Below, in pieces: positions 1-50,776 of a stretch of 50,776 nt of DNA. The notes beneath the pieces were generated by a model. The model was not told the DNA's origin. It ran no database searches and saw only the letters and a list, made by a program, of their open reading frames with translations. The DNA is taken from the NCBI GenBank assembly GCA_945862215.1, contig CAMAXY010000015.1:1-50776 (forward strand). The letters run 5' to 3'. Within the stretch, counting starts at the first letter, position 1. Each line of letters opens with the position of its first letter. The translations under genes and the position numbers were made by a program. This DNA is from Singulisphaera sp. GP187. Lineage in GTDB: Bacteria > Planctomycetota > Phycisphaerae > Phycisphaerales > SM1A02.

Positions 1-1
1 T

Positions 2-1780
2 GTTTTTGCAAACGCGTATGCCAACGCCGCCGATGTCGAGTTTTCTTTTTCTCCACGCGAAACTTGGATTGGGAGTCCATCCATTCTCAAGATCATCGTG
101 CGTGATGGAGATGTGATTGGCGAACCAGTGCTGCCAAAAGTCGCTGGGCTTGATTTCGAGATTCAACCTGGACGCCAGACGATGAACTCGATGCAAATCA
201 TCAATGGCAAGACGACACGCAGCAACACGACGACAATCACAATCATGATTACGCCATCGGTTGCTGGGGTGATCAATATCCCTCCAATCAGCATCGTGGT
301 CGATGGGGTGAAGCACAGTATCGAACCCACATCGATTTCGTCCTCTGTCTCCACAACTGGCGACCTCTTAAGCGCACAAGTCATAGGGAATGCGAAGAGA
401 GCATGGATAGGTCAACCACTCAATGTAACCCTACGCATTCTGGTCAAGCCTTTTCAGAGTCCTGAACATCGCGTGACTCTGGGCGAAGCTGATATGTGGC
501 AATTTATCGATCAGGACCGATCTGATTTTGGGCCATTTATAAAAACGCTTCGAGAAATGATGCAGAATCGACAAAGACCAGTCGGAAACGAACAGCTGAT
601 AGATGGAAAAGCTTATTTGGTCTATGAAATACCAGCGCAAATCATTCCTTCGACGAGTGGCATTCCAGATTTCAGTGAAATTCGAATTGCGTGGAATTAT
701 CCCACTCGCATCAGCGCCGCCCGTGATTTCTTTGGCCGAAATGAACTCTCTGTCTCCTCAACCAAGCCCATCAGTGCCAGCGCATCCGTCGTCAATATCG
801 ACGTGCTTCCATTGCCAACTGAGGGGCAACCAAAGTCTTTTCAGGGTGCAGTTGGTTCTTTCACAATCGATGCTTCTGCCAAGCCTAGCAGTGTCTCCGT
901 TGGAGATCCGATCACGCTTACATTGACAATGACTGATCGTTCCGGAACTCGGAATCTTGAAACAGTGCAACCGCCAAAGTTGGATATTCCCTCGATTCAA
1001 TCTGACTTTCGAATGCCCACAGCGCCACTCGCCGGATCGGTCAAAGGAAACACAAAGACCTTTACTCAAACACTTCGCCCAACTCGAGCGGGTGTCGACA
1101 AGATTCCACCGATCGAATTTTCATGGTTCGATACTGTTGCAGGTGAATATCGAAGTGCATCGACGATGCCGATTGATATCAAAGTTGTCGCATCCGAACG
1201 CATCGCGACAGATGCGATCTTGGGAACTTCAGCAGGCGCAACCACACCTGCGAAACAACTCACTGCAACCGAGGGTGGACTGACGGCGAATGTTGCGCCA
1301 ACCCTTGCAATGGTTCGGGATCAATCACGCAGCATTGGTTTTCTTGCAGGAATTGCAATGTTTTTGACTCCTCCAATTGCCTGCGCTGCGATCTTGCTTC
1401 TGCGACGTCGAAGCGATCGATATGCAGGCGACGTGGCATTTGCGAAAGAGCAAGGTGCGCGAGGTGCTGCGAATAAACGACTTGCTGTCGGGGATGGCGC
1501 AACTGCACTTGTCGGATACATCGCTGATCGCATCAATCAACCCAGCGGAACCGTCACTCGCGCAGAAGCGCGAAGTTCGATGACGGCTGCGAACGCCTCG
1601 ACCGAGTTGCTGGAAAGAGTCGATCGACTTCTGGCACAATTCGAGCGCTCTCGTTTTTCGGCGGGGAATGATTCTGGTGTCTCTTCCGAATCGGTCACGG
1701 AAGCAAAGTCGTGCATTCAAGGACTTGAGAAACTTGACTGGCGCAAGGCGCGTGCCGCACATATGGAGAATCGATCATGA
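2..1780 (+). CDS. batD: BatD-like (oxygen-tolerance family) membrane protein, 5' partial
   Basis: The reading frame is open from the first bases of the window, so the N-terminus lies outside. The product is a chain of beta-rich, Ig-like periplasmic modules, including a first segment that begins with the BatD-style pattern VEFSFSPRETWIG, followed near 1330-1410 by one transmembrane helix and a basic, alpha-helical cytoplasmic tail. This layout (extracytoplasmic beta modules, one TM, cytosolic tail) is that of the BatD/oxygen tolerance family, which is thought to act with BatA/BatB von Willebrand A proteins and a MoxR ATPase. Its stop overlaps the start of the next gene in ATGA (1777-1780), and that gene is BatE-like, which supports the call. 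The batA/batB genes would be expected just upstream of the window. The biochemical role is unknown even in studied relatives. Confidence 0.8.
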   Translation, partial: VFANAYANAADVEFSFSPRETWIGSPSILKIIVRDGDVIGEPVLPKVAGLDFEIQPGRQTMNSMQIINGKTTRSNTTTITIMITPSVAGVINIPPISIVVDGVKHSIEPTSISSSVSTTGDLLSAQVIGNAKRAWIGQPLNVTLRILVKPFQSPEHRVTLGEADMWQFIDQDRSDFGPFIKTLREMMQNRQRPVGNEQLIDGKAYLVYEIPAQIIPSTSGIPDFSEIRIAWNYPTRISAARDFFGRNELSVSSTKPISASASVVNIDVLPLPTEGQPKSFQGAVGSFTIDASAKPSSVSVGDPITLTLTMTDRSGTRNLETVQPPKLDIPSIQSDFRMPTAPLAGSVKGNTKTFTQTLRPTRAGVDKIPPIEFSWFDTVAGEYRSASTMPIDIKVVASERIATDAILGTSAGATTPAKQLTATEGGLTANVAPTLAMVRDQSRSIGFLAGIAMFLTPPIACAAILLLRRRSDRYAGDVAFAKEQGARGAANKRLAVGDGATALVGYIADRINQPSGTVTRAEARSSMTAANASTELLERVDRLLAQFERSRFSAGNDSGVSSESVTEAKSCIQGLEKLDWRKARAAHMENRS

Positions 1781-2670
1781 AATTTTTCCCCCTTCATGAT
1801 TCACTACGAAACTTTGTTGCGTTCTCTGTTGTCGTCCTCTCAATGACAACATTCGCTCAGGCACAAGTCTTATCGACTCCACGGGTCAGTGACGAAACCA
1901 ACCTCGTGATCGCAACTGAAGCCCAGAGTAAATATGATGAGGCGACAACATTGGTTGTCAACGATCCAGAACACGCACGCGAACTTTTCAGCGAATCTGC
2001 TGGAAAGTTTCAGCGCATTGTCGACAGCGGAATCTCCAACGGAGAACTCTTTTTCAATCTGGGAAATGCGCTTGTGCAATCCAATGATCTTGGCAGAGCA
2101 ATCGGTGCGTATCTTGAAGCTCAGCGACTCTTGCCGGGAGATGCACGAATTGAAGCGAATCTTGCTCATGCACGATCTCTCGTCGCAACGAATGCGACGT
2201 CCACTGCAGAAAACGAACCACTGGATAAAGTCGCGGCACTTTGGAAAGTGGTCGGATTTCCAACACGCGTCTGGGCAGCTTTCATTTCATGGACATTGGT
2301 TTGGTCCATTATCGTTGCTGGCATTCTCTGCGGATGGACAACTCGAGTGCCGTGGCGTCCCCTGCTGATTTGTGTCTCTGCGATCTGTATTGGAATTTCT
2401 CTGACGGTCGGAGTCGACGCTCTTCGACGAGAAATTAATCCACTAGGCGTGCTTATCAACGATCAGGTTGTTGTGCGCAAGGGTAACGGCGAAGGCTTCG
2501 CGCCTGCGTTCACCGAACCACTTAATCGTGGAGCAGAATTCACGATGATTGAAATGCGCCCGGGTTGGTATCGAATTCGATTGACCGACGGTCAATCAGG
2601 ATGGGTCAAGACCTCTGACGCACAAGTTGCAGGCGAAGTCTCAGGCGAACTCGCTCGCGCGAGTGAATAA
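1777..2670 (+). CDS. batE: BatE-like TPR and SH3-domain membrane protein
   Basis: This 297-residue protein starts with a signal peptide or anchor (about residues 12-30, ending near AQAQ). TPR-like helices follow at about 50-135, including FFNLGNALVQSNDLGRAIGA. Two transmembrane helices lie at about 165-215 and a bacterial SH3-like module at about 222-285 (PGWYRIRLTDGQSGWV). TPR plus SH3 after a BatD gene is the usual composition of BatE. The start ATG lies inside the ATGA overlap with batD, implying translational coupling. It probably scaffolds a Bat complex at the membrane through peptide or partner binding. The SH3 part could instead contact peptidoglycan. The gene is followed by the tRNA-Ser terminator hairpin on the opposite strand, which may also slow transcription from this side. 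Confidence 0.75.
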   Translation: MKFFPLHDSLRNFVAFSVVVLSMTTFAQAQVLSTPRVSDETNLVIATEAQSKYDEATTLVVNDPEHARELFSESAGKFQRIVDSGISNGELFFNLGNALVQSNDLGRAIGAYLEAQRLLPGDARIEANLAHARSLVATNATSTAENEPLDKVAALWKVVGFPTRVWAAFISWTLVWSIIVAGILCGWTTRVPWRPLLICVSAICIGISLTVGVDALRREINPLGVLINDQVVVRKGNGEGFAPAFTEPLNRGAEFTMIEMRPGWYRIRLTDGQSGWVKTSDAQVAGEVSGELARASE

Positions 2671-2672
2671 AA

Positions 2673-2692
2673 AAATCCGCACCTGCGGATTT
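2673..2692 (-). terminator. Rho-independent terminator of tRNA-Ser
   Basis: An 8-bp perfect stem (2673-2680 with 2685-2692, ACCT loop on the + strand) is followed on the minus strand by a run of T. It lies 6 bases past the 3' end of tRNA-Ser. On the + strand the stem is followed by A residues, so it should act mainly on minus-strand transcripts. Confidence 0.75.
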
Positions 2693-2698
2693 AAAAAC

Positions 2699-2785
2699 GG
2701 AGAGGGTGAGATTCGAACTCACGGTGAGCACGAGGCCCACACTAGTTTTCGAGACTAGCTCCTTCAACCGCTCGGACACCTCTCC
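2699..2785 (-). tRNA. tRNA-Ser (anticodon CGA)
   Basis: The 87-nt minus-strand sequence folds as a class II tRNA. The acceptor pairs GGAGAGG with CCTCTCC. The anticodon stem CTAGT/ACTAG encloses loop CTCGAAA (anticodon CGA, reading UCG). A long variable arm of about 6 bp and the T arm GTGAG-TTCGAAT-CTCAC follow. The long variable arm is the hallmark of tRNA-Ser. No CCA is encoded, consistent with a CCA-adding-type enzyme at 20256-21506. The gene has its own terminator just downstream. Confidence 0.97.
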
Positions 2786-2812
2786 AGGTACTACAATTAT
2801 CGCCTTTAATCC

Positions 2813-3208
2813 TCAGCCTGTCCAATTGCTCAAAAGCGTGGTGAGGTCGTTCCCGTTGACAATTCCATCATGATTTATATCCGCAGGCCCGCTGTTTGTT
2901 CCCGATGCGGAGAGTAATGTCGTGATATCTAGGCCATTCACAACTTGATCGCCATTCAGATCAAGAGGAAACTGCGTCGGTGTTTGAACTGCGGCATTGC
3001 TTGTTGCGAAAATCATCTCGGTCATATCAAGATGCAGAGGAAACGCTACGGCTGGAAGCAGATAGGACGCTGCGGCAGCTTGAGTTTTTCCCATTCTCGC
3101 TTGCACAATAATTGATCCGCCACCAAAGTTTGCATCTGTATGTGCAACGGTTACAGAAGGAAATGTTCCCGCTATTCCACATTCGTCAGGGTCAATGCAA
3201 ACAGAAGG
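2813..3208 (-). pseudogene. Remnant of a secreted dockerin-domain protein (C-terminal part only)
   Basis: On the minus strand the frame is open from a stop at 3209-3211 to the stop at 2813. It reads as the tail of a larger protein: a stretch with SIIVQARMGKTQAAAASYLL, then a two-repeat dockerin-like domain (DLNGDQVVNGLDITTLL ... DINHDGIVNGNDLTTLLSNW). The only start candidates in frame (GTG at 3106, ATG at 3094) would give fewer than 100 residues, lack a signal peptide and begin inside what looks like a domain. The two dockerin repeats match those of the three full-length secreted proteins at 41053-46087. I read this as the 3' end of a decayed gene between rpoZ and tRNA-Ser, although expression of a small dockerin-only protein cannot be excluded. 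Confidence 0.6.
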
Positions 3209-3271
3209 TCAACTTTAACCTTGGAGGTGTACTTTTATTTTATTTCAGGCTCGTTTCGAGCGAAAGCTGGC

Positions 3272-3499
3272 TTATTTTGTTGGGTAAGACTTCACAATGC
3301 CGGACTTTTCCCAGTCAATCGTGATCTTGTCAGTAGCAATTTCTTCGATGACGACCTCAAAGTCGCTTCGGCCATCACGCTCAACGAGCGGACGAGCACC
3401 ATTGATCAACTCCGCAATGCGACGCTGAATCAGCGCAGTAAACTTGAAACGACCTCCAACTTTTTCAACAATATCATCGCTTTTTAATGCTTCGTTCAT
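3272..3499 (-). CDS. rpoZ: DNA-directed RNA polymerase omega subunit
   Basis: This 75-residue protein carries the omega-family core: an N-terminal DDIVEKVGGRF segment followed by KFTALIQRRIAELINGAR. Omega binds the beta' C-terminus and helps assemble core RNA polymerase. Its length fits short omega subunits. The ATG at 3499 has a GGAG ribosome-binding site about 8 bases upstream, and a sigma-70-like promoter lies at 3528-3556. The usual partner gmk is not next to it here. Downstream on the same strand are only the dockerin remnant and tRNA-Ser, so it is probably monocistronic. Confidence 0.92.
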   Translation of the reverse strand: MNEALKSDDIVEKVGGRFKFTALIQRRIAELINGARPLVERDGRSDFEVVIEEIATDKITIDWEKSGIVKSYPTK

Positions 3500-3527
3500 A
3501 GTGTGTGCTCCAAATGGTTAGCCCATT

Positions 3528-3556
3528 AGTATAGCGATCCCTGGCGTTGAAAGCAA
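3528..3556 (-). promoter_or_regulatory. Sigma-70-like promoter for rpoZ
   Basis: On the minus strand, TTGCTT (3551-3556) and TATACT (3528-3533) are separated by exactly 17 bp. A start site near 3521 would give a leader of about 20 nt that includes the GGAG ribosome-binding site of rpoZ. This is the best -35/-10 pair I can see in the window. Confidence 0.6.
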
Positions 3557-3584
3557 CCCGCAAAGCAGACCATTTAGACACGCA

Positions 3585-5417
3585 ATGAAATCAAGTCCGT
3601 CAATTCACCACTTTTTCCGCCGAATGGGGAACGCCCTTCGACTCGGTCAAGATTGGCACGTGCTGATTCTGGCTGCAATCTGTGGCATATCTATCGGAGC
3701 ACTTGCTTTGGTTTTCATCGGAACTATGAACTGGCTTCTGAGGCAACTCGATCAATTTGCATCGCAAGGAACAACTCAGCTTTGGATTGCGATCGCCATG
3801 CCCCTCGCTGGTGCAGCGATTACGGTCATCGTTTTTCGTATTTTTCCGAGTTCCTTCAAGGGCCATGGTGTCTCGCGTGTCATGCTCGCCGTACATCGAC
3901 AAAAATCTGTATTACCACTGAGCCTTGCGCCAAGGCAATGGATTGGATCAACGGCAACGATCAGTTCTGGCGGTTCTGCAGGACCAGAAGGTCCGATCGT
4001 GGCAATCGGTTCTGCAATCGGTTCAACTTTCGCTTCGTGGCTCGATTTGGATGCAGGGAGAAGAACAACGCTGCTTGGTTGCGGAGCGGCTGCGGGACTT
4101 TCAGCTGTCTTCGGCGCTCCACTCGCGGGAGTTTTCTTCGTGCTTGAAGTCATCCTTCGAGACTTTACTGCCAGAACATTCACGCCAATCGTGATCGCAT
4201 CCGTAACCGCCGCTGCGACGGCCCAAACAATTTTGCAATCTCCTGATCCAATTTTCGGTATCGCTCTCATTCATATCGATCAAACTCCGATGCTCTTGTC
4301 GCAGACTCCACAATATGCATTGTTGGGCGTGATCATTGGAATTTGTGCTGCAGGTTTCGCAGTTGGTATGAAATCTGCACATCGTGCATTCAACCTTCTT
4401 CGCATTCCGCCGCTCGTCAAGCCTCTTATTGGCGCAGCGCTGCTTGTCGCATGTGGCGTGGCGTGGACATTGCTGCATCAACAACGATCGCCGATCACGA
4501 CAATCGCAGCAAATGCAGGAGAATTGCCACCATTTTATGGCAATGGATATAAGTTGATCGAGAGTCTGCTGAGCGAACCAATCGGAACCGAAACCAGTGC
4601 GCTGGTGCTCTTTGGTTCGCTTGCTCTGCTTATGATTCTCAAAGCGATCGCCACAGCATTTACGCTGGGTTCTGGTGGTGCGGGTGGACTCTTTGCGCCT
4701 GGACTTGTTCTTGGTGCAATTCTTGGAGCGGCATACAGCGCATTGACGGTTCTGGTGCCTGCGCTGCCGGATGTCTCCCCCACTCATGGAGTTCTGGTGG
4801 GAATGGGCGCATTTGTTGCAGCTGGCGCCCATGCACCGCTTGCAGGAGCTTTTCTTGTCTATGAACTGACTCACTCCTATGCAATTCTCTTGCCGCTTCT
4901 GTTGGCAGCAGTGATCGCAACTGTCGCGGCACGATTGGTCTATCCAAACAGTATTTACACCGCAGAACTTGCCGCGTTCAACATTCGATTGAGTTTTGTT
5001 GCGGATCATTCAATCTTGCGAAGCACATTGATTCGAGATCTTTCACTGTTGCCTTCGGTGCCAGTGCTTGCAAGCGATTCTGCAGAAATGTTGATTGAGA
5101 TCGGCGAACGAAATGCAGTTCATAATTTTCCTGTCGTCGATCGTGATGGGCGATATCACGGATTCGTCTGCGGTAGCGATGTGCGCTCTGCGCTCGTCTA
5201 TCGAGATGCGCTTCGACTCTTGACGGTTGCTGAACTTGAACGGACAGACTTTGCTCCACTTGAATCCGATGACACGCTCGACACTGCGCTGCAAAGATTT
5301 TCACGCCACGAAACACAAGCGCTTCCTGTGATTGATGCACAAACTCGAAAGCCCATTGGACTGATCAGCCGCAGTCAAATTATGGCTGTCTATAACAGCG
5401 CAGTGGGAGTGCAATGA
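3585..5417 (+). CDS. ClC-family chloride channel or antiporter with CBS domains
   Basis: This 610-residue polytopic protein has the ClC signatures. GSAGPEGP lies near residue 130 and its Glu corresponds to the gating glutamate. GCGAAAGLSAVFGAPLAG lies near 165-182, and the GGLFAP selectivity-filter motif near 363-368 is inside a glycine-rich segment. After the membrane domain, about residues 465-600 form a CBS pair (PVVDRDGRYHGFVCGSDVR ... LPVIDAQTRKPIGLISRSQ) that in relatives binds adenine nucleotides and regulates transport. It moves chloride, possibly with proton counter-transport. I did not locate the internal proton glutamate, so channel versus antiporter is open. Its stop overlaps the rnpA start in ATGA, an unusual partner for a ClC gene. 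Confidence 0.93.
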   Translation: MKSSPSIHHFFRRMGNALRLGQDWHVLILAAICGISIGALALVFIGTMNWLLRQLDQFASQGTTQLWIAIAMPLAGAAITVIVFRIFPSSFKGHGVSRVMLAVHRQKSVLPLSLAPRQWIGSTATISSGGSAGPEGPIVAIGSAIGSTFASWLDLDAGRRTTLLGCGAAAGLSAVFGAPLAGVFFVLEVILRDFTARTFTPIVIASVTAAATAQTILQSPDPIFGIALIHIDQTPMLLSQTPQYALLGVIIGICAAGFAVGMKSAHRAFNLLRIPPLVKPLIGAALLVACGVAWTLLHQQRSPITTIAANAGELPPFYGNGYKLIESLLSEPIGTETSALVLFGSLALLMILKAIATAFTLGSGGAGGLFAPGLVLGAILGAAYSALTVLVPALPDVSPTHGVLVGMGAFVAAGAHAPLAGAFLVYELTHSYAILLPLLLAAVIATVAARLVYPNSIYTAELAAFNIRLSFVADHSILRSTLIRDLSLLPSVPVLASDSAEMLIEIGERNAVHNFPVVDRDGRYHGFVCGSDVRSALVYRDALRLLTVAELERTDFAPLESDDTLDTALQRFSRHETQALPVIDAQTRKPIGLISRSQIMAVYNSAVGVQ

Positions 5418-5791
5418 AACCCAGGCGACATCGTGCGGGAGCGTCTTTTCGGCTCTCATCCGCTGTTGAGTTTGCCAGCGTTTTTGCCCGCAAAGCACGA
5501 CGCGATCTCGGATGGATCATCCTCCACGCTGCCCCCAATGATCTCGGCCGCACACGACTCGGGCTTTCTATCGGAACACGCGTTGGAAAAGCAGTTCGGC
5601 GCGTTCAAGTCAAGCGAATGATTCGAGAGGCATTTCGTTTGATTCGAACTGAAATTCCACCGGGTATGGATGTTGTGGTCTCTGCAAGATCTCATCCAGA
5701 TCGACCGCTTGCGGATTACAAGCATGCAATCTTGGAAGAATCGAAGCGACTTGCTATTCAACTGAAATTGAAGGATCCACGCAGCGAATGA
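5414..5791 (+). CDS. rnpA: Ribonuclease P protein component
   Basis: This 125-residue basic protein has the RnpA core: FRLSSAVEFASVF at the N-terminus, then GLSIGTRVGKAVRRVQVKR and the RNR-type motif KRMIREAFRLIR, then MDVVVSAR. It binds the catalytic RNase P RNA and helps remove 5' leaders from pre-tRNAs. The start overlaps the end of the ClC gene in ATGA (5414-5417). In most bacteria rnpA lies between rpmH and yidD/yidC in one operon. Here rpmH and yidC are absent and yidD sits just downstream but on the opposite strand, 13 bases away. Confidence 0.93.
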   Translation: MKPRRHRAGASFRLSSAVEFASVFARKARRDLGWIILHAAPNDLGRTRLGLSIGTRVGKAVRRVQVKRMIREAFRLIRTEIPPGMDVVVSARSHPDRPLADYKHAILEESKRLAIQLKLKDPRSE

Positions 5792-5804
5792 ATGATTCGT
5801 GCAT

Positions 5805-6047
5805 TTATGGAACAGGATCGTCACCGCATCCGCCCCATGGATGACACCGAGCAAGACGACGAAAAGTCAGCCATCCCCCACTCCACGCGCCATGACGAAT
5901 AAATGCTTCGGTTGCATAGATCGAACATGAAGGATAAAAACGACATCGGCCTCCAAAGACTGGAGAGAGCACGATTTGATACAAGCGAATCAATGCGATG
6001 CAAATTCGCGCAAAGAAAGATGGGCGCGCAAGCGAAGGCGCTGTCAC
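5805..6047 (-). CDS. yidD: YidD, membrane protein insertion efficiency factor
   Basis: This 80-residue protein has the YidD signature: an amphipathic helix with [24 protein letters not shown], then a second half ending [18 protein letters not shown]. The conserved cysteines (CRFYPSC and CHPWGGCG) are present. YidD assists the YidC insertase. I chose the GTG at 6047 because it forms a GTGA overlap (6044-6047) with the stop of the upstream FAH-family gene. The longer open frame to 6413 runs inside that gene and is a shadow. It is convergent with rnpA, which breaks the usual rnpA-yidD-yidC order. Confidence 0.9.
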
Positions 6048-6730
6048 GACGATTCGATCACGGGGTTTGTCAATGTGCCAACAGATTCGATTGATATCTC
6101 TACAACATCTCCATGCTGCAAGTAACGCGGCGGATTTCGCGCGTGCCCGACGCCATGAGGAGATCCCGTGAGAATGATTGTTCCTTTCAAGAGCGTCATG
6201 CCGCGTGAAAGATCGCTGATCAGTTTGGAAACAGAAAAGATCATGTTGGAAGTTGATGAATCCTGCATCAGTTCTCCAGAAACTCGGGTTTGAATCCGAA
6301 GATTCTGCGGGTCTTTTATATTGCTTGCAGAAGTGATCTTGCTGAGAGGACAAAATGTGTCGAAACTCTTGCCTCGACTGAATTGCCCACCTGCTCCTTG
6401 ATTTTGCCACCATCGCGCGCTGACATCATTCGCGACTGCATATCCCTCGACCATTCCAAGTGCATCTGCTTGAGAAACTTCACGGCAATTTGCGCCAAGA
6501 ATCACTGCTAATTCTCCTTCGAAATCGACCTGCGGTCCCCCCTCACGGCAAATTGCGGGAATGATGATCGGTGCCCCATCTGAGATCACGCAGGCTGGAT
6601 TCTTAAAGAAGACGATCGGTCGTGTTGGGATAGTTCCGCCCATTTCCTTGGCGTGATCTGCATAATTGCGACCAATGGCCAAGATTGCTGGCGGTAAAAA
6701 TACGTAAGGAGAGATAGGTGAATGAGTCAT
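6044..6730 (-). CDS. Fumarylacetoacetate hydrolase-family protein
   Basis: This 228-residue protein is a complete single FAH domain. It has NYADHAKEM near 22-30, the metal ligands in DFEGELAVI (E71 and E73) and NDVSAR (D102), then [10 protein letters not shown] (121-130) and the late TGSPHGVG motif. The family acts on 2-oxo or beta-diketo acids with a divalent metal, for example acylpyruvate hydrolysis, oxaloacetate decarboxylation or isomerisation. The sequence does not say which. It is coupled at both ends by 4-base overlaps (ATGA at 6727-6730, GTGA at 6044-6047), so it travels in the long minus-strand operon with yidD. Its link to that operon's membrane functions is unclear. Confidence 0.88.
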
Positions 6731-8682
6731 TTCAATTCCGCAGTCGAGCGTTTGGAAGTCTCGCCCTCAGTTCCCCGCTTCGCGGCTTCGGCGGCCATGG
6801 CTTGGCGATATGGTTCCATGTCTGGAGGCTCGGGGAGTAATTGAGAAAACGGAGCCAACTGAGATAAAGGGTCATTCAAAAATTCTGCTTCGAGTGCCGC
6901 CTTTACAAGATCGAAGACCATACGTCGCTCAGGTTCTCCCGCGCGATTATAGATCGTCAATCGATCGACAAGTGGTTGTGAAGGATCCATCAGTACGTTG
7001 GAAAAAACATCTCGAACACTCGTTCGAAGATTTCCAATGAGATCAGCCATGCGCCGCTCACCAAATTTATTGACAAAGTCTGAATATTGATTCCCTTGAA
7101 AATATTCTGTGAGATCACGGGCAAACTTGACTGCTTCTTCAAGCACCTTCGGCCGATTCATAAGTAATCCCTCTCGGAATCCTCGTGTTAACGCTGCATA
7201 GACATCGCTTCGGGCAACATCTGGCGCTCCAACATATTCGCCATATGTTGCATTTTGAACAAATGTTTCAAGCGGAGCCTCATATTTATTGTTTGGGATT
7301 AGACCGCCTCGACCAAACAAATTATCAAGCTTGGTCAAAATAGTTTGAGCACCGTCATAGTCGCCAAAACGAAACAGTTCGCGCACCTCCTGTGACATGA
7401 AGTTTTGATAAAAGTCACAAAATGAATCGCCTCCACCTCCACGAGTACCAAAGTGTTTGCGATAGAGTTCTCCAAAATACTTGTCGATTGCTTTGATCCA
7501 ACGAGGATCATTCAGCCTGCCAGGATTGTCATTGCTGAATGGGTCATAGTGCATCAATCCTGTTCGAGCGAGTGCCTGCATCGCCTGAATATTCAGGCGA
7601 TCGTTGTTGAGCACCTTATAAATATCTTCTTCATTCGTCGTTCTTTTTGCCGCAGTTGTCGATCCCTTTCGTGCCCAGTAAAAGGCATGCGATTGAGGAT
7701 GACGCCAATCAAATGGACCGAAGTCACGTGTGTATTCCCACATGAGGGCTGGATCCATGTTGTAAGCCTCGCGCAAAACCTTCTTCCGTAGGAAAGGGAG
7801 AAATGCCTCCATGGCTGGCTTAAACTCTGGCTTCGAAAAAATCGTGTCGTATGCGGTATAGACCGGATCATTTTTACGAAATGTCGCTTCAAGACCGAGA
7901 ATTTTCGCATAGCGACTGTCTTGAACGGATTGCCATCGACCAATGTTCTTTAGAAAATCACTGTCGAGTTGAAATTGAAACTTCTGGTCGAAACCAGACA
8001 TACTTCCCCTCAATTGATCCACCATCACCTTGACAGATGGATCCTTGATTTCCAATTCTTCAAGGGAATCCGGAGCATCCTTGATCGCCGCGATCCATGC
8101 AATCCGATCCTGATGTGAAGCTGGTGGTACTCCCAACAAAAACTGCCAATCACGAGCGAACTCTCGCTTGTAGTACAAGTGAGCATCATCAGAAACTCCG
8201 TCAAGTTTGTGCGCAAACCAGAAGGCAATTTCCTTATGTAAAATCAAGTCATTTGGGTTATAGCGAAGCCCCTGATCACGAACTAAATCAATGCCTGCAC
8301 GGACCCATTCCCAACGCTCGCGAGGCGTATCTGTCATGACGGAAATGTTGTAGGCCATATTGTGGCCTTGAAATGCCCACACATCGCCAAATCGAGGTTG
8401 CAGTTTTGTAATGAGTGAGGCATCAGCCATCGCCTCATAGAAGAGTCCCTTCTCTTTCTGGATATTTGTCTTAATCCAGAGATAATCCACGATGATTCCC
8501 CTCAGTGCGCCAATGGCGGTTCCCAATGCGACGATTGGCGGCGCGCCTTCGATTGAAACATCTGTGTAACGCAGACTCCGTTCGTCACTGACACGCAGAA
8601 TGTCAGGCAATAGACGCCCACCAACGATCACACTGATCGTTGCGAGTAGTACGCATCCAAGTTGGATGAGTCGATCACGCAT
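6727..8682 (-). CDS. Membrane-anchored helical protein of unknown function (651 aa)
   Basis: I do not recognise a named family. A single hydrophobic segment at about residues 8-27 should anchor the protein, and the remaining roughly 620 residues are soluble, helical and rich in Trp, Tyr and Phe. The best conserved-looking part is residues 55-115 (LRGIIVDYLWIKTNIQKEKG, then DVWAFQGHNMAYN), which has a TPR-like helix rhythm. The C-terminus is charged and low in complexity (about 625-651). The gene starts 3 bases after the ABC permease stop and overlaps the FAH gene in ATGA, so it is an integral member of the SPFH/ABC operon. It may be an extracytoplasmic partner of the permease, which is inference from context only. 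Confidence 0.75.
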   Translation of the reverse strand: MRDRLIQLGCVLLATISVIVGGRLLPDILRVSDERSLRYTDVSIEGAPPIVALGTAIGALRGIIVDYLWIKTNIQKEKGLFYEAMADASLITKLQPRFGDVWAFQGHNMAYNISVMTDTPRERWEWVRAGIDLVRDQGLRYNPNDLILHKEIAFWFAHKLDGVSDDAHLYYKREFARDWQFLLGVPPASHQDRIAWIAAIKDAPDSLEELEIKDPSVKVMVDQLRGSMSGFDQKFQFQLDSDFLKNIGRWQSVQDSRYAKILGLEATFRKNDPVYTAYDTIFSKPEFKPAMEAFLPFLRKKVLREAYNMDPALMWEYTRDFGPFDWRHPQSHAFYWARKGSTTAAKRTTNEEDIYKVLNNDRLNIQAMQALARTGLMHYDPFSNDNPGRLNDPRWIKAIDKYFGELYRKHFGTRGGGGDSFCDFYQNFMSQEVRELFRFGDYDGAQTILTKLDNLFGRGGLIPNNKYEAPLETFVQNATYGEYVGAPDVARSDVYAALTRGFREGLLMNRPKVLEEAVKFARDLTEYFQGNQYSDFVNKFGERRMADLIGNLRTSVRDVFSNVLMDPSQPLVDRLTIYNRAGEPERRMVFDLVKAALEAEFLNDPLSQLAPFSQLLPEPPDMEPYRQAMAAEAAKRGTEGETSKRSTAELK

Positions 8683-8685
8683 CGA

Positions 8686-10722
8686 TCAACTATCGCCTCC
8701 ACTATAAATAGCAATTTCTTTTTTTCTGAATGCAAGAAAGCCCAACATGAAAACTGCAAAACTCCACAGAATACCAATTTGACCGATGCAACTCATAACT
8801 TTGGTCCATGTGATTGCACGGCCATCTATGAGATCTGTTGAACTTCCTGCGGCAGCAAATGGGGCGAGAGACCACTGAACGGCACCGACTACTTTCTCTA
8901 TAAAGAACTGAGATATCTGAATCAAAATATTTGAATCAGGACTGATTGCGTAGTTCTCTAACGCCAAAGCGAGAAATGGTGAAATCGAGGCAGCAATGAA
9001 AATTGTTACTGAAAGTAAAACAGCAACTGGGAAAGACAACACACTTGCGGCAGCAACTCCTAATGAAGCGATAAAGATTAATTTGACCCAGTCAATCAAC
9101 ATCGCACGGAAATAATTCGCCTCGAATCCTCCAACCCGATGGAGTACCTCGAGTCCATCTGCGTCAAAGTTCATCGACCATGGAGAGGGATATATTTGTC
9201 CATCACTTGTGATACCACCGTTCAAGAGCGTGACTCGGAGAGTCCCATCTTCTCGAATTGCCTCGATGGGAATGACGACCACATTCCGTTGGACTGGAAC
9301 ATAATTGACTTGAAACGCAGGAGAATCTCCAAATGAAATGAGCACCGGAAAAAGATCATGAGAACTGTCTTGGCTGATATGAAAAACATAACGCAGGGTT
9401 GGCTGCGAAGCAGACTGTCGCGCATTTTGCAAACCCGTAAATTCGAAGGAACGACTTTTCCCTGGCTCGATCGTTCGCTGGGCTGCCATAAATTCGGTTG
9501 TCTTTGTAGACCGAATTTCGCGAGCAACATCCACCTCGGATTTGATCCCATCCAAAATTGCCTGCTTCAACAAAGAATCATTTTCGATCGTGCTATTGAC
9601 GATGTCTCGCAGCTTTTCTACATCCATCAACTTATATGCAGGACGTTCCGTTGCACGCGCGACAAGTACTTGGTTTTGAACTGCAGAAGCATCTTGAAGA
9701 TCAGCTGGTGCACGAGTGCTTAAGAGTTGCACATAGCAAAAGACAGCCACTCCTCCGACAATCAGGACGATTCCATTCAGCACAGAGAGGCCAAGGATCT
9801 TACCCGACATGTATTGGAATCTAGAAATCGGCTTCGTCAGAACATTCCAAATTTGTCGATCTCGAATCTCGAATGAAACTGTTGCACATGAGAGAAAAAG
9901 AGTGAGGCATGCTGCAATGACAAAGACCAAGCCAGTTCCTCGGGAAATAAAAGTTTGAATCTGATACCGAAGCGGTTCGCGTTGATCAATCCAAAGAGGG
10001 ATCAATGGCAAAATGATGAGAAGTGCCCCAATAAACCCAATTGATATTCGAAGTCGTTGCGCTTCTATCAATAATGTGTGAGCAACAGCCATGATCTGTC
10101 TTGGAGATGAGAGCGATATCAGTGCAATACGTATCAAGAGAATGAATGCAAAAATCAAAAGCCCAATACCAGCTACCGCAACCATAAGCTGCAAATTGGA
10201 CAGAAACCAAAAAAGAGCCATCAGTCCTCCAGACAAGAGAAGAACAATTATGAATTGAATTCCCATTCCGACCCAAACTGCAAGCAAAATAGATGCTATG
10301 AATCCAAGAGAAATGCCTGCCACGATCCACGGACGTTCAATAATGGTCACTGGTGCCCAGCCTGGAGAAACGGATGATGCGATGAATGACGAGACATAAT
10401 CCGCCTCTGCTATCTTTCCATTGCGATCAAACATTTGGTCGGCAACGGTTCGAATGCGCTCACTTCCAATTTCTACACCATCGATCGTGACAGAGCCGCG
10501 TTCGATTAATTGAACGGCAATTGGATCTTTTTCTGCGATATTTGCTTCTGAGAGGACAGATGCGATTCGCCATCGCAACTTTGAATAGTTGTATGAAGAC
10601 CAACAAAGTGGACCAAGCAAAGCAACGCCACACAGAATGAATGCGAAAGACAATATCCATCGATTGCGCGTGACATCTTGCCATGCAAACAGACGCTCTC
10701 GCCACTCCCGAATTCGAATCAC
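8686..10722 (-). CDS. ABC-2 type transporter permease with large extracytoplasmic region
   Basis: This 678-residue protein has a TM helix at about 22-42, a soluble segment to about 128, and a TM cluster at about 132-245. An ABC-2 permease half follows with the motif EIRDRQIWNVLTKPISR and YMSGKILG (about 285-311) and a TM to about 330. A second soluble domain spans about 335-535, before a TM pair near 540-590 and a last TM near 650. The E-I-x-x-R ... K-P ... R ... G-K-x-L-G motif is shared with the divergent permease at 16632-17669. The start is GTG in a GTGA overlap (10719-10722) with the ATPase gene, so the two should form one transporter. The substrate is unknown. Confidence 0.85.
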   Translation of the reverse strand: MIRIREWRERLFAWQDVTRNRWILSFAFILCGVALLGPLCWSSYNYSKLRWRIASVLSEANIAEKDPIAVQLIERGSVTIDGVEIGSERIRTVADQMFDRNGKIAEADYVSSFIASSVSPGWAPVTIIERPWIVAGISLGFIASILLAVWVGMGIQFIIVLLLSGGLMALFWFLSNLQLMVAVAGIGLLIFAFILLIRIALISLSSPRQIMAVAHTLLIEAQRLRISIGFIGALLIILPLIPLWIDQREPLRYQIQTFISRGTGLVFVIAACLTLFLSCATVSFEIRDRQIWNVLTKPISRFQYMSGKILGLSVLNGIVLIVGGVAVFCYVQLLSTRAPADLQDASAVQNQVLVARATERPAYKLMDVEKLRDIVNSTIENDSLLKQAILDGIKSEVDVAREIRSTKTTEFMAAQRTIEPGKSRSFEFTGLQNARQSASQPTLRYVFHISQDSSHDLFPVLISFGDSPAFQVNYVPVQRNVVVIPIEAIREDGTLRVTLLNGGITSDGQIYPSPWSMNFDADGLEVLHRVGGFEANYFRAMLIDWVKLIFIASLGVAAASVLSFPVAVLLSVTIFIAASISPFLALALENYAISPDSNILIQISQFFIEKVVGAVQWSLAPFAAAGSSTDLIDGRAITWTKVMSCIGQIGILWSFAVFMLGFLAFRKKEIAIYSGGDS

Positions 10723-11969
10723 GTCCTCTTCTCCGAAGGACCATCCATGAGATCATCGATGACTGAACGATCGACAGACGCCTTTGGGTTTTGAGGAGTT
10801 TTTGAATTTGTCGGCGGTTCTCCATCTGGAACTCTCGTGGATGCCGTTGGAGGAACCGACTTGGAATTCAACAATTCATCAAAAATTGCGTTAGTTGTTT
10901 TACCATCTCCTGTCTCGAGTTTGTCAGCAATCGATGGAGAAACTGCTTTGGGAGAATTCGGTTGAGCTGATAGCTTCTGCAATTCAGCAATCACTGCGCT
11001 GCCAGAGTCTTCTGGAGTTTCACTTCCACTTTGCATCAGAAATGATGCCGTTCCCCCACCTTGTTGTGCTCCACTTGTCGCAGCCTGTTCTGTGCGTGCA
11101 CTTTCAACAATCTGAATGAAGAGATCCTCAAGTTTTTGGCGAGGAGAATGAATAGATTCAATCGTCACACCTTCTTCTTTGAGCAAAAGATTGTCCACTT
11201 TTCTGATGGTCTCGGCATGAAGCCGAGACACCGTAATCATTGTTCGGTTGGTATCGCAAAGAAGTTCATCCGTCGTTCCAGCAGCTCGAATTTTGCCGCC
11301 ATAAAGCACCACCATTCGGTCGCAAACGTTTTCGACATCTGCCAAGAGATGAGATGAAAGAAGTATGGTCTTACCGCGCTTGCGAAGGTCCAACAGAAGA
11401 TCCTTGACTTGGCGAGTCCCAATTGGATCAAGGCCAGAAGTTGGCTCATCAAGAATGAGAAATTCTGGATCATTGATGAGAGCTTGCGCCAAACCCAAAC
11501 GTCGAGTCATTCCCTTTGAAAATTCCCCAACTGGTCGGTTCGCTGCACCTTGCAATCCAACCATTTCAAGCAACTCGCCTGATCTCTTACGACGAGTGGT
11601 TCGTGGGATCCCAAAAAGTTTTCCAAAATATTCAAGTGTCTCCTGAGGATTCAGGAATCGATGCATGTAAGACTCTTCGGGCAAGTAACCGATTCGAGAC
11701 TTGACTGAAACATCGGCCGGGTCTCGGCCAAAAACAGTCAAACGTCCTTTACTTTTACGCAATAAGCCCAAGATCAATTTGATCGTGGTGCTCTTCCCAG
11801 ATCCATTTGGTCCAAGCAATCCAAAAATTTCATTTGGCCGAATTTCGAAATCAATTCCATCTACTGCTCGAGCTTTGGACCGCAACCAGAAATCTTCAAA
11901 AATCTTTACAAGGCCAGTTGCTTCTACCAAAGGATGCGCTGATTCTGTCTGAGAAGTTCTGCTCATCAT
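10719..11969 (-). CDS. ABC transporter ATP-binding protein with long repetitive C-terminal tail
   Basis: Residues 14-290 form a complete ABC ATPase: Walker A GPNGSGKS (53-60), Q-loop region YLPEES (95-100), signature FSKGMTRR (150-157), Walker B LILDEPTSGLD (171-181) and switch His in SSHLL (205-209). Residues 291-416 are a Ser/Pro/Gln-rich tail carrying four short hydrophobic/acidic motifs: VIAEL (326), IADKL (347), IFDEL (362) and VIDDL (403). Two ATGs lie in tandem (11969 and 11966), and an AGGAG about 6 bases before the second makes 11966 the likelier start. The GTGA overlap couples it to its permease. It lies 12 bases after the HflK-like gene in the same operon. Confidence 0.9.
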   Translation of the reverse strand: MMSRTSQTESAHPLVEATGLVKIFEDFWLRSKARAVDGIDFEIRPNEIFGLLGPNGSGKSTTIKLILGLLRKSKGRLTVFGRDPADVSVKSRIGYLPEESYMHRFLNPQETLEYFGKLFGIPRTTRRKRSGELLEMVGLQGAANRPVGEFSKGMTRRLGLAQALINDPEFLILDEPTSGLDPIGTRQVKDLLLDLRKRGKTILLSSHLLADVENVCDRMVVLYGGKIRAAGTTDELLCDTNRTMITVSRLHAETIRKVDNLLLKEEGVTIESIHSPRQKLEDLFIQIVESARTEQAATSGAQQGGGTASFLMQSGSETPEDSGSAVIAELQKLSAQPNSPKAVSPSIADKLETGDGKTTNAIFDELLNSKSVPPTASTRVPDGEPPTNSKTPQNPKASVDRSVIDDLMDGPSEKRT

Positions 11970-11981
11970 ATTCTCCTATTC

Positions 11982-13421
11982 CTATCGCCCAAATCCTTTA
12001 TCGCCGGACTGTTCTAATCGACGTCCAGGGCGGTCAATCATAATTTGACGGCTTCCAAGTTGGAATGAAGGCAGTTCCCCTCCGATCATCGCGGCAGCCA
12101 TTTTCTTGCGGGCAATTTCGGAATCACGCCGAGCCTGCATAATGTCGGGAGAACTTTTGACTCGAATCACATAGCGAGCCAATTCGTTTGGAACAGAGAA
12201 GACTTCAACTTCCTTCTGCCCCATCGATTGACGAACTGCTTCGAGCCATAATTGCTGGACAAGCTGACGAGGATTTTCCTTATACGTTGCTGAGAGACTT
12301 GTGACGCGTCGTGTCTCCTTTGCAAGAGTTGCTACCAATGTGGACTGATATGCCTTCGCTTGAATGATAATCCTTGATGCTTCTCCGCCGATATCTGGCT
12401 GCTCAAATCGAATCCCGATTTTCTTCAGAAGTTGGTCAGATACATCTTGATCGCCAGCTGAAAGCGACAATTCATATTGATGTATCAAATCTAAAATTTC
12501 TGCAAACTGAGGACCGGTTGCCCCGACAAGCATTGCACTTGCTTCTTGTCGCGCACGTTCCAAATTCGTCTTCATATCTTCTCGAGCAGTTTGAACGCGT
12601 CTGAGTGCACCTCGCACTGCAAACGGCGCTGTTCTTTCAAGAATCACAACTGCACCTATCTGAATTCCAACATCGAGCTGATCCAGTGAAGTTTGCATGC
12701 GCTGACGAATATCGAGTGCTGGCGTCTCACGCTGTTCCAAAAGTTCCTGAAGAGTGTATTGCGCTACCGTCTGAACAACAGCGCGACGAAGGACTGATTG
12801 CACAAGTGCGTCGGATTTGTCTGCACTGATCTGGGTCAGCATTGCAACTGGATCGACAATTGAATAATCAACAGAAAGTTGCAAATGTGCCAGATCGCCG
12901 TCCGCTGTGATCACAGAGCCGTCACGCCCTGGACGAATTGGAGCACTTGTATCAGCAGAATCAGTTGCCATTTCCAAGGTCAGCTCTTTCTGCGCACGAA
13001 ATGGCCAAAATGCATCGCGAACATCTAAGTTTTGACGCTGCTGCATTGTTGCGAATTCGCCAATGGGATATGGCCAGAAAGGTTGGAGACCAGGAGAGAC
13101 GATTTCATCACCAGAATCACCTGCAACGCTTCCAAAGATTGTTCGAATTCCTGTCACACCTTCGGGGATTGATTGAAAACCAGAAACAAAGAAAGTCACG
13201 ATTAATCCTGCAATCGCGATTTGTAACAAGCGATATGAAAGGCGCAATGCTTCACCCAAACTTTGATTCGCAGGATCCATTGCTTCACGCATCGAAGCGC
13301 GCTCGTTTCCCAGCGAACCCCCACTCAAAATTGCGCTCTTCCCGCGACGGGAAGTATGTGCCGACAGATTCTCGTTTTCAGTTAGATCAGGAGACGGAGA
13401 TTCTGGCAAATCTTGTGCCAT
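11982..13421 (-). CDS. hflK: SPFH-domain protein, HflK-like
   Basis: This 479-residue protein has a polar cytosolic N-terminus, one TM at about 67-86 and an SPFH/Band 7 domain at about 90-320. That domain opens with IPEGVTGIRTIFGSV and contains the HflK-like GLQPFWPYPIGE and the VDYSIVDPVAML strand, then a helical region with QARRDSEIARKKMAA. HflK and HflC form a large membrane cage that modulates the FtsH protease. No ftsH is in the window. The gene starts 2 bases after the HflC-like stop, matching an hflK/hflC pair but in reversed order (HflC-like first). A second HflK-like SPFH protein lies two genes upstream, so this cluster has three SPFH paralogues. Confidence 0.85.
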   Translation of the reverse strand: MAQDLPESPSPDLTENENLSAHTSRRGKSAILSGGSLGNERASMREAMDPANQSLGEALRLSYRLLQIAIAGLIVTFFVSGFQSIPEGVTGIRTIFGSVAGDSGDEIVSPGLQPFWPYPIGEFATMQQRQNLDVRDAFWPFRAQKELTLEMATDSADTSAPIRPGRDGSVITADGDLAHLQLSVDYSIVDPVAMLTQISADKSDALVQSVLRRAVVQTVAQYTLQELLEQRETPALDIRQRMQTSLDQLDVGIQIGAVVILERTAPFAVRGALRRVQTAREDMKTNLERARQEASAMLVGATGPQFAEILDLIHQYELSLSAGDQDVSDQLLKKIGIRFEQPDIGGEASRIIIQAKAYQSTLVATLAKETRRVTSLSATYKENPRQLVQQLWLEAVRQSMGQKEVEVFSVPNELARYVIRVKSSPDIMQARRDSEIARKKMAAAMIGGELPSFQLGSRQIMIDRPGRRLEQSGDKGFGR

Positions 13422-13423
13422 AA

Positions 13424-14401
13424 TTAGGGATTCCCTTTGCTCTTGACACCTTGAATCGCGCTTGAACCAGAATCTTCGACACCATCGACGATGTATGGTT
13501 TCTTCGGTTGGGGAATTCCATTTGTATTACTTGGCGCTGATAGATCGAGCAAATGAAATGGCGCACGATTGAGATCCGTGACAAACGTTGTGCTTCCAGA
13601 GAGGGAACTTTTCAGCGTATCGAGCCACGTTAGAAAAATTGCAAGATCCGCTTCCTGTTTCATCAGTTGGTAGTAACGCGTCGCCTCTTCATTGCCCAAA
13701 GCCTCAATTTCAGCAGCCCACTGCGCTGCAAAGTTTCGAATCGTGTCAGCGGAACTTGCGGCTTGACTCTTGATTGCTTCTGCCTCGGAATTTCCTTTTG
13801 ACTCCTCAAGATTTGCAAGAGTTTCTTGAACTGCCGCCATTCGTCGCAAGACAGCCACCGTTGTCTTTGGCGGCAGGACAATTTGTGAAATGCCAACGCT
13901 CACAGGATTAACTCCAACCAGCTTTGTTGCGCGGAGATCCCCCAAAATTGCATTTTCTGCTTCTGCAATCTTGCTTCCCTGACCGATCAGATCACGAAAG
14001 TTGTATCCACCAAGAGAACGAACAGCGCCTTGTAATTGAGTTGCAAGTTCTTTGCCAGCACCTTCGAGATTTCCATACGAGATGAAAAATTGAAGTGGAG
14101 CATCACCAGTCTCTTCTACTCGCCAAAGAAGGTATGCCTGAACCAAGACTTGCTGGCCATCCTTTGTCAGTACAGTTTCGAGTGGACTTTCAATAAACTG
14201 AAGTCGAGAATCAAGTTTGGCAACTTGATCAATAAAGAGTGGCGCCTTCAAGTGCAATCCAGGGTCGCGCTGAATGCCCGCCGGTTTTCCAAAGCGAGTC
14301 AAGACGGCAATTTCATGAAAATTGACGGTATAAGTTGTGTTAAAAAGCACGAGCACAAAGACGATAATCGATGCGATAATAATTGGGATTTTACGAATCA
14401 T
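13424..14401 (-). CDS. hflC: SPFH-domain protein, HflC-like
   Basis: This 325-residue protein has an N-terminal TM (about 5-22) followed directly by the SPFH domain with VNFHEIAVLTRFGKP, DPGLHLKAPL and KLDSRLQFIE. These are close to the HflC pattern (single TM, 'TRFG', 'GLHFK.P'). A helical, Glu/Ala-rich segment follows (about 195-260, with NSEAEAIKSQAASSADTIRN), as in the HflC oligomerisation region. The start overlaps the 7-TM SPFH gene in ATGA (14398-14401). It is expected to co-assemble with the neighbouring HflK-like protein as a membrane microdomain or protease-regulating scaffold. Confidence 0.87.
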   Translation of the reverse strand: MIRKIPIIIASIIVFVLVLFNTTYTVNFHEIAVLTRFGKPAGIQRDPGLHLKAPLFIDQVAKLDSRLQFIESPLETVLTKDGQQVLVQAYLLWRVEETGDAPLQFFISYGNLEGAGKELATQLQGAVRSLGGYNFRDLIGQGSKIAEAENAILGDLRATKLVGVNPVSVGISQIVLPPKTTVAVLRRMAAVQETLANLEESKGNSEAEAIKSQAASSADTIRNFAAQWAAEIEALGNEEATRYYQLMKQEADLAIFLTWLDTLKSSLSGSTTFVTDLNRAPFHLLDLSAPSNTNGIPQPKKPYIVDGVEDSGSSAIQGVKSKGNP

Positions 14402-16533
14402 TTCTGATCCTTCTTTTCGAGGTAGTCACCTAGGTTCAACCCAGGCTCTGGCTGTTCCATCTGAACGTCAAAGTCGATACGGGAAGGGTCAATAGCCAAA
14501 ACATATTTAATGCGTGCTTCAGAGACGGCGCGTGCCAAAACATTCATAATCGCACGTTCACGATAAAGCTCTGGCGCAGTCCGATACGAAGGAGCCTGAC
14601 CAAGAACTTTGCTTGCCGCAGAGCGCGCACGTAGCAACATGTCCCAACGTCTTGCGTGCGCCAAGCCAATAACACTTGCAACCTGAGCTCGTGCGTCCAC
14701 AATCAATTTTTCGATCTCCGCTCGCTTCGCAATTGATGCTTCAGAACTTTTGCCATATTCTCGTTCGAGCAACTGTAAATTTTGAATTTCAGCCACAACT
14801 TTTCGGGCAACATCCGGGCTCCCAACCAAAGTAGACATCGTTGTATTGACGAGTCGCTTTGCTTCATCGATTACCTTGCGAGAATTCTGAATGTCGATTG
14901 ACAATTCTTCGAACATTGCTGCAGATGCCCCGGCTGGAGGTCGAAGCATTGGTATGAGTATTCCAACAACCTCGACTCCGCTTCGACTGCGATCAAATGA
15001 TGATTGAATTCGTTCCTTGAGTTGCAGAACGAGCGAATCTCCCGAAGGTGAAAGAACTTGATTCAGGGTCAGAGTTGAAAGTAATTGACTAACTTCGCGC
15101 ATCGCGATTGCTTTGATTGCACGCTCGCGCATATCAAGAACAGTTCGACGCGATCTCGAATCACTTGAGAAATTCAGATAGTCAAGCAACCCATCCGTCT
15201 TGACTCGATATTCCAAGACAATGTCTGCATCAACTAAAGCGAATTGAACGGAAACTTGGGATGCTTCGGATCCATCGGCGTTTGGGGTTGCAGAGTTCGA
15301 ATCGCTTGCCGCATTTGAAGGTTGACCAACAACATCTGAACTTGCCAAGACTATAAATGAAGAACGTGTCGAATCTGGCTCTCCTTCGACAGGCCAAAGA
15401 TTGACGTTTGCAACTGGAAGGATCTTCGGACCCAGTACAAGTGTGCGAATCTGCCCAACGCTGAAGCGTTCTATAGATTCAAAAGGCCACGGCCACTTAA
15501 AAATCATTGAACCTTGGGTGACGTCGCCAAGGACCCGTCCACCACGCAATCTGACTGCTTGCTCGCCGGGCTGAACAACCACGACCATCGACATGAGTAA
15601 GAGGATTGCCAAGCCAAGTACAGAAAGGCGAATAATACTGCGAAGGAGAAGTTGATAGCCCCAAGAACTTGTGATGTCGAATCCAAATTGATAATTCACC
15701 GCCTCATTCATGCTTCGAACAATCGAATCTGGTGCTGCAGCCAAACCAAGCAACTTTGAATCGAATGCTGGTCGAGAAAGTTCGATTCGTCTTCGAGGCC
15801 GGTACACATTCAGAATGAGGTTGAGGAGAATCTCCCCTGCAATGACTGCGAGGAAGAGTGCAATTCCATATGCAACACCTTCCAGAACTGCTGGCTTACG
15901 AAAGACCTGAAAGACTGTTCCAACTGCGGCTGCAAGCAAGACGAGTGCATTGCCGACCATCGCACCCGCTCCGCCACGCAAATTCTGCCACGCTGATTGC
16001 TGAGCCATCCCCGCAACAAATCGCGAGAAAATAAACGTAAGCAATGAGAGCGTTGTGCAAATCGCTAATTGCCATCCAAGATTATCTCCAACGCCAAATG
16101 TGACTGCATTTCCAGTTGTGTCATCCAACCGCCCAAGCCATGCCAATGTAAAATATGCGATCGACCCAAGAACAATGACCATCAGTATGCTCACAATTGG
16201 CATGAACCACTGATTCATAAATTTCAATCTGCGAGCTGCAGCTTGACTTGGTTCCCGCTCACCTACAAAGACGCTTTCAGCCCCACCTTGTTGCTGATCA
16301 ATTTCTTCATTTTCGATTGCTTCAATTCGCTCGAGAGTGTGCTGATAAAAAAGAATGATCAGAGATGTCCAAATCAAGATTCCAGAAAGCACATAGACAG
16401 AGGCAAGTACGAGCACAGAATCTCCGACCACTCGTGCAAAAACCAAAAGTGCAAATCCAAGAATGGATTGGATGGCAAGTCCAAAAACAGAAATTCTTGT
16501 TGCCTGTTGATAAACGAAATGGTCTCGATTCAT
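14398..16533 (-). CDS. Polytopic membrane protein fused to an HflK-like SPFH domain
   Basis: This 711-residue protein has about seven predicted TM helices (near 12-33, 38-60, 110-135, 150-172, 190-210, 220-245 and 297-320). The last leads straight into an SPFH domain (VVVQPGEQAVRLRGGRVLGD, then IFKWPWPFESIERF) and a coiled, charged C-terminal part (about 540-700). Ordinary HflK and stomatin proteins have one TM, so the six extra helices are unusual. It is the first gene of the minus-strand operon. The upstream gap (16534-16631) is shared with a divergent ABC-2 permease, so both promoters must lie there. The extra helices may bind a partner membrane protein, possibly the cotranscribed ABC permease. 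Confidence 0.8.
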   Translation of the reverse strand: MNRDHFVYQQATRISVFGLAIQSILGFALLVFARVVGDSVLVLASVYVLSGILIWTSLIILFYQHTLERIEAIENEEIDQQQGGAESVFVGEREPSQAAARRLKFMNQWFMPIVSILMVIVLGSIAYFTLAWLGRLDDTTGNAVTFGVGDNLGWQLAICTTLSLLTFIFSRFVAGMAQQSAWQNLRGGAGAMVGNALVLLAAAVGTVFQVFRKPAVLEGVAYGIALFLAVIAGEILLNLILNVYRPRRRIELSRPAFDSKLLGLAAAPDSIVRSMNEAVNYQFGFDITSSWGYQLLLRSIIRLSVLGLAILLLMSMVVVVQPGEQAVRLRGGRVLGDVTQGSMIFKWPWPFESIERFSVGQIRTLVLGPKILPVANVNLWPVEGEPDSTRSSFIVLASSDVVGQPSNAASDSNSATPNADGSEASQVSVQFALVDADIVLEYRVKTDGLLDYLNFSSDSRSRRTVLDMRERAIKAIAMREVSQLLSTLTLNQVLSPSGDSLVLQLKERIQSSFDRSRSGVEVVGILIPMLRPPAGASAAMFEELSIDIQNSRKVIDEAKRLVNTTMSTLVGSPDVARKVVAEIQNLQLLEREYGKSSEASIAKRAEIEKLIVDARAQVASVIGLAHARRWDMLLRARSAASKVLGQAPSYRTAPELYRERAIMNVLARAVSEARIKYVLAIDPSRIDFDVQMEQPEPGLNLGDYLEKKDQK

Positions 16534-16631
16534 AACTCCTACTAGTTTACGGTGAAATGAAGGAATTGGTTCGATTCTCGGTCACTCCACAAACAAGTTC
16601 AGTCGAATGAGCGTAGAATAAAATTGTTTCT

Positions 16632-17669
16632 ATGGCATTTATAGAACAACTTCTCGCGATCGCACGGAACACTTTCTTTGAGTGCGTCCGCCAACCCATT
16701 TCGTTGGTCATTCTGATCGCATCGGTCCTGCTTGTTTTGATAAGCAACCCACTCTCCGCATTCACCATGTCAGATGACCAACGCATGTACGTGGATATCG
16801 GTCTCTCAACGGTTTTCATGTCAGGTGCAATCCTTGCAGCTTTTCTGGCGACTGCAGTCATCGATGAAGAAATATCAAACCGAACTGTGCTTTTGGTTGT
16901 TTCAAAGCCAGTCGCCAGAGTGACTTTCATTCTTGGCAAATATCTCGGTGCAACCTTGGCATTAACTGCGATCACTGCTGTTCCAGCCTTGACATTTCTA
17001 CTCGTTGAAGTCCACGGCGTTATGCAAACTGCCGCAACACCATATAACTGGCCATGTATCGTCTTTGGACTTGCGGCCGTTTTCATGACCATCGGAACAG
17101 CAACTTGGTGTAATTTTTTCTATGGGAAATCATTTGCTGCTATTGCAGCACTTTTAGGTGGGCCACTTTTGCTTATCGCCTATGTCTTGAGTCTGTTTTT
17201 TGACTCGAAATGGGTTGCGATGAGTGCGGAAACAGAGTTCCGCTTCGACTTGGTCGTCTCAATCCTGCTTATGTTCCTTTCGCTTGGAATCATTTCGGCG
17301 ATTTCCGTGGCAGTGAGTACTCGTTTGGGGCAAGTGCTAACCATTGGAATCACTCTTGCAATATTGGTCCTTGGCCTACTCTCAGACTGGATCTTTGCAC
17401 GAAAAATTGTGGCTCTCGAACAATTGATTACCGTGCGAGATGCGGCTCAAGGAAGTTCATTTGATATCGATCAGCTTGCACTTTGGGCTTACAAGGCGGG
17501 GTATGCCATACTCCCAAATTTCCAAGTTTTTTGGGTCGTTGATGCAGTCAACCAAGGACAACCCATACCGTTGGAATATATTTCTCTTGTCGTTCCATAC
17601 GCGGTTCTGATGACTATTGCCGCACTTGCTCTTGCAACGGCATTGTTTCAACGCCGCGAGGTGGGATGA
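16632..17669 (+). CDS. ABC-2 type transporter permease
   Basis: This 345-residue protein has about six to seven TM helices. Its ABC-2 coupling motif is at about residues 78-110 (DEEISNRTVLLVVSKPVAR, then FILGKYLG), closely resembling the motif in the permease at 8686-10722. There is no ATPase gene beside it. The nearest compatible one is the ATPase at 10719-11969 in the divergent operon, so the two permeases could form a heteromeric transporter with it (inference). The gene stands alone on the + strand between two minus-strand blocks and is divergent from the 7-TM SPFH gene, so the intergenic region of about 100 bp may co-regulate them. Confidence 0.85.
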   Translation: MAFIEQLLAIARNTFFECVRQPISLVILIASVLLVLISNPLSAFTMSDDQRMYVDIGLSTVFMSGAILAAFLATAVIDEEISNRTVLLVVSKPVARVTFILGKYLGATLALTAITAVPALTFLLVEVHGVMQTAATPYNWPCIVFGLAAVFMTIGTATWCNFFYGKSFAAIAALLGGPLLLIAYVLSLFFDSKWVAMSAETEFRFDLVVSILLMFLSLGIISAISVAVSTRLGQVLTIGITLAILVLGLLSDWIFARKIVALEQLITVRDAAQGSSFDIDQLALWAYKAGYAILPNFQVFWVVDAVNQGQPIPLEYISLVVPYAVLMTIAALALATALFQRREVG

Positions 17670-17692
17670 ACAGATTCAAACGCCAGCCTGTG

Positions 17693-18811
17693 TCAACCGC
17701 CCGGCTGTGACCCAGCTTGCATTTCCTTGATTTGCTTACGCATCTGAACAATCTCTTCCTTCAATTGTTCAATTGCCTCTTCGCCAATTTGCAAGTCGTA
17801 CGTCATTTCTGCCGCGCACTTTTTGTACCAATCGACGATCTTCTGGGTATTACGAATTCGCGCTTGGAGGAAGGCTATGCCACCCTGACTCGAACCTTCA
17901 ATCCCGCGCTTTTGCATAAGAAGTGGAACCTCTTCTTTTGCACCAAGAATAAGTTTTTGCCATTTCTCTGCGATGACCTTACCGGCACTATTGGCTTCGA
18001 ATTTTGTCGTGTCATTCACTCCAAGTTCGCGATACAAGTCCATCTCCGTTGCAGCAGTTCCATCTGAAAACCCAGAATGCTCTGCAGATTTTGCGCTGAA
18101 ATCAAGGTTCTCTTTATTATCGCTTAATTTAAACTCATGTTTGTAATCGTTGTAAAAAGTGACCTTGTCTCCAACTTTGTCGTAAGACAATTCGACTTCG
18201 GAGTGAACCATTGCTGGGCCAATTTTTGGATCTCGGTCGCCTGCCGCGCATGCTTCCGCGACTCGAGACTTCCAATCTTCACGAGCGGATGTAATTTCTT
18301 GACGAGTTGCTCCATTGAGCATTGTGATAGAACCCAATGCGGCTTCTGGCATGAAATACATTTCATCGCAATAGAGCCCAGTAAACGCACCGCCCGAAAT
18401 TGCCTTTTCAATCCAGGCAACTAGGCGGTGCTTATTCTTGATTCGGGTGAGGCTTGCAGCAATCAGATCGCCTTCGGTCACGAGCCCACCATTGGAATTA
18501 ATTCGCAAGATGATGACTTGGCCAGGTCCGTACCCGTCAGCGATTTTCTCAACTTGCTCCATCTCATCGTGACGCAAACCGATTCCAACCATGCCGTCGA
18601 GGGGAAGCACGAAAACTTGCTTCTTCGTCTTTTGGATTTGAGCGCCAGCTGTTGCTGCAGATTTCGTTGCGGCTTTGGAGTCGGTCTGAATAGGCGGTTT
18701 GCTCTCTGCACCTTTGGGAGCAGCAGACTGTGCAAAGATTTGTGATTGCGCAGACAAAAGAATGCACGCAATGCAAATGTTTTTGAATACTCGAAGAGAA
18801 AAATGTTTCAT
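17693..18811 (-). CDS. Secreted ClpP/NfeD-fold serine protease-like protein
   Basis: The ATG at 18811 was chosen because GGAG lies 8 bases before it; a TTG 12 bases upstream would contain that site. The 372-residue product has a signal peptide (about 1-28) and a low-complexity linker, then a ClpP/crotonase-like core. The core has LPLDGMVGIG, an oxyanion-type INSNGG (104-109) and ISGGAF with Ser139, followed by Lys181 in DWKSR. A Ser/Lys pair about 41 residues apart is what NfeD (1510-N-type) membrane proteases use, in genomes where they pair with stomatin-type SPFH proteins. The C-terminal 60 residues are coiled-coil. The paralogue at 18827-20158 lies 15 bases upstream, so they form one operon near the SPFH genes. 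Confidence 0.75.
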   Translation of the reverse strand: MKHFSLRVFKNICIACILLSAQSQIFAQSAAPKGAESKPPIQTDSKAATKSAATAGAQIQKTKKQVFVLPLDGMVGIGLRHDEMEQVEKIADGYGPGQVIILRINSNGGLVTEGDLIAASLTRIKNKHRLVAWIEKAISGGAFTGLYCDEMYFMPEAALGSITMLNGATRQEITSAREDWKSRVAEACAAGDRDPKIGPAMVHSEVELSYDKVGDKVTFYNDYKHEFKLSDNKENLDFSAKSAEHSGFSDGTAATEMDLYRELGVNDTTKFEANSAGKVIAEKWQKLILGAKEEVPLLMQKRGIEGSSQGGIAFLQARIRNTQKIVDWYKKCAAEMTYDLQIGEEAIEQLKEEIVQMRKQIKEMQAGSQPGG

Positions 18812-18826
18812 AGAAAACTCCAAAAT

Positions 18827-20158
18827 TTATTGCTCACTCGAAAAATTCGAACCCAGATTCGAACCCAGATTCGAACCAGGCCCCAATCCTCCGCCACCGC
18901 CCTTCTTGCCACCACCTGATGGCGGGGGCGCCGTCGATTTACTCAGGCCACGAATACGTTCTTGCAATCTCAGCAACTCAGTCTCGACTTCCAGTTTAGA
19001 GATCCCGAATTCTTGATTCAGTTTAATTGCAACCGCAGGATATTTCTTAATGATTGATAGGACTTTTTCTAAGATTCCCTTTGCCTTCGTCAGATTCTTT
19101 TTTTCGTCAACTCCTTGGGCGTCCCCCAAAGCTGCTTGGTACTGCGGATATGACTTCGCACAATCTGCCAGTCCCTTTCGCCAACCATCGATGTATTCCC
19201 GAACCAAGACTTCACCATCTTGAGGCATTCGCACGAAACTACGAATTCCCCGTTGGTACATCAGATCTTCGATCATCGTTGCGTCATCATCGGATACCGT
19301 GCCATCGGAAAGTCCAAGTTCTTCTGCCATTTCTGAGGTGAAGTGCGCAGTAATTTTTTCATTGCTCCCATCGACAACCCAAGTCCCCTTCGCGTCATCT
19401 GACCATTCGATCTCGCGACCTTTGAAACTTGCGCTGAGCATCTTGTCTTCTCGCATCATCGCCAAACCTATGGCTGGGTCATAGCCGCCTGCAATGAGGA
19501 AACCATTGCAGATTCCAACAAATGCTTCTCGAAATTTTGCATAGACCTCGGGATCAGCAACTTTGGTTCGTTCCTGAATACGCTCGAGCCCCATCAATCG
19601 GGCTGAGTCTGTCATATACATATTCGACCAGTACAATCCCAACAGTGCGCTATAGCCAACAGCGTCTCGAACAATCATTATCGGTTCTGCGCCGACCTTT
19701 TCGATGACTTCCTTCAGATTTCGTGACATCTTACGAATCCCATCGTCGTCAAAGATTCCGAATTTTCTTGGATCATCACCGAGGTATCTGACACTATCGA
19801 TGTCAGCAGAGTTCAGGACGAATACAACAATGTCTGGGCGCTTTTCCGTAATGTCCTTGGCAATCTGCTCATAAACTTGTGGATGAATATCTAGACCGAA
19901 TTGCCCTTTGTCTTTTATCCCCATTGGGACAACGTAAACAGTCTGTGATTTTTCTGTTGCAATGACCGGCGCAACTGTAGCTGGAGTCTCTTTGCTTGCG
20001 ACCACCTTGGGCGTCGCCTTTGCCGATGGCGTGACGGGTTTTCCAGGCTTCGAAGTCGCAGGTGGTGTTGTCGCGGGCTTTGATTGGGCCGAAGCACTCA
20101 GGTCAACAAGGAAGATGCTCGCGACTGCGACTATTAAAAAAATCTTCGTACGGATCAT
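18827..20158 (-). CDS. Secreted ClpP/NfeD-fold paralogue lacking the catalytic serine
   Basis: I take the ATG at 20158 because it begins directly with a signal peptide (MIRTKIFLIVAVASIF). A TTG 36 bases upstream is possible. The 443-residue product has a Pro/Ala/Lys linker, then the same fold as its neighbour. VGYSALLGLYWSNMY aligns with ISGGAFTGLYCDEMY of the neighbour, placing Gly168 where that protein has Ser139. The oxyanion motif is changed (LNSADI), while the Lys is kept (Lys208). It is therefore probably a non-catalytic partner or a substrate-binding pseudoenzyme. A Gly-rich tail ends in GSNLGSNLGSNF, encoded by a 12-bp tandem repeat. It is followed within 15 bases by the likely active paralogue. 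Confidence 0.7.
   Translation of the reverse strand: MIRTKIFLIVAVASIFLVDLSASAQSKPATTPPATSKPGKPVTPSAKATPKVVASKETPATVAPVIATEKSQTVYVVPMGIKDKGQFGLDIHPQVYEQIAKDITEKRPDIVVFVLNSADIDSVRYLGDDPRKFGIFDDDGIRKMSRNLKEVIEKVGAEPIMIVRDAVGYSALLGLYWSNMYMTDSARLMGLERIQERTKVADPEVYAKFREAFVGICNGFLIAGGYDPAIGLAMMREDKMLSASFKGREIEWSDDAKGTWVVDGSNEKITAHFTSEMAEELGLSDGTVSDDDATMIEDLMYQRGIRSFVRMPQDGEVLVREYIDGWRKGLADCAKSYPQYQAALGDAQGVDEKKNLTKAKGILEKVLSIIKKYPAVAIKLNQEFGISKLEVETELLRLQERIRGLSKSTAPPPSGGGKKGGGGGLGPGSNLGSNLGSNFSSEQ
18845..18877. repeat. 12-bp tandem repeat, about 2.75 copies
   Basis: The unit ATTCGAACCCAG occurs twice perfectly (18845-18856, 18857-18868) and then partially (18869-18877). It encodes the GSNL-type repeat at the C-terminus of the non-catalytic ClpP-fold protein. 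Because the unit is a multiple of three, copy-number slippage would change tail length without a frameshift. Confidence 0.85.
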
Positions 20159-20255
20159 CGCAAGATCATAGCCATAAATCACGTCTAAAACCAATGGTGC
20201 CGTTTGGAGATTCTCGATATTCGTACGATCAAAAACCCTCCGGACTCATTGCACT

Positions 20256-21506
20256 TCAGCGTTCCCACTCTCGACGAGCAAAAGCAACCGAATCCTCTTT
20301 GGAATTGATATCCCCTTCCAATTGGAGGTCGTACATTTGGTCTAAAAGCCCTTTGAATCGTGGGCCAGGTTGAAACCCAAGTGCAATCAGGTCTGATCCA
20401 CTTACAAAGGGTTCGGGGGCGAGGCCGCCACTCTCGGTCGCAAGGCTGGTCACGGCCTTGCCAACTTCGAGAACGCGCTCGGGTGCGACTCCAAATAAAA
20501 CCTTCAGAGCAGAAGAAAATGCGCTTCGAGATGCGAGACGTTTGCGAGCAGACTTTGGCAAATCGTCCCACTTCAAGTCAAGTGTGGAGATGATTTCAAG
20601 AATCTCCATCATCTCCTTGGATTCGTTCCCAGACAAATTGAGCGATTCCCTCCACGCACCAGATGAATCATTCGGTGCGCGCTCTGCACGGTCAAGACGC
20701 CAAGCAGCCAAGACAGTTGCGAATGAAACTTCGCTCGGCAACCCAGCAATCCGTGCGCACGCTCCAATCGAATTCGACTCGGCGAGCGCCGGCGCATCAA
20801 GTCCCCATTTCTCAATCAATTGCGCCGAGCGCAAGCGTGTTGAATGCGCAAACATTCTGCGAAACTCGCCACCGATGCGCTCTCGACTGACACCACTCAA
20901 GTCGCGTGCGGCATCGCAAATTGCCTGTTCTGTAGCAGAATCTATTGCCATTTCGAATCGCGCAGCAAAGCGGACAGCGCGCAGAGTGCGCAGACGATCT
21001 TCTCGCAATCGAGCCGAAGGATCTCCAATTGCACGAAGAATTCGATTGGCCAAATCTTTTTGCCCGTCGACGAAATCGACAACCTCGCGAGTTAATGGAT
21101 GACGAAAGAGACCATTGATTGTGAAATCGCGACGCTGAGCATCCTCATTCGCATTTGCAAATCGAACGTCGCTTGGACGACGGCCATCTCGATATTCGCC
21201 ATCGCTTCGAAAAGTAGCAACTTCGATCACTCGACCTTTCCAACGAACCAGCATGACACCGAAAGCCTCGCCGACTCCGCGCGCGCTGCGGAAAATCTTG
21301 GCTATTTCTTCAGGTGGAGCGCTCGTTGCGATATCAAAATCGGTGGGTACGAGACCGAGTATTTCATCACGTACACAGCCACCTGCGAAGTATGCGATGA
21401 ATCCTCTCTCAATGATAAGACGCGAGACTGCAACTGCGGCTTCGTGCGCGGTGCATTCCGGCAATCGAGAAGAACTCTCTTGTGAATCGGATTCAGGCTT
21501 GTTCAT
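20256..21506 (-). CDS. cca: CCA tRNA nucleotidyltransferase / poly(A) polymerase-family protein
   Basis: This 416-residue protein has the class II nucleotidyltransferase head: FAGGCVRDEILG, the metal-binding Asp pair in PTDFDIAT, VIEVATFRSDGEY, then RRDFTINGL and the RNA-binding-core motif EDRLRTLRAVRFAARF. The family adds CCA to tRNA 3' ends or poly(A) to RNA, and neither tRNA in this window encodes CCA. The start is ATG 21506, overlapping the end of plsC by 14 bases. The longer open frame upstream lies inside plsC. It is last in the operon TIM-barrel, cmk, plsC, cca. Whether it adds full CCA or only part cannot be judged from these motifs. Confidence 0.9.
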   Translation of the reverse strand: MNKPESDSQESSSRLPECTAHEAAVAVSRLIIERGFIAYFAGGCVRDEILGLVPTDFDIATSAPPEEIAKIFRSARGVGEAFGVMLVRWKGRVIEVATFRSDGEYRDGRRPSDVRFANANEDAQRRDFTINGLFRHPLTREVVDFVDGQKDLANRILRAIGDPSARLREDRLRTLRAVRFAARFEMAIDSATEQAICDAARDLSGVSRERIGGEFRRMFAHSTRLRSAQLIEKWGLDAPALAESNSIGACARIAGLPSEVSFATVLAAWRLDRAERAPNDSSGAWRESLNLSGNESKEMMEILEIISTLDLKWDDLPKSARKRLASRSAFSSALKVLFGVAPERVLEVGKAVTSLATESGGLAPEPFVSGSDLIALGFQPGPRFKGLLDQMYDLQLEGDINSKEDSVAFARREWER

Positions 21507-22224
21507 CTGCAGGTCCAATCGCTGGGTACACCCCTCTCGAATGACTACGAAGTCGCATGCGACAGTGATGCATAAGCTCATTCACGCGCCTGCGAATTTC
21601 TTCCAGGCCTGCGGGGGCATCGGCGAAGAGGGTCGCAGATTCAGTTGGTGAAATGACGGGACCAATCGCTGCCCAAATTCTCCCATGCAAACGCGGGGCT
21701 TTTGATCCTGTGGGCCAAATATCAAACGCACCATCAATCGCCATCGGCACGATCGGGGCACCCGATTTTCGAGCGAGCAATTCGACGCCTCGGCGAAATT
21801 CTTTGATTGAACCATCGGGCGATCGAGAACCTTCGGGATAGATCATGATTGCACGACCAGCAGCGAGTTCGTCCAACGCAGTTCGAACGGCATCTCGATT
21901 GCCACCATCCGAACGAACTGAGATGCAGTTGAGAGCGCGCAGAAGAGCACCAAAAATTGGATTGCGAAAAAGTTCTTCTTTCGCCATTGGGCGAGCGATG
22001 CGATCGCCGACAGCCAGTCCGTGAATCATCGGATCCAAATAAGACTGATGATTTGCGATAAAAATGACCGGCCCATCACGAGGAATATGGTGTGTGCCTT
22101 CGACTCGAAAACGATATCGCCAAGATAATACACTTTGACAGACCTGCGAGCATGCATCCCAAAATGCTGTCTTCGCAAAGCCCGCGCCCGGCGCCCGGCG
22201 CCGGTGGGCAAATGAATTTCTCAC
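21493..22224 (-). CDS. plsC: Lysophospholipid acyltransferase, PlsC family
   Basis: This 243-residue protein carries the acyltransferase motifs: NHQSYLDP (the NHxxxxD catalytic block), then RSDGGNRDA, and YPEGSRSPDG (acyl-acceptor block). The later VPMAIDGAFD block is also present. The family acylates 1-acyl-glycerol-3-phosphate to phosphatidic acid at the inner membrane. I chose GTG 22224 because it forms GTGA with the cmk stop (22221-22224). A TTG at 22239 would also be in frame. The cmk-plsC pairing is common in bacteria and supports both calls. Confidence 0.9.
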   Translation of the reverse strand: MRNSFAHRRRAPGAGFAKTAFWDACSQVCQSVLSWRYRFRVEGTHHIPRDGPVIFIANHQSYLDPMIHGLAVGDRIARPMAKEELFRNPIFGALLRALNCISVRSDGGNRDAVRTALDELAAGRAIMIYPEGSRSPDGSIKEFRRGVELLARKSGAPIVPMAIDGAFDIWPTGSKAPRLHGRIWAAIGPVISPTESATLFADAPAGLEEIRRRVNELMHHCRMRLRSHSRGVYPAIGPADEQA

Positions 22225-22934
22225 GCACTGCCCCCGCAACCACAGCCGACATTTGAATCGTGCAATTTGGCGCGGACAAGACGTTCGAGTTCATGCACGA
22301 CATTTTGAAAAGATAGATCGCTGGTGTCGATCGACACAGAACCAATCGGTTGTTTCAACGGACCTTCTGCACGAGCCCGATCGGAAGCGTCACGTTCGAT
22401 GATTTCTGCAAGTACGCGCTTTTCATCCACCCTCTGGCCTCGCGCGCGCAATTCTTCGGTACGTCGATGAGCGCGAACTTCGGGACGGGCATCCAACCAA
22501 ACGCGAACAGTTGCATCTGGAAAGACAACGCTGCCCTGATCTCGACCTTCTGTGACCAATCTTTCGTGTTGAAGTGCGACCTGCCTTTGAGCCTTTACAA
22601 GTCGAACACGAACTTCATGATGCGATGCGATCAGCGAAACGATGCTGGTGACATCTGCATCGCGAATGCGGTCGCGCACATCTCGCTTGTCCAAGAGAAT
22701 CGTCGGAGGTCGAGAAGAAAAATCCACATCCAAAGTCGCACGATCCATCGCAATAGCAAGGGCAGATTCATGATGTGGATCAATCTGCTGTTCCACCGCA
22801 AGCAAGGCGACTGCGCGATACATCGCTCCAGTATCCAACATGTCAAATCCAAGTCGATCTGCCAACTGCGATGCGGCAGAGGACTTTCCAGTACCTGCAG
22901 GGCCATCGATTGTGATGATGATCGGCAGCATCAT
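22221..22934 (-). CDS. cmk: Cytidylate kinase
   Basis: This 237-residue protein starts with the P-loop ITIDGPAGTGKSS and has LDTGAMYRAVAL, DVRDRIRDADVT, the NMP-binding EGRDQGSVVFPDA (EGRD-type motif with G replacing the more usual 'iGT' context) and RDASDRARAEGPL (lid). It phosphorylates CMP and dCMP for pyrimidine and lipid metabolism. The start ATG overlaps the stop of the TIM-barrel gene in ATGA (22931-22934), and its stop overlaps plsC in GTGA. The C-terminus ends in an odd Cys/Gly tail (VGCGCGGSA) not needed for the fold. Confidence 0.93.
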   Translation of the reverse strand: MMLPIIITIDGPAGTGKSSAASQLADRLGFDMLDTGAMYRAVALLAVEQQIDPHHESALAIAMDRATLDVDFSSRPPTILLDKRDVRDRIRDADVTSIVSLIASHHEVRVRLVKAQRQVALQHERLVTEGRDQGSVVFPDATVRVWLDARPEVRAHRRTEELRARGQRVDEKRVLAEIIERDASDRARAEGPLKQPIGSVSIDTSDLSFQNVVHELERLVRAKLHDSNVGCGCGGSA

Positions 22935-23722
22935 GCGACAGGATCCTCTCGTCCCATCAATTCCAATAATCGTTCACGAGACTTTTGAATTCCTTGAACC
23001 CAATTGGTCGTTCCACTCCAGTCAATTGAAAGTTTATTGACATATCCCAAATTCAAGAGAGATTCGATGTACTCATCAAGGTTGTATCCAATATGTACGC
23101 CATCCTTGTTGAATCCTGAGATTGATACTTCGATCGCCGCAGAATATGGCGCGAGTTTACGCAATGTCTCAACACCGTTTCCAGTTGCGTGAGCATTGGC
23201 GAAGCTTGGCATTGCGCTGATATGAAAACCTCCAATTCGTTTGACGAGATCCATAATGACCTCTGGAGAATCGACAGGCTTGATTGATGGACGAATCAAC
23301 AAATTCACTTCGAATTGCTGGAGCACAGCGACCGCACTTTTCATTGCAGCAGAGACCGAAAGAATGCTTTCACTTGGGCAATTAACCCGCACAGCCAATT
23401 CACTGCATCCAAGCATTTTCGCAGCACGCCCAAGATTCTTTAATGACGCAGTCGCACCTTCTGGATTGCCGTGAAAATCTAAGGGCTCGTCTTGATACAG
23501 AATTAAGCATGGACAGTGAACTCGATCCGCCTGATCACGAAGTTTTTCCAATGATGCCGCATTTTGACCCCGAATCAACTCGACTGGAAGATTTAAACCG
23601 CGAAGTTCTAATTCTTCCGCAACAAATTGTGGCATGTCGAGCAAGTTCAACTTTGTTCCCTTTCGAGGAATGGGTTGAAGCAAGCACGAGCCTGAAAGTG
23701 ATAGAAGAATTTGGTTACTCAT
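22931..23722 (-). CDS. Sugar phosphate isomerase/epimerase-like TIM-barrel protein
   Basis: With the start at ATG 23722 the protein has 263 residues. It shows alternating strand/helix units of an AP-endonuclease-2-like (xylose isomerase-like) TIM barrel: LPVELIRGQN, CPCLILYQDEPLDFHGNP, SELAVRVNCPSES, NLLIRPSIKP, IGGFHISAMPSF, YSAAIEVSISGF and NKLSIDWSG. The family binds divalent metals and acts on sugars, but the usual Glu/His/Asp ligand set is not obvious, so activity is uncertain. The 57 bases before this Met are in frame but contain no better start. It opens the cmk-plsC-cca operon and is divergent from gcvH across 77 bp. Confidence 0.6.
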   Translation of the reverse strand: MSNQILLSLSGSCLLQPIPRKGTKLNLLDMPQFVAEELELRGLNLPVELIRGQNAASLEKLRDQADRVHCPCLILYQDEPLDFHGNPEGATASLKNLGRAAKMLGCSELAVRVNCPSESILSVSAAMKSAVAVLQQFEVNLLIRPSIKPVDSPEVIMDLVKRIGGFHISAMPSFANAHATGNGVETLRKLAPYSAAIEVSISGFNKDGVHIGYNLDEYIESLLNLGYVNKLSIDWSGTTNWVQGIQKSRERLLELMGREDPVA

Positions 23723-23799
23723 TATTGAACTCTCGACCAAGCCGATACGCAGAGGATAACAGGTGGCTATGATCTGCATCCCATCTTAAGGAGAAACAC

Positions 23800-24183
23800 A
23801 TGGCAAGCCCCGCAAATTGCAAATTCACCGAATCGCACGAATGGTTCCGAGTCGAAGGAGAGACCGTTGTGGTCGGAATCACCCAATTCGCAGCGAATGA
23901 ACTGACTGACGTCACCTATGTCCAGATGAAACCAAGTGGAACAGCGATTGAATCCGGCGCGAGCCTTGGGGAAGTCGAAAGTGTCAAGACAACCAGCGAT
24001 ATCTATAGCGTGCTTGCTGGTTCAATCGTTGAAGTGAATACAGAAGTGGTCAAAGATCCTTCACTCGTCAATAGCGATCCATTTGGAAAAGGATGGTTAG
24101 TGAAAATGCGTGCAGCGGATGTTGAAAAACTTGGCGGTTTGATGGACGCATCTACTTATGACGCCAAGCATCCAGTCGGCTGA
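23800..24183 (+). CDS. gcvH: Glycine cleavage system H protein
   Basis: This 127-residue protein matches GcvH throughout: TESHEWFRVEG, VVGITQFAANELTDV, GEVESVKTTSDIYS with the lipoylation Lys63, SLVNSDPFGKGWLVKM near the end. The lipoyl arm shuttles aminomethyl groups between GcvP and GcvT. Those genes and gcvL are not in this window. A strong AAGGAG lies 6 bases before the ATG. Its last 26 bases overlap the start of an ABC ATPase gene in another frame, so the two are probably cotranscribed although functionally unrelated. Confidence 0.96.
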   Translation: MASPANCKFTESHEWFRVEGETVVVGITQFAANELTDVTYVQMKPSGTAIESGASLGEVESVKTTSDIYSVLAGSIVEVNTEVVKDPSLVNSDPFGKGWLVKMRAADVEKLGGLMDASTYDAKHPVG

Positions 24184-24961
24184 CGCAACGATTTCTATTC
24201 GCGCAGTTCGAAAGACCTACTCACTTGCGGGTTCCGTATCCCCAAGTAAAACCGGCAAGAAAACGGGACCACGTGACGTCGAAGCTCTGCGAGGGGTTGA
24301 TTTAGAAATTCGCGAACCTGGCTTTTATGCAGTGATGGGCCGCTCTGGAAGTGGCAAGAGCTCGCTGTTGCATTTGTTGGCAGGACTTGATCGCCCCGAC
24401 ACTGGAGAAATTATTGTGGGCGGTTGTGCGGTTCATTCAATGAAAGAAAATGAACTTGTGAAATATCGCCGGCGAGAGATCGGCGTGATTTTCCAACAAT
24501 TCAATTTACTAACGACACTCGATGCGCTTGCGAACACAATTCTGCCTGGAGTTCTCGACGGAAGACCAACGAAAGAACTTGAAACTCGAGGACGAGAAAT
24601 TCTTGGTGAGCTTGGATTGAGCGATAGGCTGCATCACAGGCCCGAGGCGCTTTCCGGCGGTGAACAACAGCGTGTTGCGATTGCGCGCGCATTGTTATTT
24701 TCACCGCCTGTCATTCTTGCGGATGAACCCACAGGAAATTTGGATTCAACAAGCAGCGCAGCACTCTGGCGATTGCTGGAAGAGACAGCTTCAAAGCGGA
24801 AAATGATCGTGTTGATGGTGACTCATGAGGCGATCGCCGCCTCACATTGTCAACGGACATTCATTCTGAAAGATGGCCGCGTCGCAGGAGAATTTGAAAG
24901 CCATGGACTCGATCCCTCCCAGTTGGCACATCGCTCGTCTGAGCTTGCTCGGACGGCCTAG
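24158..24961 (+). CDS. LolD/MacB-type ABC transporter ATP-binding protein
   Basis: This 267-residue ATPase has Walker [10 protein letters not shown], the family-typical [15 protein letters not shown] (Q-loop), signature [15 protein letters not shown], Walker [14 protein letters not shown] and the switch His in VTHEA. This set is typical of LolD/FtsE/MacB ATPases that power FtsX-fold permeases by mechanotransmission. The next gene encodes exactly such a permease. The start ATG lies inside gcvH (26-base overlap), and I see no better in-frame start nearby. An insertion of about 20 residues, basic and Pro/Gly-rich, follows the first strand (about 24-42). The substrate is unknown; lipoprotein or envelope export is likely by family. 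Confidence 0.92.
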
Positions 24962-27503
24962 CCGAACGATTCTTGTCGGAGTGTCTGTCGCTCTTGCGTC
25001 GACGCTTGTGGTCACGATCAGTTGCGCATTCACCACCGCACTGACGAATATTGAATCGCGCATGGGCACATTGATCGGCGAGGCCGATGCGAGAGTCGTT
25101 CACCAACATGGAGCAGAATTTGATGCGAGCGAATTTGAACTTGTTCGCACCCTTCCAAACATCGTCGCTGCAGCTGGAAGATTAAATGGATCGATTTCGG
25201 TTCGTCGCGCGGATGGCGCCGTTGATTCGCAGGGACGGGAATTGCACGCAACTCTGCAATGCAAAGGGACCGATCTCGCAGAAGACCGCGCATTCGATCA
25301 AGTGAAGTACACCGTGGGGCGTGCGCCTGAATCTGAAAGCGAAATCGGTATCGATCCCCTTGCGGCTGGCTTGTTGAATGCCCAGCCTGGGACAGTCTTG
25401 TCTGTCATTCACTTTGGAGATCCTGTCCAATTGACGGTGACTGGAGTGCTTGAACGACCCACGCTTGGTGCGCTTCAAAGACCGAAGGGTCATCTCTCTC
25501 GTCGGGTTCTCGCCGCAGTGAATGATCGAGATGGTGATGTATCGATCATTTCGATTGTGCTTCAGAAAGGTGTGGACACAAATGAGTGGGTAAAAGCGAA
25601 TGCAGCAAAGATCGCATTGCCCCTGCGATTAGAAAATATCGAACTTGCTAAGAGCGGGCTCGATCGACCCACACGCGGAAGTGAGATCGCTCTTGCAGTT
25701 GCGACCATGCTTGGTTTTCTCTGTTGCTCGTTCATCGTTGCGACTGCGATGACCACTGCAATCGGCGAGCAACAGCGAATGTTTGCGATGGCGCGTTGCA
25801 TTGGAGCGTCGCGTTCACAACTCTTTTGCGGACAATTATTCGCAGGTGCTGCACTGTGTCTGATTGCTGGCACCGCGGGAGTACCGCTGGGAATTGCAAC
25901 GATTTGGATTGCAACTGAGTATTACCGCGAAATGTTGCCTGCTGGACTTTCGGTGTCGTGGACTGGGATCGTTCTGGCGATTATCGGTTCGACTGCTGCA
26001 GGAATCATTGGCGCGATGTGGCCAGCATGGAAGGCTTCGCGCGTTTCTGTACTTCGGGCGCTTGGAACACAAGTGAGTGCTGCATCCGTCAGAGGTATTT
26101 GGATTGCGGGCGTGTGTGGAATGGGATGCATTGCAATTCAACTTTCGATGCTCACGATCTCAGATCAAGAGTCGCGATTCTGGGGATATATTTTGGGAGG
26201 GCTGCCGTTATTGCACATTGCGTTTTTCGTGCTCTCGGTTCCAACTCTGTGGATCGTCGGTCGAATACTTTCTCCATGGTTGGAAAGTTTTCTACGCATT
26301 CCCAAAGGACTCTTATCAGGGTCACTTGCCGCAAATCCTTGGAGATTTGGACTTGTCGCTGGTGCGCTGATGGTTGGCGTTTCGGTGCTCGTGAGCACTT
26401 GGACAAATGGCAATGCGATACTGAGTGACATCAGCGAACGCATTCGATTTGGTGATGCGTTTGTTTTTAAGTCAACTGGATTTTCTTCTGCGGAAACGAA
26501 TCGATTACGAACGCTTCCAGGAGTGACTTCCGCTGCTGCCGTTGGATATCTCCCGCTCAAAATCATTGGCCAGCAAGTTCTTGGATTGGATGGACTCTCG
26601 ACACCGAATGTGGTTTGTATCGGATTTGACTCGGAGCCGTTTCTTCAAATGAATCGATTGGAATGGATCAAAGGAGATCCAATTTATGCAGCGAAGCGAC
26701 TGCGTGACGGCAATGCGATTCTCGTCGCTGAAGAATTTTTGACTGCGCGCGGTATTGGACCGGGAACGTGGCTCGAACTCGGAAGCGAATCAGATCATCA
26801 TCCATTTGAAGTCGTAGGAGTCGTTGGCGCAGCGGGTTTGGATGTCGCAACACAATTCTTCGGAATTCAAAGCATGTATATGGAGCACGCAGTCAGTTGC
26901 GTCTTTATGGATTTCAGCGGAGTCTCGAAAAATTTTGGCACGCGCGAAGCATTCCTCGTACAGATGGGAATAACAGAAGAAGCGACGACAGCTGACGAAG
27001 AAAAACTTGCGACTGCTGTCGAAAGCACCACACCAGGCGCAGTCTTTGCCAGCGGTCGAGCGATACGAAAGGAGATTCTTCGTATCGGCGCAATCATGCT
27101 GACTGTCAGCACATTCGTTGCACTTGGTGCGATGGCGCTGGCATCATTGGCTGCCGGCGGAGTGATCGCGGCAGGAATTGCAACTCGATCCTTCGAATTG
27201 GGAGTTCTCGAAGCTGTCGGAGCGAGTCGTGGCTTGGTCAGCAGACTGATCTTGACTGAATCATTGCTCATCGGAGTTACTGCGGGAATAACTGGCAGTG
27301 CCTTTGGGATTTACTTGGCGTGGATGGGTACTCGGTGCTATCGAGATATGGCTGGTCTTGAACTGTCGTTTAAAATCCCCGTCGGCGTTGTTGTTGGAGG
27401 GTTTATTGCTGCTTCAGTTGCAGCCATTCTCGCTGCAGCTCCAGCAGTTCGCAGTTTGACTCGGCGATCTCCTCGAGAACTTCTTGGCGGACCAAAGGGC
27501 TAG
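24903..27503 (+). CDS. FtsX-like (MacB-type) ABC permease, large
   Basis: I place the start at ATG 24903, giving 866 residues; a start 30 bases upstream is also in frame. TM1 lies near 22-45 and is followed by a MacB-type periplasmic domain. A TM cluster comes at about 260-390 (with GEQQRMFAMARCIGASRSQL, the FtsX motif), then TMs near 395-490, a second periplasmic domain (about 500-715) and a final TM cluster with a second FtsX motif (FELGVLEAVGASRGLVSRL, about 755-775). Two FtsX domains in one chain resemble LolC/E-like duplicated permeases. It overlaps the ATPase gene by 59 bases, so the two are coupled. No membrane-fusion partner is next to it. Confidence 0.9.
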   Translation: MDSIPPSWHIARLSLLGRPSRTILVGVSVALASTLVVTISCAFTTALTNIESRMGTLIGEADARVVHQHGAEFDASEFELVRTLPNIVAAAGRLNGSISVRRADGAVDSQGRELHATLQCKGTDLAEDRAFDQVKYTVGRAPESESEIGIDPLAAGLLNAQPGTVLSVIHFGDPVQLTVTGVLERPTLGALQRPKGHLSRRVLAAVNDRDGDVSIISIVLQKGVDTNEWVKANAAKIALPLRLENIELAKSGLDRPTRGSEIALAVATMLGFLCCSFIVATAMTTAIGEQQRMFAMARCIGASRSQLFCGQLFAGAALCLIAGTAGVPLGIATIWIATEYYREMLPAGLSVSWTGIVLAIIGSTAAGIIGAMWPAWKASRVSVLRALGTQVSAASVRGIWIAGVCGMGCIAIQLSMLTISDQESRFWGYILGGLPLLHIAFFVLSVPTLWIVGRILSPWLESFLRIPKGLLSGSLAANPWRFGLVAGALMVGVSVLVSTWTNGNAILSDISERIRFGDAFVFKSTGFSSAETNRLRTLPGVTSAAAVGYLPLKIIGQQVLGLDGLSTPNVVCIGFDSEPFLQMNRLEWIKGDPIYAAKRLRDGNAILVAEEFLTARGIGPGTWLELGSESDHHPFEVVGVVGAAGLDVATQFFGIQSMYMEHAVSCVFMDFSGVSKNFGTREAFLVQMGITEEATTADEEKLATAVESTTPGAVFASGRAIRKEILRIGAIMLTVSTFVALGAMALASLAAGGVIAAGIATRSFELGVLEAVGASRGLVSRLILTESLLIGVTAGITGSAFGIYLAWMGTRCYRDMAGLELSFKIPVGVVVGGFIAASVAAILAAAPAVRSLTRRSPRELLGGPKG

Positions 27504-27536
27504 GCTTTCACCACGAGGACAACGCGAAGATCTTCT

Positions 27537-29627
27537 ATGCATATTCCCTTCCGATTACACTCTCCATACGAACCTGCCGGTGATCAACCGCGGGCAATCG
27601 CGCAACTCTGCGAAGGGCTGCGTGATGGACGACGATTTCAAACTCTGATGGGTGCGACAGGAACTGGAAAAACTTTTACGATGGCGAATGTCATCGCACA
27701 AACTCAGCGACCTGCGTTGATCATGAGTCATAACAAGACACTTGCTGCTCAGCTGTATGAAGAAATCAAAGCACTCTTTCCCGATAATGCTGTCTCGTAT
27801 TTCGTCTCGTACTACGACTATTATCAACCAGAGGCATACATACCTCAGCGGGATATTTTTATAGAGAAAGATGCTTCGCGAAATGCTGATCTCGACCGTC
27901 TGCGATTAGCTGCAACGAGTCAGTTGCTGCATCGATCCGACACGATTGTCATCGCAAGCGTTTCGTGTATTTATGGATTAGGTTCTCCAGAGGAATATGC
28001 CAATAAGACCACGCTCGTCACACGCGGAGAGCCGACGGATCGCCGCGGATTTCTGATGTCTTTGTATGCGATGCAATATCGTCGCAACGATGTCGCGCCA
28101 GAGCGAGGTTGCTATCGCGTGCGAGGTGAGTGCATTGAAGTCTGGCCGGCGTATGAAAAGTATGCAATTCGATTTGAATTCTTTGGAGATGTTGTTGAGA
28201 GGATTGAACGCTTTGATTCCCTCACGGGGGAAATTCTTGGCACCGATGATCGCGTTTTCGTCTTTCCAGCTGTGCATTACATGATGCCAGAAGATCAGAT
28301 GGTTCGAGCCGTGGCTTCTATTCGCACAGAAATGAACGAGCAAGTCTTGGCACTGCAATCTGCGGGGAAATTGCTCGAGGCACAGCGACTACTTGGTCGA
28401 ACAAGGTGGGATCTTGAGATGCTCACCGAGACTGGTGTCTGCCCTGGAATTGAAAATTATTCTCGGCACATGGAAGGTCGTGCTGCAGGATCACGAAGTT
28501 TCTGCTTACTGGACTATTTCAGACGGATCCCTGGCCGCACGCCTGATGATTGGTTGATCTTCGTCGACGAAAGTCATGTTGCAGTCCCGCAGATTCGCGG
28601 GATGTACTTCGGCGACAGACGGCGCAAAGAAACATTGATCGAGCATGGTTTTCGATTGCCAAGCGCACTTGATAATCGACCGCTGACATTTGCAGAATGG
28701 GAAGGGATTATTCCTCAGTGCATCTTCGTCAGCGCGACTCCAGCACCATTTGAATTGGAGAAGTCTGCCGGAATTATTGCAGAACAGATCATTCGCCCGA
28801 CGGGGCTAGTCGATCCGCCAGTTGAAGTTCGCAGCGCACGTGGTCAGATCCCAGATCTTCTAGAGCAAATCCGCCCGATTGCGCTGAATAAGCAACGAGT
28901 ACTCGTGACAGCTTTAACCAAAAGACTTTGCGAAGAATTGACCAACTTTATGCATGAACAAGGCGTTCGTGTTCGATATTTGCACAGTGATATTGAAACT
29001 CTTGAACGGCTCGAAATCTTGCGTGATCTGCGCGAAGGACTCTTTGACGTCTTGGTTGGAGTGAATCTTTTGCGCGAAGGACTTGACCTTCCTGAAGTTG
29101 CGCTCGTTGCAATCCTGGATGCAGATCGCCAAGGTTTTCTGCGCAGTGAATCGAGTCTCATTCAGACGATGGGCCGAGCTGCACGAAATGCAGATTCTCG
29201 TTGCATTCTTTATGCGGACAAGATGACACCTGAAATGCAACGAGCAATCGACGAAGTGAATCGCCGCCGCGAGAAGCAATTGGCGCACAATGCAGCAAAC
29301 GCTATTACGCCTCGCACGATCATCAAGGAGAATCGACGTGCGCTCGAAGATCAAGTTGCATCCGATCGCCGCAGCAATTCCAAACGATCTCCACCACGAG
29401 AAATTCCACGCGAACAACTTGCTGATGAACTCGAAACGGAAATGCTCGAAGCCGCTACTGAATTGCAATTTGAGCGTGCGGCAAAGTTGCGTGATGAACT
29501 TGCGCGTGTTCGTGCGTTGACTCAGAGTTTGATCGAGGTGAGCGATGATTCACCAGACGAAGCGCCGAAAAGATCAGTTCCACCTGGATCACCAGGATCG
29601 AAAGCGCGACGGGGAAAAAGGAAGTGA
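27537..29627 (+). CDS. uvrB: Excinuclease ABC subunit B (UvrB)
   Basis: This 696-residue protein is a full-length UvrB. It has the N-terminal PYEPAGDQPRAIAQL, Walker A GATGTGKT, the beta-hairpin YYDYYQPEAYIP, DEXH-type FVDESHVA, the helicase motif LVGVNLLREGLDLPEVALV, and QTMGRAARN. A C-terminal UVR motif follows (ELETEMLEAATELQFERAAK). UvrB verifies damage delivered by UvrA and recruits UvrC in nucleotide excision repair. It starts 33 bases after the FtsX permease gene and may be cotranscribed. A basic, Pro/Ser-rich tail (about 665-696) extends past the UVR motif. No uvrA or uvrC is in the window. Confidence 0.97.
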   Translation: MHIPFRLHSPYEPAGDQPRAIAQLCEGLRDGRRFQTLMGATGTGKTFTMANVIAQTQRPALIMSHNKTLAAQLYEEIKALFPDNAVSYFVSYYDYYQPEAYIPQRDIFIEKDASRNADLDRLRLAATSQLLHRSDTIVIASVSCIYGLGSPEEYANKTTLVTRGEPTDRRGFLMSLYAMQYRRNDVAPERGCYRVRGECIEVWPAYEKYAIRFEFFGDVVERIERFDSLTGEILGTDDRVFVFPAVHYMMPEDQMVRAVASIRTEMNEQVLALQSAGKLLEAQRLLGRTRWDLEMLTETGVCPGIENYSRHMEGRAAGSRSFCLLDYFRRIPGRTPDDWLIFVDESHVAVPQIRGMYFGDRRRKETLIEHGFRLPSALDNRPLTFAEWEGIIPQCIFVSATPAPFELEKSAGIIAEQIIRPTGLVDPPVEVRSARGQIPDLLEQIRPIALNKQRVLVTALTKRLCEELTNFMHEQGVRVRYLHSDIETLERLEILRDLREGLFDVLVGVNLLREGLDLPEVALVAILDADRQGFLRSESSLIQTMGRAARNADSRCILYADKMTPEMQRAIDEVNRRREKQLAHNAANAITPRTIIKENRRALEDQVASDRRSNSKRSPPREIPREQLADELETEMLEAATELQFERAAKLRDELARVRALTQSLIEVSDDSPDEAPKRSVPPGSPGSKARRGKRK

Positions 29628-29728
29628 TGTCGCCTTCAATTTTTGTTCCCCGCTGATTCTTTAAACACTGAGCGTCTCCTCGTTTCCACCGCTGTTTTAG
29701 TAGCTGTTTCAGCCTCGCATCTATTTGT

Positions 29729-29866
29729 GTGCCCAGCCGTTGGAAAGTTCTCTCGGGCGAGTTCCGCAGGCGGCCGACTGAATTTGCGCTCGAACATCGA
29801 ACCACCGGATCGTGTCGGTCGCCGAGGACTGTTTGAGCCCCGAGAGGACTTTTCACTGCTGCCCAC
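29729..29866. repeat. Long imperfect inverted repeat, copy 1
   Basis: The left arm (29729-29775) and right arm (about 29815-29866) pair through several helices. GGCGGCC with GGTCGCC closes the apical loop. GAAAGTTCTCTCGGG pairs with CCCGAGAGGACTTTT over 15 positions with two G·U pairs. An outer part joins GTG...CAG..CG to CG.CTG...CAC with a few mismatches. The 47-base left arm is identical in copy 2, while the apical loop sequence differs. It may be an RNA structural element or a MITE-like unit; nothing shows it is transcribed. Confidence 0.65.
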
Positions 29867-29939
29867 TTATGCATGGGCTCAAATGTGGTTCGTACAGAAT
29901 TTGGCAGCGGACTGATTTGCCCCCGGACTCAAACATGCT

Positions 29940-29960
29940 GCGCGCTGAAATCCAGCGCGC
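29940..29960. repeat. Perfect 8-bp hairpin in the non-coding gap
   Basis: GCGCGCTG (29940-29947) and CAGCGCGC (29953-29960) enclose AAATC. The right arm, as part of GCGCGCC, could alternatively pair with GGCGCGC at 29966-29972, so two exclusive structures are possible. There is no T-run, so it is not an ordinary terminator. Confidence 0.6.
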
Positions 29961-30098
29961 CCTCCGGCGCGCGCCAAGACAACTGCGCAGACTTGCTCGG
30001 CTTGCAAACTCGCCGGGGTTCAAATCATTCCGCTGCCCACGTTGGCGAATCAAATTCTCGCTCGAACGTTTTTCAGATTCCGTCGCGCATCCGTTTGC

Positions 30099-30235
30099 GT
30101 GCCCAGCCGTTGGAAAGTTCTCTCGGGCGAGTTCCGCAGGCGGCCAACGGGACTTGCAATAAAATTTCGTAAATCAGATCGTGTCGGTCGCCGAGGACTG
30201 TTTGAGCCCGGCGGGATCTTTTCACGGCTGCTCAC
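30099..30235. repeat. Long imperfect inverted repeat, copy 2
   Basis: This is the second copy of the hairpin block, 370 bp after copy 1. The outer helix is better here: CAGCCGTTGGAAAG pairs with CTTTTCACGGCTG with one bulged base. The middle helix is weaker than in copy 1 and relies on G·U pairs, one mismatch and one bulge. The GGCGGCC/GGTCGCC inner helix is kept. The apical loop is AT-rich and unrelated in sequence to the GC-richer loop of copy 1. Confidence 0.65.
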
Positions 30236-30280
30236 TTATGAATTCCGTGGCTGTTTCCGTCGCTATATCCGTCGCTCAAT

Positions 30281-30907
30281 TCAGCGATAACGCGAAACTG
30301 CATTCAGAATTGTTCGCCGAACATTCTCTGAATCGCGAATCACAGACCACTCCAAATTGTGATCGACATGAACGCGAGGATGCTCTCGCCGACCCTCTTG
30401 CTTCTTTGGGCTCGGCGTTGATTCTTCGAACTGTTGAGTCTGCTTCACTCGACGCGCGCGACGAATCCTGCGCGAAGGACCAGACAAAATTGCGAGCGAA
30501 CCTGTGTTAACCATCCGCTCAGGCCAACGGTACGGCTGACCAATACCTGCAACTTCGCCCAACAAACATTCGTGAATTTCTGGTATCGCTCCGTGGCGCA
30601 CCACGATTCTTCGGTCAGTCAATATATAGAGTCGCAAAATCCAATCGATCGTCTGCCATGCTGCGCGTGCGATAAGAATTGCAACCGACGCAAGAATTGC
30701 TCCACGAAAATCCCACGGGATCGATGGATCGAGCGACGCAAGTATGAGTAGCGCTCCTGCGACTGCGGCCGCAGGTAACGCACGCATACTCGTCGAAACA
30801 ATAAACCATGCGCTCGGTCGAATCATCAGCAAAACAGTTTCATCATCGCGAATCAATCCCGCGAACTCCCGAACTTCCTCGGCGTCGCTGGCGATGGCGG
30901 GGCTCAC
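30281..30907 (-). CDS. Membrane protein with bacterial PH-like domain
   Basis: This 208-residue protein has two adjacent TM helices (about 45-62 and 67-88) and then LYILTDRRIVVRHGAIPEI, the hallmark strand of the bacterial PH (DUF304/YdbS-like) domain, running to about residue 145. The C-terminal third is charged and probably flexible. The family is usually peripheral to membrane stress or sorting systems, but no biochemical role is established for this type. It starts with GTG inside a GTGA overlap with hpt (30904-30907) and is last in the gatB-hpt operon, facing the repeat-bearing gap. Confidence 0.7.
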   Translation of the reverse strand: MSPAIASDAEEVREFAGLIRDDETVLLMIRPSAWFIVSTSMRALPAAAVAGALLILASLDPSIPWDFRGAILASVAILIARAAWQTIDWILRLYILTDRRIVVRHGAIPEIHECLLGEVAGIGQPYRWPERMVNTGSLAILSGPSRRIRRARRVKQTQQFEESTPSPKKQEGRREHPRVHVDHNLEWSVIRDSENVRRTILNAVSRYR

Positions 30908-31488
30908 CGCGGTGATCTCTCACGAATTCCATCCTCGCCGAGCACGCCCACGAATGGCATATTGCGAAATTCATCGTTGAAATCCAATCCATAGCCAACA
31001 ACAAAAACATCAGGGATGTCGAATCCAACCATCTCGCATTTCGTGGACATCGCTTGTTCGCGCTGCTTTCTCAATAACACACAGGCGCGTAGCGATGCAA
31101 CGCCGAGCAAACTCAATTCGGTTCGGAGCAATCGAAGAGTTCCGCCAGAATCCAGTACCTCATCAACGATGACCACATGCTTGCCAGCAAGATTCTTTGG
31201 CAGCGCAGACGAAAGAACTGCTCCCTGACTGGTCGTCGATGCGCCATAGGAAGTGACGCTGACCATCGAAATCGCCACGCGCGTTGGAATTGCACGCATT
31301 AAATCTGCTGCGAAGACAACTGCGCCAGTCAAGACCGCGACCAACACGACATCCTTTCCATCCGCGAATTCAAGGGAAAGTTCTTGGCCAAGTTCGCGCA
31401 CACGACGTGCGATCGAAGCTTCATCGATAAGCACCTGCTCGATACCTTGATCACGCCAATATGTGGGAACGAGTGGAGAAGTGTTCAC
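30904..31488 (-). CDS. hpt: Hypoxanthine phosphoribosyltransferase
   Basis: This 194-residue protein has the type I PRTase architecture: VLVAVLTGAVVFAADLMRAI, SMVSVTSYGASTTSQG (flexible loop with the SY pair), the PRPP-binding VVIVDEVLDSGGTLRLL, and C-terminal DVFVVGYGLDFNDEFRNMP, which is diagnostic of HPRT. It salvages hypoxanthine and/or guanine to IMP/GMP. The start is GTG in a GTGA overlap with gatB (31485-31488), and the stop overlaps the PH-domain gene. In many bacteria hpt neighbours tilS and ftsH; neither is here. Confidence 0.94.
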   Translation of the reverse strand: MNTSPLVPTYWRDQGIEQVLIDEASIARRVRELGQELSLEFADGKDVVLVAVLTGAVVFAADLMRAIPTRVAISMVSVTSYGASTTSQGAVLSSALPKNLAGKHVVIVDEVLDSGGTLRLLRTELSLLGVASLRACVLLRKQREQAMSTKCEMVGFDIPDVFVVGYGLDFNDEFRNMPFVGVLGEDGIRERSPR

Positions 31489-33005
31489 GCCTCACTCCCG
31501 ATTCTTTTCATGATCATCGCTTGCGCGGCTTTCCCGTCGACCGATCCTCCCGCTTGCTTCACAACTGCACCAACAATGCGTCCAATTGCCGCCATTTTCC
31601 CAGCGCGAACATCATCAGCTGCCTGCTTGTTCGCAGCAATCGCCGCGTCAACCCATGACTCCAATTGTCCTTGGTCGTTGCTAACAATCAGACTTGCGCG
31701 TGCCGCAAGTTCTTGCGCTGAATCAGAAGATTCGCAGGCGAGTCCAAAAAGTTGTTCAGCTCCCTGTGCAGAAATCGAACCCGCTTCGCGCATCGCGATG
31801 ATGTCTGCGATTTGCCGAGGGGTGATACCCAGATCTGCGATTGCGATCGAAAGTTCGTTCGCTCGGCGCGCTCCAGCATTCAAAACAATCTTTGCGACGA
31901 GAATTGATGACGCTGCGCCACCTGCCGCATCCACTGCGGCATCGAAGAAAACGCAAAGCGAAGGAAGGTCCATCAATTGCCGAAGATCTTTTTCGCCAAT
32001 TCCTGCGGCGATATATCGAGATCGCCTCGTTGATGGAAGCTCCTTCATCTCAGCACGGACTTTCGCAAGCCACTGCGCATCGACTTCAACTGGAACAAGA
32101 TCAGGATCTGGGAAATATCGATAATCGTGCGCGTCTTCTTTTTCACGCTGAAGGATGGTGACATTGGCAACATCATCCCATCCACGCGTGGACTTCATGC
32201 CACGCCCCTGCTCTCGACCAGTTTCGATCCACTCCTTCGTTTGACGTTCGACTTCGTGATCGATCGCACCGCGAACTGCTCGAAACGAATTGAGATTCTT
32301 AATCTCATTGATTGGCGTGCGCACTTCGCGACCATCTGAAAGTGTCAGCGCAAGATTGACATTTGGTTCGAAGCGCATATGCCCCTTCTGCATGATCCCT
32401 TCGGTCACTCCAAGAAATCTGCAAAGATTGCGTAATTCCTGCGCAAATGCCACAACGTCTTCGGATGTCGAAAAGTCTGGCTCGGTCACAATCTCGAGCA
32501 GCGGAGTTCCCGCACGATTCAGATCGACAAGCGATCCATCAAATGGAATGCCGCCTGGAAGTTCGTGCCCGAGTTTTCCAGTGTCTTCTTCAAGATGTGC
32601 GCGCACAATTCCAATTCTCTTCGACGACCCATCAGGCAAAGTCAGATCGAACCAACCCTTCGCGCAGAGCGGCATGTCGTACTGACTGATTTGATAACCC
32701 TTGGGCAAGTCGGGATAAAAATAATTCTTCCGATCCCACTTCGATTGGGATGCGATGGTGCAATTCAAGGCAAGTCCGACCATCATCGACATTTCGATTG
32801 CACGCCGATTCATAACAGGAAGCGTTCCAGGAAGTGCCGCAACAATGGGATCCACCAAGGTGTTTGGCTCGGCCGAGAAAAAATCTGGATGCGCTACATT
32901 TGCTGCACGAGTGAACATCTTTGATCTCGTCGCCAATTCGACATGGATTTCCAAGCCAACAATCAGTCTGGAGTTCGAAATGCTTGGTCGAGTCGATTCG
33001 GTCAT
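31485..33005 (-). CDS. gatB: Asp-tRNA(Asn)/Glu-tRNA(Gln) amidotransferase subunit B
   Basis: The protein is a full-length GatB of 506 residues from ATG 33005. It has LIVGLEIHVELATRSKMF, the kinase-like KWDRKNYFYPDLPKGYQISQYD, RAGTPLLEIVTEPD, RFEPNVNLAL and EIKNLNSF, then a helical and YqeY-like tail. GatB activates Glu or Asp on misacylated tRNA for transamidation with ammonia from GatA. gatA and gatC are not in the window, so the complex is encoded at dispersed loci. A GTG at 33044 with an AGAGG 9 bases upstream is an alternative start; I prefer 33005 because the family core begins soon after. Divergent from the secreted cyclophilin gene. Confidence 0.93.
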   Translation of the reverse strand: MTESTRPSISNSRLIVGLEIHVELATRSKMFTRAANVAHPDFFSAEPNTLVDPIVAALPGTLPVMNRRAIEMSMMVGLALNCTIASQSKWDRKNYFYPDLPKGYQISQYDMPLCAKGWFDLTLPDGSSKRIGIVRAHLEEDTGKLGHELPGGIPFDGSLVDLNRAGTPLLEIVTEPDFSTSEDVVAFAQELRNLCRFLGVTEGIMQKGHMRFEPNVNLALTLSDGREVRTPINEIKNLNSFRAVRGAIDHEVERQTKEWIETGREQGRGMKSTRGWDDVANVTILQREKEDAHDYRYFPDPDLVPVEVDAQWLAKVRAEMKELPSTRRSRYIAAGIGEKDLRQLMDLPSLCVFFDAAVDAAGGAASSILVAKIVLNAGARRANELSIAIADLGITPRQIADIIAMREAGSISAQGAEQLFGLACESSDSAQELAARASLIVSNDQGQLESWVDAAIAANKQAADDVRAGKMAAIGRIVGAVVKQAGGSVDGKAAQAMIMKRIGSEA

Positions 33006-33074
33006 AATTGAATCATACGAATTGGCGATGAGATTTGAAGGCACTTCAAGTCGCCTCTGTGATAGCGTGTTGTT

Positions 33075-34376
33075 ATGTCCATCACGATGAAATTTGCGCT
33101 TTTACTGACATTCGTATTCGTTGTGAATGCGCAAGCGCAAAGTCCCGAGATTCCTGCTTCTCCAATTCCTGAACCAACTGCAGTTCCAACTGCAAGACCA
33201 GCTGCAAATCCAGTTCAGCGACCAGAGCGAGACACAACTCGTACCCGCCCAGTCGTCCCCGCTGATTCGCCAGAGGTCACAGAGCGATTGCGACGCTTTC
33301 GAGAAAACACAATCGATCCAAATGATCCAACTTCTATGCGAACACCAAGAACGCAAACCGCATCAATGCGCCCAGCACGTTTGTATTGTCCTCCACACCG
33401 TCCACTGGAAATCAATATTCGCCGCGGTGATGCAGGCGAGACGTTGACGCTGATGCTCATCGATCGAAATGGAGAAGTGCTCGGCATGGCCAAAGATGTT
33501 CAAGGACGAGTCAATCTCCTCGAAGTCATTTCTGGCATCGACTCGCTCCAATGTGCTGCATGGTTGCAACTCGTGCAAGACGATCATCCCCTCGGGCCTC
33601 CAATCGTCATTCAACCAATTCGTGAACCGCCACCAGTGCGAACGACTCGCGCAACTCGACCCAATAGCACTGCGACATTCACGAAAATTATCGGATGGGG
33701 TGATCAACCTTTGGACGCGGATGATCCAACAATCGATGAAGAGCGCAAGACGTGGATCGCTGGTGATCCGCCGATCATTTCTGGGTTTAAGACATACATC
33801 GATATGGATGTTCTGATTCGCACAGACCACGGAGAAATTCTCGTCGCACTCGCGCCAGACGAAGCGCCCAGCACCGCGTGGAACTTTCGCACGCTTGCGC
33901 GTGATGGCTTCTATGACCGCAGTGGATTTCACCGCGTTGTTCCCGCTGATCGTGAAGGAAAACCCTTTGTCATTCAAGGCGGTGATCCAACATTGACCGG
34001 CAACGGCGGACCAGGATTTGCACTTGCTCTCGAACCAAGCACCCTGCCGCACGATTATGGGGTGATTTCCATGGCTCGCGCAGATGAACCACATTCAGCA
34101 GGTTCGCAATTCTTTTTCGCGCTCGGGCGCGAAGGGACCGCGAGACTTGATGGGCAGTATTGCTCGTTTGGATATGCAGTCTCTGGATCTCGTGCTGTTG
34201 ATTCGATCGCGGCAACTCCGATTGCGGATATCGCGGAAGGTCGACCTGCGAACATCCCAGTGATCTTGACGATGCAACTTGTCACTGCCCCTGCTCGAAT
34301 GCCTGGGATCGATCGTCGTCAAGATCGCATCAAGACGACAACCAAGGTTGGCGAAGTTGCGCCAACGGCACGTTGA
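33075..34376 (+). CDS. Secreted cyclophilin-type peptidyl-prolyl isomerase
   Basis: This 433-residue protein has a signal peptide (MKFALLLTFVFVVNAQAQ, from Met5), a Pro/Arg-rich linker (about 25-95), a beta-rich module of unknown type (about 100-185), and a cyclophilin domain at about 240-410. Cyclophilin motifs are LAPDEAPSTAWNFRTLA, GFYDRSGFHRVVP (catalytic Arg), VIQGGDP and HSAGSQFFFALG. It should isomerise prolyl bonds of exported proteins. The ATG at 33075 or at 33087 could be the start; neither has a clear Shine-Dalgarno site. A second cyclophilin gene lies about 450 bases downstream on the other strand with MazG between them. Confidence 0.9.
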   Translation: MSITMKFALLLTFVFVVNAQAQSPEIPASPIPEPTAVPTARPAANPVQRPERDTTRTRPVVPADSPEVTERLRRFRENTIDPNDPTSMRTPRTQTASMRPARLYCPPHRPLEINIRRGDAGETLTLMLIDRNGEVLGMAKDVQGRVNLLEVISGIDSLQCAAWLQLVQDDHPLGPPIVIQPIREPPPVRTTRATRPNSTATFTKIIGWGDQPLDADDPTIDEERKTWIAGDPPIISGFKTYIDMDVLIRTDHGEILVALAPDEAPSTAWNFRTLARDGFYDRSGFHRVVPADREGKPFVIQGGDPTLTGNGGPGFALALEPSTLPHDYGVISMARADEPHSAGSQFFFALGREGTARLDGQYCSFGYAVSGSRAVDSIAATPIADIAEGRPANIPVILTMQLVTAPARMPGIDRRQDRIKTTTKVGEVAPTAR

Positions 34377-34448
34377 TTTCTGAAATGTTTTTCAAACTGT
34401 TCGCTTGCGTGCACTGCAATTCTGTATCGCCTTCAAACTGCGCTTCCA

Positions 34449-34826
34449 TTAAAGCGTGTCATATTTATCCCGCCGTCCGCGCGATTTTTCAATAGGATAT
34501 TTCTGCGCATTTATTTCGATTTTTTTTATCGCCGCATCGATCAGATCTATGCCGAATGCGTCGGCCATCAACACGCAGAACAAGAAACAATCCGCAACCT
34601 CTTCGCTCACCTTCGCTCGAACTGCTGGATCTGCCGCCATCATGCGCGACTCGTCCGTGGTTTTCCATAAAAAAATCTCGAGAAGTTCCGCGGCTTCGAG
34701 GCTTAACCCTTCTGCGAGATTCTTTGCATCGTGAAATTGCCGCCAATCACGTGCGTCGCGAAAGGCGATCATCGCATCACGCAACTGCGCATAACGATCC
34801 CCGCCGCTCGCGGGGGAATCGGTCAC
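34449..34826 (-). CDS. MazG-like nucleotide pyrophosphohydrolase
   Basis: This 125-residue all-alpha protein carries the MazG/dCTPase-type acidic motifs. LSLEAAELLEIFLW supplies the first Glu pair, and KVSEEVADCFLFCVLMADAFG the E-E-x-x-D set that binds magnesium. DWRQFHDAKNLAEGL at the N-terminus is typical of the single-domain RS21-C6/dCTP pyrophosphatase-like group. Such enzymes hydrolyse (deoxy)nucleoside triphosphates to monophosphates as house-cleaning. It begins with GTG in a GTGA overlap with the cyclophilin gene upstream (34823-34826). Confidence 0.88.
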   Translation of the reverse strand: MTDSPASGGDRYAQLRDAMIAFRDARDWRQFHDAKNLAEGLSLEAAELLEIFLWKTTDESRMMAADPAVRAKVSEEVADCFLFCVLMADAFGIDLIDAAIKKIEINAQKYPIEKSRGRRDKYDTL

Positions 34827-35467
34827 GTGACAGAAACCCTGACCATCTTTGGTGGATTCTTCGGCATTCCATTTCGATCACAGGTCAGCGCACCAAGTTT
34901 TTCAACCGTGTCCATTCCCGACGTGACTTTGCCGAATGCCGTGTATTGACCATCAAGATGCTTGCATCCGTCGCGGGTCAAACAGACGAAGAACTGACTG
35001 CCGGCGCTATTTGGATCGGCTGATCGCGCCATCGAAAGAACGCCAGCTTCATGTCGACGGTTATTGAATTCCGCTTCAACCTCCCAACCTGGACCACCCG
35101 TGCCATCGCCATCGGGACAACCGCCCTGAATGACGAAACCTGCAAGAATGCGGTGAAAAATCAAACCATCATAAAAACCACTCTTTGCCAACTTCAGAAA
35201 GTTTGCTGCGTGCTTGGGCGCAACATCTTTCCATAATTCAACTTCGAAATTGCCGAGAGATGTTTCGACGCGAGCCGTTGGGAAAATGTTGTTTGACTTT
35301 GTCATTGTTTTTGCCGGGACTTTCACTGGCGCCTTTGCTTTGATTGGCGTCTTTGCTTTCACTGGCGCCTTTGCTTTCACTGGAGCCTTTGCTTTCACTG
35401 GCGCCTTTGCTTTGACTGGTGTCTTTGCTTTTGCTTTTGCAGCTGATTTCGATAGTGTCTTTGCCAT
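34823..35467 (-). CDS. Cyclophilin with histone H1-like Lys/Ala/Pro N-terminal tail
   Basis: This 214-residue protein has no signal peptide. Residues 8-52 are six to seven copies of KAKAPV, a basic Lys/Ala/Pro tract like that of histone H1 tails. The rest is a compact cyclophilin domain: TSLGNFEVELW, APKHAANFLKLAKSGFYDGL, FHRILAGFVIQGG (catalytic Arg), EFNNRRHEAGVLSMAR and NSAGSQFFVCL. The tail probably binds nucleic acid or another polyanion and would place a prolyl isomerase at the nucleoid or ribosomes (inference). It is coupled to the MazG-like gene by GTGA. Confidence 0.9.
   Translation of the reverse strand: MAKTLSKSAAKAKAKTPVKAKAPVKAKAPVKAKAPVKAKTPIKAKAPVKVPAKTMTKSNNIFPTARVETSLGNFEVELWKDVAPKHAANFLKLAKSGFYDGLIFHRILAGFVIQGGCPDGDGTGGPGWEVEAEFNNRRHEAGVLSMARSADPNSAGSQFFVCLTRDGCKHLDGQYTAFGKVTSGMDTVEKLGALTCDRNGMPKNPPKMVRVSVT
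35318..35436. repeat. 18-bp tandem repeats encoding the KAKAPV tract
   Basis: Units of the form CTTTGCTTTCACTGGCGC repeat about six times with small changes and encode the basic tail of the cyclophilin at 34823-35467. The unit is a multiple of three, so expansion or contraction keeps frame. Confidence 0.85.
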
Positions 35468-35542
35468 AGGGGTAGACAGGATATCAATGCGAACGAAGTA
35501 CGTGCGAACCCCGCTTCAAACCCACCGCCCAATCAAGTTCCC

Positions 35543-36799
35543 TTATGGTCCGATCCATTTTCCAGCGCCAAGAGGCTGGGATCGAATTGGTCGCAGATAA
35601 TTTCGCCCTTCAAACACGGTGACATCTCCAGTCAACATGACATGAGATGCTCCATCACTCAACCTTGCGCTTGCGATCAATTGATTCAACATCCCACATG
35701 GCAGAAGTTCGAGCGCGATGTCTCCATTGTCTTGTTGACCAGAAGCGAAAATAAATCGCCACGTTCCGGTCAGCGGATCCCGCGTGATCGTTCCGCGTCG
35801 ACTCTGCACCCTCATGGGCGGCAGCAATGGAACTGCTGAAGGCGCGGCAGATGAAAGAGATGTTGTTCGCGCTTCGATCATTGGCATCACGCTGGCGGTG
35901 AGATCAGTGGCAGGCGCGACTGCGAGCGACGGTTGCTCTGTTCCCGGCGCGACTGCGATTGCAGGTGCAGAGTTGTCGGCACTTGAGGGGATAATTGCAA
36001 CACGTTCATTCAGTCGGCGCTCGAGATCTTGTGCAACCTTTTCTGGATCGACGCCCTTCGTTTCTGCCACCGCAGTTGTCCCAACTGCAGAAGTTGCCGC
36101 GGTTGGAATACTCCCCGCAGTTTCAGCAGTCGCTGCAACCAAACGATTTTTCCCAAGTTCAAGCGCACCTTTCGAACCAGGCGGCAAGAGTTTCGGCACC
36201 GCAGGTCGTTCAACGCGTCGATCTACAGGAACTGCGAATGTGGGCAAGAGAAAATTTCTTTTGTGAAAGACCAAGACTTGTCCGCTGATTTCAAACATTG
36301 GTGCGGACGTTCCATCCTTGATCGTTGACACGTGGCGCTGAATCATGTCGGCGAGAGGCTCGGCAGGCAGAAGAATCAGTGATCGATCAGAAGCGCCATC
36401 GACTCGACCGTCCAATTCGAATGTCCAAACACCAAAAAATTCGTCGCGTCCAAGTGTTCCTAAAGCGCGCACCAGAAATCCACCTTCAGGAATCAAAGGC
36501 GCAAGAAATTTTCCGGAAGCAAGAATTTCCGCCGCTTCTTGGGCTGGAGTGATCACAAGTGTGGAATTCGCCGCAGCAGGTGGCTCGACTTTAGATGCGC
36601 CAATGTTTTCGATCCTCGGCAATGCGACCGAGGGTGCAATCGGCGCAGATTCTGCGGGTTTATCCGGCGCGATCTGTGGCGCTTGTTGAACAGAAGGTGC
36701 AGGCGGAACCTGCTGAGCAGGAACACTCTGAGCAAATACAGACTGCGCAAAAAAAGATAAGAGAACAGCGGCGAAAATGTTTCGCGAGAAAACGATCAC
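35543..36799 (-). CDS. Secreted protein of unknown function with a duplicated domain
   Basis: No family is recognised. The 418-residue protein has a signal peptide (about 1-24) and a Pro/Gln/Ala-rich linker. A domain at about 104-187 is repeated at about 331-408. Both copies share a pattern: R-x-G-T ... R-D ... G-x-W-x-F ... L-x-L-L-P ... L ... I ... D-G-x-S ... M ... G-x-V-x-V-F-x-x-R-N-[FY]-L-x-P. The linker between them is Ala/Val/Pro-rich and low in complexity. The start is GTG in a GTGA overlap with clpS (36796-36799). It is probably periplasmic or surface-exposed; pairing with clpS looks positional rather than functional. Confidence 0.7.
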   Translation of the reverse strand: MIVFSRNIFAAVLLSFFAQSVFAQSVPAQQVPPAPSVQQAPQIAPDKPAESAPIAPSVALPRIENIGASKVEPPAAANSTLVITPAQEAAEILASGKFLAPLIPEGGFLVRALGTLGRDEFFGVWTFELDGRVDGASDRSLILLPAEPLADMIQRHVSTIKDGTSAPMFEISGQVLVFHKRNFLLPTFAVPVDRRVERPAVPKLLPPGSKGALELGKNRLVAATAETAGSIPTAATSAVGTTAVAETKGVDPEKVAQDLERRLNERVAIIPSSADNSAPAIAVAPGTEQPSLAVAPATDLTASVMPMIEARTTSLSSAAPSAVPLLPPMRVQSRRGTITRDPLTGTWRFIFASGQQDNGDIALELLPCGMLNQLIASARLSDGASHVMLTGDVTVFEGRNYLRPIRSQPLGAGKWIGP

Positions 36800-37104
36800 G
36801 CTGGTTCGACAGTGACAGTGAGTCCGCGGCCTTGCAAACGCTCGCAGATCAACTCCGCGTGTTCGCGGTGCGTGTGCGTGACTTGCGATGCACCTTCGTG
36901 ATGGATTTCGTTGGTCTTGGTCACAGCCATGTTCATCTCCAGCCGAGCGATCTCCCGCAGGCAGCGAATGACAAAGTCAAATGTATTCACATTGTCGTTA
37001 TGAACGATGACTGCCCATGGACCCATTGGCCCAGCTCGCATTGGCTTTGGCGCAACAACAGTTTCTGTGGCAGTTTCAGGGGCAGCTTGGGTGGCTTGGC
37101 TCAT
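36796..37104 (-). CDS. clpS: ATP-dependent Clp protease adaptor ClpS
   Basis: This 102-residue protein has the ClpS core after a flexible N-terminus: GPWAVIVHNDNVNTFDFVIRC (N-D-x-x-N/T-F binding loop), then VTKTNEIHHEGASQVTHTHRE and AELICERLQGRGLTVTVEPA. ClpS delivers N-end-rule substrates to ClpA/ClpAP. The ATG at 37104 has AAGGAG about 10 bases upstream. A longer open frame to 37368 runs antisense through tRNA-Cys and is rejected. Compared with typical ClpS the central H-x-x-G segment is kept but the region is slightly shortened. No clpA follows; the downstream gene is a secreted protein of unknown function. Confidence 0.92.
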   Translation of the reverse strand: MSQATQAAPETATETVVAPKPMRAGPMGPWAVIVHNDNVNTFDFVIRCLREIARLEMNMAVTKTNEIHHEGASQVTHTHREHAELICERLQGRGLTVTVEPA

Positions 37105-37228
37105 ATTTAGTGTCTCCTTTGTGACGCAGATCAGTTTACGGCAAATCCCAGATTGACATCCCATATTTCGAAAATCTTTTTCAACCGTTTGACGGCGAGA
37201 GAGATACAAGCCAACATAGCACTCCCTT

Positions 37229-37302
37229 GGCCGAGTACCCAAGTGGCCCAAGGGGACGGATTGCAAATCCGTTATTCGTGGGTTCGAATCCCACCTCGGC
37301 CT
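37229..37302 (+). tRNA. tRNA-Cys (anticodon GCA)
   Basis: The 74-nt gene folds with acceptor GGCCGAG/CTCGGCC, anticodon stem ACGGA/TCCGT around TTGCAAA (anticodon GCA) and T arm GTGGG-TTCGAAT-CCCAC. The discriminator base is T (U73), as required for cysteine identity. No CCA is encoded. It is followed at once by a strong terminator. Confidence 0.97.
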
Positions 37303-37305
37303 CTT

Positions 37306-37342
37306 CAACCGCCCCAAACTCAATTTGGGGCGGTTGTTTTTT
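37306..37342 (+). terminator. Rho-independent terminator after tRNA-Cys
   Basis: A perfect 13-bp stem (37306-37318 with 37324-37336, 5-base loop) is followed by six T (37337-37342). It begins 4 bases after the tRNA 3' end. Confidence 0.95.
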
Positions 37343-37354
37343 AAGGTCGTTTTT

Positions 37355-37546
37355 TTATGGCTTCGCAACTGCAGCTGGCGCCATTCTTCCGATCGACTTG
37401 TCGATCTCCCACAAACTACTTGCGATGCACGTGAGCAATCCCACGATTGCTAATTTGAAAATGAAACTGACGATGCGGCATTTGCAAGACTTGCACGAAC
37501 ACTGACCTGAAGTTGAACAACACGATTTTCCTGTACCTGATTCCAT
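37355..37546 (-). CDS. Small cysteine-rich single-pass membrane protein (63 aa)
   Basis: No family is recognised. The ATG at 37546 has a strong AGAAGGAGT (37554-37562) at good spacing, which argues it is a real gene. Six cysteines cluster before the membrane helix (positions 9, 10, 16, 18, 21, 23), including the C-x-C-x-x-C-x-C pattern CSCKSCKC. A seventh is in the helix, which spans about 25-45. A short tail of about 17 residues follows. The pattern suggests metal or Fe-S binding at the membrane face. It lies 81 bases downstream of gldG on the same strand and may end that operon. Confidence 0.65.
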   Translation of the reverse strand: MESGTGKSCCSTSGQCSCKSCKCRIVSFIFKLAIVGLLTCIASSLWEIDKSIGRMAPAAVAKP

Positions 37547-37627
37547 CGATGAGACTCCTTCTGCAGCGAGAGTGCCGCAGAGACTCCATCGGCGATTGCA
37601 ACGATCAAACTTGATTGGGAGAATGCT

Positions 37628-39496
37628 CTAGTTCTCTTCTGGTCGCGAGCGATCAACTCTTCGCGCAGCACGCCAGCACCAAAGCCCCGCAACAAGTGCG
37701 ACGATCAACGGCCAGAGAACAACATTCGTCACAAGGAGCCTCTGGCCAAGCGAATCGACATCCTGTCGCAAACCAAACTGCACGCCACGGAGTTCCTTGC
37801 GATACGAGTTGACCTTCGTCTGCAATTCCGCCAGTTCTGCTTGTTGCTCGGCTGAAAGCAGCATCTGTCCAGATTCCTTGCCCCCACTCTTGCTTTGCAA
37901 TTGCGCGATGTTGATTTCAGCTTTTCGAACTTCAAGCAGCAGGTCTTTTTCTCTGGCGATGTATCGCTCCTCCGCTGCCTTGCGAATTTCTTCGACCCGC
38001 TCGAACGGTCGGCGAAATTTTCCGCGCGAACGAAGCGTTGCAATTGCTGGGTCGCCTGCCATTCGTTCAAGCAGACCGATCATCAGTGGACCGTTGTCGG
38101 AGAACGCGCGCTTCATTCCCGACTGAGGATCATCTTTCACCCATGTCTCGTCCGCCAATAAATCGGCATCGGCGATGATCACGATATTCGCATCACCGAT
38201 GGTCGGACCAAATGCGCTGCCAATCGGCCCAGTGATTCTTGCCGCCAAGATGCGGCGCACGCCATCGGGCTTGCAATCACGGAGCAACTGCTCGGCATCG
38301 CCGAAATATCCCAACTTCAAAGTCTGAATGAGCTGCGAACGATCACTCGAAAAAATAATTGGATCAATCTTCGGCGCAATCGCAGGATCAACATCTTTCG
38401 CCCGCTGAATCTCACCGACACTCTTAAAATTGATCGCTTCAAAGCCGCTCACAAGCGGATCAGATTGATTGAGTGCATCACGAGTCAGGCTGAGCCACGC
38501 GAGATAATTCAACTCTCGCATCGTTCCGCCCTCGGTGGGCGTCTGAATGCGCGTGGTGTAATTCAAATCACCAACAGCCATATCGCGTGGAATGTCCAAG
38601 CCCCATGCACGCAGCAGAGGAAAATCATAAGTTGTCGCCGAGACTTTCATGCCCATTTCACGCGAATCTGGGTGCGTATCTGTTTCAGCGAATGGGTCTG
38701 CGAGGACCAACAATGGATGTCCGCCCACTGCCCACGCATCAATCGATCGAAGCATTGACTCGGACAACTTGCGCGGCTGAACCAACAGAAGTGCATCGAT
38801 ACCTTGCGGAAGCGTCGCAGCATCCACCGAGATTTCAACAAGATCAAAGAGCTCGCGCATTTGCTCGATTACGAATGGGCGCGGACCAGCCGGAGCGGGC
38901 GAACCATTCTGCATCATGCGCGAAGGTTGAAGTGGCATGCAAGAAAGTAATCCCACTTTCGGCTTGGAAGTTCGACCGACCGTTGCAATTGCCTTCGTGA
39001 CTTCATACTCGATGAATGAATCTCGTTCAGGTGCAAAGATGGGAATCGATTTCGTTCGACCAGTCGGTCCGACTGCAACCACACCCAAGATCGCTGTTCC
39101 TCCGCTGTTATTGACAGGCGTCACCACCAGACCAGCGGCGCGTGCGTCATCTTCACTTTCGCTGAAGGGTTGCGGATTGATGACGCGAATTTCCAACGAG
39201 CCCGCAGAGAGGTCGATAAGTTCTTCCAGATATTCCTCTACGCGCTGGGCGTGCGCACGAAGTTCTGGAATGTCAGCAATCGATTCTCTTGAGACATAAA
39301 AATCCAGTCGCACAGGTTCGTCGAGAGTCTTCAGAATTGCACGAGTTCCAGTGGAAAAACTGTAAAGACCTTCCTTGGTGAAATCCACTCTCCATCCAAT
39401 CAAACCAAATGCCGCGGCTGCATTGAGCGCCATCAACCCAGCTAGAATCAGCAAGATTGCCCCGATTCCGCTGGCTTTCTGTTTGTGCGAATTCAT
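37628..39496 (-). CDS. gldG: GldG-like ABC transporter accessory protein
   Basis: With the start at ATG 39496 the protein has 622 residues. It has a TM at about 10-33, then WRVDFTKEGLYSFSTGTRAI, the N-terminal signature of the GldG/Mxa-type family. A large extracytoplasmic alpha/beta region follows with NPQPFSESEDDARAAG. The end has a coiled-coil (about 495-580) and a C-terminal TM at about 592-612. The start codon sits in an ATGA overlap with the GldF-like permease and has GGAGG 9 bases upstream. In Bacteroidota GldAFG act in gliding; outside them, similar sets are uncharacterised ABC exporters. No gliding genes are seen here. Confidence 0.85.
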   Translation of the reverse strand: MNSHKQKASGIGAILLILAGLMALNAAAAFGLIGWRVDFTKEGLYSFSTGTRAILKTLDEPVRLDFYVSRESIADIPELRAHAQRVEEYLEELIDLSAGSLEIRVINPQPFSESEDDARAAGLVVTPVNNSGGTAILGVVAVGPTGRTKSIPIFAPERDSFIEYEVTKAIATVGRTSKPKVGLLSCMPLQPSRMMQNGSPAPAGPRPFVIEQMRELFDLVEISVDAATLPQGIDALLLVQPRKLSESMLRSIDAWAVGGHPLLVLADPFAETDTHPDSREMGMKVSATTYDFPLLRAWGLDIPRDMAVGDLNYTTRIQTPTEGGTMRELNYLAWLSLTRDALNQSDPLVSGFEAINFKSVGEIQRAKDVDPAIAPKIDPIIFSSDRSQLIQTLKLGYFGDAEQLLRDCKPDGVRRILAARITGPIGSAFGPTIGDANIVIIADADLLADETWVKDDPQSGMKRAFSDNGPLMIGLLERMAGDPAIATLRSRGKFRRPFERVEEIRKAAEERYIAREKDLLLEVRKAEINIAQLQSKSGGKESGQMLLSAEQQAELAELQTKVNSYRKELRGVQFGLRQDVDSLGQRLLVTNVVLWPLIVALVAGLWCWRAARRVDRSRPEEN

Positions 39497-40260
39497 CGAG
39501 ATCCCCTCCAATCAAGAAGGCGAGCATTGATCCACAGAAATGCAATGACCACCGAAACGAAATAGAGCAGATCACGCAGATCGAAGACTCCACGAATGAG
39601 TGCGTTGAAGTGCACCATGGCGCTCATCGCCGCGACAGCTTCGATCACCGCCTTCGGGGCCCACTGTGCGAAGAAATCCAACACGACTGGCAACCCGGTG
39701 AACAACAAAATAAAACATGCTGCGACACCAAGCACAAATGCAACCACCGCATTACGTGTGCAAGCAGAAAGACACGCACTGACAGAAAGCATTGTTGCGA
39801 AGAGCAATGCAGATGCGATGTATCCCGCAAAAATCACCCCGTGATCTGGCGTTCCAAGCCAAGAAATCGTGATCCAAAGTGGAATCGTCAATGCGAGCGA
39901 CACACAAGCAAACGCCCATGCAGCAAGAAACTTTCCAAGAACCATATCGCGTGTGGTCAGCGGAAGAGTCATCAATAGTTCAATCGATCCACTGCGGCGT
40001 TCGTCTGCCCAAAGGCGCATGCCAAGTGCGGGCATAAAGAAAAGTCCCAGCCACGGCTGCCACTGAAAGAACGAACGCAGATCTGCTTGACCGCGCACAT
40101 AGAGTCCGCCCACCTGAAAAGTCAAGAGTGCCGCTATTGACACGAACATCACCAGAAAGACTGCGGCAAGCGGGGTCGAGAAATATGCAACGAATTCACG
40201 GCGAAAAACGCTCGATGTGCGTGCGAATGCAGATGGGGTTGGTGGAGGACCTTCGCTCAT
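39493..40260 (-). CDS. gldF: ABC-2 permease, GldF-like
   Basis: This 255-residue protein has six TM helices and the GldF/ABC-2 motifs: an N-terminal RREFVAYFSTPLAAVFLVMF amphipathic/TM start and ADERRSGSIELLMTLPLTTR, then VLGKFLAAWAF in the coupling region. It forms the membrane channel with the ATPase encoded just before it. Both ends are ATGA overlaps (40257-40260 with the ATPase, 39493-39496 with GldG), so the three genes are translated as a unit. The substrate is unknown. Confidence 0.9.
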   Translation of the reverse strand: MSEGPPPTPSAFARTSSVFRREFVAYFSTPLAAVFLVMFVSIAALLTFQVGGLYVRGQADLRSFFQWQPWLGLFFMPALGMRLWADERRSGSIELLMTLPLTTRDMVLGKFLAAWAFACVSLALTIPLWITISWLGTPDHGVIFAGYIASALLFATMLSVSACLSACTRNAVVAFVLGVAACFILLFTGLPVVLDFFAQWAPKAVIEAVAAMSAMVHFNALIRGVFDLRDLLYFVSVVIAFLWINARLLDWRGSR

Positions 40261-41042
40261 CTTTTCGCCTTGCGAAATTGCTGACTTCCCGAAGTGGTCT
40301 TGGCAGAAGTGAGTGTGCGAAAAATATGATCGAGACGATTCTGACTGATTCCAGCAGGAACACGACTGTCAAGTTCCTTTGGCGTTCCATCAAAGACCAT
40401 CATGCCACGATTGATAATCACAGCGCGCGTACAAACCGCTTCCACTTCTTCCAAGATATGGGTCGAAAGAATGATCGCACGATCTCTGCCGAGGTCGCGC
40501 ACAAGTTGACGCACTTCGAATTTCTGATTTGGATCGAGACCATCGGTTGGTTCGTCCAAGATCAAGACGGGAGGATCATGCAAGAGCGCCTGGGCGATTC
40601 CCGTGCGTCGCTTGTAACCCTTGGAAAGAGTTTCGATACGCTGACCACGACAAGGCTGGAGATGCACGCGCTCTATGGCACGATCCACACGCGCCGCAAT
40701 TTCCTTGCCTCGATATCCCCGAGCACGCGCGGAGAATGCAAGGAAATCTTCGACGCGCATTTCGGAGTATGCCGGCGCTCCTTCTGGCAAATATCCAAAG
40801 TTGCGCTTTGCGCCAAGCGGATCAATCTCCAAATCGATTCCAGCGATTTTGATTGTTCCCGCATCAGCTTGTAAAAAACCAGTCAGCATGCGCATCGTGG
40901 TTGATTTGCCAGCGCCATTTGGTCCCAGAAAACCAAGCACTTCGCCGCGCGCGACGGAAAGATCAATCCCGCACACTGCTTCAAGCGAACCAAAATTTTT
41001 ACGAAGCCCGATCGCTTCGATCAAAGCCGTTTTATCTTCCAC
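40257..41042 (-). CDS. gldA: ABC transporter ATP-binding protein, GldA-like
   Basis: From GTG 41042 the protein has 261 residues. A TTG at 41066 would add 8 and overlap the upstream gene by 14 bases, and neither has a clear ribosome-binding site. It is a complete ABC ATPase: Walker A GPNGAGKSTT, the FGYLPEGAPAYSEM Q-loop, signature LSKGYKRRTGIAQALLHDP, Walker B LILDEPTDGLDP and switch His in STHILEE. LSKGYKRR and the downstream GldF/GldG partners mark it as the GldA/CcmA-like drug and polymer exporter group. It lies 10 bases after the DNRLRE-dockerin gene, so the surface-protein genes and this transporter may share a transcript. Confidence 0.9.
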   Translation of the reverse strand: MEDKTALIEAIGLRKNFGSLEAVCGIDLSVARGEVLGFLGPNGAGKSTTMRMLTGFLQADAGTIKIAGIDLEIDPLGAKRNFGYLPEGAPAYSEMRVEDFLAFSARARGYRGKEIAARVDRAIERVHLQPCRGQRIETLSKGYKRRTGIAQALLHDPPVLILDEPTDGLDPNQKFEVRQLVRDLGRDRAIILSTHILEEVEAVCTRAVIINRGMMVFDGTPKELDSRVPAGISQNRLDHIFRTLTSAKTTSGSQQFRKAKR

Positions 41043-41052
41043 GAGAAGTGTT

Positions 41053-41892
41053 TTACCACGATGCAAGAAGAATCGTCAGATCGGTGCCATCAACAATGCC
41101 ATTTCGATTGATGTCCGCTGTCGGATTGCTTGAATTCCAAGCGCCAAGCAAGATCGCAAGATCGACTCCATTGACAACGCCGTCATTATTCAGATCTGCT
41201 GGATTAGCTGCTGGCGGATTGAATGTCACGATCAACTGCGGATTATTCACGCTCGCTTGGCGAGATTCAAAGCGCTTGACCGACTGAAGCGTGACTTCGT
41301 TGCCTAGGACGCCCCACCCAAAGTTTGTTGTTGGCTGATTCACCCATTCTTGAACATCCTCCACCATTCGAGCGGACGATCCCCAGACATACCACGCGAC
41401 GCCAGTGACATTGGTTGAAGCCGATGCGACGGAACTGAATTGTCCTCCTGGAGTGGGCCAAGGCGACGAGGGATAAAATCGATTGATCCATGTTGAGTCG
41501 CCTGGTTGTGCGGGCGCGCCACCACCGCCGAATCCGAATGATGCTCCTTCGCCCCAAGACAACGTTGATCTGTTGAGAGAGACTGTGTACGTCCCTCCTT
41601 GCGATTGGCTCATATAAAGTTTCAACTGCACACTCGTGATAACTGAACCCGCAGGAATAGATTGGAAATCAAATTGGATAAGCCCGCGTCGCAAAAATGC
41701 GCCGCCTTGATCTCCCACGCGTCCTGCATAGATGTTGTACGCAGCACCAAGTGCAAGTTGGCTTGAATTGTCTGAAATGAGCGTGGAATCTTTTACGCTG
41801 CCGAGGGTGATGGTTGTTGCGTGAGCGTTCAACCCAAAGCACATCAATGAGGTGGTCGCCAAACATATCGAACGAAAACAGAATCGTTTCAT
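41053..41892 (-). CDS. Secreted DNRLRE-domain protein with C-terminal dockerin-like domain
   Basis: This 279-residue protein has a signal peptide (about 1-23) and a DNRLRE-like beta-sandwich (about 24-225). The latter includes DSTLISDNSSQLALG, RGLIQFDFQSIPAG and the typical NFGWGVLGNE strand. At 231-279 two dockerin-like calcium-loop repeats follow (DLNNDGVVNGVDLAILLGAW and DINRNGIVDGTDLTILLASW). DNRLRE domains occur in secreted enzymes and adhesins with varied partners. The start codon forms ATGA with the metalloprotease gene upstream. No cohesin is visible to receive the dockerin. Confidence 0.88.
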   Translation of the reverse strand: MKRFCFRSICLATTSLMCFGLNAHATTITLGSVKDSTLISDNSSQLALGAAYNIYAGRVGDQGGAFLRRGLIQFDFQSIPAGSVITSVQLKLYMSQSQGGTYTVSLNRSTLSWGEGASFGFGGGGAPAQPGDSTWINRFYPSSPWPTPGGQFSSVASASTNVTGVAWYVWGSSARMVEDVQEWVNQPTTNFGWGVLGNEVTLQSVKRFESRQASVNNPQLIVTFNPPAANPADLNNDGVVNGVDLAILLGAWNSSNPTADINRNGIVDGTDLTILLASW

Positions 41893-44216
41893 CCAGTCCA
41901 CCCCGATAGCAATGCCGCGAGATCAGGACCGCCAACTGACCCGTCGAAATTCAAGTCGCCGAGGCCACTCCCGCCCCAATTCGCAATCATCACTGTAAGG
42001 TCAAGTCCATTGACAATACTGTCTCCATTGATGTCAGCGCGGAAAATAACTCGAGCAGTGACAATGATCGAAACACTCTTCTCGACAAACGAACCACCAG
42101 AGTCCGTCCCGCGCAAAGTGATCAGATGTGTTCCAGGATTGAGCGTTGAAACCAGAATTTGCCGACCAGTTCCGATTGCGCCTGTGATCGACGAAGTCCA
42201 AGTGAAAGCAGTATTAGGCAAGAACTGATCTTCCAAATCCCAACCAGATGCGTGCAACAAGATCGATGCGCCGAAGGGATATGACTGACTGGCATTGGGG
42301 GAAATCAGATGAATGTCTGGCGCATTGATCAGCCAAGAATTCGACCACTGCGAATCTCCTGCGATCGATCCTTCGTCGAGCACTTTTGACCCAGATCTAT
42401 CCAGGCCAAAATGACCTATAGAAGTAGGCATTTCCGCATCAACCACATTCAATCCATCAGTTACACGAACCTTGACAATCCCCTGCCCATTCTTTGCGAC
42501 TGGGATATCGGAAAGTGCAAATTTCATTGATGATCCGCGCTGATTCACTCCCATCGCAGACCAAGATTGACCGCCATCGCAACTCAGCAAGATGTCCGCA
42601 GAAAGTGCATCACCATCCGCATCGGTTGCATCCCAGAAAAGTTCGACGAATGGACCAGTGCCACTATGACTCGCGACTCTCACACCGTCGATCAATCGAC
42701 TTCCAAGGCTGGCGATGTCTGGCGCAGATGCAGTGCGCGTTCGAGTCGCCAGCAAATTGCCGCTCTTCAAATCACGCAACTCGATCCGAGCAGGTTCTTG
42801 ATTCGCAACTGCCGCAGGAATTAGAATCGAAACTGCAGAGATGTCGTGAAGATGCGGTCGACCATTCACGCACTCTGCGCATGACTCACGAGTCGTTGCG
42901 GATTTCCATCGCACGCTCGAAAGTAACTCTCCTCCTGCTGCGAATGATTGCAACAATACATCGCCTTGCGCATCATCTGCTGTGGGCGAAGCGAGATCAA
43001 TTTGATTGACAGGGAACAATTCAATTCGACTTGGTTTGCGACCGAACTGATGTTGATACGCACCGCTGATTTGTAGAACACGCTGCGCATCGGATGCGGG
43101 ATTTTCTCCACCACCTGGTGGAGCAAACGCCGTGCACTGCGAACGAGTATCGGTGAGGCAATCGAGATAGGTTCCAGAATCAACCCACGCAACATTGGTC
43201 AACTGACCTGCGACCATAACGTCGTACTGAGTTGTTGCATGAGTCTGACCAAGACTCAGAGGAGTTACCAAATGATGTTCCACATCGAACCCAACAGTTG
43301 TAATCGCATTGGTGGTGTGGCTTCGCCCCCAACAATGGCCAATTTCATGGGCAAATGTGCGCTGAAAACGCGTCGACTCTGTATTACCGAATGCTGCGTC
43401 ACCCGGTACTCCGTTCGCCGCACCATTGCCACTGTAAGGATTTCCTGGCAGCCAACCATAGATGAACTCTGGCCGCGCATAACCCGCGGTCGGAATCGTT
43501 GTCAGGCGAATGGTTCGAAGCGACGTAAGAAGTGATGTCTCGCTGGTATTGATGTCTGTTGTCCAAGTCAACGGGCCCAGCGGAGACCGGTGATAATTCA
43601 ACTCCGCCACCGCGTAGATGCCGCGCATAAATGCGTCGCCAATGCCAGGCTCGATGGTCGCTGCAACCGGTTGCCCGCCACCTGGTGTGTAGTTCACCGA
43701 AACATAAGCGACATCGAGCGTCTTACGACAAGAGAACACTTTGTTGCTCAAGACAAAGAGATTATTTGTTTCATTGGATTCCGCAACCTTATTCAGCGGA
43801 TCAAGCACGACCTCGAAATCAACATCGGTGCTGACTGGTGCAACGATCGTGAAATTGATCGTGTCATTGACATTGAAAACATTCGGCGTGATCGGCGCAG
43901 TGATCGGACCGTTCCGTGAGAAGAATGGAGAACCCGCCATTTGCTGACCGCCGACATAGACGCGCAGAACAGCATCAACATTTGATTGCGATACGGTTTG
44001 GCCCGTCACAGCAACCTTGACTCTGACCATCGTCGAACGACCAGCGACCAATGTCGTCGTGCCGAATTGAGCTCCTTGGGTCAGGTCAACGCTTGTCACT
44101 GCAAGATCGCCAGCTATTGCGCTGGTGGCTAAAACAGTCGAAACGAGTGCGGTTGCGATCACATGAAATCGCAGACAAAGTGTCGAGTGGAAAAAGCAGC
44201 TTGCGGTATGAGTCAT
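41889..44216 (-). CDS. Secreted metzincin-like zinc metalloprotease with CARDB and dockerin-like domains
   Basis: This 775-residue protein has a signal region (about 15-36) and a CARDB-like Ig domain (about 37-160, with the diagnostic VAESNETNN). A protease domain carries HEIGHCWGRSH (290-300), an exact H-E-x-x-H-x-x-G-x-x-H metzincin zinc site, followed about 40 residues later by QYDVMVAG, a plausible Met-turn. Two Ig/Kelch-like beta modules come next and a dockerin-like pair ends the chain (about 725-775). It should be an extracellular peptidase. The substrate is unknown, and the exact metzincin subfamily is not clear from sequence alone. Confidence 0.85.
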   Translation of the reverse strand: MTHTASCFFHSTLCLRFHVIATALVSTVLATSAIAGDLAVTSVDLTQGAQFGTTTLVAGRSTMVRVKVAVTGQTVSQSNVDAVLRVYVGGQQMAGSPFFSRNGPITAPITPNVFNVNDTINFTIVAPVSTDVDFEVVLDPLNKVAESNETNNLFVLSNKVFSCRKTLDVAYVSVNYTPGGGQPVAATIEPGIGDAFMRGIYAVAELNYHRSPLGPLTWTTDINTSETSLLTSLRTIRLTTIPTAGYARPEFIYGWLPGNPYSGNGAANGVPGDAAFGNTESTRFQRTFAHEIGHCWGRSHTTNAITTVGFDVEHHLVTPLSLGQTHATTQYDVMVAGQLTNVAWVDSGTYLDCLTDTRSQCTAFAPPGGGENPASDAQRVLQISGAYQHQFGRKPSRIELFPVNQIDLASPTADDAQGDVLLQSFAAGGELLSSVRWKSATTRESCAECVNGRPHLHDISAVSILIPAAVANQEPARIELRDLKSGNLLATRTRTASAPDIASLGSRLIDGVRVASHSGTGPFVELFWDATDADGDALSADILLSCDGGQSWSAMGVNQRGSSMKFALSDIPVAKNGQGIVKVRVTDGLNVVDAEMPTSIGHFGLDRSGSKVLDEGSIAGDSQWSNSWLINAPDIHLISPNASQSYPFGASILLHASGWDLEDQFLPNTAFTWTSSITGAIGTGRQILVSTLNPGTHLITLRGTDSGGSFVEKSVSIIVTARVIFRADINGDSIVNGLDLTVMIANWGGSGLGDLNFDGSVGGPDLAALLSGWTG

Positions 44217-44245
44217 AATTTAATTTCATAAAAAAAGCGCAAATT

Positions 44246-46087
44246 TTAGCCCCAATTTCCCAACAAGGTTGCCAAGTCGAGACCATCGACAACGCCAGAC
44301 AAATTGATGTCGGCTGATCCAGGACCGCCCCACTGCGCCAGCAAGCTTGCAAGGTCAGTTGCATTGACAATTCCATCGCCATTGATGTCGCCTTGTCGTG
44401 GTGCGGACCCAACCGTGATTGCGATTGTGAAACTCAAAGTCGTATCGCCTTCGCCGGGAATGTTCTCATCGCTCGTCAGCAAAGTCCCGTTGACATTTGT
44501 AAGCCCAACTGGAAGTCCAACTGGATTCACACGCAGACGCAGAATCCCAGGCGTTGCCATAATCGACTGTGGCAAAGACCCAACAACCGAAACTGAAGAG
44601 CCTGTGGGCAACTGAACAAAATCCGCGTCGAGCATTGCTTGCAGAGTCCCCCATCCAACATTATGCAAAGGGACATCAACATTTACAACACCACTCCCAA
44701 CTGGAATCGCGACCGGAACGGTGATGGTCGTCACGATCGAAGTCGGTTGCCAAGATGGCTTTGCGCGTGAGACGATCGAACATTCGGCGGGCATTACAAT
44801 TGCAGCATTTTGCGCGCCTTCGGAAGAACTTGTGGCTTGCGCTTCGACTGCAAAAAGACCAATCGTTCCAGTATTCAATTGCAAATTCACCGTCGCAACA
44901 GCTGGTGAGAGTGGCGCAATTCCACTGAAGTTGCCTGTCAGACGATTTGTTCCTGTCACGACATAATCAAGTTCATCCGAGCCAAGTGGAGTGACGACCG
45001 CCGCGACATTCTTTACTTGAACTTGCGCTATCACGGATGATCCTTGGATGACGCGCGGTGGGAATGCAAGCAGCGTCGCGGACATCACTGCGGGAACTTG
45101 ATAATCCACAATAACTGGAATGTGATCAGATGCATTGAAGATTGCGAGCGCAAGTGCATTTGAACGAGCTGACTCTCCAGGATAATACGAATTTCCATTC
45201 GTATTGATCGCGAGATTGTAATGCAGGCCGTCGTTGCCAAAGGATCGATATGTCCCAGAAATCATGCTGATTCCTTCACCATCTGTGACCCCAGCAGTCG
45301 CGAGATGAAGATCAAATCGATCATCCATACCACCGCCAACGAGTGATCCACTTATGTCCCGAGGACTTTGAGTGTGAACGATTGCGCGCGAACTTCCGCT
45401 CCACGAACCAGTTCCAAGAGCGTCGAAAGCTTGCGCATTTCCACCTGCCAAGAAAGCGAGATATGCAGGCTCTGTATTGTTGTAAACATTAAAGTCGCCG
45501 ACGAAAATTGCGCGCACTCCAGCACCGAGCGCATCCGCGTTTGCACGTACGGCGAGCGCGCCTGTTTGGCGATCCGTTTCAGATCCAACCGAGGCTTTTA
45601 AATGCAAGCTGTACGCATACAACTGAGCCGCAGTCGAGCTGTATCCATTCAATCGAAAAAGCCAGCGATCTGCGTTGCGACTCGCACCTGTAAAAATGTC
45701 CGCGTGTGCCGCCGTCGTCTCCGAAATAGTTTGGACCCGGTAAAAGGCGCACTGGGATCCTGCTGCGCTGTCTTCGGTTCCCGAAGTGGTGAAGGTCGCA
45801 CGGCTATAAGTGGTTCCCGCGGGAGCTGCTGCGTTGACCAAAGACTGCAATTCGGCCACAGTGCTCGAACTGACCTCTTGAAAAATGAAAATATCAACAG
45901 GCTTGGCCCAACCTGCTTTGTTATCGGAATGAGCGGCGGTAAGCACCTGCTGAAAAGCTGGACCATCGCCCCCCATATGGGCACAATTGTAATTCACTAT
46001 GCGCAGCTGCCCAAAAACAGGAGTTGCCAAAGGGAGAGCCATAAAAGCCACAGCGAACACCGTGGTAGTTCGTGATGCGAAACTCAT
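44246..46087 (-). CDS. Secreted endonuclease/exonuclease/phosphatase-family protein with dockerin-like domain
   Basis: This 613-residue protein has a signal peptide (about 1-26) and an EEP domain (about 28-330). The EEP motifs are VNYNCAHMGGDG, FQEV with Glu71, His162 in YSLHLKAS, VGDFN (196-200) and SDHIPV with Asp321/His322. These are the metal and catalytic residues of DNase I-like enzymes. Beta-sandwich modules span about 335-560 and a dockerin-like pair (GDINGDGIVNATDLASLLAQ and DINLSGVVDGLDLATLLGNW) ends the chain. It may hydrolyse extracellular DNA or sugar phosphates. First gene of the minus-strand surface-protein run, and divergent from the M16 genes. Confidence 0.88.
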   Translation of the reverse strand: MSFASRTTTVFAVAFMALPLATPVFGQLRIVNYNCAHMGGDGPAFQQVLTAAHSDNKAGWAKPVDIFIFQEVSSSTVAELQSLVNAAAPAGTTYSRATFTTSGTEDSAAGSQCAFYRVQTISETTAAHADIFTGASRNADRWLFRLNGYSSTAAQLYAYSLHLKASVGSETDRQTGALAVRANADALGAGVRAIFVGDFNVYNNTEPAYLAFLAGGNAQAFDALGTGSWSGSSRAIVHTQSPRDISGSLVGGGMDDRFDLHLATAGVTDGEGISMISGTYRSFGNDGLHYNLAINTNGNSYYPGESARSNALALAIFNASDHIPVIVDYQVPAVMSATLLAFPPRVIQGSSVIAQVQVKNVAAVVTPLGSDELDYVVTGTNRLTGNFSGIAPLSPAVATVNLQLNTGTIGLFAVEAQATSSSEGAQNAAIVMPAECSIVSRAKPSWQPTSIVTTITVPVAIPVGSGVVNVDVPLHNVGWGTLQAMLDADFVQLPTGSSVSVVGSLPQSIMATPGILRLRVNPVGLPVGLTNVNGTLLTSDENIPGEGDTTLSFTIAITVGSAPRQGDINGDGIVNATDLASLLAQWGGPGSADINLSGVVDGLDLATLLGNWG

Positions 46088-46108
46088 AAAGGGAACATAG
46101 CCCCAAAA

Positions 46109-46148
46109 TTCACTTCGTGAAGCAAATTCTTCAAAATTCGCCTATAAA
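46109..46148 (+). promoter_or_regulatory. Possible promoter/operator region before the M16 operon
   Basis: In the 87-bp divergent gap, TATAAA (46143-46148) could be a -10 for the + strand M16 genes, but I see no matching -35. The small palindrome TTCAC-TTC-GTGAA (46109-46121) could be an operator. Both are weak evidence. Confidence 0.3.
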
Positions 46149-46174
46149 TATATCCCCCCCAACTGGAGAAACCT

Positions 46175-48088
46175 ATGAAATTGACCTTCGGAACTATTTT
46201 CGCACTCGTCGCCGCTGCTTTGACCGCACTTCCTGCTCAGGCGCAGCAACTGACCCCTGAGATATTCACCCTTGAAAACGGGATGAAGTTTGTTCTCATC
46301 CCACGGACCGACGAGCCAAACACTATTTCGGCTGGCTGGCTTGCCAAAGTCGGAAGCGCGAACGAACGCCCTGGCATTACCGGCATTTCTCACTTCTTCG
46401 AGCACATTATGTTCAAAGGGACCAACACAATCGGAACCGGCGACGCGAAGAAGGACGCTGAATTCCGTGCCAAGCAAAAGGCGCTTCGGGATGCGATGAA
46501 TCAGTATGTGTGGACCACTCAGTATCAACGGTTTTTTCTAGGAGAAATTGATGATCCGTGGAATGCCGCCAATGACACGCCAGCATTGGCGAAGATGCGA
46601 TCTGACCTCAAGACTTCGATGGACAGTCAACAAGGCCGAGTCAACACGACTGCGCTTTCTGCACTGAAAACAGAATTGGGAAAGATCGATGCAAAGTCTG
46701 CAGATGGCGCGAAGAAAACCGAAGAGGTCAAAGCACAGATCGCTGCGCTCGAAGCGGATCAGAAAAAGATTGGTTCGATTATCAAAGACGAATTCGATCA
46801 GATTTATACAAAGAGTGGCGGAAGTCGAATGAACGCATTCACTTCGTACGACCTGACATTCTATTTCATCACAGTCCCAAGTAATAAGTTTGAACTCTGG
46901 TGCTGGATGGAAAGCGACCGCTTGAATGACAGTGTTTTCCGGGAGTTTTATAGCGAACGCGATGTGGTGCATGAAGAACGCCGCCTGCGAACTGAAAGCA
47001 CGCCAACTGGCGCTTTCCAAGAACAATTCGATGCGATGTTCTGGATGTCCAGCGGATATTCATGGCCTGTCATCGGATGGACGAGTGATCTGAATTCATA
47101 CACGATGGATGAGGCGATGAAGTATTGGAACATTTATTACCGCCCAAATAATCTCGTTGGATTTATCGTTGGAGATTTCAAGCCCGCCGAGATCAAGCCG
47201 CAGATCGAGTCGTACTTTTCCAGGCTGCAAGCTGGGACGACTCCTCCACCGGCAATCATCACACTCGAAGCCAAGCAGATGGCCGAACAACGAATGAATG
47301 CGCAAGCTGATTGCCAACCGCAAGTCGAGATTCGATATCACACAGTTCCATTTCGCCACGCAGATTCATATCCGCTGGACATGATGTCGCAGATCCTCAA
47401 CGGTCGAACGGGTCGTTTGTACAAGTCGATGGTTGAAGGAACGCAGATCGCTTCGAGCACTTCGGCTCAGCAAGACAGTCGCAAGACCGCTGGATTCTTC
47501 GCCTTCAGCGCAGAAACCAAAGGTGAGGGAACGCCTTCGCAATTGGAGCAAGAGTGGTACACGCAATTGAAGCGCCTGCAAGACGAACCTGTCACCGAAA
47601 ACGAATTGCAGAAAGTGAAGAATCAAGTTGCAGCCGATTCTTATCGAGGATTGCAGGCAAATTTCCGGCTTCTCGTCGGAATGGCGTATTCCGAAGCACT
47701 CGGTGGTTGGGAAGAAATCAACGAAAGCCCAAAGAAACTACAAGCCGTGACCGCTGCAGATATTCAGCGCGTAGCCCGCAAGTATTTCGATGTCTCAAAT
47801 CGATCTGTTGCAACATTCATGCGCAATGCAACTGCAGCAAGTGGTGCTGATGCTGCGGTCGAGGATCCAGAGATTGCAAAGCTTCCTGCTCCAATGCAGG
47901 CACGTGCAAAGCAGATGGTTGCACAACTCATGAAGGAAACTGATCTCAAGGGACTGCAAGAAGGCATGACCCAAATGGAGGCGCAGGCGGCTCAAGTGCC
48001 TCCTCAAATGAAACCCATGATCGATTTCATGCTTCGTAAAATGCGCGAGCGCATTTCGCAACTTGAAACTGCTGGAGGTGCAAAGTGA
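46175..48088 (+). CDS. M16-family zinc peptidase, catalytic subunit
   Basis: This 637-residue secreted protein has a signal peptide (about 1-24) and an M16 N-terminal domain. The inverted zinc motif is HFFEH (73-77: H73, E76, H77), and the distal Glu region is SERDVVHEERRLRTES. Between them is an insertion of over 100 residues rich in Lys, Ala and Glu (about 88-205). The C-terminal M16 domain and a Met/Gln-rich tail follow. M16 proteins of this kind work as pairs with a non-catalytic partner in the periplasm, as in the next gene. GGAG lies 7 bases upstream of the ATG. Confidence 0.93.
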   Translation: MKLTFGTIFALVAAALTALPAQAQQLTPEIFTLENGMKFVLIPRTDEPNTISAGWLAKVGSANERPGITGISHFFEHIMFKGTNTIGTGDAKKDAEFRAKQKALRDAMNQYVWTTQYQRFFLGEIDDPWNAANDTPALAKMRSDLKTSMDSQQGRVNTTALSALKTELGKIDAKSADGAKKTEEVKAQIAALEADQKKIGSIIKDEFDQIYTKSGGSRMNAFTSYDLTFYFITVPSNKFELWCWMESDRLNDSVFREFYSERDVVHEERRLRTESTPTGAFQEQFDAMFWMSSGYSWPVIGWTSDLNSYTMDEAMKYWNIYYRPNNLVGFIVGDFKPAEIKPQIESYFSRLQAGTTPPPAIITLEAKQMAEQRMNAQADCQPQVEIRYHTVPFRHADSYPLDMMSQILNGRTGRLYKSMVEGTQIASSTSAQQDSRKTAGFFAFSAETKGEGTPSQLEQEWYTQLKRLQDEPVTENELQKVKNQVAADSYRGLQANFRLLVGMAYSEALGGWEEINESPKKLQAVTAADIQRVARKYFDVSNRSVATFMRNATAASGADAAVEDPEIAKLPAPMQARAKQMVAQLMKETDLKGLQEGMTQMEAQAAQVPPQMKPMIDFMLRKMRERISQLETAGGAK

Positions 48089-48129
48089 ATTTGACCAAGA
48101 CTCCATCGAACATCAAACAGGAGACAAAC

Positions 48130-49662
48130 ATGAACATCATCAAGAACTCATTGACCATTATCCTCACTGCTTCATTCGCAACGAGCGCATTCGCTGGGGC
48201 GACCATTCCCCCACGCCCTGAAACCATCACCTATCCGCCGTTGACTTTCACCCCGCCAAAGGCGAGTGAATATCGAACGACACTATCTGATGGAACAACT
48301 GTTTTTATGCTGCCAACGCGCGAGTTTCCGCTCATAAATTTGACCATCACCTGCATGGGCGGAGCGGATCTTGATCCTGCCGATCGTGCTGGATTGGCAT
48401 CAATGACTGGAGCAATGATGCGCAGTGGCGGAAGCGACACGATGAGCGCAGATCAAGTGAATGAGAATCTTGAATTCATGGCAACCAATCTCAGTATTCG
48501 CGGCGGCGACTGGAATAGTTCTGCATCGATTGACTGCCTCAAGTCAAATTTCGATGCGAGCTTGGCGATTCTCATCGACCTCCTGAAGAATCCTGGATTT
48601 GATGAAGCGAAATTCAAGATTGCCAAAGGCGATGCGATGGAAGGACTCAAGCAACGTAATGATGATGCTGCTTCTATCAGTGCGCGCGAATGGGGATATC
48701 TCGCTTATGGAGAGGACCACTTCGAATCTCGCCAACCAACTGGCGCAGGTCTCGAGGCGCTGACCGATGACGAAATGGAAGATATGGCTGCGAAGATTTT
48801 TCATCCTGGCAACATGATCATCTCGATTTATGGCGACTTCGATCCCAAGACGATGCCTGCGACTCTTGAAAAGGCGTTGGCAGGTTGGGCGAAAGGCCCA
48901 AAAGTTGCGCCGCCAACTGCCCCGACTCACCAAATGAAACCAGGCGTTTATTTCGTAGAGAAAGATATTCCCCAAGGAAAAGTCACAATCGGATTGCGCT
49001 CAATTCAGCGTGAAAATCCAGACTTTTATGCATACACAGTGATGAATGAAATTCTTGGCGGTGGCGGATTCTCCAGTCGCGTCATGCAGCGCGTTCGAAG
49101 CGACGAAGGCCTGGCGTACAGCGCAGGAACTGGATTCCGCGCGGGTGCTTTCTATCCCGGAATTTTCCGCGCCGCATACGAAAGCAAGAGTCCGACTGTG
49201 GCGCTCGCCGCGAAGTTGATATTCGAAGAATTTGATCGAATGCGCACAACACTTGTGAGCGCATCAGAACTCGAAACAGCGAAGAATTCTTTTATCGAAA
49301 CATTCCCTTCGACCTTTGCTTCCAAAGCAGGAATGCTTGGCGTTTTCGTAAGCGACGAATGGACGAACCGACCTGCGGGATACTGGGAAAATTATCGCGA
49401 GAAGATTCGCGCTGTGACTCCACAGGACATCCAAATGGTCGCACAGAAATATCTCGTGCCTTCAAATATGACAATTCTTGTTGTTGGCAAGTGGTCAGAT
49501 ATTTCCAAGGGAGATGCGCAAGGCCGAGCAACGATGGAGCAGTTCAATGAAAAATTCGGTCCCGCAATCCAATTGCCGATGCGCGATCCAATTTCGCTGA
49601 AGCCGATTGCAACGTCTGCTTCTGCCCAACCTGCAGCCCAGCCTGCAGCAACTGGAGGTTGA
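48130..49662 (+). CDS. M16-family non-catalytic partner subunit
   Basis: I chose ATG 48130 because AGGAG sits 7 bases before it and the product then begins with a signal peptide (MNIIKNSLTIILTASFATSA). A GTG at 48085 overlapping the previous stop is an alternative. The 510-residue protein has the M16 fold throughout. It lacks the HxxEH motif: the equivalent stretch is GLASMTGAMMRSGG. The C-terminal domain is well kept (NEILGGGGFSSRVMQRVR and GLAYSAGTGFRAGAFYPG). It should complete the clam-shell chamber with the active subunit. A short, Ala/Gln-rich tail ends it. Confidence 0.93.
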   Translation: MNIIKNSLTIILTASFATSAFAGATIPPRPETITYPPLTFTPPKASEYRTTLSDGTTVFMLPTREFPLINLTITCMGGADLDPADRAGLASMTGAMMRSGGSDTMSADQVNENLEFMATNLSIRGGDWNSSASIDCLKSNFDASLAILIDLLKNPGFDEAKFKIAKGDAMEGLKQRNDDAASISAREWGYLAYGEDHFESRQPTGAGLEALTDDEMEDMAAKIFHPGNMIISIYGDFDPKTMPATLEKALAGWAKGPKVAPPTAPTHQMKPGVYFVEKDIPQGKVTIGLRSIQRENPDFYAYTVMNEILGGGGFSSRVMQRVRSDEGLAYSAGTGFRAGAFYPGIFRAAYESKSPTVALAAKLIFEEFDRMRTTLVSASELETAKNSFIETFPSTFASKAGMLGVFVSDEWTNRPAGYWENYREKIRAVTPQDIQMVAQKYLVPSNMTILVVGKWSDISKGDAQGRATMEQFNEKFGPAIQLPMRDPISLKPIATSASAQPAAQPAATGG

Positions 49663-49679
49663 GCCAGCATTCGGTTTGA

Positions 49680-50776
49680 TCACTGTTTCCCGAGCGCCCA
49701 GCGCAATTCGGGCATTCGCAGTATCTGTGCGCCAACAAAGAATATTCCGCCACCGAGGATGACCATTCCCATCAACACGCTGGCCATCACCAGCCAACTT
49801 GCTTCGCTTGGCACGAACATCATTGCTCCCGCAAGCACGCCACCCATGACGGAGGAAACGAGAAGCGTGCGCAACCAACTTGTGCGCACGTCGCCAGTGA
49901 TCATCGGTCCAACACGACGCACGAGCAATCTTTCCAAGATAATCATTTGCAGGATTGCGCAGAATGCAGTGGAGAGCGCGAGGCCCGCCGTCCTGAGTGG
50001 AGTCCAAATGAGCGTGATGTTGAGAATGAAATTGAGCACCACCATGCTCATCGCAACCATGACTGGCTTCATTGGTTCACCACGAGCATAAAACGCTCGG
50101 GTCAAAACTTGGTTGGCGCTATAAGCCCAAATCGCCGGCGCATACGCCAGCAAGATTGTTGCGACTCGCTCGGTGTCTTCTGGAGAAAACGATTCGCCTT
50201 GAAACACTGTTGCGGTCAGTGGAACGCGCAGCAACATCAAGCCAATGCTTGCGGGAAATCCGATGAACATCACCAAACGAAGGGCACGCGCCATCGAGTT
50301 TCGAAATGCCTCTGGATTGTTTGCCTCGCGCGAAAGCTGCGGGAAAATAGCCGTTGCGACGGATATTCCAAAGACTCCAAGAGGAAATTCATACAGTCGC
50401 TGCGCGAATGAAATTGAAGCCATTGATCCTTCTTGAAGCGGATATGCGATTCCAAAAATCGTCGGACCAATCAAGGTTGGATAACTTGCGATCAGTCCAT
50501 CGACGAAAGTGTTGACCTGCAGGACTCCAAGTCCAAGCGCCATGGGAATTGCTTGACGAATGACTTGTATGAATTTTTGTCGTGACTCGGGACAGATCAC
50601 ACCGCGTTGAATTTCAAGTCCACGAAGCGACCACGCACTCCAGATCCATTGCAAGACGCCTGCCACCAACACACTGATTGCGACAATTGTGATGTGCGTG
50701 TTGGAGTTGAGCGGATCGAAACCGATTCTTCGCATCATCGATGGCGCCAATCCGACGCTCGTCAACACGATCATCA
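49680..50776 (-). CDS. murJ: Lipid II flippase MurJ, 5' partial
   Basis: The frame is open to the window end, so the N-terminal part is outside; 364 residues are seen. They comprise at least eight TM helices and MurJ/MviN signatures: LGLGVLQVNTFVDGLIAS, GSMASISFAQRLYEFPLGVFG, ATAIFPQLSREAN, FIGFPASIGLMLLRVPL and the hallmark VLTRAFYARGEPMKPV. MurJ flips lipid II for peptidoglycan synthesis, which implies that this organism makes a wall. It is convergent with the M16 genes, 17 bases away. Confidence 0.95.
   Translation of the reverse strand, partial: MIVLTSVGLAPSMMRRIGFDPLNSNTHITIVAISVLVAGVLQWIWSAWSLRGLEIQRGVICPESRQKFIQVIRQAIPMALGLGVLQVNTFVDGLIASYPTLIGPTIFGIAYPLQEGSMASISFAQRLYEFPLGVFGISVATAIFPQLSREANNPEAFRNSMARALRLVMFIGFPASIGLMLLRVPLTATVFQGESFSPEDTERVATILLAYAPAIWAYSANQVLTRAFYARGEPMKPVMVAMSMVVLNFILNITLIWTPLRTAGLALSTAFCAILQMIILERLLVRRVGPMITGDVRTSWLRTLLVSSVMGGVLAGAMMFVPSEASWLVMASVLMGMVILGGGIFFVGAQILRMPELRWALGKQ

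Follow-up and report, generated by a model that had tools for sequence, protein, structure and literature searches.

Gene organisation of the SPFH/ABC locus
The window, that is, the whole stretch of 50,776 nucleotides analysed here, carries genes for three SPFH proteins, an ABC transporter and a pair of ClpP-fold proteins in close succession. All nine genes named in the initial annotation were found where it had placed them. The features of the locus are as follows.

6044..6730, minus strand: FAH-family enzyme (FAA_hydrolase, 226 bits)
6727..8682, minus strand: solenoid, membrane-anchored and all-helical, 651 aa; sixth gene of the conserved block
8686..10722, minus strand: PERM1, ABC-2-type permease of 678 aa whose extracytoplasmic part is rich in beta structure (residues ~350-530)
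10719..11969, minus strand: ABC ATPase of 416 aa, extended by a long C-terminal tail (ABC_tran)
10746..10763, minus strand: VIDDLM motif in the tail (ABC ATPase residues 403-408), proposed to serve in docking
11982..13421, minus strand: SPFH3, HflK-like, 479 aa, one TM segment after a cytosolic N-tail (Band_7)
13424..14401, minus strand: SPFH2, HflC-like, 325 aa, one TM segment (Band_7)
14398..16533, minus strand: SPFH1, 711 aa, with an HflK-like SPFH domain after seven hydrophobic segments
16534..16631, no strand: divergent intergenic region of 98 bases, presumably a promoter in both directions
16632..17669, plus strand: PERM2, second ABC-2 permease, divergent (ABC2_membrane_2)
17693..18823, minus strand: CLPB, ClpP/SppA/NfeD1b-type domain (NfeD1b_N); local neighbour outside the conserved block
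18827..20158, minus strand: CLPA, divergent CLPB paralogue tied to it by profile-profile comparison; local neighbour

The five minus-strand genes SPFH1-SPFH2-SPFH3-ABC-PERM1 follow one another in steps of -4, +2, +12 and -4 bases, in agreement with the tight spacing described initially. These five genes stood as an operon, and its proposed end at 8686 did not, since two more genes lie beyond it on the same strand (6727-8682 and 6044-6730); the solenoid gene is 3 bases past PERM1, and the FAH gene overlaps the solenoid gene by 4 bases. The gap between CLPB and CLPA is also 3 bases.

Band_7 exceeded the Pfam cut-off of 23.6 bits in SPFH3 (69.6), SPFH2 (78.0) and SPFH1 (28.8), which bears out the reading of all three as SPFH proteins. 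The NCBIfam hflK/hflC equivalog cut-offs were missed (SPFH3 86.4 vs 159.4; SPFH2 100.4 vs 134.4; SPFH1 43.2 vs 159.4), and the trio, judged by its sequence to be HflK/HflC-like, is therefore not filed as HflK/HflC. Searches against the PDB matched the SPFH1 profile to HflK (9.4e-25), SPFH2 to HflC (1.4e-47) and SPFH3 to HflK (5.5e-33). Hydropathy analysis of SPFH1 gave seven hydrophobic segments once overlapping windows were merged, as expected of the 7-TM protein first proposed, and its K/R-rich loops agree with an N-in topology with the SPFH domain outside, residues 65-102 and 246-299 being the predicted cytosolic loops. Alignment of the cytosolic N-tail of SPFH3 revealed a conserved DPANQSL segment.

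An ABC ATPase (ABC_tran, 104.4 vs a cut-off of 25 bits) and an ABC-2 permease, the two components of an ABC-2 exporter, are both present at the locus. PERM2 barely exceeded the ABC2_membrane_2 cut-off (27.3 vs 27.2 bits); PERM1 was below threshold for ABC2_membrane_5 (15 vs 25 bits), and searches aligned it to the same region as PERM2. AlphaFold2 models were obtained for PERM1 (pLDDT 87.2) and the solenoid (pLDDT 84.0). Carbohydrate-linked export was considered on account of CBM/BcsB-like fold matches of the PERM1 outer domain, which had high Foldseek probability, yet with a best E of 0.013 and low TM-scores they are a hint only. The solenoid had no match among Pfam, NCBIfam and PDB sequences (best E 0.03), and its best Foldseek matches were TPR-type proteins at E 4.5e-3 and TM ~0.1, which were not taken as its identity.

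Conservation of the six-gene block
Comparison of gene neighbourhoods across Planctomycetota defined a block of six genes on one strand, comprising SPFH1, SPFH2, SPFH3, the ABC ATPase, PERM1 and the solenoid. The block was intact in 36 of 41 loci from 39 genomes of the window's order (order set) and in 62 of 80 named loci (named set), so that the initial proposal of an SPFH trio with a dedicated ABC transporter as a unit is upheld; neither a loss of the order in related genomes nor a constant occurrence of the SPFH genes without the ABC genes was seen. Among the 23 non-intact loci, 22 are cut by contig ends and one is a true break. This gene order persists in genomes whose SPFH1 is 26-33% identical to that of the window, and chance clustering does not account for the island. 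Aquatic planctomycetes carry a strictly ordered operon of three SPFH proteins with an ABC exporter, a combination for which no description was found in searches of an open-licence library.

The link between the SPFH and ABC genes is strong and is not obligatory, because the trio also occurs with a P1B metal ATPase at loci without ABC-PERM1-solenoid (L266, L274 and L276; at L264 the contig breaks off). Lone SPFH1 genes were found at loci L265 and L270. Of the 53 genomes with a strong match to SPFH1, 52 also have the solenoid, which was detected in 197 of 294 genomes overall; at most three or four candidates were scored per genome in the phylum searches, which makes absences there weak. PERM2, usually divergent from the block, adjoins SPFH1 in 35/36 (order set) and 60/62 (named set) intact blocks. 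The FAH gene is present in 19/34 and 54/58 assessable intact blocks of the two sets, respectively, and was ruled out as a machine part on its distribution.

The ClpP-fold pair
The two-gene ClpP/NfeD-fold operon of the initial annotation was borne out for CLPB (NfeD1b_N, 67.7 vs 40 bits); CLPA had no match above cut-off and was tied to the fold by profile-profile comparison (99.1% probability). A C-terminal NfeD domain was not matched in either protein at E 0.1. Ser143 of CLPB is invariant in 16/16 aligned sequences and lines up with the SppA serine, which we take to be catalytic. In CLPA the corresponding position is Gly168, invariant in 15/15, and CLPA is probably a pseudo-protease. The pair lies beside 17/36 intact blocks of the order and 22/62 of the named set, and beside none of 18 in the wider phylum sample; in further genera of the family, CLPA has its homologue on a separate contig. 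The neighbourhood comparison that sustained the SPFH-ABC grouping thus went against this part of it, and the CLP genes were ruled out as a machine part on their distribution.

A C-terminal motif of the ABC ATPase follows the SPFH trio
With the tail boundary drawn from an alignment, a VIDDLL-like C-terminal motif was present at 69 of 70 loci with the trio and at 0 of 33 without it, against shuffle expectations of 2.1 and 0.0, respectively, the pattern having been written after the sequences were inspected and the independent events being few. This test dropped 26 loci and left 5 undecided, among them L248, which lacks the motif and has a P1B ATPase where the contig ends. The sole trio locus lacking the motif, L192, has an ORF cut to 258 aa. 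A stricter form of the motif, sought in the last 90 residues, was found in 69/73 ABC proteins of a separate named set, and a smaller named subset carried the motif in 30/30 ABC proteins (30 of 71 scored). A loose pattern over the last 90 residues also matched 3/33 trio-less proteins, because 90 residues reach into the ATPase domain of short proteins. Earlier versions gave 20/35 vs 1/18 (narrower pattern, rougher boundary), where the single trio-less match, L164, has its trio across a contig break (L240), and 49/50 vs 0/19 (regex boundary, 37 loci without a boundary left out).

PERM2 is not what the motif tracks, being kept in the trio-less loci L171, L172, L177, L245-247, L249, L251 and L252. 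Nor is it the P1B ATPase: the window's own group lacks it at this locus and keeps the motif. L276 adjoins a different ABC-2 exporter, and the ATPase of that exporter lacks the motif. On the ABC tree, trio presence needs no more than 5 changes. Well-supported branches supply 2 independent contrasts, both in agreement, and the best tree 5, and with so few no significance is reachable for the association. The covariation of tail and trio suggests a physical link between scaffold and exporter.

Linkage of the trio to a P1B metal ATPase
Outside the window's order, a P1B metal ATPase adjoins the trio in 37 of 39 loci and is a steadier extra partner than the ClpP-fold pair. The initial annotation could not see this partner because it is absent from the locus in the window's genome, where the nearest homologue is on another contig and falls in a separate clade (support 100/100). 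The linked ATPases exceed the heavy-metal subfamily cut-off and of 10 aligned sequences 8 carry CPC and 2 CPG; known specificity motifs fitted no one class, and no metal was assigned. Outside Planctomycetota, where occurrence was drawn from a plasmid collection, trio+P1B operons were found on plasmids of Burkholderia, Paraburkholderia, Rhizobium and Klebsiella. The first SPFH protein of these plasmid modules also has several TM segments, and genes for ABC-type zinc uptake and for a PCu(A)C protein flank the Paraburkholderia module.

Discussion
We propose, at slightly less than even confidence, that the island encodes one transport machine, in which an SPFH scaffold for transporters engages a planctomycetal exporter by way of the ATPase tail. 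SPFH1-3 would assemble, like HflK/HflC and stomatin, into a dome covering the inner membrane on its outer face, while SPFH1 with its 7-TM part and SPFH3 with its N-tail would offer docking sites on the cytosolic side. The ABC ATPase would grip this scaffold by its VIDDLL-like tail, the ABC/PERM1 exporter may work inside the dome or at its edge, and the anchored solenoid is a putative partner protein of the exporter. The occurrence of the tail motif only together with the trio suggests a scaffold that holds the transporter. The trio may have descended from a module adjoining a P1B-type metal ATPase in other Planctomycetota and in Pseudomonadota, in the arrangement of the HmtA locus; since it adjoins that ATPase elsewhere and an ABC exporter here, one scaffold seems to serve different transporters. 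A more specific and doubtful form of the proposal is that a three-part HflK/HflC-type dome encloses the ABC-2 exporter, and elsewhere the P1B ATPase, with the ABC ATPase locked in place by its dedicated motif. If so, bacterial SPFH trios would be exchangeable transporter housings and not protease regulators.

Less probable is a metal-homeostasis unit, in which trio and P1B ATPase would take up zinc or copper, while the exporter would release a metal-binding compound or contribute to the maturation of metalloenzymes. The gene order is that of Pseudomonas PA2439-PA2438-PA2437-PA2435 (HmtA), for which excerpts of the published reports describe 5.6-14.4 fold induction by zinc depletion (PMC4542158), raised protein levels in zinc depletion (PMC11761036) and binding of Zur to the PA2439 promoter (PMC8531726). 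The Paraburkholderia flanking genes and the heavy-metal subfamily scores point the same way. However, no ATPase is linked to the trio in the window's group, whose nearest homologue belongs to a separate clade, added zinc did not repress hmtA mRNA according to an excerpt of one study, hmtA is not bound by Zur according to one review, and homology to HmtA is drawn from gene order, not sequence. It is somewhat more unlikely still that the trio is the lineage's HflKC regulating FtsH, the ABC transporter being a client or merely co-regulated. Three of the genome's only four Band_7 proteins are indeed at this locus and ftsH occurs in all 40 relatives searched, but ftsH is not linked to the trio, the equivalog cut-offs were missed, and both the tail motif and the P1B link would be left unexplained. 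A loss of FtsH was also considered, as no M41 peptidase was found in the window's incomplete assembly, but its presence in 40/40 relatives indicates an assembly gap.

Improbable too is that these are housekeeping envelope genes held together by co-transcription, with no physical contact; local conservation of the FAH gene and other neighbours as well speaks for this, but the tail motif follows the trio even at loci where the exporter genes are intact and the trio alone has been lost. We consider very unlikely the version put forward initially, a quality-control island whose ClpP-fold pair clears substrates of an SPFH cage. The pair adjoins the block in the window and close relatives, CLPB matches NfeD1b_N, and SPFH-NfeD operons are on record (excerpt of PMC2636767); its absence beside the phylum-sample blocks, its unlinked position in other genera of the family, the unmatched NfeD C-terminal domain and a CLPA without nucleophile serine all speak against a clearance protease.

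Exporter loci with and without the trio form a phylum-wide natural experiment that marks out the ABC tail as the likely contact. The role of most bacterial SPFH complexes is described as an open question in the abstract of PMC12005517.

Comparison with known systems
Like the E. coli HflK-HflC(-FtsH) cage, the locus encodes HflC-like (SPFH2) and HflK-like (SPFH3, SPFH1) proteins; it differs in having three subunits, one with a 7-TM part, and in its linkage to an ABC exporter and not to ftsH. ABC-2 type exporters share with it one ATPase and an ABC-2 permease, here ATGA-coupled (ABC/PERM1), whereas solenoid, SPFH trio and tail motif are additions. SPFH-NfeD operons of the stomatin/flotillin type (Hinderhofer 2009) also place an SPFH gene beside a ClpP-fold gene, but the window's ClpP-fold neighbour is local, matches no NfeD domain and does not share the block's conservation. 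A precedent for an SPFH dome around transporters is given by stomatin with AQP1 and UT-B (preprint excerpt, PMC12407830); an SPFH oligomer enclosing a membrane transporter is what is predicted for the window, although that stomatin is eukaryotic, lies on the cytosolic side and is described there without an ABC transporter.

The HmtA locus of Pseudomonas aeruginosa, PA2439-PA2435 (HflK, HflC, HflC-family and HmtA P-type ATPase), likewise is an operon with three HflK/HflC-type SPFH genes in a row. The window shows the same trio order, with a multi-TM HflK-like protein, an HflC-like protein and a further SPFH protein, and the P1B gene stands next to the trio in most Planctomycetota outside the window's order and, in the same order, on proteobacterial plasmids. 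This likeness rests on gene order and not on sequence identity to the Pseudomonas genes. The PaFlo5-7 operon of PA14 probably equals PA2439-2437. Unlike the window, the HmtA locus has no reported ABC-2 exporter or solenoid, and unlike the HmtA locus, the window's trio has no linked ATPase. The comparison connects the loci of planctomycetes with a zinc-responsive locus whose HflK/HflC-like genes are poorly understood.

Results

All genes named in the initial annotation were found in the window. They are listed here together with the solenoid gene, the block being given in transcription order.

Genes of the island
14398-16533, minus strand: SPFH1, first in the block; Band_7 match above cut-off
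13424-14401, minus strand: SPFH2, second; Band_7 match above cut-off
11982-13421, minus strand: SPFH3, third; Band_7 match above cut-off
10719-11969, minus strand: ABC ATPase, fourth; ABC_tran domain
8686-10722, minus strand: PERM1, permease, fifth; domain match below its cut-off
6727-8682, minus strand: solenoid, 651 aa, sixth; no domain-family match
16632-17669, plus strand, divergent: PERM2, permease; just at the ABC2_membrane_2 cut-off
17693-18823, minus strand: CLPB, ClpP-fold, beyond PERM2
18827-20158, minus strand: CLPA, ClpP-fold, beyond PERM2

Successive block genes from SPFH1 to the solenoid are separated by -4, 2, 12, -4 and 3 bases. The solenoid gene in turn shares 4 bases with an FAH-family gene, and 98 bases separate PERM2 from SPFH1. 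Two nearby reading frames, which we take to be RnpA-like (5414-5791, plus strand) and YidD-like (5805-6413, minus strand), are convergent, in contrast to their usual same-strand row. A second ABC system (plus strand) consists of an ATPase (24158-24961) overlapping by 89 bases a long permease (24873-27503), presumably of the FtsX/MacB type; it lies 1.9 kb from a PlsC-like gene and is again near the block in some relatives.

The best matches of the SPFH profiles among solved structures were HflK for SPFH1 (9.4e-25), HflC for SPFH2 (1.4e-47) and HflK for SPFH3 (5.5e-33), and none of the three reached the NCBIfam hflK/hflC equivalog cut-offs. Seven hydrophobic segments precede the SPFH domain of SPFH1; most of the basic residues lie in loops predicted to be internal (means 1.4, 5.9, 1.9 and 6.5, against 0.0, 0.7 and 0.7 outside), which fits an N-in topology with the SPFH domain outside. 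The genome encodes one Band_7 protein besides the trio. No ftsH was found in its incomplete assembly, probably because of an assembly gap, since the gene is present in 40/40 relatives.

The solenoid model (mean pLDDT 84.0) combines a membrane helix at the N-terminus with an all-helical superhelix; a fold search with it gave no match at E 0.001. In the PERM1 model (pLDDT 87.2) a predicted beta-rich outer part weakly resembles carbohydrate-binding sandwiches (best E 0.013).

The gene order is fixed. SPFH1 and PERM1 each occur in 39/41 genomes of the order, both being absent from G010 (70% complete) and G020 (94% complete). The six-gene run was intact in 36 of the 41 loci fetched from 39 genomes, window included; four others are cut off by contig ends, and at L062 the run is truly broken, the 6.8 kb beyond PERM1 lacking a solenoid, which lies on another contig. 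In a named set of 80 loci from a genome collection, with titles mostly of Phycisphaerales and other Planctomycetota, the run was intact in 62 and the other 18 begin at a contig edge. PERM2 adjoins the intact run in 35/36 and 60/62 cases, respectively. A phylum sample, picked by solenoid matches, contained the intact run in the same order in 18 of 39 loci. The solenoid profile matched 197/294 genomes and the SPFH1 profile 140/294; above an SPFH1 limit set by eye from the results table (at least 165 bits), 52 of 53 genomes had a solenoid match, the exception being 67% complete. In loci L137-L141, L145, L049 and L050 PERM2 is followed on the divergent strand by its own ABC ATPase, and PERM2 may therefore act as a separate exporter and not as a subunit.

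In an alignment of CLPB with SppA (4.4e-6), the invariant Ser143 of CLPB coincides with the SppA serine; CLPA is related to CLPB (99.1% probability) and has an invariant glycine at that position. An NfeD domain was found in neither. The CLPA homologue and the SPFH block are on different contigs in five other genera of the family. ClpP genes occur upstream of the intact run in 17/36 loci of the order sample and 22/62 of the named set, and beside 0/18 in the phylum sample, which leaves substrate clearance by this pair, as the initial annotation had proposed, unsupported.

The ABC ATPase of the window extends about 120 residues beyond its nucleotide-binding domain, ending in ...DRSVIDDLMDGPSEKRT. 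Tails were compared at 108 loci in which a usable ABC gene precedes PERM1 or the solenoid; another 26 had no such gene and were left out. Of the 108, 70 had SPFH genes upstream, 33 had none and 5 were undecided at contig ends. Tails of at least 70 residues were found at 68/70 trio loci against 0/33 trio-less loci, and the motif [VILMF][IL]xxL[LMVTIA], written after the sequences were seen, at 69/70 against 0/33; shuffled tails gave expectations of 2.1 and 0.0. A stricter form, D..[VMILF][IL][DESG][DGSNEA]L, was found at 48 trio loci and no trio-less locus of this set, and within the last 90 residues of 69/73 ABC proteins of the named set, which overlaps the order. The motif follows the trio and not PERM2, since PERM2-bearing, trio-less exporter loci (e.g. 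L171, L172, L177, L245, L249) have short tails without it. Because of shared ancestry the number of independent events is small: a tree of the ABC domain (85 rows) requires 5 changes for the trio and 6 for the motif, and it yields 2 independent pairs, both in agreement, if only supported branches count, and 5 if the best tree is taken. The short trio-less tails share other endings, GG.LP.FLG (e.g. L177, L247, L249, L251, L252) or an (A)RFL form (L171, L172, L245); the window protein carries a similar GGTASFL right behind the ATPase domain, ahead of its long tail.

In the phylum sample the exporter part (ABC ATPase, PERM1 and solenoid) was also found at loci that lack SPFH genes, some of them with PERM2 and some not. 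The trio has a second association, with P1B ATPases. Outside the order, most trio loci carry, either after SPFH3 or ahead of PERM2, a gene for a heavy-metal P1B ATPase of about 650 aa (504.8-574.5 bits in the four tested, against 346.25 for TIGR01525). A P1B ATPase lies within 4 kb of SPFH1 at 37/39 trio loci from outside the order (two genomes being represented twice) and at 6/41 inside it, two on the opposite strand. In a tree of 28 P1B ATPases the trio-linked ones, apart from the two of family f4 on the opposite strand, make up one group, which a branch supported at 100/100 divides from the nearest homologue in the window's genome, encoded on another contig. The window's group lacks a linked P1B ATPase and retains the tail motif. 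The trio and P1B ATPase occur without the exporter part at L266, L274 and L276, and lone SPFH1 genes were seen twice (L265, L270). At L276 (G113) the trio and P1B ATPase adjoin another kind of ABC-2 exporter, the ATPase of which has no tail motif, so the scaffold may have changed partners there. L164 and L240 (G095) are two pieces of one locus, cut where a contig breaks within the P1B ATPase gene; left unjoined, it would have counted wrongly as trio-less.

Beyond Planctomycetota, SPFH1 matched six plasmid records at E 0.001 and a Burkholderia P1B ATPase matched ten; six of these records were examined. Four are annotated (Paraburkholderia sprentiae, Burkholderia ubonensis, Klebsiella aerogenes and Rhizobium tumorigenes) and carry the row HflK, HflC or SPFH, SPFH or HflK, P-type ATPase; of the two without annotation, the one put through a profile search showed this row too. 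Directly upstream of the P. sprentiae row are genes for zinc ABC uptake and a PCu(A)C gene. The four-gene module lies on conjugative plasmids beside transposase genes in K. aerogenes (pYD-K10_1, L281) and B. ubonensis (pMSMB2035, L280), and thus appears mobile.

Discussion

The initial annotation had envisaged an SPFH cage gating an exporter or lipid transporter. A scaffold holding an exporter gains support from the conserved order and the tail-trio association. The SPFH proteins would form a hetero-oligomeric dome that may enclose or border a transporter, to which the ABC ATPase could dock through its tail. The six-gene arrangement is real and conserved and, as far as the open-licence literature searched shows, apparently an undescribed variant of SPFH-transporter modules.

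The Pseudomonas aeruginosa literature gives the same order for PA2439 (HflK), PA2438 (HflC), PA2437 (HflC family) and the P-type ATPase PA2435 (HmtA), an importer of zinc and copper; the likeness to the plasmid and planctomycetal modules is one of gene order and published labels. Expression of these genes is reported to be 5.6-14.4 fold higher in a znuA mutant (PMC4542158), protein levels to go up on zinc depletion (PMC11761036) and the promoter of PA2439 to be bound by Zur (PMC8531726). Against zinc regulation, added zinc did not lower hmtA mRNA (PMC8531726), and a review describes hmtA as not bound by Zur (PMC10393844). A 2026 study of the SPFH proteins in P. aeruginosa assigns a set of three SPFH genes, PaFlo5-7, to a single operon, the searched portion of its text mentioning neither ATPase, copper nor ABC (PMC13086221). 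The proposed dome would resemble the HflK/HflC cage, as described in PMC12005517, in being hetero-oligomeric, and stomatin, reported in a preprint (PMC12407830) to enclose or border AQP1 and UT-B, in having a transporter inside or beside it.
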